Origin: Panorpa germanica
Taxonomy: Eukaryota > Arthropoda > Insecta > Mecoptera > Panorpidae
Direction of reading: 5' to 3'
NCBI GenBank assembly: GCA_963678705.1
Contig: OY783205.1
Location: forward strand, 6,882,001 to 6,946,000
DNA length: 64,000 nt
In this document: positions 1-64,000 of the stretch, in pieces
Position numbering within the stretch: position 1 is the first letter of the stretch
Layout of the letters: the number at the start of each line of letters is the position of its first letter
The notes under the pieces: generated by a model
Told to the model about the DNA's origin: nothing
The model's database searches: none
What the model saw: only the letters and a program-made list of their open reading frames with translations
Translations under genes and position numbers: made by a program

Positions 1-146
1 AAATCAAACCTTGAATCTCGTGTCATGTCTCTAAATTTTTCATAGTAAAATAATGGATGTAAAGGAAGTGCGTTACAGCATATGCAATGAAGGTCGGACC
101 GACTTGCACAAAGGAGCTTTTAGATACTGCTTGTTGTCGATAAGGA

Positions 147-1047
147 TTATTTGGGGAGAGTCAAAGGTTTTGTAATTGCGGAATTTGAATATAGAGCTTT
201 ATGGTATTTATGTACGAATTTTAATAAGTTATCTAATGTTGGATATTCAATGTCAGCATATTCCCTGGAAAATTGCGATGTAATGTCAGTACTCAAATTT
301 CTGACGGATAATATATAGAAGACAAACCCAAGCAGATTGTCTGGGTTCATTTGAAGTAACGCTCCAGACGATTCAGAAAATGTTTTCATAAAATTTTAAA
401 GTCTAGCTTTAGTATTTGTTTTTTCCGTGAACGATATCATATTGTTTAATAGTTTAACGGCCACCACCCTGTTATTTTCGGACCGCCTTTTAAGTGTTTC
501 CAATGCAAGAGCATAATTATCTTCCTCAAATGGAATTATCTATAGTACTGCTGAGGGGGGTCCTGACTGGGTGCTTATTAGATAATGAAATTTGCTTGTT
601 GTAGACAAGTCACTATTTGAGTTTATAATATTTTCGAACAAGTCGAAATAGCTTTTAAATTTCTCCGGGTCACCATTAAAAGTTTGTAACGAAATTATAC
701 TAATTTATGTAGTTTGTATTAACAATTTTTCTAATATTATGATAAAGACCCGGTATATTATCTATCTTCGCTTTAATACAAAAATATAATGTTCTTGTGG
801 TTGAAATTAATTTCATGTTTTCATCCTGTAATTCTTATTCGGCTTCTAAGCAGTACTGATTTAGGTCGTCGCAATAAGTTTTAAATTCATCATATGTTCT
901 AGATAATTCAGAAGCCATATTCCCAATTACGGAAAAAAGAGGTTTTTCCGTTTCATAACTGTCACATGAAATATTTAAGTCTATTAGAAAACCTAACGCA
1001 GTATCTCGCCTGACTCGTGTAAGCGTGATTAACGTTTGACTAGTCAT
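147..1047 (-). pseudogene. BEL/Pao-type LTR retrotransposon gag remnant (DUF1759-like)
   Basis: Read on the minus strand, the 70-residue frame at 835-1047 (start at 1047) is followed, through stops and frameshifts, by a stretch near 700-440 carrying GDPEKFKSYFDLF and NYALALETLKRR, and then by the 80-residue frame at 147-389. A hydrophobic-aromatic GDP..F..YFDLF segment followed by a NY..AL..L element is what I associate with the DUF1759 gag domain of BEL/Pao retrotransposons. A leader resembling a BEL primer-binding site lies just upstream. The gene is dead: at least four stops or shifts separate the pieces, and it runs toward the left window edge, where protease and reverse transcriptase would be expected but are not seen. 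The family assignment rests on pattern recognition only. Confidence 0.6.
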
Positions 1048-1089
1048 TTTATCAACAATTTATAGTTTCGTTTCTTTCCAGTACTAAAT

Positions 1090-1108
1090 CCGGCTCGATT
1101 GGACCAAA
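1090..1108 (-). other. Possible primer-binding site of the BEL/Pao element
   Basis: On the minus strand this reads TTTGGTCCAATCGAGCCGG and lies about 45 bases upstream of the gag start. A TTTGGTCC-type leader next to the LTR is typical of insect BEL/Pao elements. The LTR itself would lie at higher coordinates, but I could not delimit it. Confidence 0.35.
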
Positions 1109-1109
1109 T

Positions 1110-2076
1110 GTACACGACGTTCGTGCCTATTTGAAGCACTGAAGTTTTTGGTTGCTTAAACTTAGATTGAATCGGACTGTATAGTTTTTTAAACTGTAAT
1201 AATATTATTATTCTGTATATATTTGATATTAATTATTAACTTGAAGCGCACTGAATAATAATATTATTGAATAAAAAATATAAGGAGGTACAGGAGTTAA
1301 ACGTAAATGATGAAAACGTCGTGAAATTTGGAGGGTCGATAAAAATAGATGAAACACATACTGTCTCAAAATTTTAGAGACCTAGGTTGCATAGTTTTCT
1401 TTTTATACATGATTGAAAATAGTCATTTTCCATACAAATCATAAGTTTTAGCTCAATTTCACCACATAATATAACTTTTAACTATGAAAAAATGGTGACA
1501 CGGCTTTCAAAAACTAGGTGTATATAGAAAAATCTTTTCTGAAACTATTACAAAAAGAAAATTATCAAAAGGATACCTATATACGAAAATAATTAAAGAA
1601 AACCATTCAAAAACAGTACATGTGGGTTATGAGCCGGCAACGTTGCAAATGGCAAATCAAGCGGGAAATTCAAAATATAAAAAAATAGTGACACGGGTTT
1701 CAAAAACTACTTGTATGTAAAAAAATCTTATCACAAAAATGCCTATTTTCAAAAATAATGAAATAAAACCAATACTAAACACAATAAATGTTTGTCATTT
1801 CTTTTTGAAGCATGGTGGGATTGGGAATATTTGTAAGAAGATTGTAAAATCGTAGAGACATATACCATAAATATGTTCAATATTAAAGAAAAATAGTAAA
1901 TAGTAGTAAATAAATATTTTAAACATATAACATATATATTTCACTATAATTCATACAATTAAATGTAAATGAAAATGAATTGTTTATTATATTCCATTTT
2001 AGGATTTTATGTTTTTAAATAATTCAACAAGCTACTGATAATTTTTTTTGACTTCGAGACTCGAACTTTTATCTTT
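1110..2076. other. AT-rich stretch without recognisable gene
   Basis: I see no long reading frame and no recognisable protein fragment in any frame. It may contain the LTR of the neighbouring BEL/Pao remnant, but no second copy is present to prove this. Confidence 0.5.
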
Positions 2077-4093
2077 TCATCTTTTAACAATGGAATCATT
2101 CCAATTAATTTTACGATTAATGATCTGATCAGTAGATATTTTAAGATTTGCACAGATTTTCGCTAACATTATAACATCATACACAGCATTATGAGCACTG
2201 TCAGTAGGAATATTAAGCCATGAAGCTAGACCAATTAGAGTGCACTTTCCTTTTCCTTTACGATCTGTCACTGATTTGATGAGAGGCAGAGTATCTACGA
2301 AACCTATGACAACGGACCCAAAATCATCAATCATAGACATTTTTTTTATAGATGTTATAAGAATTGGTGCATCAAATTTACAGTTGTGAGCAACTAAAAC
2401 AACGGAATGTTTTAGCTTGATTAGAAAGCTACGAAACGCATCCAAAGCTAATCTCAGGGGGATCGATGGTACTCTGGTGCCATTAAGCAACAATTCACCT
2501 TGTTCATTGGTTAGTCCGTTACATGCAGAAGCCTGGGGTGATATTCTCTATTGGATTAATGTAAACAGAAAATGTCGAGTTCTTGCATTGTGCTGCAATT
2601 TGTAGAATATCGGAATTTCTTGATAAACCAGATGTTTCCAAATCAAAAAACACCACAACAGAATTGGAAGCTGGTATTTCATCATCTGTTAGAACGATCT
2701 CTTCATGTACACCAATGGTATTAGAAATTGGATCAAGTGTTACATTTGTGGAAAGTAATCCCATATTGCATTCGTATTGGGTCCCTTCCATATTCTCTTT
2801 TTTTTCCGTAGGTTACCTCGCTGTTCTTTCAAAAATAGTCGCCTACGTTTAAATTCTGGACGCTTTACCTTTAAATATCGCCGTTGCGCAATTTTTGATC
2901 TTCTATCGATATACTTTGTAGTATGTACTCCTGGAGACAAAGGTATTTTTTTTGCAGCTGCCTGAATATACCCCGCACCAAGATTTTTTTCAGCAATAGT
3001 ACAACCAAATCTAAAATCTCCAGAAGCTGTTTGAGAATAGCATCTAGATTTGGGGTAATGACTAGTCATGGTGGCATTTAGACTTTCATTTGCTTGACTG
3101 GATGCTCCAGCAGCAAATCGTTCTACATTGTAAGCTAATTTATCAAAAAGGGATTTCAAGTCTTCAAATAATTTTGGACTTTGAAAACCACCTTTTATAA
3201 CCCGGTGTTCATAGGTTCCGGATTTTTTGCAAACCTGCACCAATCACCACAATTATCATGATGATTAAAAGTGTGATTTGGAATATTTCTCAAAGTATCC
3301 GCTATTGCTGTGCAATTTCCTGCGTTTTGAGAAATGGCATAAGTAAAGCACCGATGCAGATAAGCTATTGCTTCACTTTTCAATTCCTTATGTTCCTTAG
3401 CATATTTGTACAAAGTATTTGTGACACCCCGACTTGTATGGTTTTTATCCGAAAACTTAATAACAGGCGTACTACTTGCTGCTCGAACTGCAGCAATTGT
3501 TGAGCTATCGTCATCTCCAATTAAAATTCTTAACTCCATATTTAAATCTTTTAATATTGTACTCTCTGAAATAATACGAGCAGCAGCAAATGGTTCCATA
3601 GCTTTCGCACTCCCAATAAAATTAAGTCTGCAGTCATGATCTGATTTTGGATGACCAAGTGAACATTTTCTACAGCTGCGATTTGTGGTGTAATAATCAA
3701 ATTGCCAGTTTCTCTGCCCAAAAATGCACCGTAACCATTTTTGCTGTCATATGTCCGTCCACTTCCTTTGGTACTGTAACCCATATCATATGATGCAGCA
3801 ACACGTACAACACCATCATATGTTTTCTTCGAATTTTCAACATCAATTAACCCCTCACAATTATTTTTCTCAACAAAGGTATCATAATCAGCCGAAATAG
3901 ACATGGTTTCTTCATTGTTGTGCATGGCAGCTTTTATTGCAGACTCTGTCTGTCCTGTATTTAATTCAGGCAGAATGAAATTGGACGGTGCACTTTGTGG
4001 TCTGTAACATATATTTTTAAATGAACAATTAAGCAGAATGAAAATATTCATAAGTCTAAAATATTTATTGATGTTAGTAATTTCTTGATTCAT
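2077..4093 (-). pseudogene. Mutator-like transposase fused to a DEDDh 3'-5' exonuclease (decayed)
   Basis: Five overlapping minus-strand frames (3551-4093, 3195-3599, 2740-3243, 2519-2791, 2077-2493) form one broken polypeptide. The transposase part shows SYDMGYSTKGSGR (expected first catalytic Asp), then the LNFIGSAKAMEP block, ILIGDDDSST (second Asp), a Cys/His cluster FNHHDNCGDWC and SSQANESLN (candidate catalytic Glu). The C-terminal part is an exonuclease of the DnaQ/TREX class: ExoI VVFFDLETSGL, ExoII AHNCKFDAPIL and ExoIII HNAVYDVIML, so the four acidic residues and the His are all kept. Mutator-like transposases cut and paste DNA; the exonuclease would trim 3' ends. The breaks are frameshifts, so no intact protein can be made. 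The fusion order is directly visible; the role of the exonuclease in transposition is inference. Confidence 0.75.
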
Positions 4094-4830
4094 TATGTTG
4101 TTGATAAATCATTGTTCTTTAATAAATAGATGTAATAATAGAATTTTACTGTTATAGAATATAATATTATTAGAAGTAAATATAAAAAAAAATTATTTCG
4201 ATATGATGTTAATAAAAATAAAATACTATATATATATGTGGGGTGACAATAAGCCTATCCTAGTTGACGTTTCCAATTGTGGGTCTACCTTACACACACT
4301 AAGGTTAGCTGGTTAGCTAGATTACCAGCTGTGGTTTTAGCTGTTTTGATGTTATTTCAATCCTTAGTTGAGCCCCCATTTACAATTTAGCTTATTAAAA
4401 ATAAAGTTCAATTAATTATTTCTCAAAGAAATTATATTACAAAAATAACTCACATATATAAAAATAGTTCACAACAATATTATCAAACAACAAATATTAC
4501 AACTAGTAATATTGTTAAACGGATTCTAATTCCTAATGTTATTAACAACTAGTTAATACTACATTTCCCGAATTTACCAATGACTGTCATACAAACTGTG
4601 TATGTTACTACTATCGCCATTTTAACAATCTTCTCTGTGCTAACCATGCATCTGCTGCATGTCGTAGCAAGCGAACTGTCAAGTGAACGAGGTCCACAAA
4701 TCGTTTCAAAAACAGAGCTAGTAACATTTAAATATAACTTAATATTCGCAATGTTCCTAACCTATTTTATAGAGTTCTTTATAATTATTATTTCTTACAA
4801 ACTAATTATATCTAATCCTAAATTATATCC

Positions 4831-4833
<3 letters not shown>

Positions 4834-4893
<60 letters not shown>
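4834..4893. repeat. (AT)n microsatellite
   Basis: About 60 bases of uninterrupted alternating A and T, likely length-polymorphic. Confidence 0.95.
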
Positions 4894-4898
<5 letters not shown>

Positions 4899-5055
4899 TA
4901 TAACAACAGTTAGTGTAACAAAATAAAGGTACTTACAGTTTCAAAGTGTTTCAGCACAAATCACCCAATAACTTATTTTAATTTACACAGTAATATTGAG
5001 CGTTTATGAGAAATTATGACAGACAGCTTGGCGGCAATATGAACAGGGAATCCCC

Positions 5056-5175
5056 AAATTCATGAACGTATTTCGCTTATTATACAGAAAAATATGTTCT
5101 GTAACAGTGTCATCTGTGAGCATTATTGTGACATAATGTAAAATACTAGATGTTACCAGCATATTTAAAAATTAT
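5056..5175. repeat. Copy 1 of a dispersed unclassified repeat
   Basis: This segment aligns by eye with 26388-26507 in the same orientation: both have the core GAACGTATTTC, CTTATTATACAG and the later GTCATCT block at matching spacing. It has no coding potential and matches no family I recognise. Confidence 0.6.
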
Positions 5176-5333
5176 TTTATGAAAATTTTTATTTATTCTT
5201 CTAAAGGAATTTTATTTTATTTATTGTTGTTATTCTTCTAAAAGGAAATAAAATTTAAAATGAAAGTACTAATTATTTATTTGAATTTAAATAAAACATA
5301 TGAAACAGTAGAATATAACGGTAAAAGTAAGAA

Positions 5334-6041
5334 TTATAAATATTGTTTAATTAGTTCTTCCACTGCTTTGATCCCTCTTATGTTCCAATGTAACATGTCT
5401 GTCCTGCCATCACGGTAATACCTTAAATTTCGAATCAAAATATTATTAATTTTTATTAGGTAAATGTGTTAGTGAGATAAAACCTTATAATATTTACCTT
5501 TCAAATAAGTTTATCTTTACTTCCTCATTGTTTTCTTTGAATACATGACGTATATCTGCTACAGTTACATGGTCGTCTGTAATTAAATAAAATTATTTTT
5601 AATATTATGCATTGTTAATTTGATTTACTTTATGTAAGTTGTATTATCTCAACATACGTTTTTCTTAATTAAGAATGTAACTCTTGTAGATATTTAACCG
5701 CCTTAGTTTTTCGTGGTCATTCATGAATCTAGGAGGTGTTGGCAGTGTTAGCCAAGCCACATGTATTTGTATTAGTTTGTTCGCAATGCAATGAATTATA
5801 TGTTTAAATTTCCTTGGGTGAAGGTTCTGAAATTGTTTTATTATATATAGTATCATCAATATTCATAGATATTTTAGCATAGATAATGCAGAGTTATTTG
5901 GTTACCTACATTGTTAATGTCGTTTATCCCAATCATGATAACCGCCTTTTTTATATTTGCGTTCCTTTCTTTAATGTGACGAATGCTGCTCTCCAGCTGC
6001 CGAACAGTCCTGCCACTGACAGCTCTGTCAACCTTTTTCAT
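5334..6041 (-). CDS. Spliced SGNH-hydrolase-like gene (3' four exons; possible nonsense codon)
   Basis: Four minus-strand exons can be built with consensus GT/AG sites and matching phases: 6041-5910, 5826-5658, 5576-5498 and 5421-5334. The introns are small (83, 81 and 76 bases). Exon A encodes VIMIGINDINN, which fits the GxND block III of SGNH/GDSL esterases. Exon B encodes LTLPTPPRF and a following LN. Exon D encodes RDGRTDMLHWN, which fits the DxxH block V carrying the catalytic Asp and His, and ends at a TAA. The block I serine (GDS) must be in an upstream exon that I could not find; the ATG at 6041 is only the first Met in frame. Exon B contains an in-frame TAA near its end, so the gene may be a recent pseudogene or my exon B donor may be wrong. 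Such enzymes hydrolyse esters. SGNH domains also occur in ORF1 of some CR1-type LINEs, but the introns argue against that here. Confidence 0.6.
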
Positions 6042-6680
6042 TGCTGGCGGTAATTTGAATCAAATGTAAAATATATTGGCTTCATCCATTCATCGAAAAT
6101 CACATTAACCGCAGATTGTTTGGTGCTACAAGAGAGTTATCAGAGGTTGATTCAGTAGTTCAATCAGTATTGACTGCCAAGCCCGTCATTTTTATAGGAA
6201 TATTTCATCTATGCGTCGTGCAGTACTCTAGAGCTATGACATGTTGCAGCCCAGGCCGCATAACTTGACTAAGCAAATGCGATGATGGAGCTCCGTGGAC
6301 AGAGCCTCCTTTGTTTAAATGCAAGCTACAAGAAATTGTACAACAAGCGGTAAATGGAAAACCGTGCATATGAAGAGACGCTACTTGGATGTAGGAATAG
6401 GTCTTACTTGATGTTTGTATTCTTTTTTTTACCTTAAATTTGCTGATATAAATTCATGCCTACTGACCTCGTAGTAACACCAAACTTTATTGGTCCATCG
6501 AATTAGTTTATATCCTACAAACTATCACGTCTCATATATATTTTATACATATAAATATATATAAGACAATATCTCCAATTTTATGTTAATCAATTATTAA
6601 GTCCATGAGAATATATGGTCACTGTTTTACCGACAGACGAGCTTTGTACCAACTAAAGAAATATAATTTCTTTACGTATA
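6042..6680. other. No recognised gene
   Basis: Upstream exons of the SGNH-like gene may lie here, but I could not identify one with a GDS motif. Nothing else is recognised. Confidence 0.4.
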
Positions 6681-7475
6681 TACAGGGTCTCCCAAAATTC
6701 ACGCAATATTTTAATGTTTATGCCATGTGCCATTTAATTTGTAAGGTGTTTGCAACGAAAAGGGAAATACAGTGTACCAACTGACAGTTCGAATCAAAAT
6801 CACATTTAGCGCTGATGCTCATTTTCGTCTTGATGGCTTTATTAATCGTCAAAATTGTCGCATTTTGGGATAATAAAATTCACGAGTGATTGTGAGAAAT
6901 AAATCCATCCACAAAATTGTACTGTGTTGTGCGAATTTTGGGCTGGCGGCACTATCTCGGAACATTCTTCTTCGAAATTTTGCTGGTCAGGCAATAACGG
7001 TGCTCGCTATCGCGACATGATAATTCACTTTCTTGTGCCTAACTTGCAAGATTTGAATGTGTAGAATATGTGGTTTCAGCAATTCATTTACTGCATGAAT
7101 CATTTCCTGGTCGTGTAGTTTCCAGTCATGGTGGTCACAATGGGCCGCCCAAATTATTGAATGTAACGCCGTTGGACTTGTTGAAATTTGAAGTCTTAGG
7201 TTTATGCCAAGAAGCCCACGACCACTTAAACCTTGAATGAAGAAATGAGGAATTCAACGGAATTCAGTCACATTTATGCAAAATGGTCATAAAAAAAACT
7301 ATAAAAGAAAGCATATGTGCCAACATAGCCGTGGATGCCATTTACCCGATATTCAGTTCCATACATAATCAGCAAAAAAAAATCATGAATCAATGAAAAA
7401 AAATTAAATTGGTTAGTTATAAACCTATGTATTCTATCAAAGTTACTTCTTGCGTGAATTTTAGGACACCATGTA
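6681..7475 (+). mobile_element. Decayed Tc1/mariner-superfamily element with terminal inverted repeats
   Basis: Left end TACAGGGTCTCCCAAAATTC (6681 on) and right end reading inward as TACATGGTGTCCTAAAATTC (from 7475) form imperfect inverted repeats of about 26 bases. Each end is flanked by a TA, the expected mariner target duplication. The 795-bp interior carries plus-strand scraps of an IS630/mariner DDE transposase, including the fragments HAHFRLDGFIN, FPGRVVSSHGGHN and TPLDLLKFEVLG. Stops and shifts interrupt every frame, and the element is shorter than an autonomous copy, so it is an internally deleted, dead element. Confidence 0.7.
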
Positions 7476-7744
7476 TATACCAAATATACAAAACTGTATT
7501 TATTATTATTATTAATTAATTGCTATTATTAATAATTTAGTTTCACAAATATAAAACCTAAGGAATTGGCTATATTAATAAATAAACGAGTGCACTTTAT
7601 ATAGTTAATGAAGTATTATAATTATAATTGATTTATACGTATTGATTTCCTAGTTGTACTTATAATTCGCTGTAAAATTCAAAATAGTATATTTATTTAA
7701 ATTATACAATAAGACATGTAATTATTTTAAATTTTACCAAATAG

Positions 7745-8160
7745 TCTTTTCAGTCACTTCTACTTCCATTTTTGTTTTTACACGGGGATCGTCCGAATTG
7801 TGGTTGCTTTTTAACCATTTCTTCACTAACGGTACTGGATCCCATTTTATTAAAGCAAACCATGCAATTAAATAACCATAATATTACTTATATGTTAATT
7901 GAAACGATCAGTCTGTTTCGTTTTTCTGTGCATTATTCATAAGGCTAAAACCTCTTTCAGCTTCTGCTAACTGACGGCTATGGTTTTCAAAATATGTTTT
8001 GTCTTCTGAATACTTTTGGGAATATCACATTTATCTGTATTTCTTAAGAAATTTTCAAGAAAATCTCTGTAGTCATTGATGTTTATTTCATAATTAAAAA
8101 TTTTATAAAATGAAATCATTTCCTGTAATTAAAGTAATTTAACAAACGGTTCGATCGAAC
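7745..8160 (-). pseudogene. hAT transposase C-terminal (dimerisation) remnant
   Basis: In minus-strand frames I read INDYRDFLENFLRNTDKCDIP, then AEAERGFSLMNNAQKNETD, then IKWDPVPLVKKWLKSN followed by DDPR. The order ERGFSxMN, then W.P..x.V..WL and DD.R is the signature of the hAT family C-terminal dimerisation domain. Stops and a shift separate the pieces. The catalytic core and TIRs were not found. Confidence 0.55.
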
Positions 8161-8934
8161 CGTTGGCTGAATCCCATCACTGGCTGTAACTTACATATTA
8201 ACAATTTTTTTTTTAAATTGGTTTGGTTGATATATTTTGCATAATTTTTCAGCTTTCACTTGCCGTTAAAATAAAGAAAATTTGTTAAGCCGTTCCTTAG
8301 ATATCGCAATATACAATCGTGGTAGTCGCCATTTTGAATCTTCAATAAAGTGAGGAAGTGGAAATTTTAAGTGACTCCACTATCTAAAACTTATCTACTC
8401 GTTCAACTCTTTTTCATTGTACCAAATTTTACATTTTTATAAGAGAGAGTGCAGTATTAATTCGCATATAAATCGCGAAAAAATGCATATAATCGAATTT
8501 GTAAAGTTTTATGCTCTACAACTTTACTAATAACTGTAACATAAACAAGATATTTGCAAGAAAAACGACTTTTGGACCTTCGAAAAACGCGACTTGTGTA
8601 CGCGCTACACTATGAGATATTTCAGAGTTATAAAATACCAAAGCAAAGAATTGTTCAAGTTTTAGCTTGTTACCTCTTATTCCGAGATTTACCGATTTTT
8701 TCGTCTTGAATTACCGGGCTATCAAAATGCTGAAATATGTCCAGACTTCTTTAGTTTTATCAGCAATTATTTTTATTTGGAAGAAAGATAAAATAATAAG
8801 ATGTAGTTGGTTTAGGGAATAAAGCGGATAAGTGATAGGGTTTGTGGGTTAACACAACGGATTAACACTATGAAGAACAAAAATAAAATAAGTATTAAGC
8901 ATTTTCCAAATAGGAAATAGGTTTGTAAAAGTGT

Positions 8935-9338
8935 TCAAATAAAGAACGCTTACACCATGAACCATCTGCAACTACAGTTGTCTGTGGAATATCATTTTCG
9001 CCAACATTATCAACTTCTCTGGCCAACGTTGCCTCTTCTTTACCTGTGTCTTCCATGGACTGCTACAATGTTTTAGTTATAACAGTTGAAACATATCCCT
9101 CATTATTTTGGAATGTTTGTTGTGACATGCATGATATATCCAGAACAGCAGTGATTTCCTTTAGATGTGATAAACCATTGTTAGTTGTTATTATCGCTAA
9201 AGTTGCCGATGCGTTGACAGGTATTTTATCTATTCCAGATAAATCTACTGAACAAATTTCTGCTGTTATATTACACATTTTAAATTTTAAAAAGAATTTC
9301 GATGCAAGACCGTATCTCTTTTCTTCAATTACTTCCAT
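8935..9338 (-). pseudogene. Second Mutator-like transposase fragment (N-terminal region and first Asp)
   Basis: The minus-strand frame 9063-9338 encodes LASKFFLKFKMCNITAEI, a leucine/aspartate-rich region and AVLDISCMSQQTF, the pattern seen before the DDE core in the Mutator-like family represented at 2077-4093. Continuing downstream to about 8940, a shifted frame gives IPQTTVVADGSWCKRS, matching the VxDGSWxKR block that carries the first catalytic Asp. The rest of the transposase is missing. Confidence 0.55.
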
Positions 9339-9339
9339 T

Positions 9340-11351
9340 TCAACAAATGAGTAATGAAATTTATATGATATACAATATTTTTAATTTCGCGTATAAAGCG
9401 TATTGAATATCTAAAATGCGTCTGTCAGTTACAATATTAGATTTCGTAATATTGCTGTATTCCATAATTTACATGTCCGGTGTGGACTTCGGCGTTTCAT
9501 TTTTACCTTCAAATAGTGAAATAAATGCAACCGGCGACATTTCTTTAGCTTTCATGCTACTTTGTTCCAAATATCACGGTGGAGATAATGCTATTCTTTG
9601 AAGTAAAATATGATAATTAAATAGTAATTCTTTAATTTAACTTTAGTTGATTATTTTGTTAAAATAGCATACTTACTGCGTCTTTTCTAAAAAATGTCCT
9701 GATCTTCTGCGTATACTCAACCGCAATCGATCTTTAAAGCCTTTTCTATAACTCTTTCGAATTTTTATTGTATAAATTCTATTCTATTCCTGTTATTGTT
9801 ATCGCTCACAGACTCACATTCTCACAATGAACATAAACACTTCATTTTCCATCTCGTGACTCGGGACTGTACGCTATACTACTAAAACATCATATTACCT
9901 ATAACTGTATACAAGGCTTGTAAATTTGTTAAAAAAGTCAAGTTTTAATGTAAGATAATTTCAGTGTTAATTTTCAAATATTTACAAAAAAAATATATTT
10001 CATTTACTTAGTTTTAACCTTTATTTACATTTTGTAAACTTTTTTTCGTCAAATCGTGATTATTGACTTACGGCGTTGGCAGCCATTGCACTTTTACTAC
10101 TACAAATAACATAGTTTTTATTTATTCTAAACTTTCGTTCAAATCTTTGTTACTTTTACCGTATAGAAGATCGGGGTACCATAAATAGCGCGTTCAATAA
10201 TCAATTCTATGTTCAAAGTCAGCGTGCAGCCAAGAGGGCAGACATGGTGCTCTGATACTGTGCACAGCTGAAGAACGATGCGGCTTACTCGATTCGGTTG
10301 TGACAACGACAAAGGGCGCCTTTTGTAAGCGTTCCAAAAGCAATTGTTCAAATGTAAGCAGAGTGATTAAAAGAAACTTACGGTTAATTTTGGTTTTTCA
10401 TTTACGGTACATTTTCATGCTTACGATTATTTAACTGTTTCTAGGGAGTTTTTGTTTAGGTTGATTTGTTGGTTGTATTGTAATGTCACTTATTTGGAAA
10501 AAAGAAACTGCTTTGTAATACTAATCTTAATAAAATAAAAATATTCAGTTTCTGCAGTTTCACCTATAAAGTCAGTTGACTATTCAGTTTCACAGTTGAC
10601 TATTTTAAGGTCTCGTATTATTATCTCGCATCTGCATTGCAATTTCCCTCGGTGCGCCTCTGATCGTAAATAAATCTCAAGTGTGCACATTTTCATATGT
10701 TCCCATCTAGACTGACTAACTGAGTAACTAGACTGTCTTAAGACAGCGGATTTCCATTATGCAAACGATCCTAAATTTCATGAAATATATATAATATTAG
10801 TTCGTTAATTTTATTAATTCCTAGTACATTTTCTAAAACCATTGTACCATACCTTAATTTTAAAATTTTGTCGATAACAAACGCTTTGCTTTCTCAACAA
10901 CAGAAGAAATGGAATATCAAGTACACAGTGGCGGAGCTAGGTAACCAAAGGACCCGGTGCAAAAGGAAACTGGGACCCTAACTAAACTGTTTAGGTTTTA
11001 TCAAGTCGTATATATATAAGAGTAATTCATAAAATGTTTCACTCATGTAAATCAGATCTGTTCGATCACGATAATTGTTCGCAAGACTCAGAAATACGGC
11101 CACCGGTTATTACTGCATACCTCACAACAACGGTCTATCTTCGATAAATCTAAATATAAACTGTTCTTTTTATAAAATGAAATAACACCTGTGATTTCTC
11201 AAAAGCCTCATTATTGTGATTTATTTCGTTTAACAGCGATGATTTATTTCGGCCCCTGTTGATGAAAGCCCTGAAAAGTTAATTACAGTAAAATAAATAC
11301 TTTTCAATAAAGAATTAACATATAACCTATTAAATAAAGTTATGAAGGCAA
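9340..11351. other. No recognised gene
   Basis: AT-rich sequence with scattered short open frames. A 19-base segment at 10920-10938 resembles an hAT terminal repeat, but no partner was found. The first host base left of the Helitron is at 11351. Confidence 0.4.
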
Positions 11352-11385
11352 CTAGCTTTTGCCCGCGAGTTCGTCCGCGTGGAAT
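11352..11385 (-). other. Helitron 1 3' terminal hairpin and CTAG end
   Basis: On the minus strand this reads CACGCGGACGAACTCGCG, then GGCAAAAGCTAG. The short GCG/CGC stem sits about 10 bases before the CTAG terminus, the usual termination signal for rolling-circle Helitrons. Confidence 0.8.
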
Positions 11386-11546
11386 AGTGACTTCCGGCAG
11401 ATTTTTGGTTCTTCCCACATAGTTCCCGTTCTTGCGGGATTTTCGGAATGGTCGAGTTCCCGCAGAATTTTCAGGATAAAACCTATGTTTTTTTTTTTCG
11501 AGTTCCAAACTATATCTGTACAGTTTTTAAAGTAAATTTAATTATT

Positions 11547-14500
11547 TTAAAGAACTTCTGCATATACTACATTTTTTGTTTTATTATCTTGTGGCAGAAG
11601 AACATATTGATTTTCGCCACAACCCGATCTTGATAACGCGACATATAACTGGCCGTGCGAAAAACAGTCTTGGCGTAAATCGATCCCCACGTGTTTGAAT
11701 GTTTGCCCCTGTGATTTATTTATTGTGACTGCGAAAGATAATTTAAGCGGAAATTGTATTCTTTTAAAATTGAAAGGTAAGTCGTTGGGTATCATTGGGA
11801 TGCGGGGTATGAGGACTGTTTGACCAACTGCTGGACCAGTCAAAACTGTTGCAACGATGACGTTATTGCGCAAAAATTTTACTTGAAGTCGGGTCCCGTT
11901 GCATAAATTTGGTGGTTTGAGATTTCTTAGTAAAATTATTGGGGCACCTATTTTTAACTTAAGAGAATGTGGGGGAAGGCCGCTTGGGTTCAAGGAATTG
12001 AGGAACTCCTGTGGGTAATGAACTACATCTTCTTAATCCATCACGGTATCAATGGATGTGTAGGTTACAATATCTCCTGGGAGTTTACTCAAAATGATAT
12101 CATTTATTTCGTCAACGCTACTATTTCTTGCCGCCAATATTGCTCTTTGACACATCCATTGATGGTCCTTGTTTTCTATTTGGCTGATGTCAGGGTATAC
12201 CTTAGTTACTAATTCCTCGATGTTACCCACTTTTACTCCTAAATCGCAATCAATTTCAATTTTATTATTAGAATGAGGTATTTTCCCGTCTCCTACAGAA
12301 AGTAATTTTGAAGGGAAAGTTATACTACCTCCCCCCAAATGTGCTCTCATATTTGTCGATAATTTTAAAATATTTACAAATTTCCATAATGGAGAACTTT
12401 TAAGGCAAGCCACAATGTCTGCTCTAGTTCCCCTTACTATTACCGGTTAAGTTTGGCGAAAGTCCCCAGCAAACATAACAGTAATCCCACCCATGATTTT
12501 ATCACAGCTTCTAAGATCTCTAAGAGTTCTGTCTAGAGCTTCTACGTGAGCTCTATGTATTATGGTACATTCGTCCCAGATTATTAGACTGACGTCTTGT
12601 AAAATTTTCCCCAAAGGGCCATTTTTGCGTATAGAGCACACGCTATCTTTCTCTAAAGACACAGTTAGGGGCAGTTTAAAAGTGGAATGAGCTGTGCGTC
12701 CACCTGCTAATAAGGTTGCAGCAATACCTGACGACGCTACTGCCAAGGCTAGCTTTCCTAGAGACCTTACTTTTGCTAATATAAGATTAGTGATAAACGT
12801 CTTGCCGGTCCCACCGGGAGCATCCAAAAAGAAAATTCTTCCTTCATTAAAACGAACACTTTTCATGACACAATTATACGTTGTCACCTGGTCATTAACT
12901 AATCTTGGTTCATTTTGTGTGATATACTCATTTAATTCATTTATGTTATATGGTTTTCGCAACGCTACTTCTAACGGGTCCAGAAGCGAATTATTTCTTT
13001 TTGCTGCAGGAAGCCCAAAGTCGGTTAGGGATTTATCTGAAATCTCATGAATTTTATCTTCAATTATGATTAGTCCATCATTGTATATATCATCATTATA
13101 TGCTAATGTCATATCCTGATTCTCATTACGCATTCTGTTTAATATATCTTCACATAAAGCATCACGAAATTTATTCCATAACCCTAAGGGGTCAGATGGT
13201 TGGCAAAATATAAGGATAGTGGTAAATAATTCTCTTAATTTTGTAGCTGGCTCGGATATGATAGCATCGGACATGGTATTTTGCCAATGTTCATCTCCCT
13301 CCAGTAAACCTAATTCCTTGGAAGCGCCTTGGTACGTTTGAAAAATAACACCATTCACGGTTCTTAGATGTTGAAATGACATTGGACCGCGAACATATTG
13401 CAATAACATTCTTAAATAAAAACATTCAGTTTGAGTTGGATGAATGTTATAAACACGGTATAAAGTTGTGTCTTTTTTTACACCGGGATATCCCTCAACA
13501 TCTTGCCCGCGTCTTCTTCTAGAAAATGAATTTCTTTGCCAAACGTAATACTGGGGAACTTCGTGATATAAAAGGGTTTTTGCAAAATCGTCGCTTTTGC
13601 AGAGATCAAAGAACGCTGTAAGTGTCGTTGATGAAGGATTGTTCACACGATCTTGGAGATTTTCATTATTATAAAAATATACTCTTTGTCCATTTTCCAA
13701 ATGAACGGCTAAATGAACTACTGCCGGAAAACGTTCATGAATAGAAAATTGGAAAATTCTCCAAAACGCCTCCGAGGAACTTATATAGCGACCATTTAGA
13801 TATTTTTCTACTTTATCGTTATTACTTTGTAACGAAAATGTGGCTTGATCAGAACCTTTATGAATATACTTACAGATGTATTTAATAGCTTTGACCGATT
13901 GACAAAACTCTACGTTAATGTGTGCATTGAAAATTCGTGATAGCAGTGGATTATAGGGAACCACCAAACGATTATCCACGCTCATTTCTGTACCTTTTAC
14001 ACGAATTATAGCTGTGTTTCCACCATTATCTGGAGACCTGCATCTGTAGGTTGGATAACCGTCATCCCCCGTTTGTGTTTCCGAAATAAAATGCCTAGGG
14101 AACTTTTTAGAACAAACGTTTTCTTTCATACATGGTGATGTAGGATTATGAAATCCGCAAGGACCATGTATCATATTTTTTATGACAATATTATGAAGAA
14201 TCGGATCTTGTTGTATGTCAGGTATTTCAGCCGATATTATTGCATCTATAGAATCTGGTTGAACTTTGTTAGCCAGCCACAATAAAATGTGGGCGTGAGG
14301 TAAACCTCTTTTTTGCCATTCTACACTGTAAACAAAGGCTTTCGATGGGCCAAAAATATTTTTCTTCGTTAATAGGTCTATCATTTTCTTGAGTTTTAAA
14401 TGAAATACCCTAGAAATTAAATCATGTCTATCATAAGAATGTTGATTGGGCAATAACTCACTTTTTATTTCTGGCCATTCGGGGTTACATGTAAATGTAA

Positions 14501-16169
14501 TGAAGAGGTCCGGTCTTCCAAATTTCCTGACATATGTCATGGCATCTTGACTTTTTTCATTCATGAATCTGGGGGATCCTGTAAATGACGACGGCAATAT
14601 AACGTGCTGGCCAATATTAGAAGCGTTTATATGTCCATCATTTACGACGGCATCTCTTAAATGAATGTACTCTTCTGCTCTCAATTTTTTTTGATTTCTT
14701 TTGATGAAGTCTAGCCTCTCAGAGATCATTTTTGCCGCCATATCAACACAATATTGGTTGAATAATCCTTTGAAATAATGTATACTGTTAAAGTCATTTA
14801 TTCTCACCATGAATCTAAATGCATAAAACTGCATACATGAAACAGTTTTAGATGTAGCCGTAGTATTCTGCTGTGGAATATTAATACAGTATCCGTCGTT
14901 TCCAAAGGGAAACAGTAAGGGATATTGAAGCGGGTCATAAGATCTATGAATTTCAGAAACTCGTTGAAGTCGACCATTTCTCGCAGTCAATACAATATCA
15001 CGGGGACCTTTGTCTTCATCTATCATAAGAACAGCTACTTCATCTACTACCGGCGCATTATACCGACCTCTATGCTCATTAGGAGGTTTTACATCAGCAT
15101 GAATGATAAGTTTTAAATCATTCGGTGGTCTATTTTCTAGATTGTACTTAAAACTTTGAATATACGTATTATGATCATGAAGATATGTTTGGAGAACGTC
15201 GATAAGATCGATTTGCAAGCTTGGGTTTAAATTTGAGCGCAAGGATACCTGATCTGCATGGGAAACAAAATATATTTGCAGGAATTCGGGTTGTGCCCCT
15301 ACAGCTGGAAGTAAGTCACCGATTAAATGATAAACTTGCCCTTGGACTTTAAAAGTGGGCATAAAGTTTCCCTCACGAATTTCTTTGGCACCAAATGAAG
15401 TCATCTGAAATAATGTATTATATTGTCTTGAGTGATTTAAGAAATGCTTAGATGATGGATGTGAGCCTGATATCAGTTCCTTTAAAACGGATGTTGGTTC
15501 CGGAATTATAGGTATATTTACTTTGCCACCACTACAACACAGTCCAGGAGTTTCAGCTGCCCATTTTTTTGCTTGGCATAAGTTGCATATTTTATCCATT
15601 CTACCAATATCAATATCATTTAGCTCAGAATAGTGAACGGTACAATCATAAGCAAAAGCAGCATTTAATAAATTATGTTGTCTGCGAGTTCTATTCCAAG
15701 TTGATCGGGCATTTTGCTGTGCTAATCGATGGGATCGTTCAGCGCTTGATTCCCGATCACGGTTAGCCAAAGTTCGGGAATTCTGTGAGGCCAAACGTCG
15801 AGAACGTTCAGCACTGGATTCCCGATCGCGGTTAGCCAATGTTCGGGCATTCTGTGAGACCAAACGTTGAGAACGTTCAGCACTCAATTCCCGATCGCGG
15901 TTAGCCAATGTTCGGGCATTCTGTGAAGCCAAACGTTGAGAACGATCAGCACTCGATTCCCGTTGTCGGTTCGCCAAAGTTCGGAAATTTTGTAAGGCTA
16001 AACGCTGCGAACGTTCAACGCTTGATTCCCTTGCACGGTTTTGTTCAGTAATTGCTCGTTGTGTAGCCAACCTGTGCATATTTTCATCCTCAGTTTCATT
16101 GCTGCGCAAAACTCGCAGCCGCTTTGCAGCAGCAGTCTGCCGAGAAAGCTGAGTTCTTTTTCTCAGCAT
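11547..16169 (-). pseudogene. Helitron 1 Rep-helicase (RepHel) with two nonsense codons
   Basis: One minus-strand frame of 1,541 codons runs from the ATG at 16169 to 11547 and is interrupted only by TAA at 12447-12449 and TAA at 12033-12035; there is no frameshift. The N-terminus (residues 1-160) is an Arg/Ser-rich array of four or five near-identical repeats (ASQNARTLANRDRESS type). A CxxC-rich segment follows (MDKICNLCQAKKW, LCCSGGK). The Helitron HUH replicase region includes FITFTCNPEWPEI and the HxH motif GLPHAHILLW, followed by KYICKYIHKGSD, which carries the catalytic tyrosine region. The C-terminal PIF1-type SF1 helicase has Walker A DAPGGTGKTFI, Walker B LIIWDECTII, GDFRQ, and the late motif [10 protein letters not shown]. 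RepHel nicks and unwinds DNA for rolling-circle transposition. The first stop falls right after GDFRQT, inside the helicase. Confidence 0.9.
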
Positions 16170-16597
16170 TATAGTGATGAAGAAAAAACGTAGAAAATGA
16201 AAACTTAACTAAAGCGTATCTCGTAATAAAAAAAAAGAAACGTAAGATTAAGAAGATTAATAATTAGGAACCTAATTACTTTTATTTTTAACGATTATGT
16301 CAAAAGAACAACCGTAAAATGAAAATAAGGTAAACTAACTTTATGCTTAAACTTAACCCTAATCTAATGAGAATAAATAGGTAGACCACACCTATTTACA
16401 GGTTTTATCTAAAGCAAAAAAAAATTAGAAACTAAATACGTTAAACTAAACCCTAATCTAATAAGAATAATTAAGTAGGCGACACCTATTTAGGTACCTA
16501 CAGGTATTATGTACCACAAAAAAAAAATATTAGAAACTAAATACTATTTTTAAAACAAACAATACTATACTTATAGAAAACACATACTTATAAATTA

Positions 16598-19122
16598 ATA
16601 ATCTACATGAAAACAAAAAAGTGTTATTATTGTGTAACTAAATACTATCCTAAAACAAATAAAGTACCTACTATATAGAAAACAACTACAAAATGAAACT
16701 GTGTTTAAAAAGTAATATTACGATGATAATTATATCGCATAAACAAATTAGCGCTGCATTCAACCGTTCAGTAGGGAGCCGACCGCGCGAGTGAGCCGCG
16801 CGGCATGGTATCTCGTTGAGCTACACCCCCCTCCCGGCTTGCCCGCAAGCACCGCCTCTCTCCCGCCGCGCCGGCCAGCGCAGAGAGCGAGTTGGTTTTG
16901 TTTCGGAGTTATTTATCATTGTAATCTTTAAAGTTTTTTGTTTAAATTAAGTTATGTCAAAGACAATTTTATTCACAATGAAGTAATCTTAACCAACAAC
17001 ATATTTATTTGAATAAAGATTAATATTATTATGTTGATACAACTTAAACAAATTATTTCGACCAAATTAGGTACCATAAAAACGGTTTTTGTGAGTTAAT
17101 CTTAAAAGATAGACATATACTATCGCGGACTGTTTTTTAGATCATTAAAAGAGCTATTCTTCTTTAATACATATTTTTTGTGTATCTTGAACCGTTTTCA
17201 CGTCGCACGCAACGGAAGGCTTCAAAGATGAAATAATTTCTCCCGTTTTTTACACATTTACCACTACATCTTTGCTCCTATTGGTCGTAGCGTGATGTTA
17301 TATAGCCTATAGCCGTCCTCGATAACTGGACTATCCAACACAAAAAGAATTATTCAATTCGAACCAGTAGTTTCGGAGATTAGCGCGTTCAAACAAACAA
17401 ACAAACAAACAAACTCTTCAGCTTTATAATATTAGTATAGATAATCTACATGAAAACAAAAAAGTGTTATTATTGTGTAACTAAATACTATCCTAAAACA
17501 AATAAAGTACCTACTATATAGAAAACAACTACAAAATGAAACTGTGTTTAAAAAGTAATATTACGATGATAATTATATCGCATAAACAAATTAGCGCTGC
17601 ATTCAACCGTTCAGTAGGGAGCCGACCGCGCGAGTGAGCCGCGCGGCATGGTATCTCGTTGAGCTACACCCCCCTCCCGGCTTGCCCGCAAGCACCGCCT
17701 CTCTCCCGCCGCGCCGGCCAGCGCAGAGAGCGAGTTGGTTTTGTTTCGGAGTTATTTATCATTGTAATCTTTAAAGTTTTTTGTTTAAATTAAGTTATGT
17801 CAAAGACAATTTTATTCACAATGAAGTAATCTTAACCAACAACATATTTATTTGAATAAAGATTAATATTATTATGTTGATACAACTTAAACAAATTATT
17901 TCGACTAAATTAGGTACCATAAAAACGGTTTTTGTGAGTTAATCTTAAAAGATAGACATATACTATCGCGGACTGTTTTTTAGATCATTAAAAGAGCTAT
18001 TATTCTTTAATACATATTTTTTGTGTATCTTGAACCGTTTTCACGGCGCACGCAACGGAAGGCTTCAAAGATGAAATAATTTCTCCCGTTTTTTACACAT
18101 TTACCACTATATCTTTGCTCCTATTGGTCGTAGCGTGATGTTATATAGCCTATAGCCTTCCTCGATAACTGGACTATCCAACACAAAAAGAATTATTCAA
18201 TTCGAACCAGTAGTTTCGGAGATTAGCGCGTTCAAACAAACAAACAAACAAACAAACTCTTCAGCTTTATAATATTAGTATAGATAATCTACATGAAAAC
18301 AAAAAAGTGTTATTATTGTGTAACTAAATACTATCCTAAAACAAATAAAGTACCTACTATATAGAAAACAACTACAAAATGAAACTGTGTTTAAAAAGTA
18401 ATATTACGATGATAATTATATCGCATAAACAAATTAGCGCTGCATTCAACCGTTCAGTAGGGAGCCGACCGCGCGAGTGAGCCGCGCGGCATGGTATCTC
18501 GTTGAGCTACACCCCCCTCCCGGCTTGCCCGCAAGCACCGCCTCTCTCCCGCCGCGCCGGCCAGCGCAGAGAGCGAGTTGGTTTTGTTTCGGAGTTATTT
18601 ATCATTGTAATCTTTAAAGTTTTTTGTTTAAATTAAGTTATGTCAAAGACAATTTTATTCACAATGAAGTAATCTTAACCAACAACATATTTATTTGAAT
18701 AAAGATTAATATTATTATGTTGATACAACTTAAACAAATTATTTCGACCAAATTAGGTACCATAAAAACGGTTTTTGTGAGTTAATCTTAAAAGATAGAC
18801 ATATACTATCGCGGACTGTTTTTTAGATCATTAAAAGAGCTATTATTCTTTAATACATATTTTTTGTGTATCTTGAACCGTTTTCACGGCGCACGCAACG
18901 GAAGGCTTCAAAGATGAAATAATTTCTCCCGTTTTTTACACATTTACCACTATATCTTTGCTCCTATTGGTCGTAGCGTGATGTTATATAGCCTATAGCC
19001 TTCCTCGATAACTGGACTATCCAACACAAAAAGAATTATTCAATTCGAACCAGTAGTTTCGGAGATTAGCCCGTTCAAACAAACAAACAAACAAACTCTT
19101 CAGCTTTATAATATTAGTATAG
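16598..19122. repeat. Triplicated Helitron 5' terminal unit (843, 843 and 839 bp)
   Basis: Units span 16598-17440, 17441-18283 and 18284-19122. They are nearly identical, differing at a handful of sites (for example CTATTCTTC against CTATTATTC, and one fewer CAAA repeat in unit 3). Each ends with the same CAAA microsatellite and TTATAATATTAGTATAG terminus, that is, the Helitron 5' end read backwards. Each contains one CpG-rich block. Confidence 0.95.
16771..16892 (-). promoter_or_regulatory. CpG-rich island in the Helitron 5' unit (putative promoter region)
   Basis: About 120 bases with high GC and many CpG, in otherwise very AT-rich DNA. It lies about 600 bases upstream of the RepHel start and is copied in the other two units (about 17614-17735 and 18457-18578). 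A promoter role is inferred only from position and composition. Confidence 0.35.
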
Positions 19123-19123
19123 A

Positions 19124-20189
19124 TAAGGTCGCACTATTTGTGACTGTTCGAGGACTCGCCACTGTCTCTAAAGTACGGGTCGGTAATCTGGGAAAATTGC
19201 GCCATTATAAAATAAACACTTGGTACTATTACAATATCAATAAAATGGTTGCCATCTCTTAGACTGTACCACTTGTTTACTATTTATATTAAAATAGTCC
19301 TTATAAAACCTATAATTTATTCTAGATGCGAGATAACGGTAGGCTACGTATTTTAAAGATTTTTGTATTTTTTCTTTCCTCTCTAAAGAAGATATTTTAC
19401 AGTAGCTGGGTTTCTGTTTTTGGCGCCCGATGATACCGTATCTGTTGCATGAGCCCCTATTCATAACATTACTTTTTGGATATTATGATAGTTGGACTCA
19501 TGATGATAAAACATCACAACAAGAAACATCGTCTGTACTTCAGTTCATGATATCAAGCTATCATGCTTAATATTTTAATATGCAAGATGTCCACAGAATC
19601 AAATAATGTATGTGCTCCTGTTACTTAAAACGAAAATTCACATGCTACATTCTTCGTCACCAATTTCATTTGCTTTACCAGGGCAACATACTGATTAATT
19701 AAAGTTGAAATGTTCAAAACATATCTGCATTGTGAGTTATGCGGCTCTGTTACTTAAAGTAAAGATTTAACATTCAGTCTTGCATATCCGGTTGCTGTGT
19801 AAATCCGGTAGTTATCTATCGGAACCTCCTTATCCATAATATGGTCAGATGCATAGTAAAACAAGAAACGAAATTTAACGAAATTTTAACCTACTTTTTT
19901 GTTATGTGTTTATGTAGTGTGTATTATATACTTATTTTAGTTTCTATTTTTGTTTGCTTATATCAACATTTTTGTGTTTTCTTTTATTATAGCCAATAAC
20001 AAGAGTGGTTCGACCACATAATATTCCGATATTTTTAACTATCCACTGGGCGAATTCAAGAGCTGCTTTAGTTTTTGAACGTGTGTTAGAACCCCTATAC
20101 CCTACACCACTGCACCGCAATACCGAGACCTAACATCAGCTACAGTCTAAGTGGGGGTTGTATGTTTCATCCCCCTCACTCACAGTTGA
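19124..20189. other. No recognised gene
   Basis: Host-side flank of Helitron 1 followed by sequence that may include the LTR of the Gypsy remnant. A minus-strand frame of 75 codons at 19237-19464 resembles nothing I know. Confidence 0.4.
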
Positions 20190-20355
20190 GCATGATGTGT
20201 GGGCCCTGACCGGACACGTCGCATTATGAATTACAACAGAGCAGTCGACATATGTATATTTGTATCGGTCTTCATATTTATGAATAAACATATTTGTATC
20301 AAACCTTAAGTTCGGCTTATAATTATTAATTAGTACACCCTGTTGTTTCTAACAT
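20190..20355 (+). mobile_element. Possible LTR and leader of the Gypsy remnant
   Basis: A segment beginning near TGATGTGTGGGCCCTGACC and ending TTTCTAACA is followed by ATCAGAAGTGGGATA, which looks like a retrotransposon leader. An AATAAACAT polyadenylation-like site is inside. No second LTR was found, so the limits are guesses. Confidence 0.3.
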
Positions 20356-20520
20356 ATCAGAAGTGGGATACACCGTGCAAAATTGTGATATTTGTTCATT
20401 TTTGTTGTTGTGTTAAATTTATTGTTGTGCAGTAAATTTTAAGTTATTAACATTAGTGAAGTGAACTTGCTACGTGAATAATTGCCAATTATTGAGAAAT
20501 TCATTATTTGTTGGTTAATA

Positions 20521-21790
20521 ATGAGTTCACCACGTGGTTTACCATTTTCACGACGCCGTGAACGTTCTGAGTATTTCACGACAATGGAAGACATGCAGGC
20601 GAAGATAATGCGGTTAGAGACAGCTCTCATGATGAAGAATGATAGGAATTTTGTGTCAACAAATGACTAATCTATCCCTACGTTCGATCCACAAGGGGAA
20701 CAGTTAATTGAAGAGTGGCTCACCAAAATTGACAAATTAAAGAACCTTAATGAGCGGTCTGAAGCGACTACTATTCAGGTGGCAATAAGTCGGCTGAAGG
20801 GTTTGGTGTGCTCATGGTACGACTCCAGCGACTTCTCGTATACGCTTTGGCAAGACGTAAGGGCTGTACTCACCAGACAATCCCGGACAAAATTTGGGTG
20901 ACTATAATCTTCAGAAGACTTCTATGTCGATATGCCCGATGAATGCGTCAACGACCTTGTCATAGGCGGCATCACGGATTCAGCAATAGCGTTGTCGGCG
21001 CGTTCAGCACAATGCAAGACGGCCGGACAGCTGTACACATATCTGTGTACAGTAGGTAGTTTGCCTGACGCTTCCAACAGAGAAAATAACCCCTCTACCC
21101 GCGCGTCAAAGCGCAATGTTGAATCAAGTGGCACAGGATCGCGAGGGTCTAGCGGAAGAACAACGAGATGTTACAACTGCAACGACACCGGGCATGATGC
21201 GTGATTGTTCGAAACCACTGACAAAATGCAACTTGTGCAACAGGCATGGCCATACTAACAGGCAGTGTCGAAATGCTAAGTAGACTACACGTAATGTACA
21301 CAGGGTATTTTCAGGAACGTGCATATCCGTTAAAAATCCGTATCAGTTGACGGTATATGTGAATGGCTTTAAAACAAAATGTTTGTTAGACACGGGCAGT
21401 AGTTAACACACTTATCAGACAATCAATGGCAGTGCTGTTGAGGCTGGCAGTTGATAAAAGTGTGCCGTTACTGCAGCGTTTTTCAGGCATGTTGAGTTCT
21501 GGCAGTGAAGTTGAAACCACCCTTAAAATAATCGTAATTCAAGACGATCAGTTAACACAAGCAGTGCTAGTCGGTCGTGATTTCATAAATCAGCCGGAAG
21601 TGATGTTAATAACATTATCTAATAAGGTGACAATACGGTCACAGCAGCTGTTAGCGATAAGCATAATATAATTAATAAACTTGAATTAAATGGATTGAAT
21701 TTAAAACAGCAACAAAAATGTCGCGAATTGCTGTATGATTTTCAAGATTGCATTTCTATCGGTTTAGCAGATCTAAAGTTCTTATTTAAT
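20521..21790 (+). pseudogene. Gypsy-type gag-protease remnant
   Basis: Gag starts at the ATG at 20521 (SSPRGLPFSRRR, then a coiled-coil-like MEDMQAKIMRLETAL). After a stop near 20668 it continues with FDPQGEQLIEEWLTKIDKLK and LKGLVCSWYDSSDF, the capsid pattern of Gypsy-type gag. Near 21168-21280 are two CCHC zinc knuckles, CYNCNDTGHD and CNLCNRHGHTNRQC, separated by a one-base shift. The retropepsin follows with KCLLDTGSS (active-site DTG) near 21380, then a region ending at 21671. Sequence resembling the start of pol (LYDFQDCISIGLADL) ends abruptly near 21775, with no RT or integrase. Several stops and shifts show it is dead. Confidence 0.7.
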
Positions 21791-21873
21791 ATGTTTTTAA
21801 GATATTCTTATACTTTATATCGGCGGTTTCTTTTGTTGTATTGTTTAATAAGTTATATATAATAAATAACAAC

Positions 21874-23740
21874 GTTCATGATCCCTTGGTCAAGTCCAAC
21901 AAAGCAGTGACCACATGACAAGGCGCAACTATTATGACCAAATGTAACGACAGTCTTTGAAAACCACACGTATTTGTGACAGAACCAATAGTATGTTCTC
22001 TCGATAATAAACCGTTGCAAGGAGGCGCTGTGACGACACAGAAACTTGAACTACGAGTATTAAAGAAGGTAAACAAACAATCAAAGTTTATTGAATATTT
22101 TGAAAGTTATGCACTGCACTTATTGATTAAAGAAAGTCAAATAATTGATAGATAAAATATAGATATTTACGCAGTAAATGTTGATTTTAATATAAAAGAA
22201 ACGAGAGAATCGATGATAAAAGAGTACGAAATCTACAAGCAGTGATGAAAATGTAGAAATCGTAAACGATTACGATCGTAGAATCTTAAAATATTTTAAT
22301 TGGGTTAAATGCTCTAATGTGTAAACGCTGCATCCGAAGTATTCTATCAGGATGCTCTCTCACTTTTGTAAATAACTCCGATTCATTATAACGACATTGA
22401 AGAAGTTTGTACTAATTTATTTTCCAAACAAAGATCCGCAGCAGGTAAACTATCAGTTAATAAATAATTTCTGAGAATTGAAATTACTATTATTTTATAT
22501 GTCGTTGTTTGCTAGTTATTTATTAACATGTGTCTTAAAGGACCGTGGTCCTAAGAAGCCCGTATTAATAAAAAATAATGTGTTTTATTAATATTTTATT
22601 AAATTTATAATTTTACGTTACACTTAATTAAAATACTAAAGCCTCATTCCCACTCACTGTTTTGATATTTAATTTACTGTTTTTATTTAATATTGTAATC
22701 TAGATTTCAGGTTCTCGTTTAAGCATTCCTTTTCTCATATGTGTTTTAATTTAAGTTTAGTTAATTTAGTTGGTCGTTAGTACTATAAATTTTGACAGTT
22801 CGACAAATTTGTATGTGAAATAATTAAAATTGCTATTTTTAATAACAATTAGTAATAGAAATTGTTTTCACTTCTATATTTTTCAAAAACTGACATTAAA
22901 CTTCTTTTAAAAGGAAATCCTACTGCATTTTGACAGATTGTCAAATTATGGAGGTTATAATAAATATAGTTTTTCCTAATTTAATATTTTTAATTTAAAA
23001 CATTGGACATTGTAAGGTTCTAAAAATAAATTAAATTAAAATTTGTCGTGCTAAGTAAGTGATAGTATTGAAATTTAATATTGAACGTAAACTGTTCAGG
23101 TACGCTGGACGGATGCAAACTTTTAAACAACATTTATGTATGTTTTATAGATAATATAGTATAACTTGTATAGTAATAGAGTATAACTTTTATAGATTAT
23201 GTAAAATAAAACATATACAATAATAAAACATTTAAAACATATACGAATATATACATTATGTATTATTGTATTTTACAAATATACGAGTATGTGTGACACA
23301 GCGCAAAACTAGATCAATTAAGAATATGAAGAACAAGGTGATGTATGTAAAAAAATATTAATTATTTCATTAAATTGTAGTATTTTTTGTTCTTGTAATA
23401 TTTTTCGCAGTTTGGCTGTCAAGAAGTAATGTCTTTAGCCACAACTCTCATGTGTTCAGTTCACAACTGAAATTCTAATTTAAGTAAAGAACGCACGCAC
23501 AACAGTACCAAGTGTATCAAAAGTATCAGGATGGCATGTCGTGTAAGAGACAACGATCAAAATGGAACTAGGGTGTAGTTCGGCTTGGCGCACAACGTGA
23601 ATATACTACTGAATGCAGACTCATGTTCTCCTGTTGAGAAAATGGATTTACAAACCGCTTCTTGGTGAAGTAAAAGTACACACTACACAAAAGTAATTTT
23701 TGCTTGCAATGAGTTTTTTAATTTTGGAATTTAGTAGTTA
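21874..23740. repeat. Unclassified long repeat, copy A
   Basis: At least three blocks in this region have counterparts, in the same order and orientation, in copy B (28042-29555): 21874-22075 with 28042-28247, 23290-23345 with 29080-29130, and 23620-23735 with 29444-29552. The best block shares CTTGCAATGAGTTTTTTA. No protein domain was recognised inside, so this may be an old non-autonomous element or a segmental duplication. Confidence 0.65.
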
Positions 23741-26387
23741 TAAACTATACTACCAACACCCATTTGTTTACTTTAAATATACTGATCTACATATTTTTAA
23801 TTTGATTGTCACTATATTTTATTTTAACTACACATTTAGGTTGACATTTTAGGTGAGTTTTAGATATAGCGGTACAGCAGTTTGTAAAGGTATACAGTAT
23901 TAGGAAATATTACTCAAGAGAGATATTCAATTGATTAGGTATGTTCCAAATGTAATCATTAGGCAAGCGCTAAAAATACTTAAATAATATGCACTTATTT
24001 TTGGTAAATTTGAAAGTAAAACGATAAGATATATGCAAGTAAGTTTTCAGAAACGAAGTTTTAATTATTATTATTCAGTTATCTTTAAAGTCTTGTTATT
24101 CATGAAAATTAGTATTTGACATGGTATATATTTTAAAATATTCAAACATAAAACTCTTTCCATCAGCTCGCAATATTTTTTATATCTACTGAAAGATCTT
24201 TTCACATCAACTTTATCTGCTGCTACTTTAGTAGAACTGTATATTATCCTTCCTTCCTTTCTTTCTAAAATGTGATTAAATGTTCATTTTTGTGCCAAAT
24301 GATCCATATTTTATTATACTTTTATTATACATACTTTTTATTTTTTGTTCTACTTCTGGCAGACTTTCTGACAACTCCAAATTTTAAATTAAAATAAAAT
24401 ATAAAACAAAAATATAAACAAATAATTTAATACCTTGCCGGAACATCATTAAAACCAGCTCAAATAAATATGCATTTTATATAAAATATGCAGAAATATG
24501 TAAACGCATGTAAAACTTATAATTATTATTATTTAATTATTAATTATATTAGTAAACTTATAATCATTAGCGTAATGATCACATATTAGGAGATAATGTA
24601 TTACACATATAGAAGTCCCCGATATCAAAATACAACCAAGTATCGTAGGAGGTCGTCGGTGATACAGATTAACATTAAATAGGCCATTGCAAGAAAATTT
24701 AAAATGAAAACGATATTTCCGTACTCATTATATCCTCCTACATTAATGGAAATTTTAAACGACGGATTTTTAATCAGTTAATTTAATATTTTCTTATTTT
24801 TATTTATGTATATTTTTGTAAATTATTCATATTGGTGGACTTGCTTCAATCAGAAAAACATCAGAAGAACAGACCGCATCAATTATGGATAATATATCTG
24901 ATAAGCTGTCTTATTTCAATGATTCTATGATTTGTTTTTATCCCTCCCGACTAGCATTTCATTTAATTCCCGTGTGAATAACGAGCGATTCCTATTCAAA
25001 AACGAAGAACTAAATTTGAACAGGACTACATAAACAGAAAAACTCATAAGATTTCAAAATATATTTACCGTAGCTCTAGGTAAAACATTATTTGTATGCC
25101 TATATATGTTGCCCTGGTTCTCCTGGTGGGATTACCTTGTGCAATCCTATTCATTTGAATTCAATTTTGATCAGACGACCACAGTGTCTAACTCACTCTA
25201 CAACTGCACGTCTACGTAAGAAACATTGTAAACTACTTAGCGAGGGATATCAACTTTGCTGTACTTCAAAGAAAAAAGATAACCGTTTGACTACATACAA
25301 ATGACGTCGTGTGAAAGCTAAAAAAGGTAATTTTAAAGAGTTTGTTAACTGCACTGCACGCCAGCAATTTAGTTTATCAGTATTTAAAATAAGTATTAAA
25401 AAAATTAATCGGTTTTATATTGTGTCTAGAGAAACGTTTTGTCGAACAGTTTTGTCTTTTGTGTGCACACATTCGTGCACTTACTTGAAATTTTCTTTGA
25501 ACCATAGTCATTGAAAGAAATTGCCTGAAAAAAATTACAGACGGCTCTTTAGTAGCTCCTAGTGAGTGTAACTACGCGACTATAACTCTCTAAGATTGTC
25601 TTTGTAAAACATTTGACTACTTAAACCGAAAAACACAATTCGCAGTATTGGACGTTGTCTTGTCTAAATTTCAATATTTATTTCACAATTGAACTGAAAA
25701 TAAACAACTGAACCAATTTTTGTCGAAGTGACATTTCTGTATATGTGGCAAGAATCTCATAGAAAGAAGCACTTTTTTTCAATTTCAAGTTTTCAATTTT
25801 CCTTATCCTAAAAACCTTATTCAGACTATTATGAACAGCTAATTAAAAAATTAGCTCAATCGTTTCAGTTGTTCTCAAGTGATGTGCCTATCAACGAACA
25901 GCACTTAATTTATATTTATGAAGACTTTAGCAAATCTACGATGTTTTCGAACCGGACCAAGAACTGGACATTGGCGGCCCCGTCTACCGCCTACATTAGA
26001 TTGGCCATTATTTCCAAAGATAAAATTCTTTTCGCACTACCCTCCCATTTGGTACCATTGCATAAATAAACAACCTGTGTCAAATTTCAGGTCAATCGGA
26101 TAACTGAAAGCGTGCTCCAAAAGCCTTGAAAATCGAAAAATCCCACAAGTTTTTTTTAAAGTTATTGTCATGTCATACATGATTATTTTAGATTAATTAT
26201 TTTGCAATAAAAAGTCCCAACATTTTTTTTACCAAGTAAATAACTCTGCCCTACATACTGCGAATATTTCAAAAAAAAAATTTAAATGTTGTTTGTGAAA
26301 AAAAGAAAGTCAAATAAAAGTAACATGGTATAGTCAAAGTTACGATAGATCGGCGGTGAAGTATGACTAGGAAATGCCTGTACTAAG
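23741..26387. other. Long AT-rich stretch without recognisable genes
   Basis: Only short open frames without familiar motifs (for example 25092-25304 and 25869-26069). I could not classify this DNA. Confidence 0.4.
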
Positions 26388-26507
26388 ATTTGATGAACGT
26401 ATTTCACTTATTATACAGCAAAATATATTTTATAACAGCGTCATCTATGAGAGCTATTGTGAAATAATTTAAAAATACTATATGTACGAGTATGTTTAGA
26501 AATTATT
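26388..26507. repeat. Copy 2 of the dispersed repeat at 5056-5175
   Basis: Shares GAACGTATTTC, CTTATTATACAG and the GTCATCT block at the same spacing with copy 1. Unclassified. Confidence 0.6.
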
Positions 26508-26796
26508 TATATTGAAATTAACTATTTTCAATTAATTAACTTATTAAAGATTTAGTTGTTATGGTATGGTTTTATATAGGTTTGTTGTCCCGGACAATCA
26601 CTTTGAGGACTAAAAAAAAGGTCATATCCCCAAAAAAGAATTCTTTCGTATGGGGGTGAAAGTAGTATACTCATATTAAAAATCATAAGTTAACTGATTA
26701 TGGATATGTATACGGACATTCATTAAAATTAATTGAACACATTGAATTGAAACGATGCACTTAAAGTGACAACTTGTTGCTATAAAATTGATGGCT

Positions 26797-27360
26797 GACG
26801 ACACAAGTAGTCGAGAGCATTGATGCTTGACTCTGACTACTATGTCTCCGGGTTCGATTCCCGGGCCAGTGTTATATTATCTGGGTTTGGTAACAATCAG
26901 ATTTAATTGGTTATGTGCAACCATAATCATGAATATGAACAAAGAAAACACGATAACAAAAAGAAATAATCGATAAAGAAAATAGACAGAGGAATAAAAA
27001 CGAAAAAGAAGAAGAAGAAACGAATAGTTGAAAGAACAGAAGAGTAGAAGTATACAATATTAGACAAAGAAAAATGCTAATAGAAGAAAGAACCAGAGAA
27101 TGCAATGGGTGTCATCATAGTGGAAGCGATGTATCAGATTATGATGCAGTTGAAATAGAAAAAGATGGATAATGGAAAGAAGCATAGATTGAAGAATTTA
27201 AAATAGAATAAATGAAATAAGCTGATAAAATTGAAAATTATAAACTGTATAGATTATGTCCTATAAAATGTTGATAAAAATGTAATAGATATTAGTTTAA
27301 GTGCTAATAACTCAATAGTTGATGCACTATAAATAAATAAATATTAAAAAAAAAAAAAAA
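26797..27360 (+). mobile_element. tRNA-derived SINE with 13-bp target-site duplication
   Basis: The first 75 bases look like a tRNA-derived Pol III promoter: an A-box-like AGTAGTCGAGAGCATTG and a strong B box GGTTCGATTCC near 26853. A unique body of about 480 bases follows, then a poly(A) tail from about 27346. The sequence AAAATTGATGGCT is present both directly before (26784-26796) and directly after (27361-27373) the element, a perfect target-site duplication. The copy therefore looks full length and moderately recent. At 564 bp it is long for a SINE. Confidence 0.8.
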
Positions 27361-27684
27361 AAAATTGATGGCTAACCACACTTGATACAAATAAATATTT
27401 TAAGCATAATGAAATCTCGAATGAAGTAAACGCGATGCAGTTTAAGCCTTGAATTTGTTGATGTAAAATGACTGTAAAAGCAAACACAAATCTTATTAAT
27501 TGCAGTTTCATACGAATATACCCAATTCCGTTAAAAACCGTGATTTTTATGAGTTGTATATCATTTGTACATTGTCAACAGTGCAGTCCTTGATTCTACT
27601 GCGTCGATCAGATAATCCTTCCGTAATCAATGGTCGTGCTCATGCTATACTTTTCTTTCAAGCATGCACCATAAGAAGAGAATT

Positions 27685-27755
27685 AACAAAGTACCAAAGG
27701 GATCGGTGCTAAGCCCATCGCTGTACAACTATTATATTAACGACTATTAAATTTA
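27685..27755 (+). pseudogene. Short LINE reverse-transcriptase fragment
   Basis: One frame reads KVPKGSVLSPSLYNYYINDY, matching the conserved VPQGSVLSPxLYNxYI..D segment that precedes the catalytic FADD in Jockey-type reverse transcriptases. Nothing more of the element is recognisable nearby. Confidence 0.5.
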
Positions 27756-28041
27756 ATTATATTGAGTAAAAATTTGTTTTCGTAATTTAGCCTTTGAACA
27801 TGAATTACTAAAATATTATTTACAAATATTTATATTTGATCACTTCAGTCTCACCGATATAAGAAGATATTTTTTATTTTATATTATTTTTTAGTTTGAT
27901 ATACATAGTACATTTATATAGGTTACTTTGAATATGGTTTTATGATACCCTGGTACTTTATATATATAATATCGGTGGTTTGTTTGGTTGTTGATATTTA
28001 ATTTTAGGTTCATTGCAAGAACACATGGTGCAGGGCACAAT

Positions 28042-29555
28042 GTTCATGATCCCTTGATCAACTTCAACATAGCAATGAGCACATGACATACCGTAACCTT
28101 GATGTCCAATGTAACAGACGGCCTTGAAAACAATAAGTAATATTTGTCACTGACTACGATAAAGCAGTGGTATGTTCTCCTCATAATATACCGTTGCTTG
28201 GTGGCGCAGTGTACGAAACAGAAATTTGAATTACTAAATAAAGTATTTTCAAAATATTTTCAAACTTCGTCACACGGTTATGATTTAAAATAAATTACGT
28301 AATTGATAGACGCATATATGTAGTTATTATAAAATGTTTTTATTACACATTCGCATCAAAAACTGCTCTATAAATTAATTACGTTATTTATTAAACCTGT
28401 ATTAAATAAGAAGAGGGGGAACGCAGTTACTCTCTGAGAAATAAATTTATAAAATGTAATAAATAATACATACGTCATAACTGTGTAACTCCTAAACCGA
28501 TGATTGAACAGGGTTTAGAACCATAACGAATTAATAACATTAACTTAATTTATTAACTGAATTTGAACATAACGAACTGTATAAATTTGGACGTCAGAAT
28601 CTCAAATATACAATTATTCTTATTCTAATTCGCAATATTATGGAAATTATTAACGATTGAAATAGTCATTTTTGACCATATTTACATTATGGAAAAAAAG
28701 TAAAGCAAAAAATTATAAATTTCTTGACGTTTGATTTTTTTTGTTACCTTGTTATCATTACCACATATATTCAAAGATAAAAAGAGAAGTTTACATACAT
28801 TTCGAATGACAGTGTATATCACGATAATTTTGTAGTATATACAATAACACAATTTTTGGATTTTTAACAAAATAAAAACGACAATAGCATATTACTAGCG
28901 TATATTTCAATAATTAATATTGAAAAGCTCCCCTATAAAATTAATACACAATCCAGATATGCTTATCTCATTAACCATAAGATTCTTCTAAAAATATAGC
29001 CAAAATAGGCAAAAATCTCGAATGGAATGGAACCCAGCCATAGGAATAGGTTACAAATGCCATATAACGGCATGTGTAGTGAAATAATGCAAAACTGAAT
29101 CAAATAAAAATATGAAGAACAAGGTAATGTGTGTTGCCATATGTATATAAGTGTAAACATATTCATTACTTCAATATATATGGTGGAGTATAATTTAATT
29201 ATAAAATACAAAAGAACCTTTAATTTATTTTAGAATGGTTGTCAAAACATAAGATTATCTTTAGCCTTTGAAATAACTAGCCACAACAAAGCCTTCTGTA
29301 TTTTAGAACATTGTTTACGTTATTATTGTTTTCCTAGGCATAAATCACCACCAGAAAATGCTCCGTCAAACATTTGCGCAGCAGCACTATGTATATCACT
29401 AGTATCAGGGCGACATGTTCTGTAAGATACATGAATGTACTCTCATGTTCTCTTGTACACGAAACGGATTTATAAACCGCTCCTTGATGAAGTAAAAATA
29501 CACACCACGCAAAAGTTATTTTTGCTTGCAATGAGTTTTTTAGTTAAGGAAGTTA
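28042..29555. repeat. Unclassified long repeat, copy B
   Basis: Collinear with copy A (21874-23740), but with many substitutions and length changes. See copy A for the matching blocks. Confidence 0.65.
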
Positions 29556-30049
29556 AGTAGTTGACAACATTTGTTACCAATACCTATTTGATTACTTAGA
29601 ATGAAACTGATCAGGATTTTTTGAAATCGGTTGAAACTATTTTTAATTTTGTGAATAACTTTCTATATCCACACACATTTTATTACTATCTACCTACTAA
29701 GATCAATAATTTGAAATACGTTGTCAATACTCATAACAGTTGTTGCCATCGAAGCATTTCCGTAGACAATGTCAATGATCTGATGCGTATTGTCCGACTC
29801 GGACCTAGGTACTATTACCCTAATTAGCTTCTGTGAATGATTAATAATCATTCTAACGAACCTACTACGTTTATATATTTTCTCTTAATATTTAGAGATA
29901 TATGTCAAGACAGGTTTAAGTTAATGGAGACATACAGTAGCAGATCGAATTTATCTTATCGTCAGCCCATATTTTCTAGGTTTGTTTTGCATTGATTTAG
30001 TTCTTTCTTAATGAAAAAAGCTTATTAGACTTATTCTACACAACGTCAC
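29556..30049. other. No recognised gene
   Basis: A plus-strand open frame at 29621-29827 has no familiar motif. Confidence 0.4.
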
Positions 30050-30430
30050 CATAATCTTTTACCGTTTCTCTAATGTGTAACGGGTACTGGTTGTGACTTG
30101 GAGATTTATACTTCGTTAGAGGAGTAGATTTCCATGCTGCCATTTGAATTATTTTAATGAGTTCTTCCAGAGTATCTTCTAAATCTTCAAGTGTCTTGAG
30201 TCGCATGTTGAGACAAATATTTTCAGATATAAGCTGAAGAAAATAGTTATAATCAGTATATTTGCTAACGTTTCATTAAAATTATTGTTTTACTGATTGT
30301 TAAATAATCGTCAAGTCACAAGATTCAACGTGTAAATAGTTTTCCGAGACCCCTTTTGTTATAAATAAATCTAACAAGTCTGGTATTTTCTTTGGATCTG
30401 TTGGCCAACAGATACGTCGGTTCGTGTTAA
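30050..30430 (-). pseudogene. Jockey-type LINE endonuclease-region fragment
   Basis: Read on the minus strand: RRICWPTDPKKIPDLLDLFI, then TKGVSENYLHVESCDL, matching the WP.D..KIPDL.DFF..KGI segment of Jockey endonucleases seen in the two LINEs at the right of the window. After a break come LKTLEDLEDTLEELIKIIQMA and AWKSTPL, matching the linker after the endonuclease. The catalytic SDH segment and the RT are missing. Confidence 0.6.
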
Positions 30431-31022
30431 GTACACAATCCTAAAAAATTAAAATTAAAATATGAATATTGAAAATAATAAAATTAAGTTTAACTCTCAA
30501 AATTCAATACAATTTTATGTTTCAAAATTAGCTCTCACATATAAAATCTAATTCATTTTATATATAAGTTCCCTGTGTTCCAAATTTTTTTGTATATAAA
30601 TAATTCTATTTATTTTACCATTTCGATTTTGTTGTTGTTTGTTGACCGATGTAGGCTGTTGAATATTTATTATATTATTGAAGGGTTTGAGAATTAAAAC
30701 CCAAAAGAAAAATACTGAAGTTTATGATGTGAATTTTAGAAGTCTGATAGTAGAGACTTCATGTTTTGATTATATCAGCCGGCGTTTGTTCTGCGTCCGT
30801 ATGTTTAATTTAGTTAATAAGTGTGCACTATGAGTCTGTCGGAACACTTACCGTTATCTACAAATTACTTATAAGGAGTCGTAATGAAATAATTTCATTA
30901 AGTTTTAATAAAAGTAACAAAGGCAATGTCTAAGCAAAATACTCATTTAAAAATATAATTATTATTAAGTAAATACAGAGTGATATTATTATTTAAACAT
31001 TATGAAAATACAATTTGAGAAA
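30431..31022. other. No recognised gene
   Basis: AT-rich with no supported feature. Confidence 0.4.
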
Positions 31023-31220
31023 TAAGCGATGCATGAGATGTGAAAGAGGACGTGATAAAACTGATCATGACTGCCGTGAAAATTTTAGTGAGAGTTCGAA
31101 GGCCATGGAGCCAGACATGGCTTTTACACAATAAAGACTAAACAGCTAAACGTGTAAAAATTAGGGTGTTAATTGGAGATGATGATTCTAGTAGCATTAC
31201 TAGATTACAGAGAGAAAAGC
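31023..31220 (+). pseudogene. Third Mutator-like transposase fragment
   Basis: Plus-strand frames read NKRCMRCERGRDKTDHDCR, then NFSESSKAMEPDMAF and, after a shift, VLIGDDDSSSITRLQREKAD. The C..C, HDCR.N, SSKAMEPD and IGDDDSS blocks are the same ones found in the element at 2077-4093. The rest is missing. Confidence 0.65.
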
Positions 31221-31914
31221 TGATCATCAAATGAGCTTGTGTCCTATGCCTTAATTTCTAGAAAACTGTACTATATATTGATAAAGTGGGTTACTAGAAC
31301 CTCAAATGTTCAATTATTTTTTAATAATTCTCCTTATATGTTAAGAGATATTAACAATTAAAAAAGTCATTTTGTCTCTTTAATTATTAAAGGGATTCAA
31401 CGTTGTACACATTCGAAGTACATGTGACATCACAATCCTTGTGTAAGGTTACCAACCTTACAGATTATAAATCTCTGCTATATGTATTTATATATCAAAA
31501 TATCAAATTATCAAATAATTCTTTACATTTATTTCAAGGAACACTCAAATTTCAATATTATGTCTGCCGTAACAGGGATAAATAAAATAAAAACTTATTA
31601 TTCTTTGACTTGACTTGATTGTTTGAATACCAACAGCTACAAAACATTACCACAGCACTGACCTACTCAACAAATAACTGAAGTTAAAATGCATTTCACG
31701 TCATACAAATATGGCCGACCATTTCTAGCGCTAAAACTACAATTCAAATTTTTAATTGTTATATCTCCGTCAATATTTAGATATTTAATAAAATATACAC
31801 GTCAATACACATTTATTAACATAAATTTCAATAAACAATTGAAAAATCGACAACTAAAAAATGAGGACACAAGCCCATTATGAAATGGTCTACTTTGAAT
31901 CAAGCTACATTTGA
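31221..31914. other. No recognised gene
   Basis: AT-rich with short open frames at 31403-31585 and 31689-31883 that resemble nothing known. Confidence 0.4.
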
Positions 31915-34570
31915 TTACATTTTGTTGTCAGTCGCAGAGTGGATTAGACATTGGGATTGAATTGTTGTTTTTGAATGATTTATAGCACGATCAAGCGCTA
32001 TTTCGTTCGTGAAAAATAATCGCTGGCCGGTTTCGAGATGCACAGGTAAATGGATAACTGCTGGATCCCGTTCATGAATTGGTAAACCGAAGATACGCCA
32101 GGCAGCTTCATTGGAGCTGATATACCGGACAAATTTGGTAATTCGTAATTTAATCATTTTTTTTATTGGAGTAGCATTTACATTAGTATTTTCAATTCTA
32201 CATACAGCCATATCACTTCCTTTATTCACATACTTGCAAATATATTTGATGCTCTTCACCGAACTGCAGAACTCAACATTATGAGCATGGAATGTTTTAC
32301 TCAACAGAGCTAAATATGGTACCACCCACCAATTGTCAATGTCAAACTTTGCGTTATTGATATTTTTAATGAATGATTGTCCGCTATTATCGGTATTACT
32401 TTGACGATATATTGGATATCCGTTATCATGTGTGACCGTATCGTTGGTGAAATCTTTAAGGAAACGCTTTGTACATTTTCCGTCTACCATGCAAGGCGAT
32501 GAACGATTCAGATTTCCGCATGGACCATGAATCATGTTTGTAGTGACAATATCAAACAGTAATTGATCAGTAGACAGATCTGGAATTTCTGCAGAAATTA
32601 AACTATCGATGTCTTCAGGACGTATTTTGTCGATGAACCAAATCAAAATGTGAGCATGAGGTAATCCTCGCTTTTGCCACTCAACCGAATACATCCAACA
32701 ACGTGTAGGGCCAAATACATGTAATTTTGTAATGAAGCTGATTAAAGACTTCAACTTTTGTTTAAAAACACGTGCTGTAATGTCATGACGATGTATTGCA
32801 TTTTGTCCTGGTAATAGCAATGATGTAATTTCTGGTCATTTTGGATTACATGTAAAAGTAATAAAAAAACACGGCCGTCCATATTCGCGCACGAAAGTCA
32901 TAGCATCCTGTATGTATTCTTGCATGTGACGTGGACTACCTATGTACGATGATGGTAGAATGACAAGAGTTACCAATTTCGGCAGTATCAGCGTTGTTCG
33001 CAATAGGATCTCGCAGGTGAATATATTCTTCCGCAGGCAGCTTCTGTTGGTTATGTCGCAAGTATCGTAGTCGTTCACTCTCTATCTTAACGTACATGTC
33101 CACCATGAATTGCTGGCAAAGCTCACGACATCGTAAAATGATGTTGTCTTGACCGCGTCTAATCATCAAACGACACGCATAGTAATCTTTCGAGCTAACG
33201 TTCTTGTTTCTTTAGGCCCCTGTAATAATATATATTTTAATTAATTGACGATTTATTCTTTAATAATAAATTAATTATATTCTTAATAATGAATGAATTA
33301 CCTGTTACTTAATCTCGTTGTTTAATGTTTATGCAATATCCGTCTTGTCCCTTCCAGAAAATTAGCGGATATTGGAGAGCGTCATATGAACGGTGGGTAT
33401 CAGCAATGAACTGAAGGTTATTCGAATCACTAATCACGATTTGTCGCGTAGCTGTACGGTCGCCAACCATGATTCCAGCAACGTCGTCAAGAACAGGTGC
33501 GTTGAATCTACGTATATGCTCTCCAGCTGGTGTTCTATCAGGATTGATTCCAATAGCGTGATTGTCACTTTGTAGCTTGGCATGTGTGATTTGAAGAATT
33601 TCAACAATTCATTGTGCTCATTTAACAGGGCGTTCAGCTCGCCGACGATGCGCCTGGCAAAAGGTGAATTGAGGTAATTGTAATCGCAACGTGCATTCAC
33701 GCGATTGGCGAGTGCGCGTTCAGAGTCCTCGCCACCCATAAAGTAAATTGTAAAAATTTATGAGATTCGTTTGGCATTGGCAATCGCAACATGCATTCAC
33801 GCGATTGGCGAGTGCGCGTTCGGAGTCCTCGCCACCCATAAAGTAAATTTGTAAAAATTTATGAGATTCGTTTGGCATTGGCAGTGCCTATCACTTTGTG
33901 ATAAACTTGGCCTTTGATTTTGAACGTGGAATTAAATTGTTGACCGTTTGCAGCAATATTTTGAACAATTTCTAATGCTCTGAACGATGTCATTTGGAAA
34001 CATGAATTGAATGTACGAATTGACTTTAGGAACAGGCTAGAATCTGGATCTGTACCGATAAGTAAGCCGTTCAATGGTTCAGGTGGTGTTTCAATTTCCG
34101 TTAGTTGCACTTTTCCTGATGAGCAGGCAACACATCCCGACTGGCTCTTTTTTAAATTTAAGTGCACGACAATGCGGGCATTCCTTGTCCGAAGCACCAT
34201 TGATCACTTTCTAATGAGCATAATATTCAACATCAGGCTCATACTGGAATGCTAATCGAATGTACGAATCTGATGTAAATGCTCGAACTACTTGTTGGCG
34301 TTGTTTGTCAATTGTTCTACGTCTGTTGACTACGAATCTGCGCGCTTCTTTTCGTTCTAATTGTCTTTGTTGATTTCGTTCATCTCGTGACTCTTGCGAT
34401 TGTGATTCACGTAATTGCGCCATTCTCACACGAACATCTTTATTGTCTTGTTGGATTTGTTCGCCTGATCTTTGTGCTCTTCTATCTTGCACGTCTCTTG
34501 ATTTGTTTGTTCGACGACTCAAATTGGACTCTTTGCGTCTTCCTGGCATCGTTGACTGTACATAGAACAT
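31915..34570 (-). pseudogene. Helitron 3, 3'-truncated Rep-helicase remnant
   Basis: Minus-strand pieces run from an Arg/Gln-rich N-terminus (34211-34570, beginning near MPGRRKESNLSRR) through the Cys-rich segment (33859-34200), 33434-33739, 32936-33169/32836-33078 and 31915-32820. The last holds FITFTCNPK just upstream, the HUH motif GLPHAHILIW and KYICKYVNKGSDMA. It stops just after VHLETGQRLFFTNE and TTIQSQC, before the helicase, so the whole PIF1 half and the 3' terminus are lost. Several frameshifts and a 100-bp tandem duplication interrupt it. It is closer in motif wording to Helitron 2 than to Helitron 1. Confidence 0.8.
33682..33882. repeat. Tandem duplication of about 100 bp inside Helitron 3
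   Basis: Units 33682-33781 and 33782-33882 are nearly identical (one G/A, one A/G and one extra T). The duplication disrupts the Helitron reading frame. Confidence 0.9.
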
Positions 34571-34810
34571 ATAAATGACTCAATTTGAAATGCTTATTGT
34601 TGACAAAAAAGTAACCTAATATTGTATTCGTTATGGGTGTGAATTTAGAAGACATTAATGAATTTTTAAGTTAAGTAAATAAATAATAATAGCGAAGCAT
34701 CACAATGTTTTGAGAATGCAGTAGCCACCTCTGATACGAAGAGCTTTTCTAGATTTAAGTAAAATATATTAATAAGAGCCTTTTCTTAAATTTATTAGGC
34801 TTAAATATTT

Positions 34811-35521
34811 TTACAAACCTGTATTATTATTCCTTTTTCTTCTCGATCTTGTTTCTGATACTATTCCTGGTACAACAAATACTTCTTCTGCTGAGGATTC
34901 TCTGATTGGAGACTGATAAAAACCGTCTACCCAAATTGCCCCATTACCTAATGATGAAACCTATATAGTTATGTGTTATTAGTTAATATTATCATAATTT
35001 TTTGGGAATTTATTCACAAAAACTGCATATTACATCGTCCTGTCCAGTTGCAGAAACATTTTCAAGCGTAAATATATCTTCCATTTGGTTCAGTGCAGAT
35101 TCCTAGAAATTAATAATGAATTAATTCACAATGTTTTTATTAAATTAATATTATAAAACTTACATCAAATCCTGCAATTACTGTTAGGTCCGGTGCCCCC
35201 TGTTTTACTGCTGTTGGTAACAGGTCTATAAACCTTTTTTCTGCATCAGATAAAGGTTTGCGCCCAGCATCTTGACATCCATGTATTTTTCTGAACTTTC
35301 TTCTCGTCTCGGTCTTCCACGCGCACAATACCTTTACACAATAACATTGTATATATATATTTATAAGTTATTTATAAAACACATTCATTGAATAATTGTG
35401 AATAATAAGTCATTAAATGAAATCTTTAATGATATACAATAAAACAACTTACTTTCTTCCACTCCGAGATTTCCCTTATTACACCCGATCCACTACAATT
35501 ACGCAATTCTTCTATTATCAT
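34811..35521 (-). CDS. Spliced Zeste/Myb-SANT-like DNA-binding protein gene (partial)
   Basis: Four minus-strand exons join in phase 0 with good splice sites: 35521-35453 (donor GTAAGT), 35331-35164 (donor GTAAGT), 35102-35034 and 34960-34811. The predicted protein has about 151 residues. Exon 1 ends GVIREISEWKK, and exon 2 continues with AWKTETRRKFRKIHG, a Trp-spaced helix pattern typical of Zeste/Myb-SANT-like domains in insect genes; exon 2 also has PLSDAEKRFIDLLPTAV. Exons 3 and 4 are acidic and then end in a basic ETRSRRKRNNN. The first in-frame ATG is at 35521, but an upstream exon is likely because the first helix of the domain is missing. A Harbinger transposase fragment lies 0.5 kb upstream on the same strand, so this may be the second, DNA-binding gene of a Harbinger element. 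It could also be a host gene. Confidence 0.55.
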
Positions 35522-35802
35522 ATGCACATATCCTTTAAATATGATGGATTAGAAGGAATAACTTTATTTTGTCCGGATGTTCAGACAAAAAATCAACATA
35601 TAAATTATATTGAACATTTGAAGTTTTTACTTTTCTTCTGAGCTCCATATTTCTTTAAAATTTTTTGACGAGTGTACACCGTGTATTCGTACTTGTCAAT
35701 TGTTTGAATTTTTAATTATTTGAATATTTTAAATGTCGTGATTGGTAAAATATTTTTAAAATTGATGGCGTCTTAAAATATGTCATCAATACCAGTTTAT
35801 AC

Positions 35803-35931
35803 TTTTTCACCGCTGTTATAAGGACGGTGGAAAATTTTGCATACCGAATACCAATTTAGATATTTTAAATACAGCGACCTTATTATAGCGGTGAAATATT
35901 AAATATTTTCACCGCTGAAAAAATAAGGTCG
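35803..35931. repeat. Long palindrome and related arm (possible element termini)
   Basis: Positions 35875-35900 (CGACCTTATTATAGCGGTGA on) and 35904-35931 form inverted arms around a short AT centre, with TTTTCACCGCTG pairing to the AGCGGTGAAA block and AATAAGGTCG pairing to CGACCTTATT. A third, diverged arm in the second orientation lies at 35803-35827. These may be terminal inverted repeats meeting head to head. Confidence 0.7.
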
Positions 35932-36002
35932 ATTTTTTGAAAAGTTACAGAATAAGGCCCTTAGTAAAAAATTAAGCGATAATATTAAAGCGGCATATTC
36001 AA

Positions 36003-36330
36003 TTAACCGGTAAATCGGTTTTTATTTAATTTATCCATTGTATTTGGAAACTGGATATTTCCTTCCGACATTCCACTTTCATGTACTACATTGATTACTT
36101 GATGCTTGATGATCTTATGTTCTGCCATATCTTGTTGATAACTTCCGGAGGCAAAGAACCGTAGTACAGCTAATATCTTTGATAGAATAATTATGATTAA
36201 TAAAGAAAAGAGTAGTTTGTATATTTGTTTGTAAGAATATGTTTTACCTTTTAATGAAGAAGATCTTGTCTTTGGTTTCATTTGCGGTATTAGTTTATTA
36301 TTCAGGTCTTCTACTTCTTTTGCTTAGACG
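36003..36330 (-). pseudogene. PIF/Harbinger transposase fragment
   Basis: The minus-strand frame contains LIPQMKPKTRSSSLKG and then KILAVLRFFASGSYQQDMAEH, which closely fits the L.aLRFFAtGSYQ..vg segment at the start of Harbinger transposases. It is followed by HESGMSEGNIQFPN. The DDE core is absent and the frame ends at 36003. Confidence 0.55.
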
Positions 36331-37029
36331 AAGAGTGACATTTTATTAATTAGCAAATCACAAGGTAGGATAATGTCACTACTGACGTTTATAATACATA
36401 TTTAAGTTATGTTTAAAAAATACTCTGGTGAAAATAGTCCTACCAATCAGAATCACCGAAATTTATCATTCGAATGACAGTCGTTTGATAAATAGCACCT
36501 CAGCAAATATTCACTTTTTTGTATAATAACATAGTCCGATATTATTCGTAAAATTTTCAGGAATACTATCTTTCTAATTCTATGTGTCTTCTGTGAATTG
36601 TATACTGCCACAAATGATAATTTCCTCTTTCTATTATCACTCTTCTTTTCTGCATGTCTTTGGTTCCTTACTGATTCCTCTCCTCTTCGAAATACTCCTT
36701 TCGTTGTATTTGTTTCGTTGTTCTTTGAATACAATGCGAACTATATACAAAATCGACTTAAATAAATGTATAGTATATGTTAAATAACATATAGTAAAAT
36801 ATTGTTAAAGTCTTTTGCATTATTCTTTGTAACTGAATTATGTTAAACTTCGGTAAATAATAAACCGTAAGGGTTTGTAAAAAATATTGCTTTAAATAAT
36901 AGACGAGTTTATCATTTAGTGTTTAGAGTTTAGACATTTTGTGTTCGGAGCGAAACTGTGTAAAACAAAGTAGAAAGTAAAAGGAAAAAGAGAAATTAGT
37001 AAACGGAAAATAATGACGTAAACGTTAGT
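36331..37029. other. No recognised gene
   Basis: A 93-codon minus-strand frame at 36453-36734 has no motif I can place. Confidence 0.35.
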
Positions 37030-39600
37030 GAACTAGGTTAGGCAAGTTTGCCTTTACTACTCTTAGTATAAAAATCTCTAGCCACTATTTGCACTTTGTC
37101 TAGATCGTCAAAATGCACGTCATTTCCTTTGAAGATGTTATTGATGCTGCAACACCATTCAGTTGCCAGGGTTCTTATTTCAGTTTTAAAAATGATTTGT
37201 TTCACCCAGTTGGTGTGAATACTGCACGCCAGCATACTTTAATAAGCTGCTTTATCCTCCAAACATTGCAGCATTGTTGGAATCGAACACTTGTGATAGC
37301 AAACATCCGGTATCAAGTTTCTTACAAGGTTTCTGGCAGCGTCAAATTTTTAGTTATTTCCTTTTCAAAAGCTTTCCTCAAATATTCGTCTAAAAAAAAA
37401 ATATTTCATGAAGCATTTTTAAAAATCAATAGAATTTTTTTAAAAACCAATACTAAATTATAGGAATTAAATCCTTGATTAAGCTAGATTTGAAATCAAT
37501 ATATTTTTCACATGATAGCTTCTATTCTTTCCAAATTTTTGTACTAAGTCGTTTATATAGTGAGTGCTCTGCGGTGGCACAGTATTAGATTTAGTAGATT
37601 TTCTATAGTCTTCAGTCTCTATCGGATTTTGGAAAGTAATAAACAGCACTATCGTTCTGTAATGAATTAGCTTGTGTTAGGAAAGAACTACGTTTATCAA
37701 GACATTTGGCATAATCGTATTCAGAATTTATCCCAAATGTCAAAGGTTCACTTAAGTTAGTTATTAAAAATGTTTTGTAGACCAAAGAAAATTGATAACT
37801 AGTCTGCACAATATTTATACTCTAAAGAGACCTTATCTGCCCAAAGAAGTTTTCCAGACCGTATTGGTTTACATTTTGTAATAACAGTTTGTCAAAAGCA
37901 AAAGTTCTTTGTAAGTTATTTCAAAGAACTTTGACATTATCGATGGTAAAATCCAAACTATTAAGACAAGTAATTTTATTGTTAACTTTGCCAGTCCTTA
38001 AAAGTGTTGCTTGAATATTTCTTATAGTGCTTAGATGCTTATTCCAAAACGCTATGTGTGAAGAATTTTCCTCTAGTGGCCTTACAATGGTTTTCTTACG
38101 TTATCCTCTTGTCTCTGTGTAAAACCACTTAAACTATCAAATAGTTGGTCGCAAAACAGAAGAAATTCTCCAGAATCGTTAGTACTTTATTTCAACGAAT
38201 TGTCTTGCAAACCTACAATTTAAATTGAAAGGGTGAATGAAGTGGTAATTGATTTGTTTTTAATAAAAGTAGATGTACCAGAAGACATTTGAAGTAAATG
38301 CATTCCTACTCGTTGGCTTAATATTTGCACGGTATATTTAACTTTCATTCTGGGAATGATGTTCTTCTTAACATGTCTCTTCGCTATGGGTCCCGGGAAT
38401 GTTCTTCGGCTAGGAACCTGCCTTATGTCTTTTTTGTATGCTGCACAAATAGGTGTTCATGTGGCAACACTTTTATAAACCTCGCCCGCTAAAGTATAGA
38501 TATAACAGTTATCTATTTCTGATGCACTTCATAATATGAGGAACATCATAAAGAGGAACAATTGGATCACTGTTAACTCTAAATACTGCACCTGATAAAA
38601 TATCTTTGTTTTGTTGTAAATGTGTAGTTTAAGGAAATGTCTTTTCTGAACTAGGTTGGGTTTGGTTTTAGTAAGTGAAATGGCACTGGTTACATTTTTA
38701 CACACTTATATTACACAATTAAAATAACAGAATACAAATTAGGTTACAAAAGGTAATTATTCTTAACTTATTTGAGGTTGCTCTTATTTTGTTGTTTTGG
38801 CTGTTGCTGGTTTGAGAGCCATATTTAAGAGTGATTTAACCAGCAACAGAACGTTCTAACCTTTTGAATATAAAACAAAAAGAGCAAATCGAAATAATAT
38901 TTAATAACAATACATAAAGGAAACGAATGAAAAATAAAAAATAATATAATGTTTCATTTAAACTAAAATATATAAAATTAAATGGATTTGCTTTACCAAT
39001 CTTAATACTAAAGTCTTATATTTTGTTTTTAATGTTTTTATTTTTATACTAAGTATAGAAATTATTACCTCGAAGATTTGAATTGTTTTGAGCGCTTTCT
39101 TCAATCAAATCTTTAACATTGGCTTTAAGTTGGTCACATACTGTTAAACAACGATAGATCCTTTGAAAAATAATATGTAATGTATATTATTTGTTCAAGA
39201 TATAGAAATAATAAATTTGAAAATAAACTAACCAGTGTCCGTTATTTCTCGAATTACTTTTCGAAGGCACTTTGTAAGTAGAGGCGCAGTTAGGGATTCT
39301 GTATAATAAAAGGATATAGGCTGTTTCCAGTTACTTTCCAGATTTCGAAACATAAAACATTACACACGTTTTGCCATTTTTGCCCGCTGGTAATCATTTC
39401 CATCACCTCAAACCCCGTAAAGCATCCCTTGGAGTCTTTCCAGTCAATGTGTGGTTGTATTGCCATCTCGTCCCACATAAGTATGCAAGCACGATCTTTT
39501 ATGTTCAAATCTTTTGCCTCACTTTTCAAGTGTTGTATTACAGCATCGTTTATTCTTAAATTTTGATACTTAAATTTAAATTCATTCACTCATATTGGGG
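37030..39600 (-). pseudogene. P-element-like (THAP9-type) transposase remnant
   Basis: Ordered minus-strand fragments belong to one P-type transposase. They are DRACILMWDEMAIQPHIDW and KGCFTGFE at 39290-39589, CLTVCDQLKANVKDL near 39110-39160, VPLYDVPHIMKCIRN near 38520-38570, RMKVKYTVQILSQRVGMHLL near 38300-38360, and VNQYGLENFFGQIRSL near 37830-37880. The D-E-M of the first motif, the YDxPHxxKxIRN motif and the NQxxLENFFGxIR motif are hallmarks of the P-element RNase-H-like fold and its insertion domain. Many stops and shifts, and an AT-rich gap at about 38650-39050, show that it is dead. No N-terminal THAP zinc finger was recognised. Confidence 0.65.
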
Positions 39601-39836
39601 CAAACTAGAATATTGTTTAAATGAGTTATTCTAATCCCACCGGTTAGAGTTTCTAGAAAATAATAGTCATAATTAAAGAATAGAAAACAAAATAAATTGA
39701 ATAATACTATCTTCTTTTTATAGAAATATTTACCCGTAGCAGTTTCTCCATTAATAACACATTTACCAGTGGTGGTTTGTTGTGATATTTTAATCTCAGA
39801 CATTTTTTTGTTTTTTACAAATCGCAAAGACACCAC

Positions 39837-41220
39837 ATATCATTGGCAATTTTATTAAAGTCAATAATTCGTCGGAATTTAACAATGGATCCTAAAATGT
39901 AAAACTGCATAGTGAGGTTTTATGAAAGATTCAATGCGTATGTTTGATGATTGTGAAAGTACCAAACATCCGAAAACTTCTAAAAAATTTGTAAACAATT
40001 TACATGTATAAATGAATAATATAAAATATAATATTAAATACAATCATTATACATACCGTAGTTTCAAACACATATTAAATGAATTATTATCTATTTCTAG
40101 TGGTCGTTCTTTACAAAATAATTCTTTCTTGTCAAGCTTTTGCGGTATATTCATTTTTAAATGACAAAAGTTTAAATTTATTATAATGTCACATGGAAAA
40201 AAATAAACAAAAAAATAAACAAAAAAAAGCTGTGTTGCCAAATGTAAAATTCACGTCACGTGATAATTTTCTTCCCTTTACCCCGCAAATGCTCAAGCCT
40301 ATCCCCACCCTTCAAAATTCAATATTACACCACGCCCTCGCTCATACATCATTAAGTTCAAATTTTTCATATTAAAATTAGAAAAGCACTGTCCCTCTTT
40401 TTCAAATATCATAGTTGTGCATGATATAAATAAACATTTTAAAATAGAAATGCTGCTTTTCGACTTATAATATTTTAAAACTTTTACTTTAAAATCGCTT
40501 GTTGGAACGATTATTATAAAGGATTTACTTATTATATCTTAGCAGAATTTTTTTAAATTATAATTATATAATTATTTTTAAATGTTTCATAATTAAATTT
40601 AAATATTTTTTTTAAATATACATCGGTTTGAAAGCCGTATATATTTACATCGTCTTCTTTTTTCGTACACTTTAATATATACATAATGAGAATTATTTCT
40701 TCATTGGCCAGTAAACAATATTCTTTGTATATTTCATGTCCTTATCATTGTAACGTACTAATTCCCTATAGCGTAGTACAAGGGTGAGAGGGTTCGTTAC
40801 CATAAAATTAGTATAATGAATAACAATCCTCATTAAAATTATAGCTGGGGTCATAGCTATTAATTTATTAAATGATTAACATTGGATTATAAAAAGGAAT
40901 GAATTCATAAAAAGACATGTGACAACCTGAAAGCAATCAAAATACCAAGAACATACAATATAATATATATAACACCTAAATCTAAAAGTAATTAATAATG
41001 TAATAATGAGAACTTTAATAATAACTTATAATTATACTTATCTAAAACCAATAGAAAAATCTAAAGCCAATAGAAAAATACATAAAGAGATTTTTAAATT
41101 TAAACTATTTAACTATTTGGCTTAAAAATTATGAAATATGACATCATTACTTATATAACACAACATGTATAACACGGAATGCAGGTAAAATGGCAAAGAG
41201 TACAACATTTTGAACATACA
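39837..41220. other. No recognised gene; AT-rich
   Basis: The stretch 40957-41060 resembles 47729-47830 on the far side of the solo LTR (shared TAATGAGAACTT and related words), suggesting a local degenerate duplication at the insertion site. No coding sequence was recognised. Confidence 0.4.
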
Positions 41221-41941
41221 ATATTGTTACGAATTTGCGGGCGTCTGAGCATATAAAAATTATAGTTACGAATTATTAACCGGAATTAGCAGAAAAAGGT
41301 TGCATATACCTGTATAGATACCTCGGCGTCATGAAATAAACTTTAAAAGGCTGTATACTGGATGACTCAAAACCTGTTAACGCGAGTTATGTTATTGCTA
41401 GTTTATTATAACAATAATAACAATATTTAAAATATAATGTACTTTATTTTAAGAATAAATGCACTTTTAATACAATGATATACTTATACTACTAAGATTA
41501 TCTCCTCGATGGAGAGTAACTAATATACTACTTAATATTACAAAATGTTTCCTTATTTATACTAGTTTATTTATTTATATTTTTGGTACGGCATCCTGCT
41601 GTTGTTTACGATTTACATTTTGGATGCCTGGATAATAAGATAAAAATGTGTTATTGCTATGTTAGGATTGCCTGCGCCGTGAGAAAACTCCTCCTCCTAC
41701 ATTTGTGGGCCTGCATAATTGAGCCATTGGTCTTTGCAAATTTAGTTATTGTTATATTAGGGTCGCTTGTGACCGTGAGAGAACTGTGTCGTCAGATAAC
41801 TCGCGCAGTTCTCGAATATAACTCAATAAACAATGTGAAATCGAAATTAAGTGGGACGTCATAGAAATAGTCATAAGGTTAAACAGCGTAATGCATAATT
41901 GCATATAGAATTATTCTCGAATGACAAAGATGTCGATATGA

Positions 41942-41977
41942 TATAAAAGGACCAGAGCATCGCGTCATAAGTCAGTC
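41942..41977 (+). promoter_or_regulatory. TATA box and initiator of the solo LTR
   Basis: TATAAAAGG followed by a TCAGTC initiator at normal Pol II spacing, inside the LTR. Confidence 0.5.
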
Positions 41978-42147
41978 TGCGAAAGTCAGTCAGTAACCAG
42001 CAATCAACCAGAGCAAAACTAATAAGTGAAATAATAAACGGTTATTGTAAATAGTTGTAATTGTTTTGTGTGAATAAATAAAATCTGTAAAAGTGTTAAT
42101 CCTTCTTATTATTATGAATTGTGGCTATTTCTTAATTTTATAAGTTA

Positions 42148-45100
42148 CTAGCAAACCCGGCGAACTCCGTTTCGCCATCAGATGGCTTCGTTTTATGTAA
42201 CATTTCGTTTGGTGATTAAAAGATGAAGAAAATTTTTTTTTTTGTTTTATACTTGAAAAGGAAAAAATTTATTTCATTTCACAACCGTAATAAATTCATT
42301 TCGATTAGTGTTATTTAGTTGAACTTCTCTAAGTAAATGAAAGTGAATCCAAAGTAAATACTGAATCGAAGCGTTATACATGTCCGCAAATTATCCGTTC
42401 CATTGAAGTGCTCTTTGGTAAACCACATTTTTTGTTTTTTGGTCTGACGTTAACACAAACAAAGCGGATGGTTTCCCAACTCGTGAACACGTATAACTGC
42501 CCATGTGAAAAACAATGATTTTCTAAATTTATCCCGCAAACATTAAGCGATTGGCCTTGCGACTTGTTAATTGTCATTGCGAACGCAAGGCGATCTGGAA
42601 ATTGCAATCGTTTGAAGTCAAACGGAAGATCAGTCGGAATCATTGGTATTCGAGGAATACATACATTTTCACCTGGGTACTTTCCGTTAATAATGGTTGC
42701 CTCAATCAAATTCGGCATAAGTCTTTTTATCGAAAGTCGAGTACCGTTGCAAAGTCGCGGTGGATTCAAATTACGCATTAGCATAATAACTGTACCAACT
42801 TTGAGTTGCAAGTTATGTGATGGAAATCCTGGTAACTCCAGAGAGTTCAAAAACTCTGTTGGATAATTTACTACATCATCGGGATTTGTTATGGAATCAA
42901 CGGATTTGTATGTCACCAAATCGCCAGCAATTTTTGATTGAATGGTGAAATTCAGTGCGTGTACATCATTATTCTTTGCGGCAAGAATTGCTCGTTGACT
43001 TAACCAAGCATAATTCTGATAATTCTCACTAATGTTTGGGAAAACATTTTCAATAAGAGCTAATTGAGAGTCTACAAATCGGCAAAAGTCGTTGGTAAGA
43101 GTAATTAATCTAGATGTCGCATCAACTGGGACTTTTATATTTCCAACAGCTAACAATTGTTTGGAAAATTGTGCAGCACTTTGATCATTTTGAAGCTGAA
43201 CTCTCATATTAGTGGTTAGCGATAATGTTTTTACGTTATTCCATAAAGGTGATGCCTTCAGGCAAGCATTCAATTCATCTGCAGGCGTTCCACGGGGAAT
43301 TACTGGCAACGTCTGCCTGAAATCGCCTGCCAACAATATCATCAAGCCGCCAAAGATGTTGTTATTTCGCCGAAGATCCTTCAGTGTGAAGTTAAGTGCT
43401 TCAAGTGATTTCTTATGTGCCATTGTGCACTCATCACAAACAATGAGGTTGCATTGCATCAACAATTTTCCCATTGCACTGGATCGGGAAATATTGCATG
43501 TTGGAGTATCAATTGTGTTTAAATTGAGTGGCAACTTAAGCGCAGAATGTGCAGTACGACCGCCATCTAGAAGAGTCGCCGCAATTCCAGATGATGCTAA
43601 CGCCAAAGCTATGTTACATCTTGATCGAATAGTGGCCAAAATCAATGAAATGACAAATGTTTTCCCTGTTCCTCCAGGTGCGTCCAGGAAGAATAGACCA
43701 CTGGTATTATTGTCCACCGCTTGCATTTATGTTTCGTATACTTGTTTTTGCTGTTCATTCAGCAACGGCACATTATTTTGATCGAATTCCTGCAATGTAT
43801 CAACATTGTATTGCAGCTCTCGATTTAATTCTTGGTTGAATGCATCGTGCATCGATTGATTTGGCGCAATCATTCCAACTTCAATCAGTAGCTTGTTTGC
43901 AATAGTCAAGCATTGATCCTCAATCAGAATCAATTTCATCGGTTATTTGTATGTCAGGATTATTTGTTTGAATGCGCAAGCGATGCAAGATATCTTCACA
44001 TATGTCGTCTTTGTATTTGTTCCATAACTGAATTGGTTGTAAAGGAAAACATGTGGTGATGATAATTGCGAACAGCGTTCGTATTTGGTACGCATTTGAT
44101 GAAACAACTGAATCCGCAAGTGTTAAATCCCAATGAGAATCGTTCTCCAGCAAACCCAATAGTTGACATGCTTCTCGATATGTTTGGCATTGGTGGCCAT
44201 TCACAGTTTTCAAATGCGCAAATGATTTTGGTCCACGTACATTTACCAACAGCAGTCGCAAATAAAAACATTCATCATTTCTAGGATGAACAGTATACAT
44301 GCGACCTAGTACATCAGTAGAAAACACCTGTGGCCAATCTGGAATTGGGGTTCCTTGTTTGCGACGTTGGAATTTCTTTGCTGATTGATTCCAAGTGTAA
44401 TACTTGGGCATTTCAACGTACATCAGCGTCGCTGCGAATGGATCTGCTTCACACATTGCAAAGAAGCTAGTCAATGTTGTCGATGGTGGTCTCTCAGCTC
44501 GTTGTGCCGCATTAGCCTCAGTGAAGTAAACTCTTTGGCCATTTTCCAAATACACTGCTAAATGTACAACTGTGGGATATCTTTCATGAATTTGAAATGA
44601 CAATAATCGCCACAGTGCTTCATTAGTACTGACGTATCTGCCCATTTGGAAGTTGCTGATTTCGTCATTCACATTTTCCGACGCAATACCAAACACAGCC
44701 ATGTCGCTGCCTTTTGTGACGTACTTGTACAAATATTTGATTGATTTGGCCGAATGACTCTCGAAAAACTCTCAACGTTTGCATGTGTTTCGAAAATTCG
44801 TGATAGCAGCGGGCAATATGGTACAATGAATTCATTTCCGATCTCAATCTCTTGATTTTTAACTTTAACTTTAATAGTCCGACCATTATCTTCTTTTGAA
44901 CGCCGACGATAAACTGGATATCCATCGTTCCCTGTGACTGTTTCAGCAACTAACGGTCGCGGATATCGTTTTGTGCACTTTCCATCAGCCATGCGAGGCG
45001 ATAATGGATTTAATGCACCGCACGGTCCATGCACCATCTGTGTCGTCACAATGTCGTGTAGATGGGGATCAGTGACTGGATCAGGAATTTCAGCTGATAT

Positions 45101-47454
45101 GATGTCATCCACTTCATTTGAATGTAATTTGTTCAGCAACCAAATTAGGATATGAGCATGCGGTAGTCCACGCTTCTGCCATTCCACCGAGTACATATAA
45201 CAACGTGTGTCACCAAAAACTCGATACTTAGTAAGCACATCCATCATAACCTTGAGTTTTTGCTGAAATACTCTAGCGATTATGTCATGGCGATCTTGCT
45301 GTTTTTGGCCCGGTTCCAACTCACGTTCAATTTCCGTCCACTTCGGATTGCATGTGAACGTAATAAATAAATCCGGAGTTCCATAATTTCGCACGTACGT
45401 CATACCGTCTTGAGCGTATTCGTGCATATGTCATGGGCTTCCGATGTAAGATGATGGGTGAATCGTCAGACGTCCAATATTCTGAACATCACCATCTGAA
45501 TGAATAGCATCACGCAAGTGTATATAGTCCTCAGATCGTAGCTTTGCCTGATTGAATCGGATGAACGCTAAACGTTCGGTCTCGACTTTGACATACATGT
45601 CGAAAGCAAATTGCTGGAATAGCCGACGGCACTTCAGAATGACATTCTCCTCATGTGTACGAATCATTATACGATACGCATAGTAATTCATTGCGCTTAG
45701 ATTTTTATTCGTTGATACACCTGAAAATGCAAAATTAAATGAATTGTTAATGGAAACCAATAATAGCAATAATAGCAATAATTAGTGTGTGAATATTGTA
45801 CCAGTAATTGGATCGACCATCTTCAACGTGATGTCGTATCCGTCTTGCCCTTGCCAATAAATGATTAGATATTGTAACGCATTGTACAAACGATGTGTCT
45901 CGATTACACGATGCATGATATTGCTTCTTCGCTGAACGACAATGTCTCGCGATTTAGTTGGATCGCCAACAATAATTGCAGCAACATCATTAACGGTGGG
46001 TGCATTGAATCTTCGCATATGTTCACCTGTTGGGGTACAATCCGCTCTTATGACAAATTTGTGCGTATCCGATGGCATTCGTTCCAATGCTGTTTTGAAC
46101 ATATTAACCACAGCATTATTCGTCAGTAATTCGTCTCTTTAACTGTTGTGTTCCCTGTATATTGCACCGCACATTCAGCTGATCCAACATCGACGAAATG
46201 AAATATATTTGCAGAAATTGATGCGGTTCATTTGGTGTTGGCACCATTGAACCATGCAAATGATATATTTGTCCTTGTATCTGTTATTGCAAACAATCAT
46301 TTGTTGAAGAATACGGTGTAACTTTTGATCGTGTGATGGTGTAGTATGTGGTGTATATGTAGTTGTTATGTGTTGCAATTCATTGTGTTGGTGTGAGTGA
46401 TTGGTTATTTGTGTTGTATCTTTTACCTTGCAAGTCGGCATGAAGCCCCCTTCTCGAATGATATTAGCTCCAACGAAAGTCATGCGAAAGCAGTTATTGT
46501 ATTCAAGGATGTGTTGAAGAAAATGGCTGGAATCGGGATCACTTCCATCGAACAATGGTTTCAGTGGCTGTGGTGGTGTGAGTAATGGATCCAGTTTGAC
46601 TTTTCCACTTGCGCAGCACAATCCAGCCGTTTCTCTTTTGAACTTTAACGCATCGCAATATCGGCATATAGTCGTCGTTCGTCCAATATCTAAATGTTCA
46701 TCATCACTGTAGTTCGCAGTGGGATCATATTGGAATGCCAAGCGATTGTATGATGCCAATGATCTTCGTGTGCTCACGCGTTGTCTCAATCGGGCATTTT
46801 CTGTTATTATATTTTGTCTTTCTTCGCTTAAGTTCTGTGAATACAGTTGTTGCTGGCTTGCATGTCTTGCGCGGCGGCCTATGTTCGCACGTCGTCCTCT
46901 AGGCATTTTGGACTATGGACAGAGTGGTGAATGTAACCTTAAATGCACGATCCACATAATTTACACAGTTTAACTTACCACCTTAAAGACAAATGCCTGC
47001 TGTTGAAATTGAATAAAAATTTGCACAATACACGTGATTGATTTGATGGTTTCCAATTTAAATGTTAGGAAATGAATAACTTATTTTTTTAACTTTTTTT
47101 TCACAATTTCACAATGAACACAATACCGGTTTGTCACATGAAATTAATTAACTGAGCAGAGAATAATGAGTAGCTGTCAAACAATGTATCACGCACCGGC
47201 GCCTACTACTTAAAACACCGGTCTACTTAAAATATTGGTTTGTATATATGCTATGTATCAGAGTAGGCGCTGTATGTAAAAAAAGATTTTCCCGCTTTTC
47301 TGTTGAAATTTTTTCTGAATTCCTGAATTTTCTTTGCTATAAACCTCACGGAGCCCGAGACCTTTCCAACGAATGCAAAACCGTGGAAATCGGTTCGTGC
47401 GTTCTGGAGTTATAATGTCAGGAAGGAAAACCCGACTTATTTTTATATAGTAGA
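42148..47454 (-). mobile_element. Helitron 2, inserted in the solo LTR
   Basis: On the minus strand the 3' end is a hairpin (GGCGAAACGGAGTTCGCC), then GGGTTTGCTAG and host T. The 5' end begins near TCTACTATATAAAAATAAG at 47454, followed inward by the GTCGGGTTTTCC segment. The 5' flank is not a clean A|TC (the adjoining plus-strand base is C), so the exact 5' base is uncertain by a few positions. It carries one decayed RepHel gene. Because it lies inside the LTR, it inserted after the LTR element. Confidence 0.75.
42374..46906 (-). pseudogene. Helitron 2 Rep-helicase, multiply frameshifted
   Basis: Minus-strand frames in order are 46175-46906 (start MPRGRRANIGRR, Cys-rich TICRYCDALKF and LCCASGK), 45782-46111, 45431-45778, 44669-45427 (LFITFTCNPKWTEI, HUH motif GLPHAHILIW), 43920-44732 (YKYVTKGSDMA, with the tyrosine region), 43727-43939 and 42374-43726 (PIF1 helicase: Walker A DAPGGTGKTFV, Walker [33 protein letters not shown]). 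The helicase half of 450 residues is still open, whereas the Rep half is broken by at least four shifts. A low-complexity insertion of about 130 bases interrupts the N-terminal frame near 46290-46430. Confidence 0.85.
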
Positions 47455-47732
47455 CAACGCGACTAAATAGTGAAAAGAATTACTCCACTCGGTAATTAAT
47501 CGAACCCAAAGTCGCAGGCGTAATACGGCGTATATTTAGAAGGTTCAAGAATCCTAATCTCCCTACCCTTAATCCTTGCTCGCACATACAAATTTGTACC
47601 TTTGGTGTCATAGAAGGTTCCAGAGCCACACTCCCTTCATCCCCCTTTCACGCCCTTACAAGTTTGTATTCTTTGGTGTTAGAAGTTAAGCCGTACAAGC
47701 CGTCTCCGCGGTCAGTAAAATTGTAACAATAT

Positions 47733-48413
47733 ATTATATATAACACTTTTATCTAAGAGTAAATAATAATGAGAACTTAAATAATAAATCTCAATTATGT
47801 CTATCTAAAAGCAATTAGATAATAATCTCTCTCTCTATCAGAGTATTTGTTTAACAAATAAAAGCGAAAAGCGGATGAAATAGCTAAGAGTAAATAATTT
47901 CGAATAATTTGGAAGTATCTATTCCCATAGAAGTTCATTGTTGTAAACCACATTAGACGAAAATATATCTTCATTAAACAATAAAAAACCTCTTTGGGGT
48001 ATTGCAAAAGTGATAACTATCAAAAACAACAATTTATGAAATTTGGTTCTTCTTTAGAAATAGTTTGCATAATTTCTTTTTATTGCTAGTTCTTCTGAAG
48101 TATTATACCATTTTGGAATCCTGAAGAGTTGCGCCAATTTTAAAAACAAAACTTGCCATAGTAGTAGTCATACTTTTTTTTTACACCACAATGAGTTAAA
48201 GTTGACTGAAAGTAAAAATCTTTAAAAATTTTAGGGAAAGAAATAAATTCGATTGATTTATGTGTAAAAACTACTAGCATTCTGGGATTTTTAACAAAAA
48301 AAAATACAAGATACAAAAAAAAAATCCGAAATATTTGAAAAATTGTGGTCATGTTAGTTAAAAGCATCTTAAGGTGTTTTAATTTTCGAATTTAAATTTT
48401 TTTTTTGTAATTT
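47733..48413. other. No recognised gene
   Basis: AT-rich DNA whose first 100 bases resemble 40957-41060. Confidence 0.4.
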
Positions 48414-49100
48414 CTAAACAAAATGAAATAAATTCTTTTTTTCTTTTTTTCTCGTGTAGTCATGAGCAGGACCACCCTCCGGTGCCCGTTTTTCGTTGAA
48501 TATTGGGACACCCTGTATATGTTTTACAATAAAACGGGTTCCATTACAAAGTCCACTATTAGGATTCATATTTCTTAAGAGTATTATGATTGCACCTATT
48601 TTTAAATTTAATTTGTGTGGAGGCATACTGGAGGAGGTGTTAAATTATTTAAAAATTCTACTGGGAAATGATTTTGTTCTGTATCTGAATCAGTTGAAAC
48701 AGAGTCATGACTTAGAAAACAAATTTGATCCCCAACCAATAAATTTAATATTTTTTCATTAATCTGTAATATATCTTCATTTTAAGGACATGAAATTAGG
48801 CGAGATTTTAATTCATCAACACGAACTAAATTAATGTCGCCGTATATTTCATCGACTAACGGTTTCTCAGAAATGAATTTATTTGGAATTTTAACCATAT
48901 TTACAACACTATCATTAATTAGTCTATCTCCAAGTTGTGATAACCACGTCTTAAATTCGATTTCTTCTTGCGCAACTCTCATGTAAATTGTCAGATGCTT
49001 AATTTTGAAAAGAGAGAGAAGAGACTTTAAAATGCAATTTTGAATACATGTTGCAACTATATCAGTAGAGGAACTAAGCCGTTTCTGTGACAAATTAGCA
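48414..49100 (-). pseudogene. Helitron helicase C-terminal fragment
   Basis: Two minus-strand frames are parts of a PIF1-type Helitron helicase. The frame 48782-49093 includes IKHLTIYMRVAQEEIEFKTW, then LSQLGDRLIN. The frame 48414-48626 includes [20 protein letters not shown], then LCNGTRFIV. The Walker motifs and the Rep half are missing. After LCNGTRFIV the fragment runs into unrelated DNA with GGGACACCCTGTATA, reminiscent of a mariner end. Confidence 0.7.
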
Positions 49101-49109
49101 TATTTGGAG

Positions 49110-49380
49110 TATTATTTTTCTGTGGTAGTAATGGTGGGGGTAGTAGATGGTGTGTGTCTGTAATGTTGCAAGTGGAGGGGGTAAATTTGTGTGGTAGGTG
49201 TCTTGTATGTGTAAATATTGGCAGGGGTGGGTAGGGAGGTGTGTTATTGTGTGTGTAAGGTGTAAATTTAGCGGGTATTAGGTTATGTGTGTGTGAGACG
49301 GATGATAGTGTGGTTAATTGAGATGTCATATGATTGGTTGTTTGAGTGTGTACTTAGAGGTATTGTTTATATGAGTAATT
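49110..49380. repeat. G/T-rich low-complexity tract
   Basis: Strong strand asymmetry with many GTGTGT and GGGGGT runs. The matching minus-strand open frame is Pro/Thr/His-rich and probably spurious. Confidence 0.6.
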
Positions 49381-49395
49381 AATTAATGTGTGTGC

Positions 49396-49805
49396 CATAT
49401 TGGGTGTAATGGTAAATATTCATACACCTGTGCATGTTACCCCTCTATATAAAATGATAATTAGTTAGGGTGAATATAAATAGGGTGAATATTTAATTTA
49501 AAGATCACCATATTGGGTGTAATGATGAATTTGAAAATCGCCATATTGGGTGTTATGGTAAATATTCATACACCTTTGCATGTTACATTATGTTTCTGCC
49601 TGTAAGATATGTAGTTAGGGTGAATATTTGATTTGAGGATCACCATATTGGTTGTTATGGTAAATATTCATACACCTGTGCATGTTACGTCATGTTTCTA
49701 CATGTTTTACTGTTAATAGGATAGATATATATAGTTAGGTTGAATATGTAATTTGAAAATCGCCATATTGGGCGTTATGGTAAATATTCATACTCCTGTA
49801 TTGTT
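49396..49805. repeat. Minisatellite with five degenerate units
   Basis: The core CCATATTGGGTGTTATGG, followed by TAAATATTCATACACCTG, recurs at about 49396, 49508 (short), 49541, 49641 and 49762. Spacers of 40-80 bases themselves share AGTTAGGGTGAATAT. The tract ends about 80 bases before the first 128-bp direct repeat. Confidence 0.75.
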
Positions 49806-49888
49806 TCTGCATGTTTTGCGGTTAATTATGTGAGATATTTATTAATTTAACGGTTATAATTTAAAAAAAAAAATGCAAATTCATTTTA

Positions 49889-50016
49889 TTAAAATTTTAC
49901 TAAAGGCATATCTTCTCTATTTTATATACAAACTAAATACAATCATATTTTTGAGAAATATGGTAAAGCTGTCTGCCTCTTCCCCTGGGGCTAGACTTTC
50001 CTCTTGTTGACCGTGT
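49889..50016. repeat. 128-bp perfect direct repeat, copy 1
   Basis: Identical over 128 bases to 51117-51244. It begins TTAAAATTTTACTAAAGGC and ends CTTGTTGACCGTGT. On the minus strand it holds an open frame ending in TAG. Confidence 0.95.
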
Positions 50017-50336
50017 TCCTCCTTTTCTAAATCTTGTTATATATTCATTTTAAAAATAATAATTATAAATGCAAATCACTGCTATAAAATGATTACTTTT
50101 TTTTAAAACCTCCACAGATAGGAGATCCTGGCAATGATAGTGATAGTAAATAAAGTTTATAAATAAATAAGTGTTAGTTTTTTAAGAAAAACAGTATTAA
50201 CACTAATTAAACTAAACAAAATGCAATAGTTCTTTTTAACAAGAATCAAAACAAAAGATTCTTGATTACATATTGTACATATGTAACGCATTGTTTTGCA
50301 AAATCAATACACCATAAAATGAATTGAAGTTTCTAC

Positions 50337-50439
50337 TTTAATGTTTATCAATAATATGTTTCTAGCACTGTTGTGAAATAATCATGAGTTCTTACGTCTG
50401 TGATTATATCACAACAGGAATGTATTGATAAACATTAAA
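50337..50439. repeat. 103-bp near-perfect foldback
   Basis: Outer arms TTTAATGTTTATCAATA (50337-50353) and TATTGATAAACATTAAA (50423-50439) are exact inverse complements. Inner arms 50368-50384 and 50401-50417 match at 16 of 17 positions. A 16-base loop separates them. It could be a very small MITE or a hairpin RNA gene. Confidence 0.8.
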
Positions 50440-50499
50440 AAATCTTCATCTAATGTTATCTGATAACCCATATTGATATTCAAAATTATTTTTGTAGCA

Positions 50500-50749
50500 G
50501 TTTCTTCAATATTCTTCTTCTTCTTCTTCAGTGGCTCGACAGCTTTGGGGGGCCCTGGCCTTCTCAAGAATTTTCTTCCAGGTCTCTTTTTTTGGCCATG
50601 GTCTTCCAATTGATCACTCTCAGAGTGGCGAAATCCCTTTCTAGACAGTCAACCCATCTGAGGTTGGGTCGGTCCCTCCACGCTTGGGCTCGACTAGTCC
50701 TGTTCCTTTCTCTCTCTCTCGATTTCTTCTGATAGAGATCTAATTTCAT
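50500..50749 (-). pseudogene. 3' tail of a LINE-type ORF2
   Basis: The minus-strand frame reads RDRPNLRWVDCLERDFATLR, then VINWKTMAKKRDL, and in the next frame RPGPPKAVEPL. The pattern RP..RW.D....D...L...NW...A..R...W..... is the C-terminal end of several non-LTR reverse transcriptases (RTE/Jockey-like). Only this tail is present. Confidence 0.5.
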
Positions 50750-51116
50750 TAAAGAAAAGACAAATAGAAATCTAATCTAAGTGTAATTTAGAATAGTAGA
50801 AATCTGTAGAAATAGTAGTGATCTTTACGTAAGAGGGTAGAGATATGAAATATGGTACGAACCTTAGATTAACAATAACTTATTATATATTTATTATTTA
50901 CAATAAAACAAAATTCAAACTTTAAATAAATATCAATTGTTCGGTAGTTAACAAATTAAATACGTTTATTAACCAATATTTGAATAAAGAATTAAAAAAA
51001 CGATCTCTAAAAAGTTAGTTCACAACCTAATTGCAGGATAATTAATATGTAATCGATTTTGTCTTTCCTCACAACTTTATATATCTCTCGAATAAAGTGT
51101 ACAAAATTCTCTCCTC

Positions 51117-51244
51117 TTAAAATTTTACTAAAGGCATATCTTCTCTATTTTATATACAAACTAAATACAATCATATTTTTGAGAAATATGGTAAAGCTGT
51201 CTGCCTCTTCCCCTGGGGCTAGACTTTCCTCTTGTTGACCGTGT
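51117..51244. repeat. 128-bp perfect direct repeat, copy 2
   Basis: Identical to 49889-50016. It directly abuts the first coding remnant of the virus-like block, which starts at about 51246. Confidence 0.95.
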
Positions 51245-51245
51245 A

Positions 51246-51702
51246 TATTATAAAGATTTTTTAAGTATAGGATATACAATTAGCCAATTGGCTTCAACTG
51301 AATTAATCCTTAGAGAAAATTTTGAATTTAAGTATCAGTTTTATACAAAGAGTGATGTAGGTCATACATGTTGGAAAAATATTATAAGTTTTAAGTACTG
51401 GTAAATATAATAGTTCTTATGATTATTGTACCACTCAAATATTAAAAAAATTACCTTTCAATGAAATTATTGATTTTAATATAAATTCTATTTTATATTT
51501 GGAAATTTTACAAAATTTAAAATTACATTCACCGGTCAATCAGGATTATATTTTAAAAGTAGTTAAACGTTTAAATTATAATTTTTATAATTTAAACGTT
51601 ATAATATTATAATTTAATATTTATAATTTAGAAGTAGGAGGGGGAGGTAAAAGAGTAATTTCTAAAGCATATAAAAGCCATGACAATTTTAATTTTATTT
51701 AG
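51246..51702 (+). pseudogene. Unknown virus-block protein fragment, truncated at its 5' end
   Basis: Two plus-strand frames joined by a one-base shift near 51402 give about 150 codons with protein-like composition. The first includes FLSIGYTISQLASTELILRE. The second includes KKLPFNEIIDFNINSILYLE and, after one in-frame TAA, VGGGGKRVISKAYKSHDN before TAG at 51700. The fragment begins exactly at the end of the 128-bp repeat, so its 5' part was removed or replaced there. I do not recognise the family. It lies in tandem upstream of the intact 245-residue gene. Confidence 0.45.
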
Positions 51703-51749
51703 TTACAATTTAAAATTGTAGCGTAATTGATCATATATATTTTTACGCA

Positions 51750-52487
51750 ATGGAGTCATTAAATAAAGTTGATTTCATAAATCCAATATATTTGCATAAG
51801 TGTTCGTATTTTTTAAATACAAGTAAAACTAAGCAAATTACAGTTGCCTTAGATGCAAATAATTTTTGTGAGAGTGTTTGTGTGATTGAAAAGTTTAGCG
51901 GGCAGTATGTAAATTTATCACAAAATGACTGGGAAATTATTTTAAATAACAAAACCAGTATTTCCAATTATTTTAATGGAATAATAACATATCTGGAGCA
52001 ACCATGTATTATATTGTCAAAATGTACAATTCATTTTAAAACTTTGTATGAAAAACCGACTATGGTTATCGAGCAAAATTATAACCTTAAATCAATTTTA
52101 ACATTGGCAGATAATGGTTCAAGATCATCTGTATACATGCAAATAGAGTCTTGGCAGAAACTTATGCAGTTAGCAGAGTGCATTACGTTTTCTTTAAATC
52201 AACTTACGTCATGGTCAAAGTCTGCATTGAATATTTTTAATGAAGTGGAGAATAAGTTGTTTTCTTTACTAATAGAAAGTAATGAAAGAAATTATAAAAA
52301 CCATAACAAATACTTTTATGAAAATTTCGTTTTAAATAACATTAATAACATAGAATTAAATACCTATAAATTGTTTACTAATATATCATCAAATATGAAT
52401 GTAAAGTTACTAAGTTTAGAAATTAAGGCGCTTTGTATAGACTTACTTAAGACTCAAATACAAGAAAAAAATAATGAATATGTATAA
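51750..52487 (+). CDS. Intact unknown protein of the Polinton/adintovirus-like block (245 aa)
   Basis: The ATG at 51750 opens an uninterrupted frame ending in TAA at 52487. The product is Asn/Lys/Ile-rich, has no signal peptide or clear membrane segment, and includes KTKQITVALDANNFCESVCV, an SRSSVYMQIESWQKLMQL segment and a predicted helical C-terminus (LLSLEIKALCIDLLKTQIQ). An AATAAA follows within 30 bases. I do not recognise the family. Its neighbours are virion genes, so a structural or assembly role is possible, but this is inference only. Its integrity contrasts with the decay around it. Confidence 0.7.
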   Translation: MESLNKVDFINPIYLHKCSYFLNTSKTKQITVALDANNFCESVCVIEKFSGQYVNLSQNDWEIILNNKTSISNYFNGIITYLEQPCIILSKCTIHFKTLYEKPTMVIEQNYNLKSILTLADNGSRSSVYMQIESWQKLMQLAECITFSLNQLTSWSKSALNIFNEVENKLFSLLIESNERNYKNHNKYFYENFVLNNINNIELNTYKLFTNISSNMNVKLLSLEIKALCIDLLKTQIQEKNNEYV

Positions 52488-52559
52488 TTGTAAATATGTA
52501 TAGAGTGTATATAAATAAAATTTTATAAATGAAAGAACATGTATTTTATTTATTAAGGT

Positions 52560-52583
52560 ATATTTATTTATTTATTTATTTTA
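52560..52583. repeat. (TTTA)n microsatellite
   Basis: Short run of TATT/TTTA repeats between two convergent genes. Confidence 0.9.
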
Positions 52584-52619
52584 ATTACAATCAGAGTTAG
52601 AATTAAAATTACATTCAAA

Positions 52620-52928
52620 TCAGTTTCTTATTTGGCTTGGTGGTCCATCTCTTTGAATTCTACCCTTATTATAATGTTTAAAACATAAGCGGCGTTTTTG
52701 AATTTCAACATTTTCTTTTAAGTATGATGGTAATCGATTCCAATTTTGTTCTATATCGGTAGATAACATTATATAGTACAAGAAAAATTCTGTTGGCAAG
52801 TAATGTTAATCTTCTTCAGTAAGATCTTCTAACAAACATTCATTGTCTTTATATTTTCTTAATACAGCTCCAACTTTTAAAAGTGTTTGAGCAACTTCTT
52901 CATATTTATTTAAAAAATTTGAATTCAT
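52620..52928 (-). pseudogene. Small unknown virus-block gene with one nonsense codon
   Basis: From an ATG at 52928 the minus-strand frame gives 40 codons (MNSNFLNKYEEVAQTLLKVG on), then a TAA at 52806-52808, then 61 further in-frame codons ending QRDGPPSQIRN and TGA at 52620. The second part is basic (IQKRRLCFKHYNKGRIQRDG). It sits 60 bases downstream of the major capsid gene on the same strand. Family not recognised. The coding bias continues past the stop, which suggests a recent nonsense mutation. Confidence 0.5.
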
Positions 52929-52991
52929 TCTTGAGTTTGCAAGTGATTATTCTTTGATGGTTTTACACATACTAGTTATTATAAACATTAT

Positions 52992-54193
52992 TTATGTAAT
53001 TTTATTAACAATTCCAGATAAAGGTTTATACTCGATAATTTTGTCGTGTATAATTAGGGCAAAGGCGCGAACCAAACCAACAATCATTTCTGATGTTTCT
53101 AATTCAAGTCTAATATCCACTGTGACAGATTTTAAAAATTCGTTTTGTTTCGAACAATTTATAACTATTAGGGGTGCTTTTTCTTTAAAATCTTTTAAAT
53201 TTAAAACAGGGTTTGGATTTTTATCATAGTAAGATTTTTGAAAATTTGCATACATTTCATAGGCTACCGAATATTTATTATTATTGTAATCCAAGTTCAA
53301 GTTGTCGTATGGGTATATTTCAGAATTTAAATATAATTTTACATTTCTTAAATTACAAGTATCAAATTTACTCATATCCTTTGTAATGTCATTTTTAGAT
53401 TCCCTTTGTAATCCTAATATGACATAACGTTGTTTTTCAAGAGATGTAGTTGTTTTTATTGACCAGGTTTGATTTGTTGAACTTGACAAGGCAGGATATT
53501 CGTATAGTTCCCACGCTCGAAAACCAATATATAATGATCTATCACGTTCCATTGTTTGTAATAAATCCAATTTCTTTTTGTCTGAGACTTGAACGTGGGG
53601 CATTCGCCAAGAAATCTTTTCAATGACAACTTTTGGTAATACTTTTAATTCTTTTATCCAAATAGCGTTATTATCTTTTTTGATCGAACTAATATTAATT
53701 CGTGTTTTACTGGTAAAATAATTTTTTTAAAGTCTTCGCAGAAACCAAATATTGTTTTTAAAGGAATACATACATTAAACTTTCCATTTGTATCTATTAT
53801 ATTGGTATCCTTATCACACCACCCAAAATTTTGAACATGAATATCGTTATTGTTATGCGAAACATAACCTATCATAGTAGATGTTATACTAGGATTTCTA
53901 TTTGAATCAATTTCAACAGAATTTATTTCATATCTTATAGTTTCAAACAAATATAGAATGCCATTTAGTATGAAGACTGGTGTAGCTTTTGTTGTGTCTT
54001 TTGTCTTGCCTTCAATATATAAATATGATTCAGATGGTAAAGTAAAAACATTATGTTGATTTATTGGGATACGGATTTCGTCATTATTTTCAAAAGCAGT
54101 AGTAGAATATGGGTTATATGTATGTATCTCATATTGACTTATAGATTCATCGAAAACGATTTTATCTTCAACATTTAGTATACTAGAAGTCAT
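52992..54193 (-). pseudogene. Double jelly-roll major capsid protein of Polinton/adintovirus type, one frameshift
   Basis: The N-terminal part, from the ATG at 54193, contains FTLPSESYLYIEGKTKD and HELILVRSK. A single-base frameshift near 53685 then moves the frame to the second part (open frame 52992-53603), with PHVQVSDKKKLDLL, FRAWELYEYPAL, EKQRYVILGLQ, YPYDNLNLDY and INCSKQNEFLKSVTVDIRLE. These blocks and their order match the hexon-like capsid protein of Polintons and adintoviruses (database entries often called F54H12.2-like). The protein would trimerise into capsomers of an icosahedral virion. About 400 codons in total is a little short but normal for the group. Apart from this one indel the gene is well preserved. 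No joined protein is given here. Confidence 0.8.
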
Positions 54194-54336
54194 TGTGGAG
54201 TAATTAATTTAAATCCCAATGATTTAAGAAACTGTTTATTTTTTAGTGTTAGTCTCTTGAGAGGTTTTGGTGTACTATGATGGCTTTGATTGAACGATGA
54301 ATTATATATTGTTTTTAAATTGTGACAAATACCCAT
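54190..54336 (-). CDS. Intact 48-aa basic protein between penton and major capsid genes
   Basis: The ATG at 54336 lies two bases after the penton stop, and its TGA overlaps the major capsid ATG (ATGA, 54190-54193). This tight packing is the main argument that it is real. The C-terminal half is strongly basic (KPLKRLTLKNKQFLKSLGF). Polinton-like viruses encode small basic virion proteins, but I cannot assign this one to a family. Confidence 0.6.
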   Translation of the reverse strand: MGICHNLKTIYNSSFNQSHHSTPKPLKRLTLKNKQFLKSLGFKLITPQ

Positions 54337-54338
54337 TG

Positions 54339-55073
54339 TTAAACTTTTCTAATATGTAATCTACAGGAAATATTTTCTTTTCTAAAGTTAATAAGCTCCC
54401 CTTTTTCATCTACAATTGTTAAGGTAATATTATCTATTTTTCGTATAACGATTGGAAGGTAAATGATTTGTTTCGGAATTTTAATGATTTTATATCCTGG
54501 TGGAACCGATGGGAAAAATTCATGTATAGTATGAACCAATTGACCGTTTAAATATGTACCGGAAGTAATGTTACATTCAATTCGTATATTATTTACCCTA
54601 ATAATATTTACCGGTAAGTTAGATACATATAACTTATTAGGTTCTAATACTTGCTTATTAAATCCTAGTAATGAAACAATACAATTTTCTTTTGAAAAGT
54701 CTATTTTTTCAGAACATATTATTTTACTTTGGAGGGTGTTTGTATTCGCGGTTAAATTTAAAAATACTTCTTTTATTTGTTTATCAGATATTTCTTTAAA
54801 TTCGCTGTTGTGTTTTATCGCTCTAGAATCACCCATGTTTAACCTTAAATATTCTTGAATATCCTCCAATTCATATGAACCTACTGGTATTGTAACAACT
54901 TTACTATCTCCATAATAAAATTTATTGTCTGTGTCATTAATGTTTGGTATGGAATTAAATGTTTGAAAGTCTACTATCCCCAATTCATATATTCCATCAT
55001 GCAAATCTATTGGTGGAAAAATATCTGCACTTAATATAGATTCATTTCCATTAATTGTAAATGTCATAGACAT
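54339..55073 (-). CDS. Penton-like minor capsid protein (single jelly-roll), intact
   Basis: The frame of 244 residues starts at the ATG at 55073 (SMTFTINGNESILSADIFP). Features seen in Polinton/adintovirus pentons are YELGIVDFQTFNSIPNI near the N-terminus, a long beta-rich middle, GTYLNGQLVHTIHEFFPSVP, and a C-terminal sheet with LPIVIRKIDNITLTIVDEKG and ISCRLHIRK. Pentons plug the five-fold vertices of the capsid. The gene has no break and is followed after two bases by the 48-residue ORF. The assignment rests on the C-terminal pattern and gene order, so it is strong but not certain. Confidence 0.7.
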   Translation of the reverse strand: MSMTFTINGNESILSADIFPPIDLHDGIYELGIVDFQTFNSIPNINDTDNKFYYGDSKVVTIPVGSYELEDIQEYLRLNMGDSRAIKHNSEFKEISDKQIKEVFLNLTANTNTLQSKIICSEKIDFSKENCIVSLLGFNKQVLEPNKLYVSNLPVNIIRVNNIRIECNITSGTYLNGQLVHTIHEFFPSVPPGYKIIKIPKQIIYLPIVIRKIDNITLTIVDEKGELINFRKENISCRLHIRKV

Positions 55074-55152
55074 TATTATTTTTGAATAAACCTTTCACGT
55101 TAAGCTTAGTAATAAGAAATGACAATAAAACTCATGTATTTATAACATTATA

Positions 55153-55551
55153 TTATTTATTGAAAACTACAGAATTAAAATACAAAAAATTTAAACATAA
55201 ATGTCCACAATTCACAGTATTAAATTTTTGAAATCTATCATAGTTATATTGGATATTATTATTGATACCAAAGTATTGAATTGCTTCTATTGGGGGTTTT
55301 AAATTACCAAAACTATCAAAGTATAAAATATGTTTATTTCTTTTTATGTAAGCTACCCAATGTGTTCCTGCTGATGTCTTATCATCTAAATTTATAATAC
55401 CAGTCTCATTTAATAAATTTTTTTTATGTAAGTTATTTCTCATAAATACCCCTCTAAAGTAAGGAATATTTAATTTCGTTGCATATTTTCTTAAATCAAC
55501 ATCAGTAAGAGCTCGTTTACGTAGCTTTACCGGAAGTTTTTTGGATACGTA
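55153..55551 (-). pseudogene. Adenain-type cysteine protease (virion maturation), start codon lost or unidentified
   Basis: The reading frame is open from 55551 to the stop at 55153. The conserved region starts near 55519 with LTDVDLRKYATKLNIPYFRG, well before the first ATG at 55443, so the true start is upstream or has been lost; no ATG lies between the upstream TAG and this region. The catalytic set of adenovirus-type proteases is visible: His in GTHWVAYI, Asp in LYFDSFG, a Gln in the segment FQKFN and the nucleophile in NCGHLCLNFL. The enzyme would cleave capsid precursors during maturation. Length (about 130 residues) is short compared with adenain. It overlaps the end of the PLA2 gene by about 25 bases in another frame. 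Confidence 0.75.
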
Positions 55552-56406
55552 CTAATATATAACCCTAATTCAGTCTTATAAGGTTTTAAATAAATCCCTT
55601 TGCCAGATTTTCCAATAGCAATAGCTTCCATGGTTTCATTGTGTTTCTTAGCTTCAGCCAACAATGTTTTTGCATCCTTTGATTCATTTATGGCTTTTGC
55701 AATACTTGCTACACCACCTGCCAGTCTGCTGATAATCCCGCAAATAAGCTGATAATCCCGCAAATAAGGGAATTAAAAACGGTAGAAAACCTCCTACCTT
55801 TGGTACAGGAATTATTCTTAGCTTGTTAACTTTAAATTTAGTTTTTTTATTAATTGATTGTTTTGCGGCTTGTGATGAAATTTTAATAGCGTTTGTCACA
55901 CTTTTAGGATTGTCAGGGTTAATTAAAGTATTTTTTAGTGCACTACGAGCATTAAGGACAGCTTTTTTAAATACTGTCATACTATGCTTTGCCTTTCCAC
56001 TACCATTTACTTTCTTTTTAATTTTTTTATTCCGTTTTAGCCCCATACCTAGTTTTGTTTTTATATTCATGATATTAGCCACAAGTAATGACGCCAAACG
56101 TTCACTTAATTTTGAATCTTTGGAAAAATATCGTGTCCAGGCTTTTTTAATCAGTATTTTGTCAGCTTCGTGTCTTTTACTTACATCTTCATAACGGTGA
56201 TATGCAATGTCATGTTCTTTACAAGCTGAATCCAATGCATTAATTCCTTGATCTCCTCGGTTTAAACGTTCTATTAAATGTGTTCCAGGACCGCAATAGT
56301 TGTACCCAGGCAAATTCAATTCAAAAGGTAATTTATTTATTAATTTATTAACCAGTCCATCTCCCTTCTTAACTCTTATCATACTGACTAAAGTATCTGC
56401 TATCAA
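55527..56406 (-). pseudogene. Minor capsid protein with parvovirus-type phospholipase A2 domain, broken by a 20-bp duplication
   Basis: From the start at 56406, residues about 30-70 show the calcium-loop motif YNYCGPGTHL and the catalytic LDSACKEHDIAYHRY (His-Asp pair), the signature of the VP1-type PLA2 of parvoviruses, also found in some Polinton/adintovirus relatives. A long Lys-rich middle and a hydrophobic GGFLPFLIPLFAGLSA segment follow. At that point a tandem 20-bp duplication (55728-55767) shifts the frame. The downstream frame continues with ASIAKAINESKDAKTLLAEA and GKGIYLKPYKTELGLYIS. In related virions the PLA2 opens the endosomal membrane during entry. The catalytic residues are intact, and the break lies after the hydrophobic segment. 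Confidence 0.8.
55728..55767. repeat. 20-bp tandem duplication inside the PLA2 gene
   Basis: GCTGATAATCCCGCAAATAA occurs twice head to tail (55728-55747 and 55748-55767). Because 20 is not a multiple of three, it causes the frameshift. Confidence 0.95.
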
Positions 56407-56859
56407 CCAATTTTATACTTTATAATAATTTCATATATAAAGATTAAACACTTAGAATATATTTTATTAGTTTATAACATATCCTTGATAAAACAATGAA
56501 GTTTGTTAAACAAAAACAAACTCTTTCTGTTAAAAATGTTGACAACAAAGGTAATTTTCACATTTACAATAAAACTCATGGACCACTATTACCAAATGAC
56601 ATAAGATGCATTATTTGTGGACCATCAAGCTGTAGAAAAACCAATGTTATGTTTAATTTAATTCAAAACATATACATTTATTCAAAATACTAACTATACT
56701 TTGTACTAACCCAAATATAAAATGCTGGAAGAAATTATAAATAACATTAATGGTATGGGATATTATACATACACTGACAATGATGAGCTTATTAGACCTG
56801 AAAATGCAAAACCACATTCAATATTTATTTTTGATGATGTTGCTTGCGATAAACAAAAT

Positions 56860-59661
56860 TTTTTTTTTTTTTTTTTTTATTTTCCCTTTTAATTAATTTA
56901 CAATCTGTCCGAGGACATTAAGTAAAATTGTATGACATAAATGACATGTGAAGTTGAAATCCATTGATGACTCCCCCTTACACCTTACCCCTTTATACTA
57001 TGTACAATAACTGAGTTTAACTGATATTTTATTAGTACGATGACATTTCAATTTTAGTTTTCATTTGGGTTTAAATTCGCTAAGTCCTTGGGATCTGCTC
57101 TTTTCAGTCGTCTTACGGGCCTATGATGGAACAACTTCACTGCTGCTTCATTGGGGAGATTCTGCAATCGAAGGTGGTACTACCAACTGTAGCTTTGGAT
57201 TTCCTCTTTGACCAGGGGCATTCGAAGATCTTTATGTACTAACCAGTTAGGGACATATCTTGGGACATTTAATATTTGTTTCAATATTTTGTTTTGGAAA
57301 CGTTGGAGAATTTCTATGTTTGACATGCTAGCCCAGCCCCATAGTTGTATACCATAAGTCCATATTGGCCGAATTATTGTCTTGTATATTAGCAGTTTAT
57401 TTTCCAGAGACACTTGCGATTTCCAGCCAAGAAGCCAATATAGTTCTCTTCGTTTTTCTTCTAGTTGAAGCCTCTTTTTCCATATGTGGGTTTTCCATGT
57501 TAGACGTCTGTCCAAGTGCATGCCTAGATGAGCTGTCTCTGCCTGAGGAAGTGCAATGTTATTAAGGGTCACTGGGGGACACGTACACCTTTTTAAAGTA
57601 AATGTCACGTGCACAGATTTTATTTCATTTACTTTTATCCGCCAGTTGTTTAGCCATTCCTGTATCTTAAGCAGGTGTCGTTGCAGTTTCATCGAGGCAG
57701 TAGCCGGATCCTTATGAAGTGCTAACACAGCAGTGTCGTCTGCAAATGTAGCTACTGTAGTTTCGGACGAGCCGGGAAGATCTGCTGTAAACAGTAGATA
57801 CAGAATGGGACCGAGTACACTGCCTTGCGGAACACCAGATTCGATTTTGCGCATAGTAGATTGTCCGTCCTGGTACTTTACGACAAACTTTCTATTTGTC
57901 AGGTACGATTTCAATATTACAAAGATGTCGTTGGGCAATGCTACTTTAAGCTTGTATAGTAATCCAGAATGCCAAACTCTATCAAAAGCTTGGCTTATAT
58001 CTAAAAATACTGCGGAGCAGTATTGCTTTGTGTGTAGCGCTGTGTTGATGGTACAAACAACTCGGTGGATCTGCTCGACTGTAGCATGTTTTTCCCTGAA
58101 GCCAAATTGGTAGGTCGGTATCAGTTTGTTAACTTCTACTATAGCTTTGAGCCTCTTGAGCAGTAACTTCTCAAATAGTTTTGACACTATAGGTAATAGG
58201 CTGATTGGTCTGTATGAGGTAACCTCCTTTTCATCTTTTCCGGGTTTCGGGATCAGTATTACTTCAGCAATTTTCCACTTTGTCGGAACTATTCCCAGTC
58301 TTACCATTGAGTTGAATAATATTGTTAAATATCTCGTTCCTTTTTCCGGCAGTTCTTTCAATATTTTACCTCCTATCCTGTCGTTACCTGGTGCTTTATT
58401 GGATTTTATGTTGAATTTGATCATATTTTGGACTTCAGAAGTACTAAATCGCTTGACAGTTTCACTAGCAGTGGGTGGACTCCTTAGAAACTCGTGTATG
58501 TATTTTTCCTCTTCTTCACTGCGGCTTGTAGGAAGTGGCTTGAATACATCTTCGAGGTGTTTCGCGAAAGTTGCAGCTTTTTCATTATTGCTTCTTGCCC
58601 AATTGCCATCACTAGTTTTAATTGGGGTGTTACGTATTTTGGGTTGTTTGAGCTGCTTGGTGGCTTTCCATAAGGAGTAGTTTGTGGTTTCTGTAGCGGT
58701 TAACTTCTCTAGGTATTGTTCTAGCTCTTAATTTTTGATGTCGTGTAAGAGGTTCTTAAGTTCCTTACAAGCCTTGTTGAATAGCGTTTTATCTCTGGGA
58801 GTCCTAGTGTTTTGCCAAATTCGTCTTAACCTTCTTTTCTCAGCAATTTTTTGTTTTGCTAACATAGGGCAGGATACCGTTCTTCTGCGTGGGTTGCTTA
58901 GTGGGGTTGCCTCTTCAGCTGCATCAATTATAGTTTTATTTAGCCTCTCAACTGCTTGATCGATGTTATCTTCTGTTTTGAGCGGTATGTTGCAGTTAAG
59001 GTTAGAATTTATTAAACTCCGGAATAGTTCCCAGTTGGTGTTCCTGTTTGTAATACTTGTCATCGGTGGTTGCTCCAGTATTTGTGTACTGTAGGTTAAA
59101 ATAATTGGCGAATGATCTGAGGAAAGGTCTAGACATGACTCTATCTTGAGGTATTTACTTGATATACCCTTTATGACACTGAAGTCTATAAGGTCCGGGA
59201 TTTTTGTCCTGTCCGACGGCCAGTATGTTGGTTCACCAGTGGAGAGTGTAGTTAGGCTGTTCTCTTCTATGGACTTGTACAGCTCGTTTCCTTTGGGGTT
59301 TGTGAGCCTAGACCCCCAGTCTGGATGTTTGGCGTTATAGTCACCTCCAGCGATGAACCGTGGTCCTAAACTATTAAAGAACGCTGTAAACTGTTCTTTC
59401 TTGATGCTGTATTTTGGAGGACAATAAACGGCTGTGATGACTATGTTTCTGTTTAATTCCTCAACCTCTATGCTTGTTGCCTGGAGTGAACGGTCTTGGT
59501 GGGTATTTAATTGGTGGTGCTTAATTGATGACTTAATAATGATGGCAGTACCACCATGGGCTTTATCGTCTGGGTGTTTTGTGTCGTAGATTTTGTAGTT
59601 TGGAATTTTTATGTAGCTTTTTGATGTAAAATGAGTCTCCGATATCAGCATGATGTCTATA
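56860..59661 (-). mobile_element. LINE J1 (Jockey-type), 5'-truncated, inserted in the viral ATPase
   Basis: On the minus strand the element ends in a poly(A) tail (the T run from 56860) and is bordered by perfect 15-bp target duplications. Its right (5') end at 59661 starts inside the endonuclease domain, so ORF1 and the first part of ORF2 were never inserted. Length about 2.8 kb. Confidence 0.9.
57054..59661 (-). pseudogene. LINE J1 ORF2: endonuclease-reverse transcriptase with two nonsense codons
   Basis: One minus-strand frame runs from the 5' truncation to the TAA at 57054. It is interrupted only by TAA at 58728-58730 and TAG at 57180-57182. The endonuclease part has DIMLISETHFTSKS, ITAVYCPPKYS, AGGDYNAKHPDWGSRL and the SDHSPIIL triad segment. 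The reverse transcriptase has RPISLLPIVSKLFEKLLLKR, SQAFDRVWHSGL, GVPQGSVLGPILY and the catalytic FADDTAVL. The C-terminal region has PIWTYGIQLWG. The enzyme nicks target DNA and copies its own RNA. The first Met at 59699 lies outside the element, in the viral gene, so it is not a real start. Confidence 0.9.
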
Positions 59662-60140
59662 TGCGATAAACAAAATAATATTAGAAATTTCTTTAGCATG
59701 GGCAGTCACAATTACATAGACTGTTTTTACTTATGTCAGACATATAGCAAAGTTCCAAACAGTTGATACGAGATAATACTAATTTTATTATATTATTTAA
59801 ACAAGATGACTTAAATTTAAAGCATATATATGATGATCATGTAAACTTTGATTTTCCGACTTTTCTAGAGTTTAAACAAGTTTGTAATTTATGTTGGAAC
59901 TATGATAAATATGCGTTTATGGTAATAGATAAGAATAGTGACTTAAATAAAGGGAGATACAGGCAAGGATTTGATATGTTTTTAGATATAACTAAGTAAC
60001 CTTTACAATAATAATCAGTGTTGAGGTAACCATCTTCATAATAACATGCATTTATTATCCTAATAAACATTGATTACGTTCAAATTACGTTCCCATTACG
60101 TTGAGTTTACGTTCAAGTTGCATAAAGTTTACATGTAACC

Positions 60141-61342
60141 ATGTTTAAATCAAAGAAGCGTGCAAAAAATACTGTGGTTAAAATAAAGACTCCTCCTACT
60201 AGATTAAAAAAAAGGAATAGTAAACGTGAAATAATAAGCAATACGACTAATGATGAAGATAAAAAATTAACACGCGATATTATTAAATCAAGCGATTCTA
60301 TAAGACAAAAGTATCTTGCATTAAAACTAGGGGAATCTGAGGCACAAAGGTACCTTGACAAACAGCTTGAACCAATAACTACACCACTAAACATACTAGC
60401 TAATAAAAGTACTTCCAATTTTAAATTAGTGCAACCAATCAAACAAGATATTGATACAAGACCGTATGATTTCAAGGTTTAAACAATTAAATCTAAATTA
60501 AATAACATGTTAAAAGAACCCCTAGACACTACATTTATACCAGAACAGCAAAATGATTTAACATTAGCTAAAGAACCAACAATGGAACTTAGTCAGTTAG
60601 ATGATGAGGTTTTTGAATCAAATGAACCCTTAGAATATAGTAGAGTACATGATCCAAACTTATTTAAGGCATCTAAAGAACTGTCTGATGTTGAAGAAAA
60701 TCTTAAAATGCAAGTTGATAAATACGCCTTTTAATATTTAATTGATTTTAATAGGCGTGAAGGTGATCCTAGTATATTTGATCACATATTTGGTATAAAT
60801 TTAGAAGACGGTAATTTAATATTGGGAAAAACACTAGTTACATTTTATAAAGAGGGTATAATAATAGGAGATAAAAAATATAAATCATCTCCTGGATTAT
60901 ATGAATTGCTTTTTAAAATAGATCCAAGCGCAAATATTTATAGTGAGGAAGATTTAGAGGACTACAAAACAATTTTAACTGATACTAATGCACATAGAAC
61001 ATTAGATTTATCTAATGGTAAAATTAAATCTAGCAAAGGTATAAAATACAAAAAAATTATATCGCTATTATTTCCTCCTCAAACAAAATTAAGTGCTCCA
61101 GCGTCTTCAACACCATATACTTCAGAAAAAGTGCAAAACGTTCGATCAAGACTTTTGCAGCGTTCGTCCTCAGTTGGTTTACCAAATAATAAACGTTTTG
61201 GTAAAGGCTTTAATAATCTTATTCCAAATTATATGACTTTCAATAAAAATCCAAAAGATTACATTTATTGGGATAATCCAAACGAATTAGTTGATAGACT
61301 AAGATTACTAATTAGTTAAAAAACGGCTGGCAATACATCACA
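60141..61342 (+). pseudogene. Polinton-associated protein of unknown function (DUF8207-like), three nonsense codons, cut by LINE J2
   Basis: Three open segments (60141-60482, 60507-60734 and 60822-61319) lie in one and the same plus-strand frame from the ATG at 60141. The interrupting stops end at 60482, 60734 and 61319, and no indel separates them. The start is basic (FKSKKRAKNTVVKIKTPPTR), followed by a helical region (SIRQKYLALKLGESEAQRYL). The late part has SSPGLYELLFKIDP, LTDTNAHRTLDL and the well-preserved end YIYWDNPNELVDRLRLLI. I associate this last block with the DUF8207 family, common in Polinton-derived genes of animals. Coding sequence continues past the last stop for about eight codons until the poly(T) of LINE J2 at 61343, so its C-terminus should reappear beyond that LINE, outside this window. 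Function unknown. Confidence 0.65.
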
Positions 61343-64000
61343 TTTTTTTTTTTTAATATTATCTCAATGAGTTAACAGCAATCTGCCAGTGCAGGCAATA
61401 AGCTTATGATATGACTTAATATAAAAGTGACATGTGAGAGAATCAATCCAATGACTGATCTCTGTAATTATTACATTCTATGTTGCAAGATATTCATTCA
61501 CTGCTTATTTGAGCACTTATCTTAGGCCTAAAGCTAAGTCAGCTGGTTGACAACGCTTTAATCTACGGATTTCACTGTTATCACTCTCGTATAGTTGGTT
61601 TGCTAGCACATTTGGGTGATTAGAGAATCTCTCACTATAATTAACACTGTACTGATAAATTACATCGTTGATGGATTCTAGTGGAATGTCCCGCTGAATA
61701 TCCTCGTTGGATATATAGTATGGGGCGTCAACGATGGCACGTAAAACTTTATTTTGAAAACGCTGCAGTATGGAAATATTGGATTTGCTTGCCGTCCCCC
61801 AGAGCTGAATTCCGTAAGTCCAGATCGGTTTTAATATAGCCTTATAGAGTAGTATCTTATTTTCTAATGAAAGTTTCGATTTACGACCTATCATCCAGTA
61901 CAGCTTGCTATAGTTTGAGGTCAAGCTGTTTACGTTTCGTAAAGATATGCTTCCGCCATGTAAGCCTCTTGTCCAGATGAATACCGAGATATTTAGCATC
62001 ATCGGATTGTGGTAGTTCGCAGTTGTTAATTTTCACTGGTGTACACGTTCCTCTGCGCATGGTAAAAGTTACATGTACGGATTTGGATGCGTTGACTTTT
62101 ATCCGCCATTTCTTGAGCCATACTTCGATCATGTTGAGGTTGTTCTGAAGATACTGTGATGCTAGACGAGGGTCTGTGTGCGATGATAGTACTGCTGTGT
62201 CATCAGCAAACGTTGCTACAGTAGTTAATCTTGTAATTGGCAGACCTGCTGTATAAAGAAGATATAGAGTAGGTCCAAGCACGCTTCCCTGTGGGACTCC
62301 TGATTGGATAGGATACAGATCTGTAAACTCGCTACCTTGTTTCACTAGGAAGTGCCTATTTGTCAAATACGATTTTAACAGCTGAAAGTGAGAGTATGGG
62401 AGCAATTTTTTTATTTTAAATAAGATTCCTTTATGCCATACTTTGTCGAAGGCTTGCGATATGTCCAGGAAGGCAGCTGAGCTGTATCTTTTTGCGTTTA
62501 GATCTTTGTTAACAAGTCGATGTACTTGTTCAATAGTTCCGTGTCTATTCCTGAATCCAAATTGATGCTCAGCGATTAGCTTTCTTGTATCGATTATCTC
62601 TTTCAATTTTTTGACATATATTTTTTCAAGAACCTTAGACATCATTGGTAATAAGCTTATAGGCCTGTATGAAGTTACCTCTTCTGGTTTTTTTCCGGGT
62701 TTAGGGATCATGATAATTTGGGCAACTTTCCAACTATTTGGGAAATAGTTTGTTCGAAGTATTGCATTAATTATGAATGTTAATAGTTTTATGCATTTCC
62801 ATGGTAACTCATGAATGATTCTACCAGTTATTAGATCAAATCCGGGTGACTTTTTAATGTTTACTTCTTTGGAAATTGTATATAATAGGTCAGTGTATTT
62901 AATTTTTGAATGGGGCAGATCCATTTGGAGAGGAGCATCCAGATATTCAGAAATTTCGTTTTCTTCAGCTGCAGATATTTCTGAAGAATATGGTTTAAAA
63001 ACCTCTTGCAGGTGATTAGCAAACATCAGAGCCTTATCTTTATCATTTTTGGCCCATTTATTCTTACCGTCTTTAATAGGTGGGTTGTGCAGTTGAGTAC
63101 TCTTCAGTTTTCGTGTAGCTTTCCATAGCGAGTAGTCTGATGCCTCAGACGGCGTTAGATTTGCAAGGTAATTTTGAATTTTAAGGTTTTTATATTCTAA
63201 TAACATGTCTTTCAATTCTTTTGTTGCTCTGTTCAGTTTTCGTTTGTACACCGAATCTCTCCTTTGTTGCCATAGTTTCCGCAGATGTATTTTTTGCATT
63301 ATTTTTTCCATAATAATGAGTGGCATATCATTTTTCCTTGGAAATATTTTATGTTTGGGGGTAGCAAACCATGCTGCTTCTTGTATGTTTTTTGTTATGC
63401 TTTCCACAGCTACTTCTATGTCTATTTCAGATCTTAATGGTATTTTTAGTGAGGTTAGGTCTTCTAACTTATGTCTGAATAGATCCCAGTCCGTTCTTTT
63501 ATTATGTAAATATGGCTCAGTTTCTTTATTGAGTATCTTCTTATAAACAGTGAGTATTACGGGTGAATGGTCAGACGATAATTCCAAACAAGATTCTGCC
63601 TTACATTTCTTGGTATCAATACCTTTCATAATAAAAAAGTCAATCACATCAGGAACTTTTTCCTTGTCAGAAGGCCAATAGGTTGGCTGATATGTTGACA
63701 TATGTTGCAGCTTATTTGCTGTCATGATTTTTACCAATTCTCTGCCCTTAGACGTAGTTAGTCTGGAACCCCATGTTGGATGTTTGGCGTTATAGTCACC
63801 TCCTGCTATAAATCTATTTCCCAATGTTTTAAAGAACTCCTCAAAATGCAGCTGTTTGTTGTTGTGCTTCGGTGGACAATATATAGCAGATATAATTATT
63901 GGTCCGTGTACGTCTTCTATTGAGACACTCGTTGCTTGTAGATGATCCTTAGTGTACTTATCTCGTTCATGATGTTTAATGTTATCTCTTATTATTATGG
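61343..64000 (-). mobile_element. LINE J2 (Jockey-type), runs off the right edge
   Basis: The T run at 61343-61354 is the poly(A) tail of a minus-strand LINE inserted in the last viral gene. ORF2 stays open to the right window edge, so the 5' end is not visible and the target duplication cannot be checked. It is a relative, not a copy, of J1: motifs agree but the sequences differ widely. Confidence 0.85.
61517..64000 (-). pseudogene. LINE J2 ORF2: endonuclease-reverse transcriptase, one frameshift
   Basis: The frame is open from the right edge (upstream part reads VHGPIIISAIYCPPKHNN) through FIAGGDYNAKHPTWGSRL, the SDHSPVIL segment, RPISLLPMMSKVLEKIYVKK, SQAFDKVWHKGI, GVPQGSVLGPTLY and FADDTAVL, to 61908. 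A shift between 61908 and 62002 leads into the second frame, with LENKILLYKAILKPIWTYGI and the end at 61517. Endonuclease and RT catalytic motifs are intact; only the C-terminal 130 residues are out of frame. The Met at 63824 is not a true start, because coding continues upstream. Confidence 0.9.

What the first reader, a model, noticed from the sequence alone, without database searches (positions are those of the whole stretch)
51246..61342. Endogenous Polinton/adintovirus-like virion gene block in an insect-type genome
Seven or more genes with virus logic sit together: PLA2 minor capsid, adenain-type protease, penton-like, a 48-aa basic ORF and the major capsid gene on one strand; packaging ATPase, a DUF8207-like protein and a 245-aa unknown on the other. 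Catalytic motifs of PLA2 (CGPGT, HD) and protease (H, D, C) are visible. The combination of a parvovirus-type PLA2 with a hexon-type capsid is notable. No polymerase B or integrase is in view, so this is a capsid module, a partial element, or one that continues beyond LINE J2.
Basis: partly seen in the sequence, partly recalled or inferred. Interest (0 to 1): 0.88.

Follow-up and report, generated by a model that had tools for sequence, protein, structure and literature searches.

The report
Broken copy of an insect Maverick
This stretch is a damaged copy of a Maverick (Polinton/adintovirus-type) virus-like mobile element that has many related copies in the same genome; the kind, including its phospholipase gene, is already known from insects.

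Summary
It starts at window 49064 with a terminal inverted repeat and runs past LINE J2 and the window edge, through an integrase gene reduced to its 5' end and a PolB-type gene, to part of a right terminal repeat. MCP, PLA2, ATPase, DUF8207-like and integrase genes are broken here; a LINE lies in the ATPase gene with a 15-bp target duplication. The same genome gave 39 further scored MCP copies. The seven best-scoring are 99.1-100% alike within the groups compared; 6 of 7 keep a long MCP-sized frame. Of 22 copies with both ends located, 16 have perfect 6-bp target duplications and 2 have 5/6 (control 8 of 629 pairs). PLA2 in insect Mavericks was published in 2018, so the headline combination is not new. 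Less expected: two subfamilies with unrelated ends share a nearly identical MCP/ORF245 stretch but have diverged penton and protease genes (likely module exchange), and one insertion seems to have multiplied inside a satellite array. New member of a known kind.

The parts
49064..49920 (+). Left terminal inverted repeat with minisatellite-like units; element starts AGTAGAGG; left flank TATATC
   Evidence: Matches both ends of other copies, inverted at their right ends and in L014; internal repeats
49889..51244 (.). Stretch bounded by two identical 128-nt direct repeats; largely foreign sequence where two other copies carry left-end ORFs (137 and 118/142 aa)
   Evidence: repeat D3; L012/L013 rejoin the window at 51247; 50017-51116 not found in the loci held
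51247..51401 (+). Remnant of a left-end reading frame
   Evidence: tblastn 95.7% over 46 aa to L012 and L013
51750..52487 (+). ORF245, unknown protein, open here and in 4 of 5 other copies sampled
   Evidence: No relatives; frames and A-vs-B comparison; one pair 6 synonymous, 6 nonsynonymous, binomial p 0.014. Against: its codon-position G+C is nearly flat, unlike the other genes
52623..52928 (-). Small ORF broken by an in-frame stop; position corresponds to ORF8 of Spodoptera Mavericks
   Evidence: published order; assignment by position only; no Pfam match
52992..54193 (-). Major capsid protein gene, broken by a frame shift into two frames
   Evidence: PF21738 in both halves; frames of 394-406 codons in 6 of 7 other copies, three of them matched to this gene by blastp
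54190..54336 (-). 48-aa basic ORF, overlapping the MCP start
   Evidence: sequence; no family match sought
54339..55073 (-). Penton-like protein gene, open
   Evidence: 686 relatives, best 73% identity; beta-rich AlphaFold2 model from a 64-row alignment; A-vs-B dN/dS about 0.09
55153..55551 (-). Adenain/Ulp1-type protease, 132-codon frame
   Evidence: C48 0.0086 and C5 0.019; same 132-codon frame in three A copies, A-vs-B dN/dS about 0.24
55527..56406 (-). PLA2 minor virion protein gene, C-terminus shifted out of frame by a short tandem duplication
   Evidence: PF08398; 980 relatives incl. PLA2X of Megastigmus wasp adintovirus; profile matches viral capsid proteins of the parvovirus type at 8e-5; frame read-outs
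56478..56859 (+). 5' part of packaging ATPase gene, frame-shifted, Walker A altered, Walker B-like stretch present
   Evidence: motifs recalled
56860..59661 (-). LINE J1 inserted in the ATPase gene, flanked by a perfect 15-bp target-site duplication (56845-56859 and 59662-59676)
   Evidence: RVT_1 and endonuclease domains occur in 2 window ORFs each (which does not name the members)
59662..59999 (+). 3' part of packaging ATPase gene, frame-shifted
   Evidence: Pox_A32 0.068 for 59662-59757; read-out
60126..61319 (+). DUF8207-like gene (position of ORF2 in Spodoptera Mavericks), one frame with two in-frame stops
   Evidence: no Pfam match of note
61344..64000 (-). LINE J2 inserted in the element, running past the window edge; the element resumes at C2:6947673
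   Evidence: L010/L011 match the window up to 61343; L014 matches

Best explanation
The block is the left part of one old copy of a Maverick/Polinton (adintovirus-like) element. When alive, such an element is a linear double-stranded DNA with inverted repeats at both ends. Its integrase pastes it into the host with a 6-bp target duplication (shown for 16 of 22 other copies). A PolB-type polymerase copies it (frame with motif C seen; activity inferred). A double jelly-roll MCP, a penton-like protein and a protease build and mature a particle, an A32-type ATPase packs the DNA, and the PLA2 protein helps the particle cross a membrane (inferred from parvovirus VP1). The window copy is dead: MCP, PLA2, ATPase and DUF8207-like genes are broken, most of the integrase is deleted and two LINEs sit inside it. 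The family spread recently: the genome holds many copies, and the sampled A-type ones are near-identical with several of these frames open.
For: Gene content and order. LINE J1 target duplication inside the ATPase gene. 40 scored MCP matches, window included, of 328 candidates; 40 full-length integrase matches, 40 scored of 399 candidates. Seven best-scoring copies 99.1-100% alike within each orientation group. rve 3.5e-17 plus chromo 7e-5; a 1272-codon frame with YTDTDS and an endonuclease VII stretch. Terminal repeats. 6-bp duplications 16 of 22 perfect, 2 of 22 with 5/6, control 8 of 629. Penton dN/dS about 0.09 between subfamilies.
Against: No PolB family profile matched the 1272-codon frame. 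ATPase and protease matches are below cut-off. The right outermost terminus of the window copy was not found in L014 or L096, so its own target duplication cannot be shown. 4 of 22 copies lack a target duplication, and 17 of 39 could not be scored for it. Two of three B-type copies sampled have a broken MCP frame and one a broken penton. No particle, transcript or activity was observed.
Confidence: 0.95

Rival explanations
1. A transposon that only moves inside cells; the capsid genes are passengers or serve intracellular spread.
For: Many copies in one genome with target duplications; no particle data; three copies on C6 look multiplied with a satellite array rather than by infection.
Against: Penton and protease evolve under purifying selection between subfamilies (dN/dS about 0.09 and 0.24), and 6 of 7 sampled A-type copies keep a long MCP-sized frame.
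Confidence: 0.3
2. A stand-alone capsid-gene fossil captured once, with no replication genes.
For: No integrase or PolB domain in the window (108 of 135 ORFs of at least 70 aa).
Against: Integrase remnant, PolB-type gene and right terminal repeat follow beyond LINE J2; many related copies.
Confidence: 0.01
3. Domesticated by the host: some genes, such as ORF245 or the penton, are kept for a host function.
For: ORF245 and penton are open in the window although neighbours are broken; ORF245 is open in 4 of 5 other copies.
Against: Window-versus-copy dN/dS is higher than between subfamilies (ORF245 0.56-1.4; penton 0.28-0.46 against A copies); a short open frame or two among broken ones is expected fairly often (my estimate, not from a call); one of 5 copies has ORF245 broken.
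Confidence: 0.04
4. Ordinary host genes.
For: None found.
Against: Virus-type domains, compact overlapping genes, uninterrupted MCP-sized frames in 6 of 7 copies, terminal repeats, target duplications.
Confidence: 0.005

Closest known systems
Spodoptera frugiperda Maverick 1 and 2 (PMC5803895, KY042018/KY042019)
   Same: PLA2/parvovirus-VP1-like CAP, PRO, A32-type ATP, an ORF2 after ATP, INT with a chromo domain, a large POLB with an endonuclease VII stretch; the listed order CAP-PRO-ORF6-ORF7-ORF8 fits PLA2-protease-penton-MCP-small ORF here.
   Different: There eight small genes lie in tandem on one strand; here ATP-ORF2-INT point away from the virion genes and POLB lies on the opposite strand at the right end. 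ORF6 there is 148 aa, the penton-like frame here 244-251. Sequences were not compared directly.
Megastigmus wasp adintovirus (deposited record)
   Same: Its PLA2X protein is 53% identical over 87% of the window PLA2. Weak matches of the PLA2 protein to adenovirus protein X (PX 0.32; Adeno_PX 0.34) are not significant.
   Different: Only this protein was seen; the rest of that genome was not available here.
Adintoviridae as defined by Buck and co-workers (passages of PMC11071296)
   Same: Hexon-type capsid, rve integrase with C-terminal chromodomain, PolB-type gene.
   Different: N-terminal OTU-like PolB domain and BLASTp recognition of reference hexons not tested. The founding paper (10.1093/ve/veaa055) was not held.
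Parvovirus VP1 phospholipase
   Same: Same PLA2 family, CGPGT and HD stretches invariant in 17 aligned proteins.
   Different: In parvoviruses PLA2 is part of the capsid protein (recalled); here it is a separate basic protein.

Membership tests
Maverick/Polinton | rve-type integrase | tested here: met
   rve 3.5e-17 in L010, 3.5e-16 in L011; mostly deleted in the window copy
Maverick/Polinton | Protein-primed PolB | tested here: inconclusive
   1272-codon frame with YTDTDS and endonuclease VII stretch; no PolB profile match
Maverick/Polinton | A32-type packaging ATPase | tested here: inconclusive
   Pox_A32 0.068 on one 32-aa piece; Walker-like motifs seen by eye
Maverick/Polinton | Adenain-type protease | tested here: inconclusive
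   C48 0.0086, C5 0.019, both below cut-off; no PDB match of note
Maverick/Polinton | Double jelly-roll MCP | tested here: met
   PF21738 3.9e-69 and 5.4e-26; no PDB sequence match of note
Maverick/Polinton | Minor (penton) capsid protein with single jelly roll | tested here: inconclusive
   Beta-rich model, pLDDT 79.7; no significant PDB sequence match; fold search off
Maverick/Polinton | Terminal inverted repeats | tested here: met
   L012 left end versus L017 right end 97.8% over 502 bases inverted
Maverick/Polinton | 6-bp target-site duplication (size recalled) | tested here: met
   16 of 22 copies perfect, 2 of 22 with 5/6; control 8 of 629
Adintoviridae | Integrase with C-terminal chromodomain | tested here: met
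   Chromo 7e-5 at residues 258-285 of 286; 23.1 bits, just under the curated cut-off of 25.1
Adintoviridae | PolB with N-terminal OTU-like domain | not tested
   No Pfam OTU match, but no structure was modelled
Adintoviridae | Hexon reciprocally recognisable by BLASTp with reference adintoviruses | not tested
   Reference hexons were not fetched; all three protein searches went to PLA2, ORF245 and penton

The most novel reading that the evidence does not exclude
The genome carries a recently active population of virion-coding Mavericks in which lineages with unrelated terminal repeats swap a capsid module (most of the MCP plus ORF245) as a block, while penton, protease and PLA2 stay with the lineage; and a copy can also multiply passively, as part of a satellite higher-order array.
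Probability: 0.45. Interest if true: 0.55.

Novelty: new member of a known kind. Interest (0 to 1): 0.3.

Why it matters
The copy itself adds one more decayed Maverick to an insect genome. The family around it is more useful: a multi-copy set with clear target duplications, measurable selection on virion genes, and two subfamilies whose ORF245 and MCP stretches are 0.94-0.99 alike while the penton-to-PLA2 stretch is 0.82-0.91. That makes capsid-module exchange between co-resident Mavericks directly testable.

Tried and rejected
Host-gene and single-capture readings were rejected (see rivals). IMG/VR scans with MCP, penton, ORF245 and the DUF8207-like piece found no relatives; the PLA2 profile found only L001, a viral contig that looks phage-like by eye, with a short PLA2-like stretch. 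A tblastn of the penton against phage records found nothing. NCBIfam gave nothing useful. A single-sequence model of ORF245 was useless (mean pLDDT 35.7). DUF8207 is in no paper held. The name PLA2X gave only unrelated papers. Papers: PMC5803895, passages and its section 11 in full, both parts; PMC11071296, PMC8363768, PMC10675110, PMC11071308 and PMC9963324, passages only; other papers search listings only. Print status of PLA2 in Mavericks was checked by searches. For Maverick module exchange no literature search was run; for satellites only the listing was seen, so no claim is made that either is unpublished. How common the satellite is in the genome could not be measured.

Full report
What was checked. 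Pfam finds a phospholipase A2-like domain (PF08398, 5.5e-16) in 55687-56406, and the double jelly-roll domain (PF21738) in both halves of the MCP region (3.9e-69 and 5.4e-26). The protease piece matches C48 and C5 below their cut-offs. The long frames are beyond chance: in 500 Markov-1 simulations of the same composition the longest frame was 183 codons and 19 simulations had any frame of 120 or more, while the element shows 257, 251, 244, 242 and others.

State of the copy. The MCP gene is split into two frames, the PLA2 gene loses its C-terminus to another frame through a short tandem duplication, the DUF8207-like gene has two in-frame stops, and a small minus-strand ORF at 52623-52928 has one. 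LINE J1 sits in the ATPase gene with a perfect 15-bp target duplication at 56845-56859 and 59662-59676. A Pfam scan of 108 of the 135 window ORFs of at least 70 aa (27 left out by me) listed 24 families at E up to 0.01. None is an integrase core or a DNA polymerase B; most are Helitron/PIF1-type helicase, Mutator-like and LINE domains, besides the capsid and PLA2 domains.

Is the combination new? No. The PLA2 protein has 980 relatives, among them a deposited PLA2X of Megastigmus wasp adintovirus at 53% identity over 87% of the query. A profile from an alignment of the window protein with 16 of these (A1, 17 rows) matches solved viral capsid proteins at 8e-5 (named Capsid protein) and, from 0.011 on, Capsid protein VP1; that these are parvoviruses is recalled. 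Two Mavericks of Spodoptera frugiperda were described in 2018 with a PLA2/VP1-like CAP, and CAP proteins of other insect Mavericks cluster with them (PMC5803895). That paper says these Mavericks lack the PY protein and does not assign ORF7; by position and length (404 aa) ORF7 fits the 406-codon MCP frame seen here, but I did not compare the sequences.

The rest of the element. A search of the window's own assembly (464 Mb, 249 contigs; window at C2:6882001-6946000) with 1001 bases of the MCP region scored 40 of 328 candidates: the window itself, 18 at 96-97% and 21 at 90-91%. Pieces fetched beside two of these copies show that to the right of the DUF8207-like gene lie an integrase frame (rve 3.5e-17, chromo 7e-5), then on the other strand a 1272-codon frame with an endonuclease VII stretch and the motif YTDTDS, then an inverted terminal repeat. 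No PolB profile matched that frame, so PolB rests on motif, size, position and the published Spodoptera layout. The left terminal repeat corresponds to window 49064-49920. The window copy goes on after LINE J2: L014 matches an integrase 5' remnant, most of the PolB-type gene and part of the right repeat up to C2:6953509. About 1.1 kb covering most of the integrase and the end of the PolB-type gene is missing, and the outermost right end was not found in L014 or L096. At the left, 49921-51246 is largely foreign: the two other copies read there have ORFs of 137 and 118/142 aa.

Mobility. I fetched both expected ends of the 39 other copies (77 of 78 regions; one lay off its contig). Both ends with at least 6 flanking bases were located in 22 copies; 17 could not be scored. 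Sixteen have a perfect 6-bp duplication and two have 5 of 6; four have none. Pairs of flanks taken from different copies reach 5 or more in 8 of 629 cases, left flanks equal to the one shared on C6 being left out. A first count with an offset in the second terminus type gave 11 of 23 and was replaced. Three of the sixteen share one duplication and one position in a 1.57-kb satellite on C6, so they look like one insertion copied with the array; a fourth C6 copy shares the right-hand position but its left end was not located. In all, 11 of 39 copies have this satellite in at least one fetched flank; its background frequency is unknown.

Age and selection. The seven best-scoring other copies are 99.1-100% identical over about 4 kb within each orientation group (L003/L008; L004-L007 and L009), and the window copy is 97.3-97.5% to L003/L008 (the values near 0.55 in that table compare opposite strands and mean nothing). 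Six of these seven have a frame of 394-406 codons where the MCP lies; one does not. Three of the six were matched to the MCP by blastp (L003, L007, L008), the others judged by length. Of three B-type copies sampled, two have a broken MCP frame and one a broken penton, so B looks more decayed. An 801-base integrase query scored 40 of 399 candidates, giving 40 full-length matches at 97-100% and three short ones; the two 40s are caps, so copy numbers are lower bounds. Between A and B copies the penton has dN about 0.06 and dS 0.66-0.70 (dN/dS about 0.09), the protease about 0.24: these genes evolved as working proteins. The window copy against A copies gives 0.28-0.46 for penton, 0.55-0.63 for protease, 0.40-0.58 for the MCP C-part and 0.56 for ORF245, but only 0.12-0.15 for the MCP N-part, so part of that divergence is older than its death. 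ORF245 compared between L100 and L097 shows 6 synonymous and 6 nonsynonymous changes (binomial p 0.014, one pair only). It has no relatives in the protein search or IMG/VR and a flatter codon-position composition than the other genes; I take it as a real but unexplained gene.

Mosaic subfamilies. One A copy was compared with three of the 21 B copies. They are 0.94-0.99 alike over 51301-52650 and 53281-54180 (52681-53280 was not compared), and 0.82-0.91 from about 54181 to 55980, with the change near the MCP start. Their terminal repeats show no extended similarity. The simplest reading is recent exchange of the MCP/ORF245 block between lineages; gene conversion inside the genome would look the same.

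How it most likely works. Shown: gene content, terminal repeats, 6-bp duplications, many copies of which the sampled A-type ones are young, purifying selection on penton and protease. Inferred: protein-primed replication, packaging by the ATPase, maturation by the protease, and membrane passage helped by PLA2, by analogy with parvoviruses. The copy in the window can do none of this as it stands.

Verdict. A correct observation of a known kind of element. The copy is ordinary; the family has two features worth a specialist's look: capsid-block exchange and spread with a satellite.

Noticed in passing
L033/L034 (C9:15749023 copy) and L049/L050 (C2:7409665 copy): In two of the 22 copies the two flanks are not direct duplications but inverted copies of each other: an exact run of 549 bases in one and 99% over the 252 bases available in the other. 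Assembly artefact or hairpin-type event, unexplained.
   Followed up: partly
L012:1-1546, L015, L016, L017: A tandem repeat of about 1.57 kb flanks 11 of 39 copies on at least one side; four copies in it on C6 lie 18.8, 17.6 and 44.6 kb apart on one strand.
   Followed up: partly
window 49889-50016 and 51117-51244: Two identical 128-nt direct repeats 1228 bases apart, bounding a stretch that lies where two other copies have left-end genes; no target duplication seen.
   Followed up: partly
window 48414-49111: The element's left end lies beside or within a Helitron-like PIF1 helicase remnant (by eye from the ORF list; Helitron and PIF1 domains in the window).
   Followed up: no
   Followed up: no
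window 12450-16208, 42377-46912: Long minus-strand ORFs in a window with Helitron and PIF1 domains (six members match Helitron_like_N); which ORF carries which domain was not sorted out.
   Followed up: no
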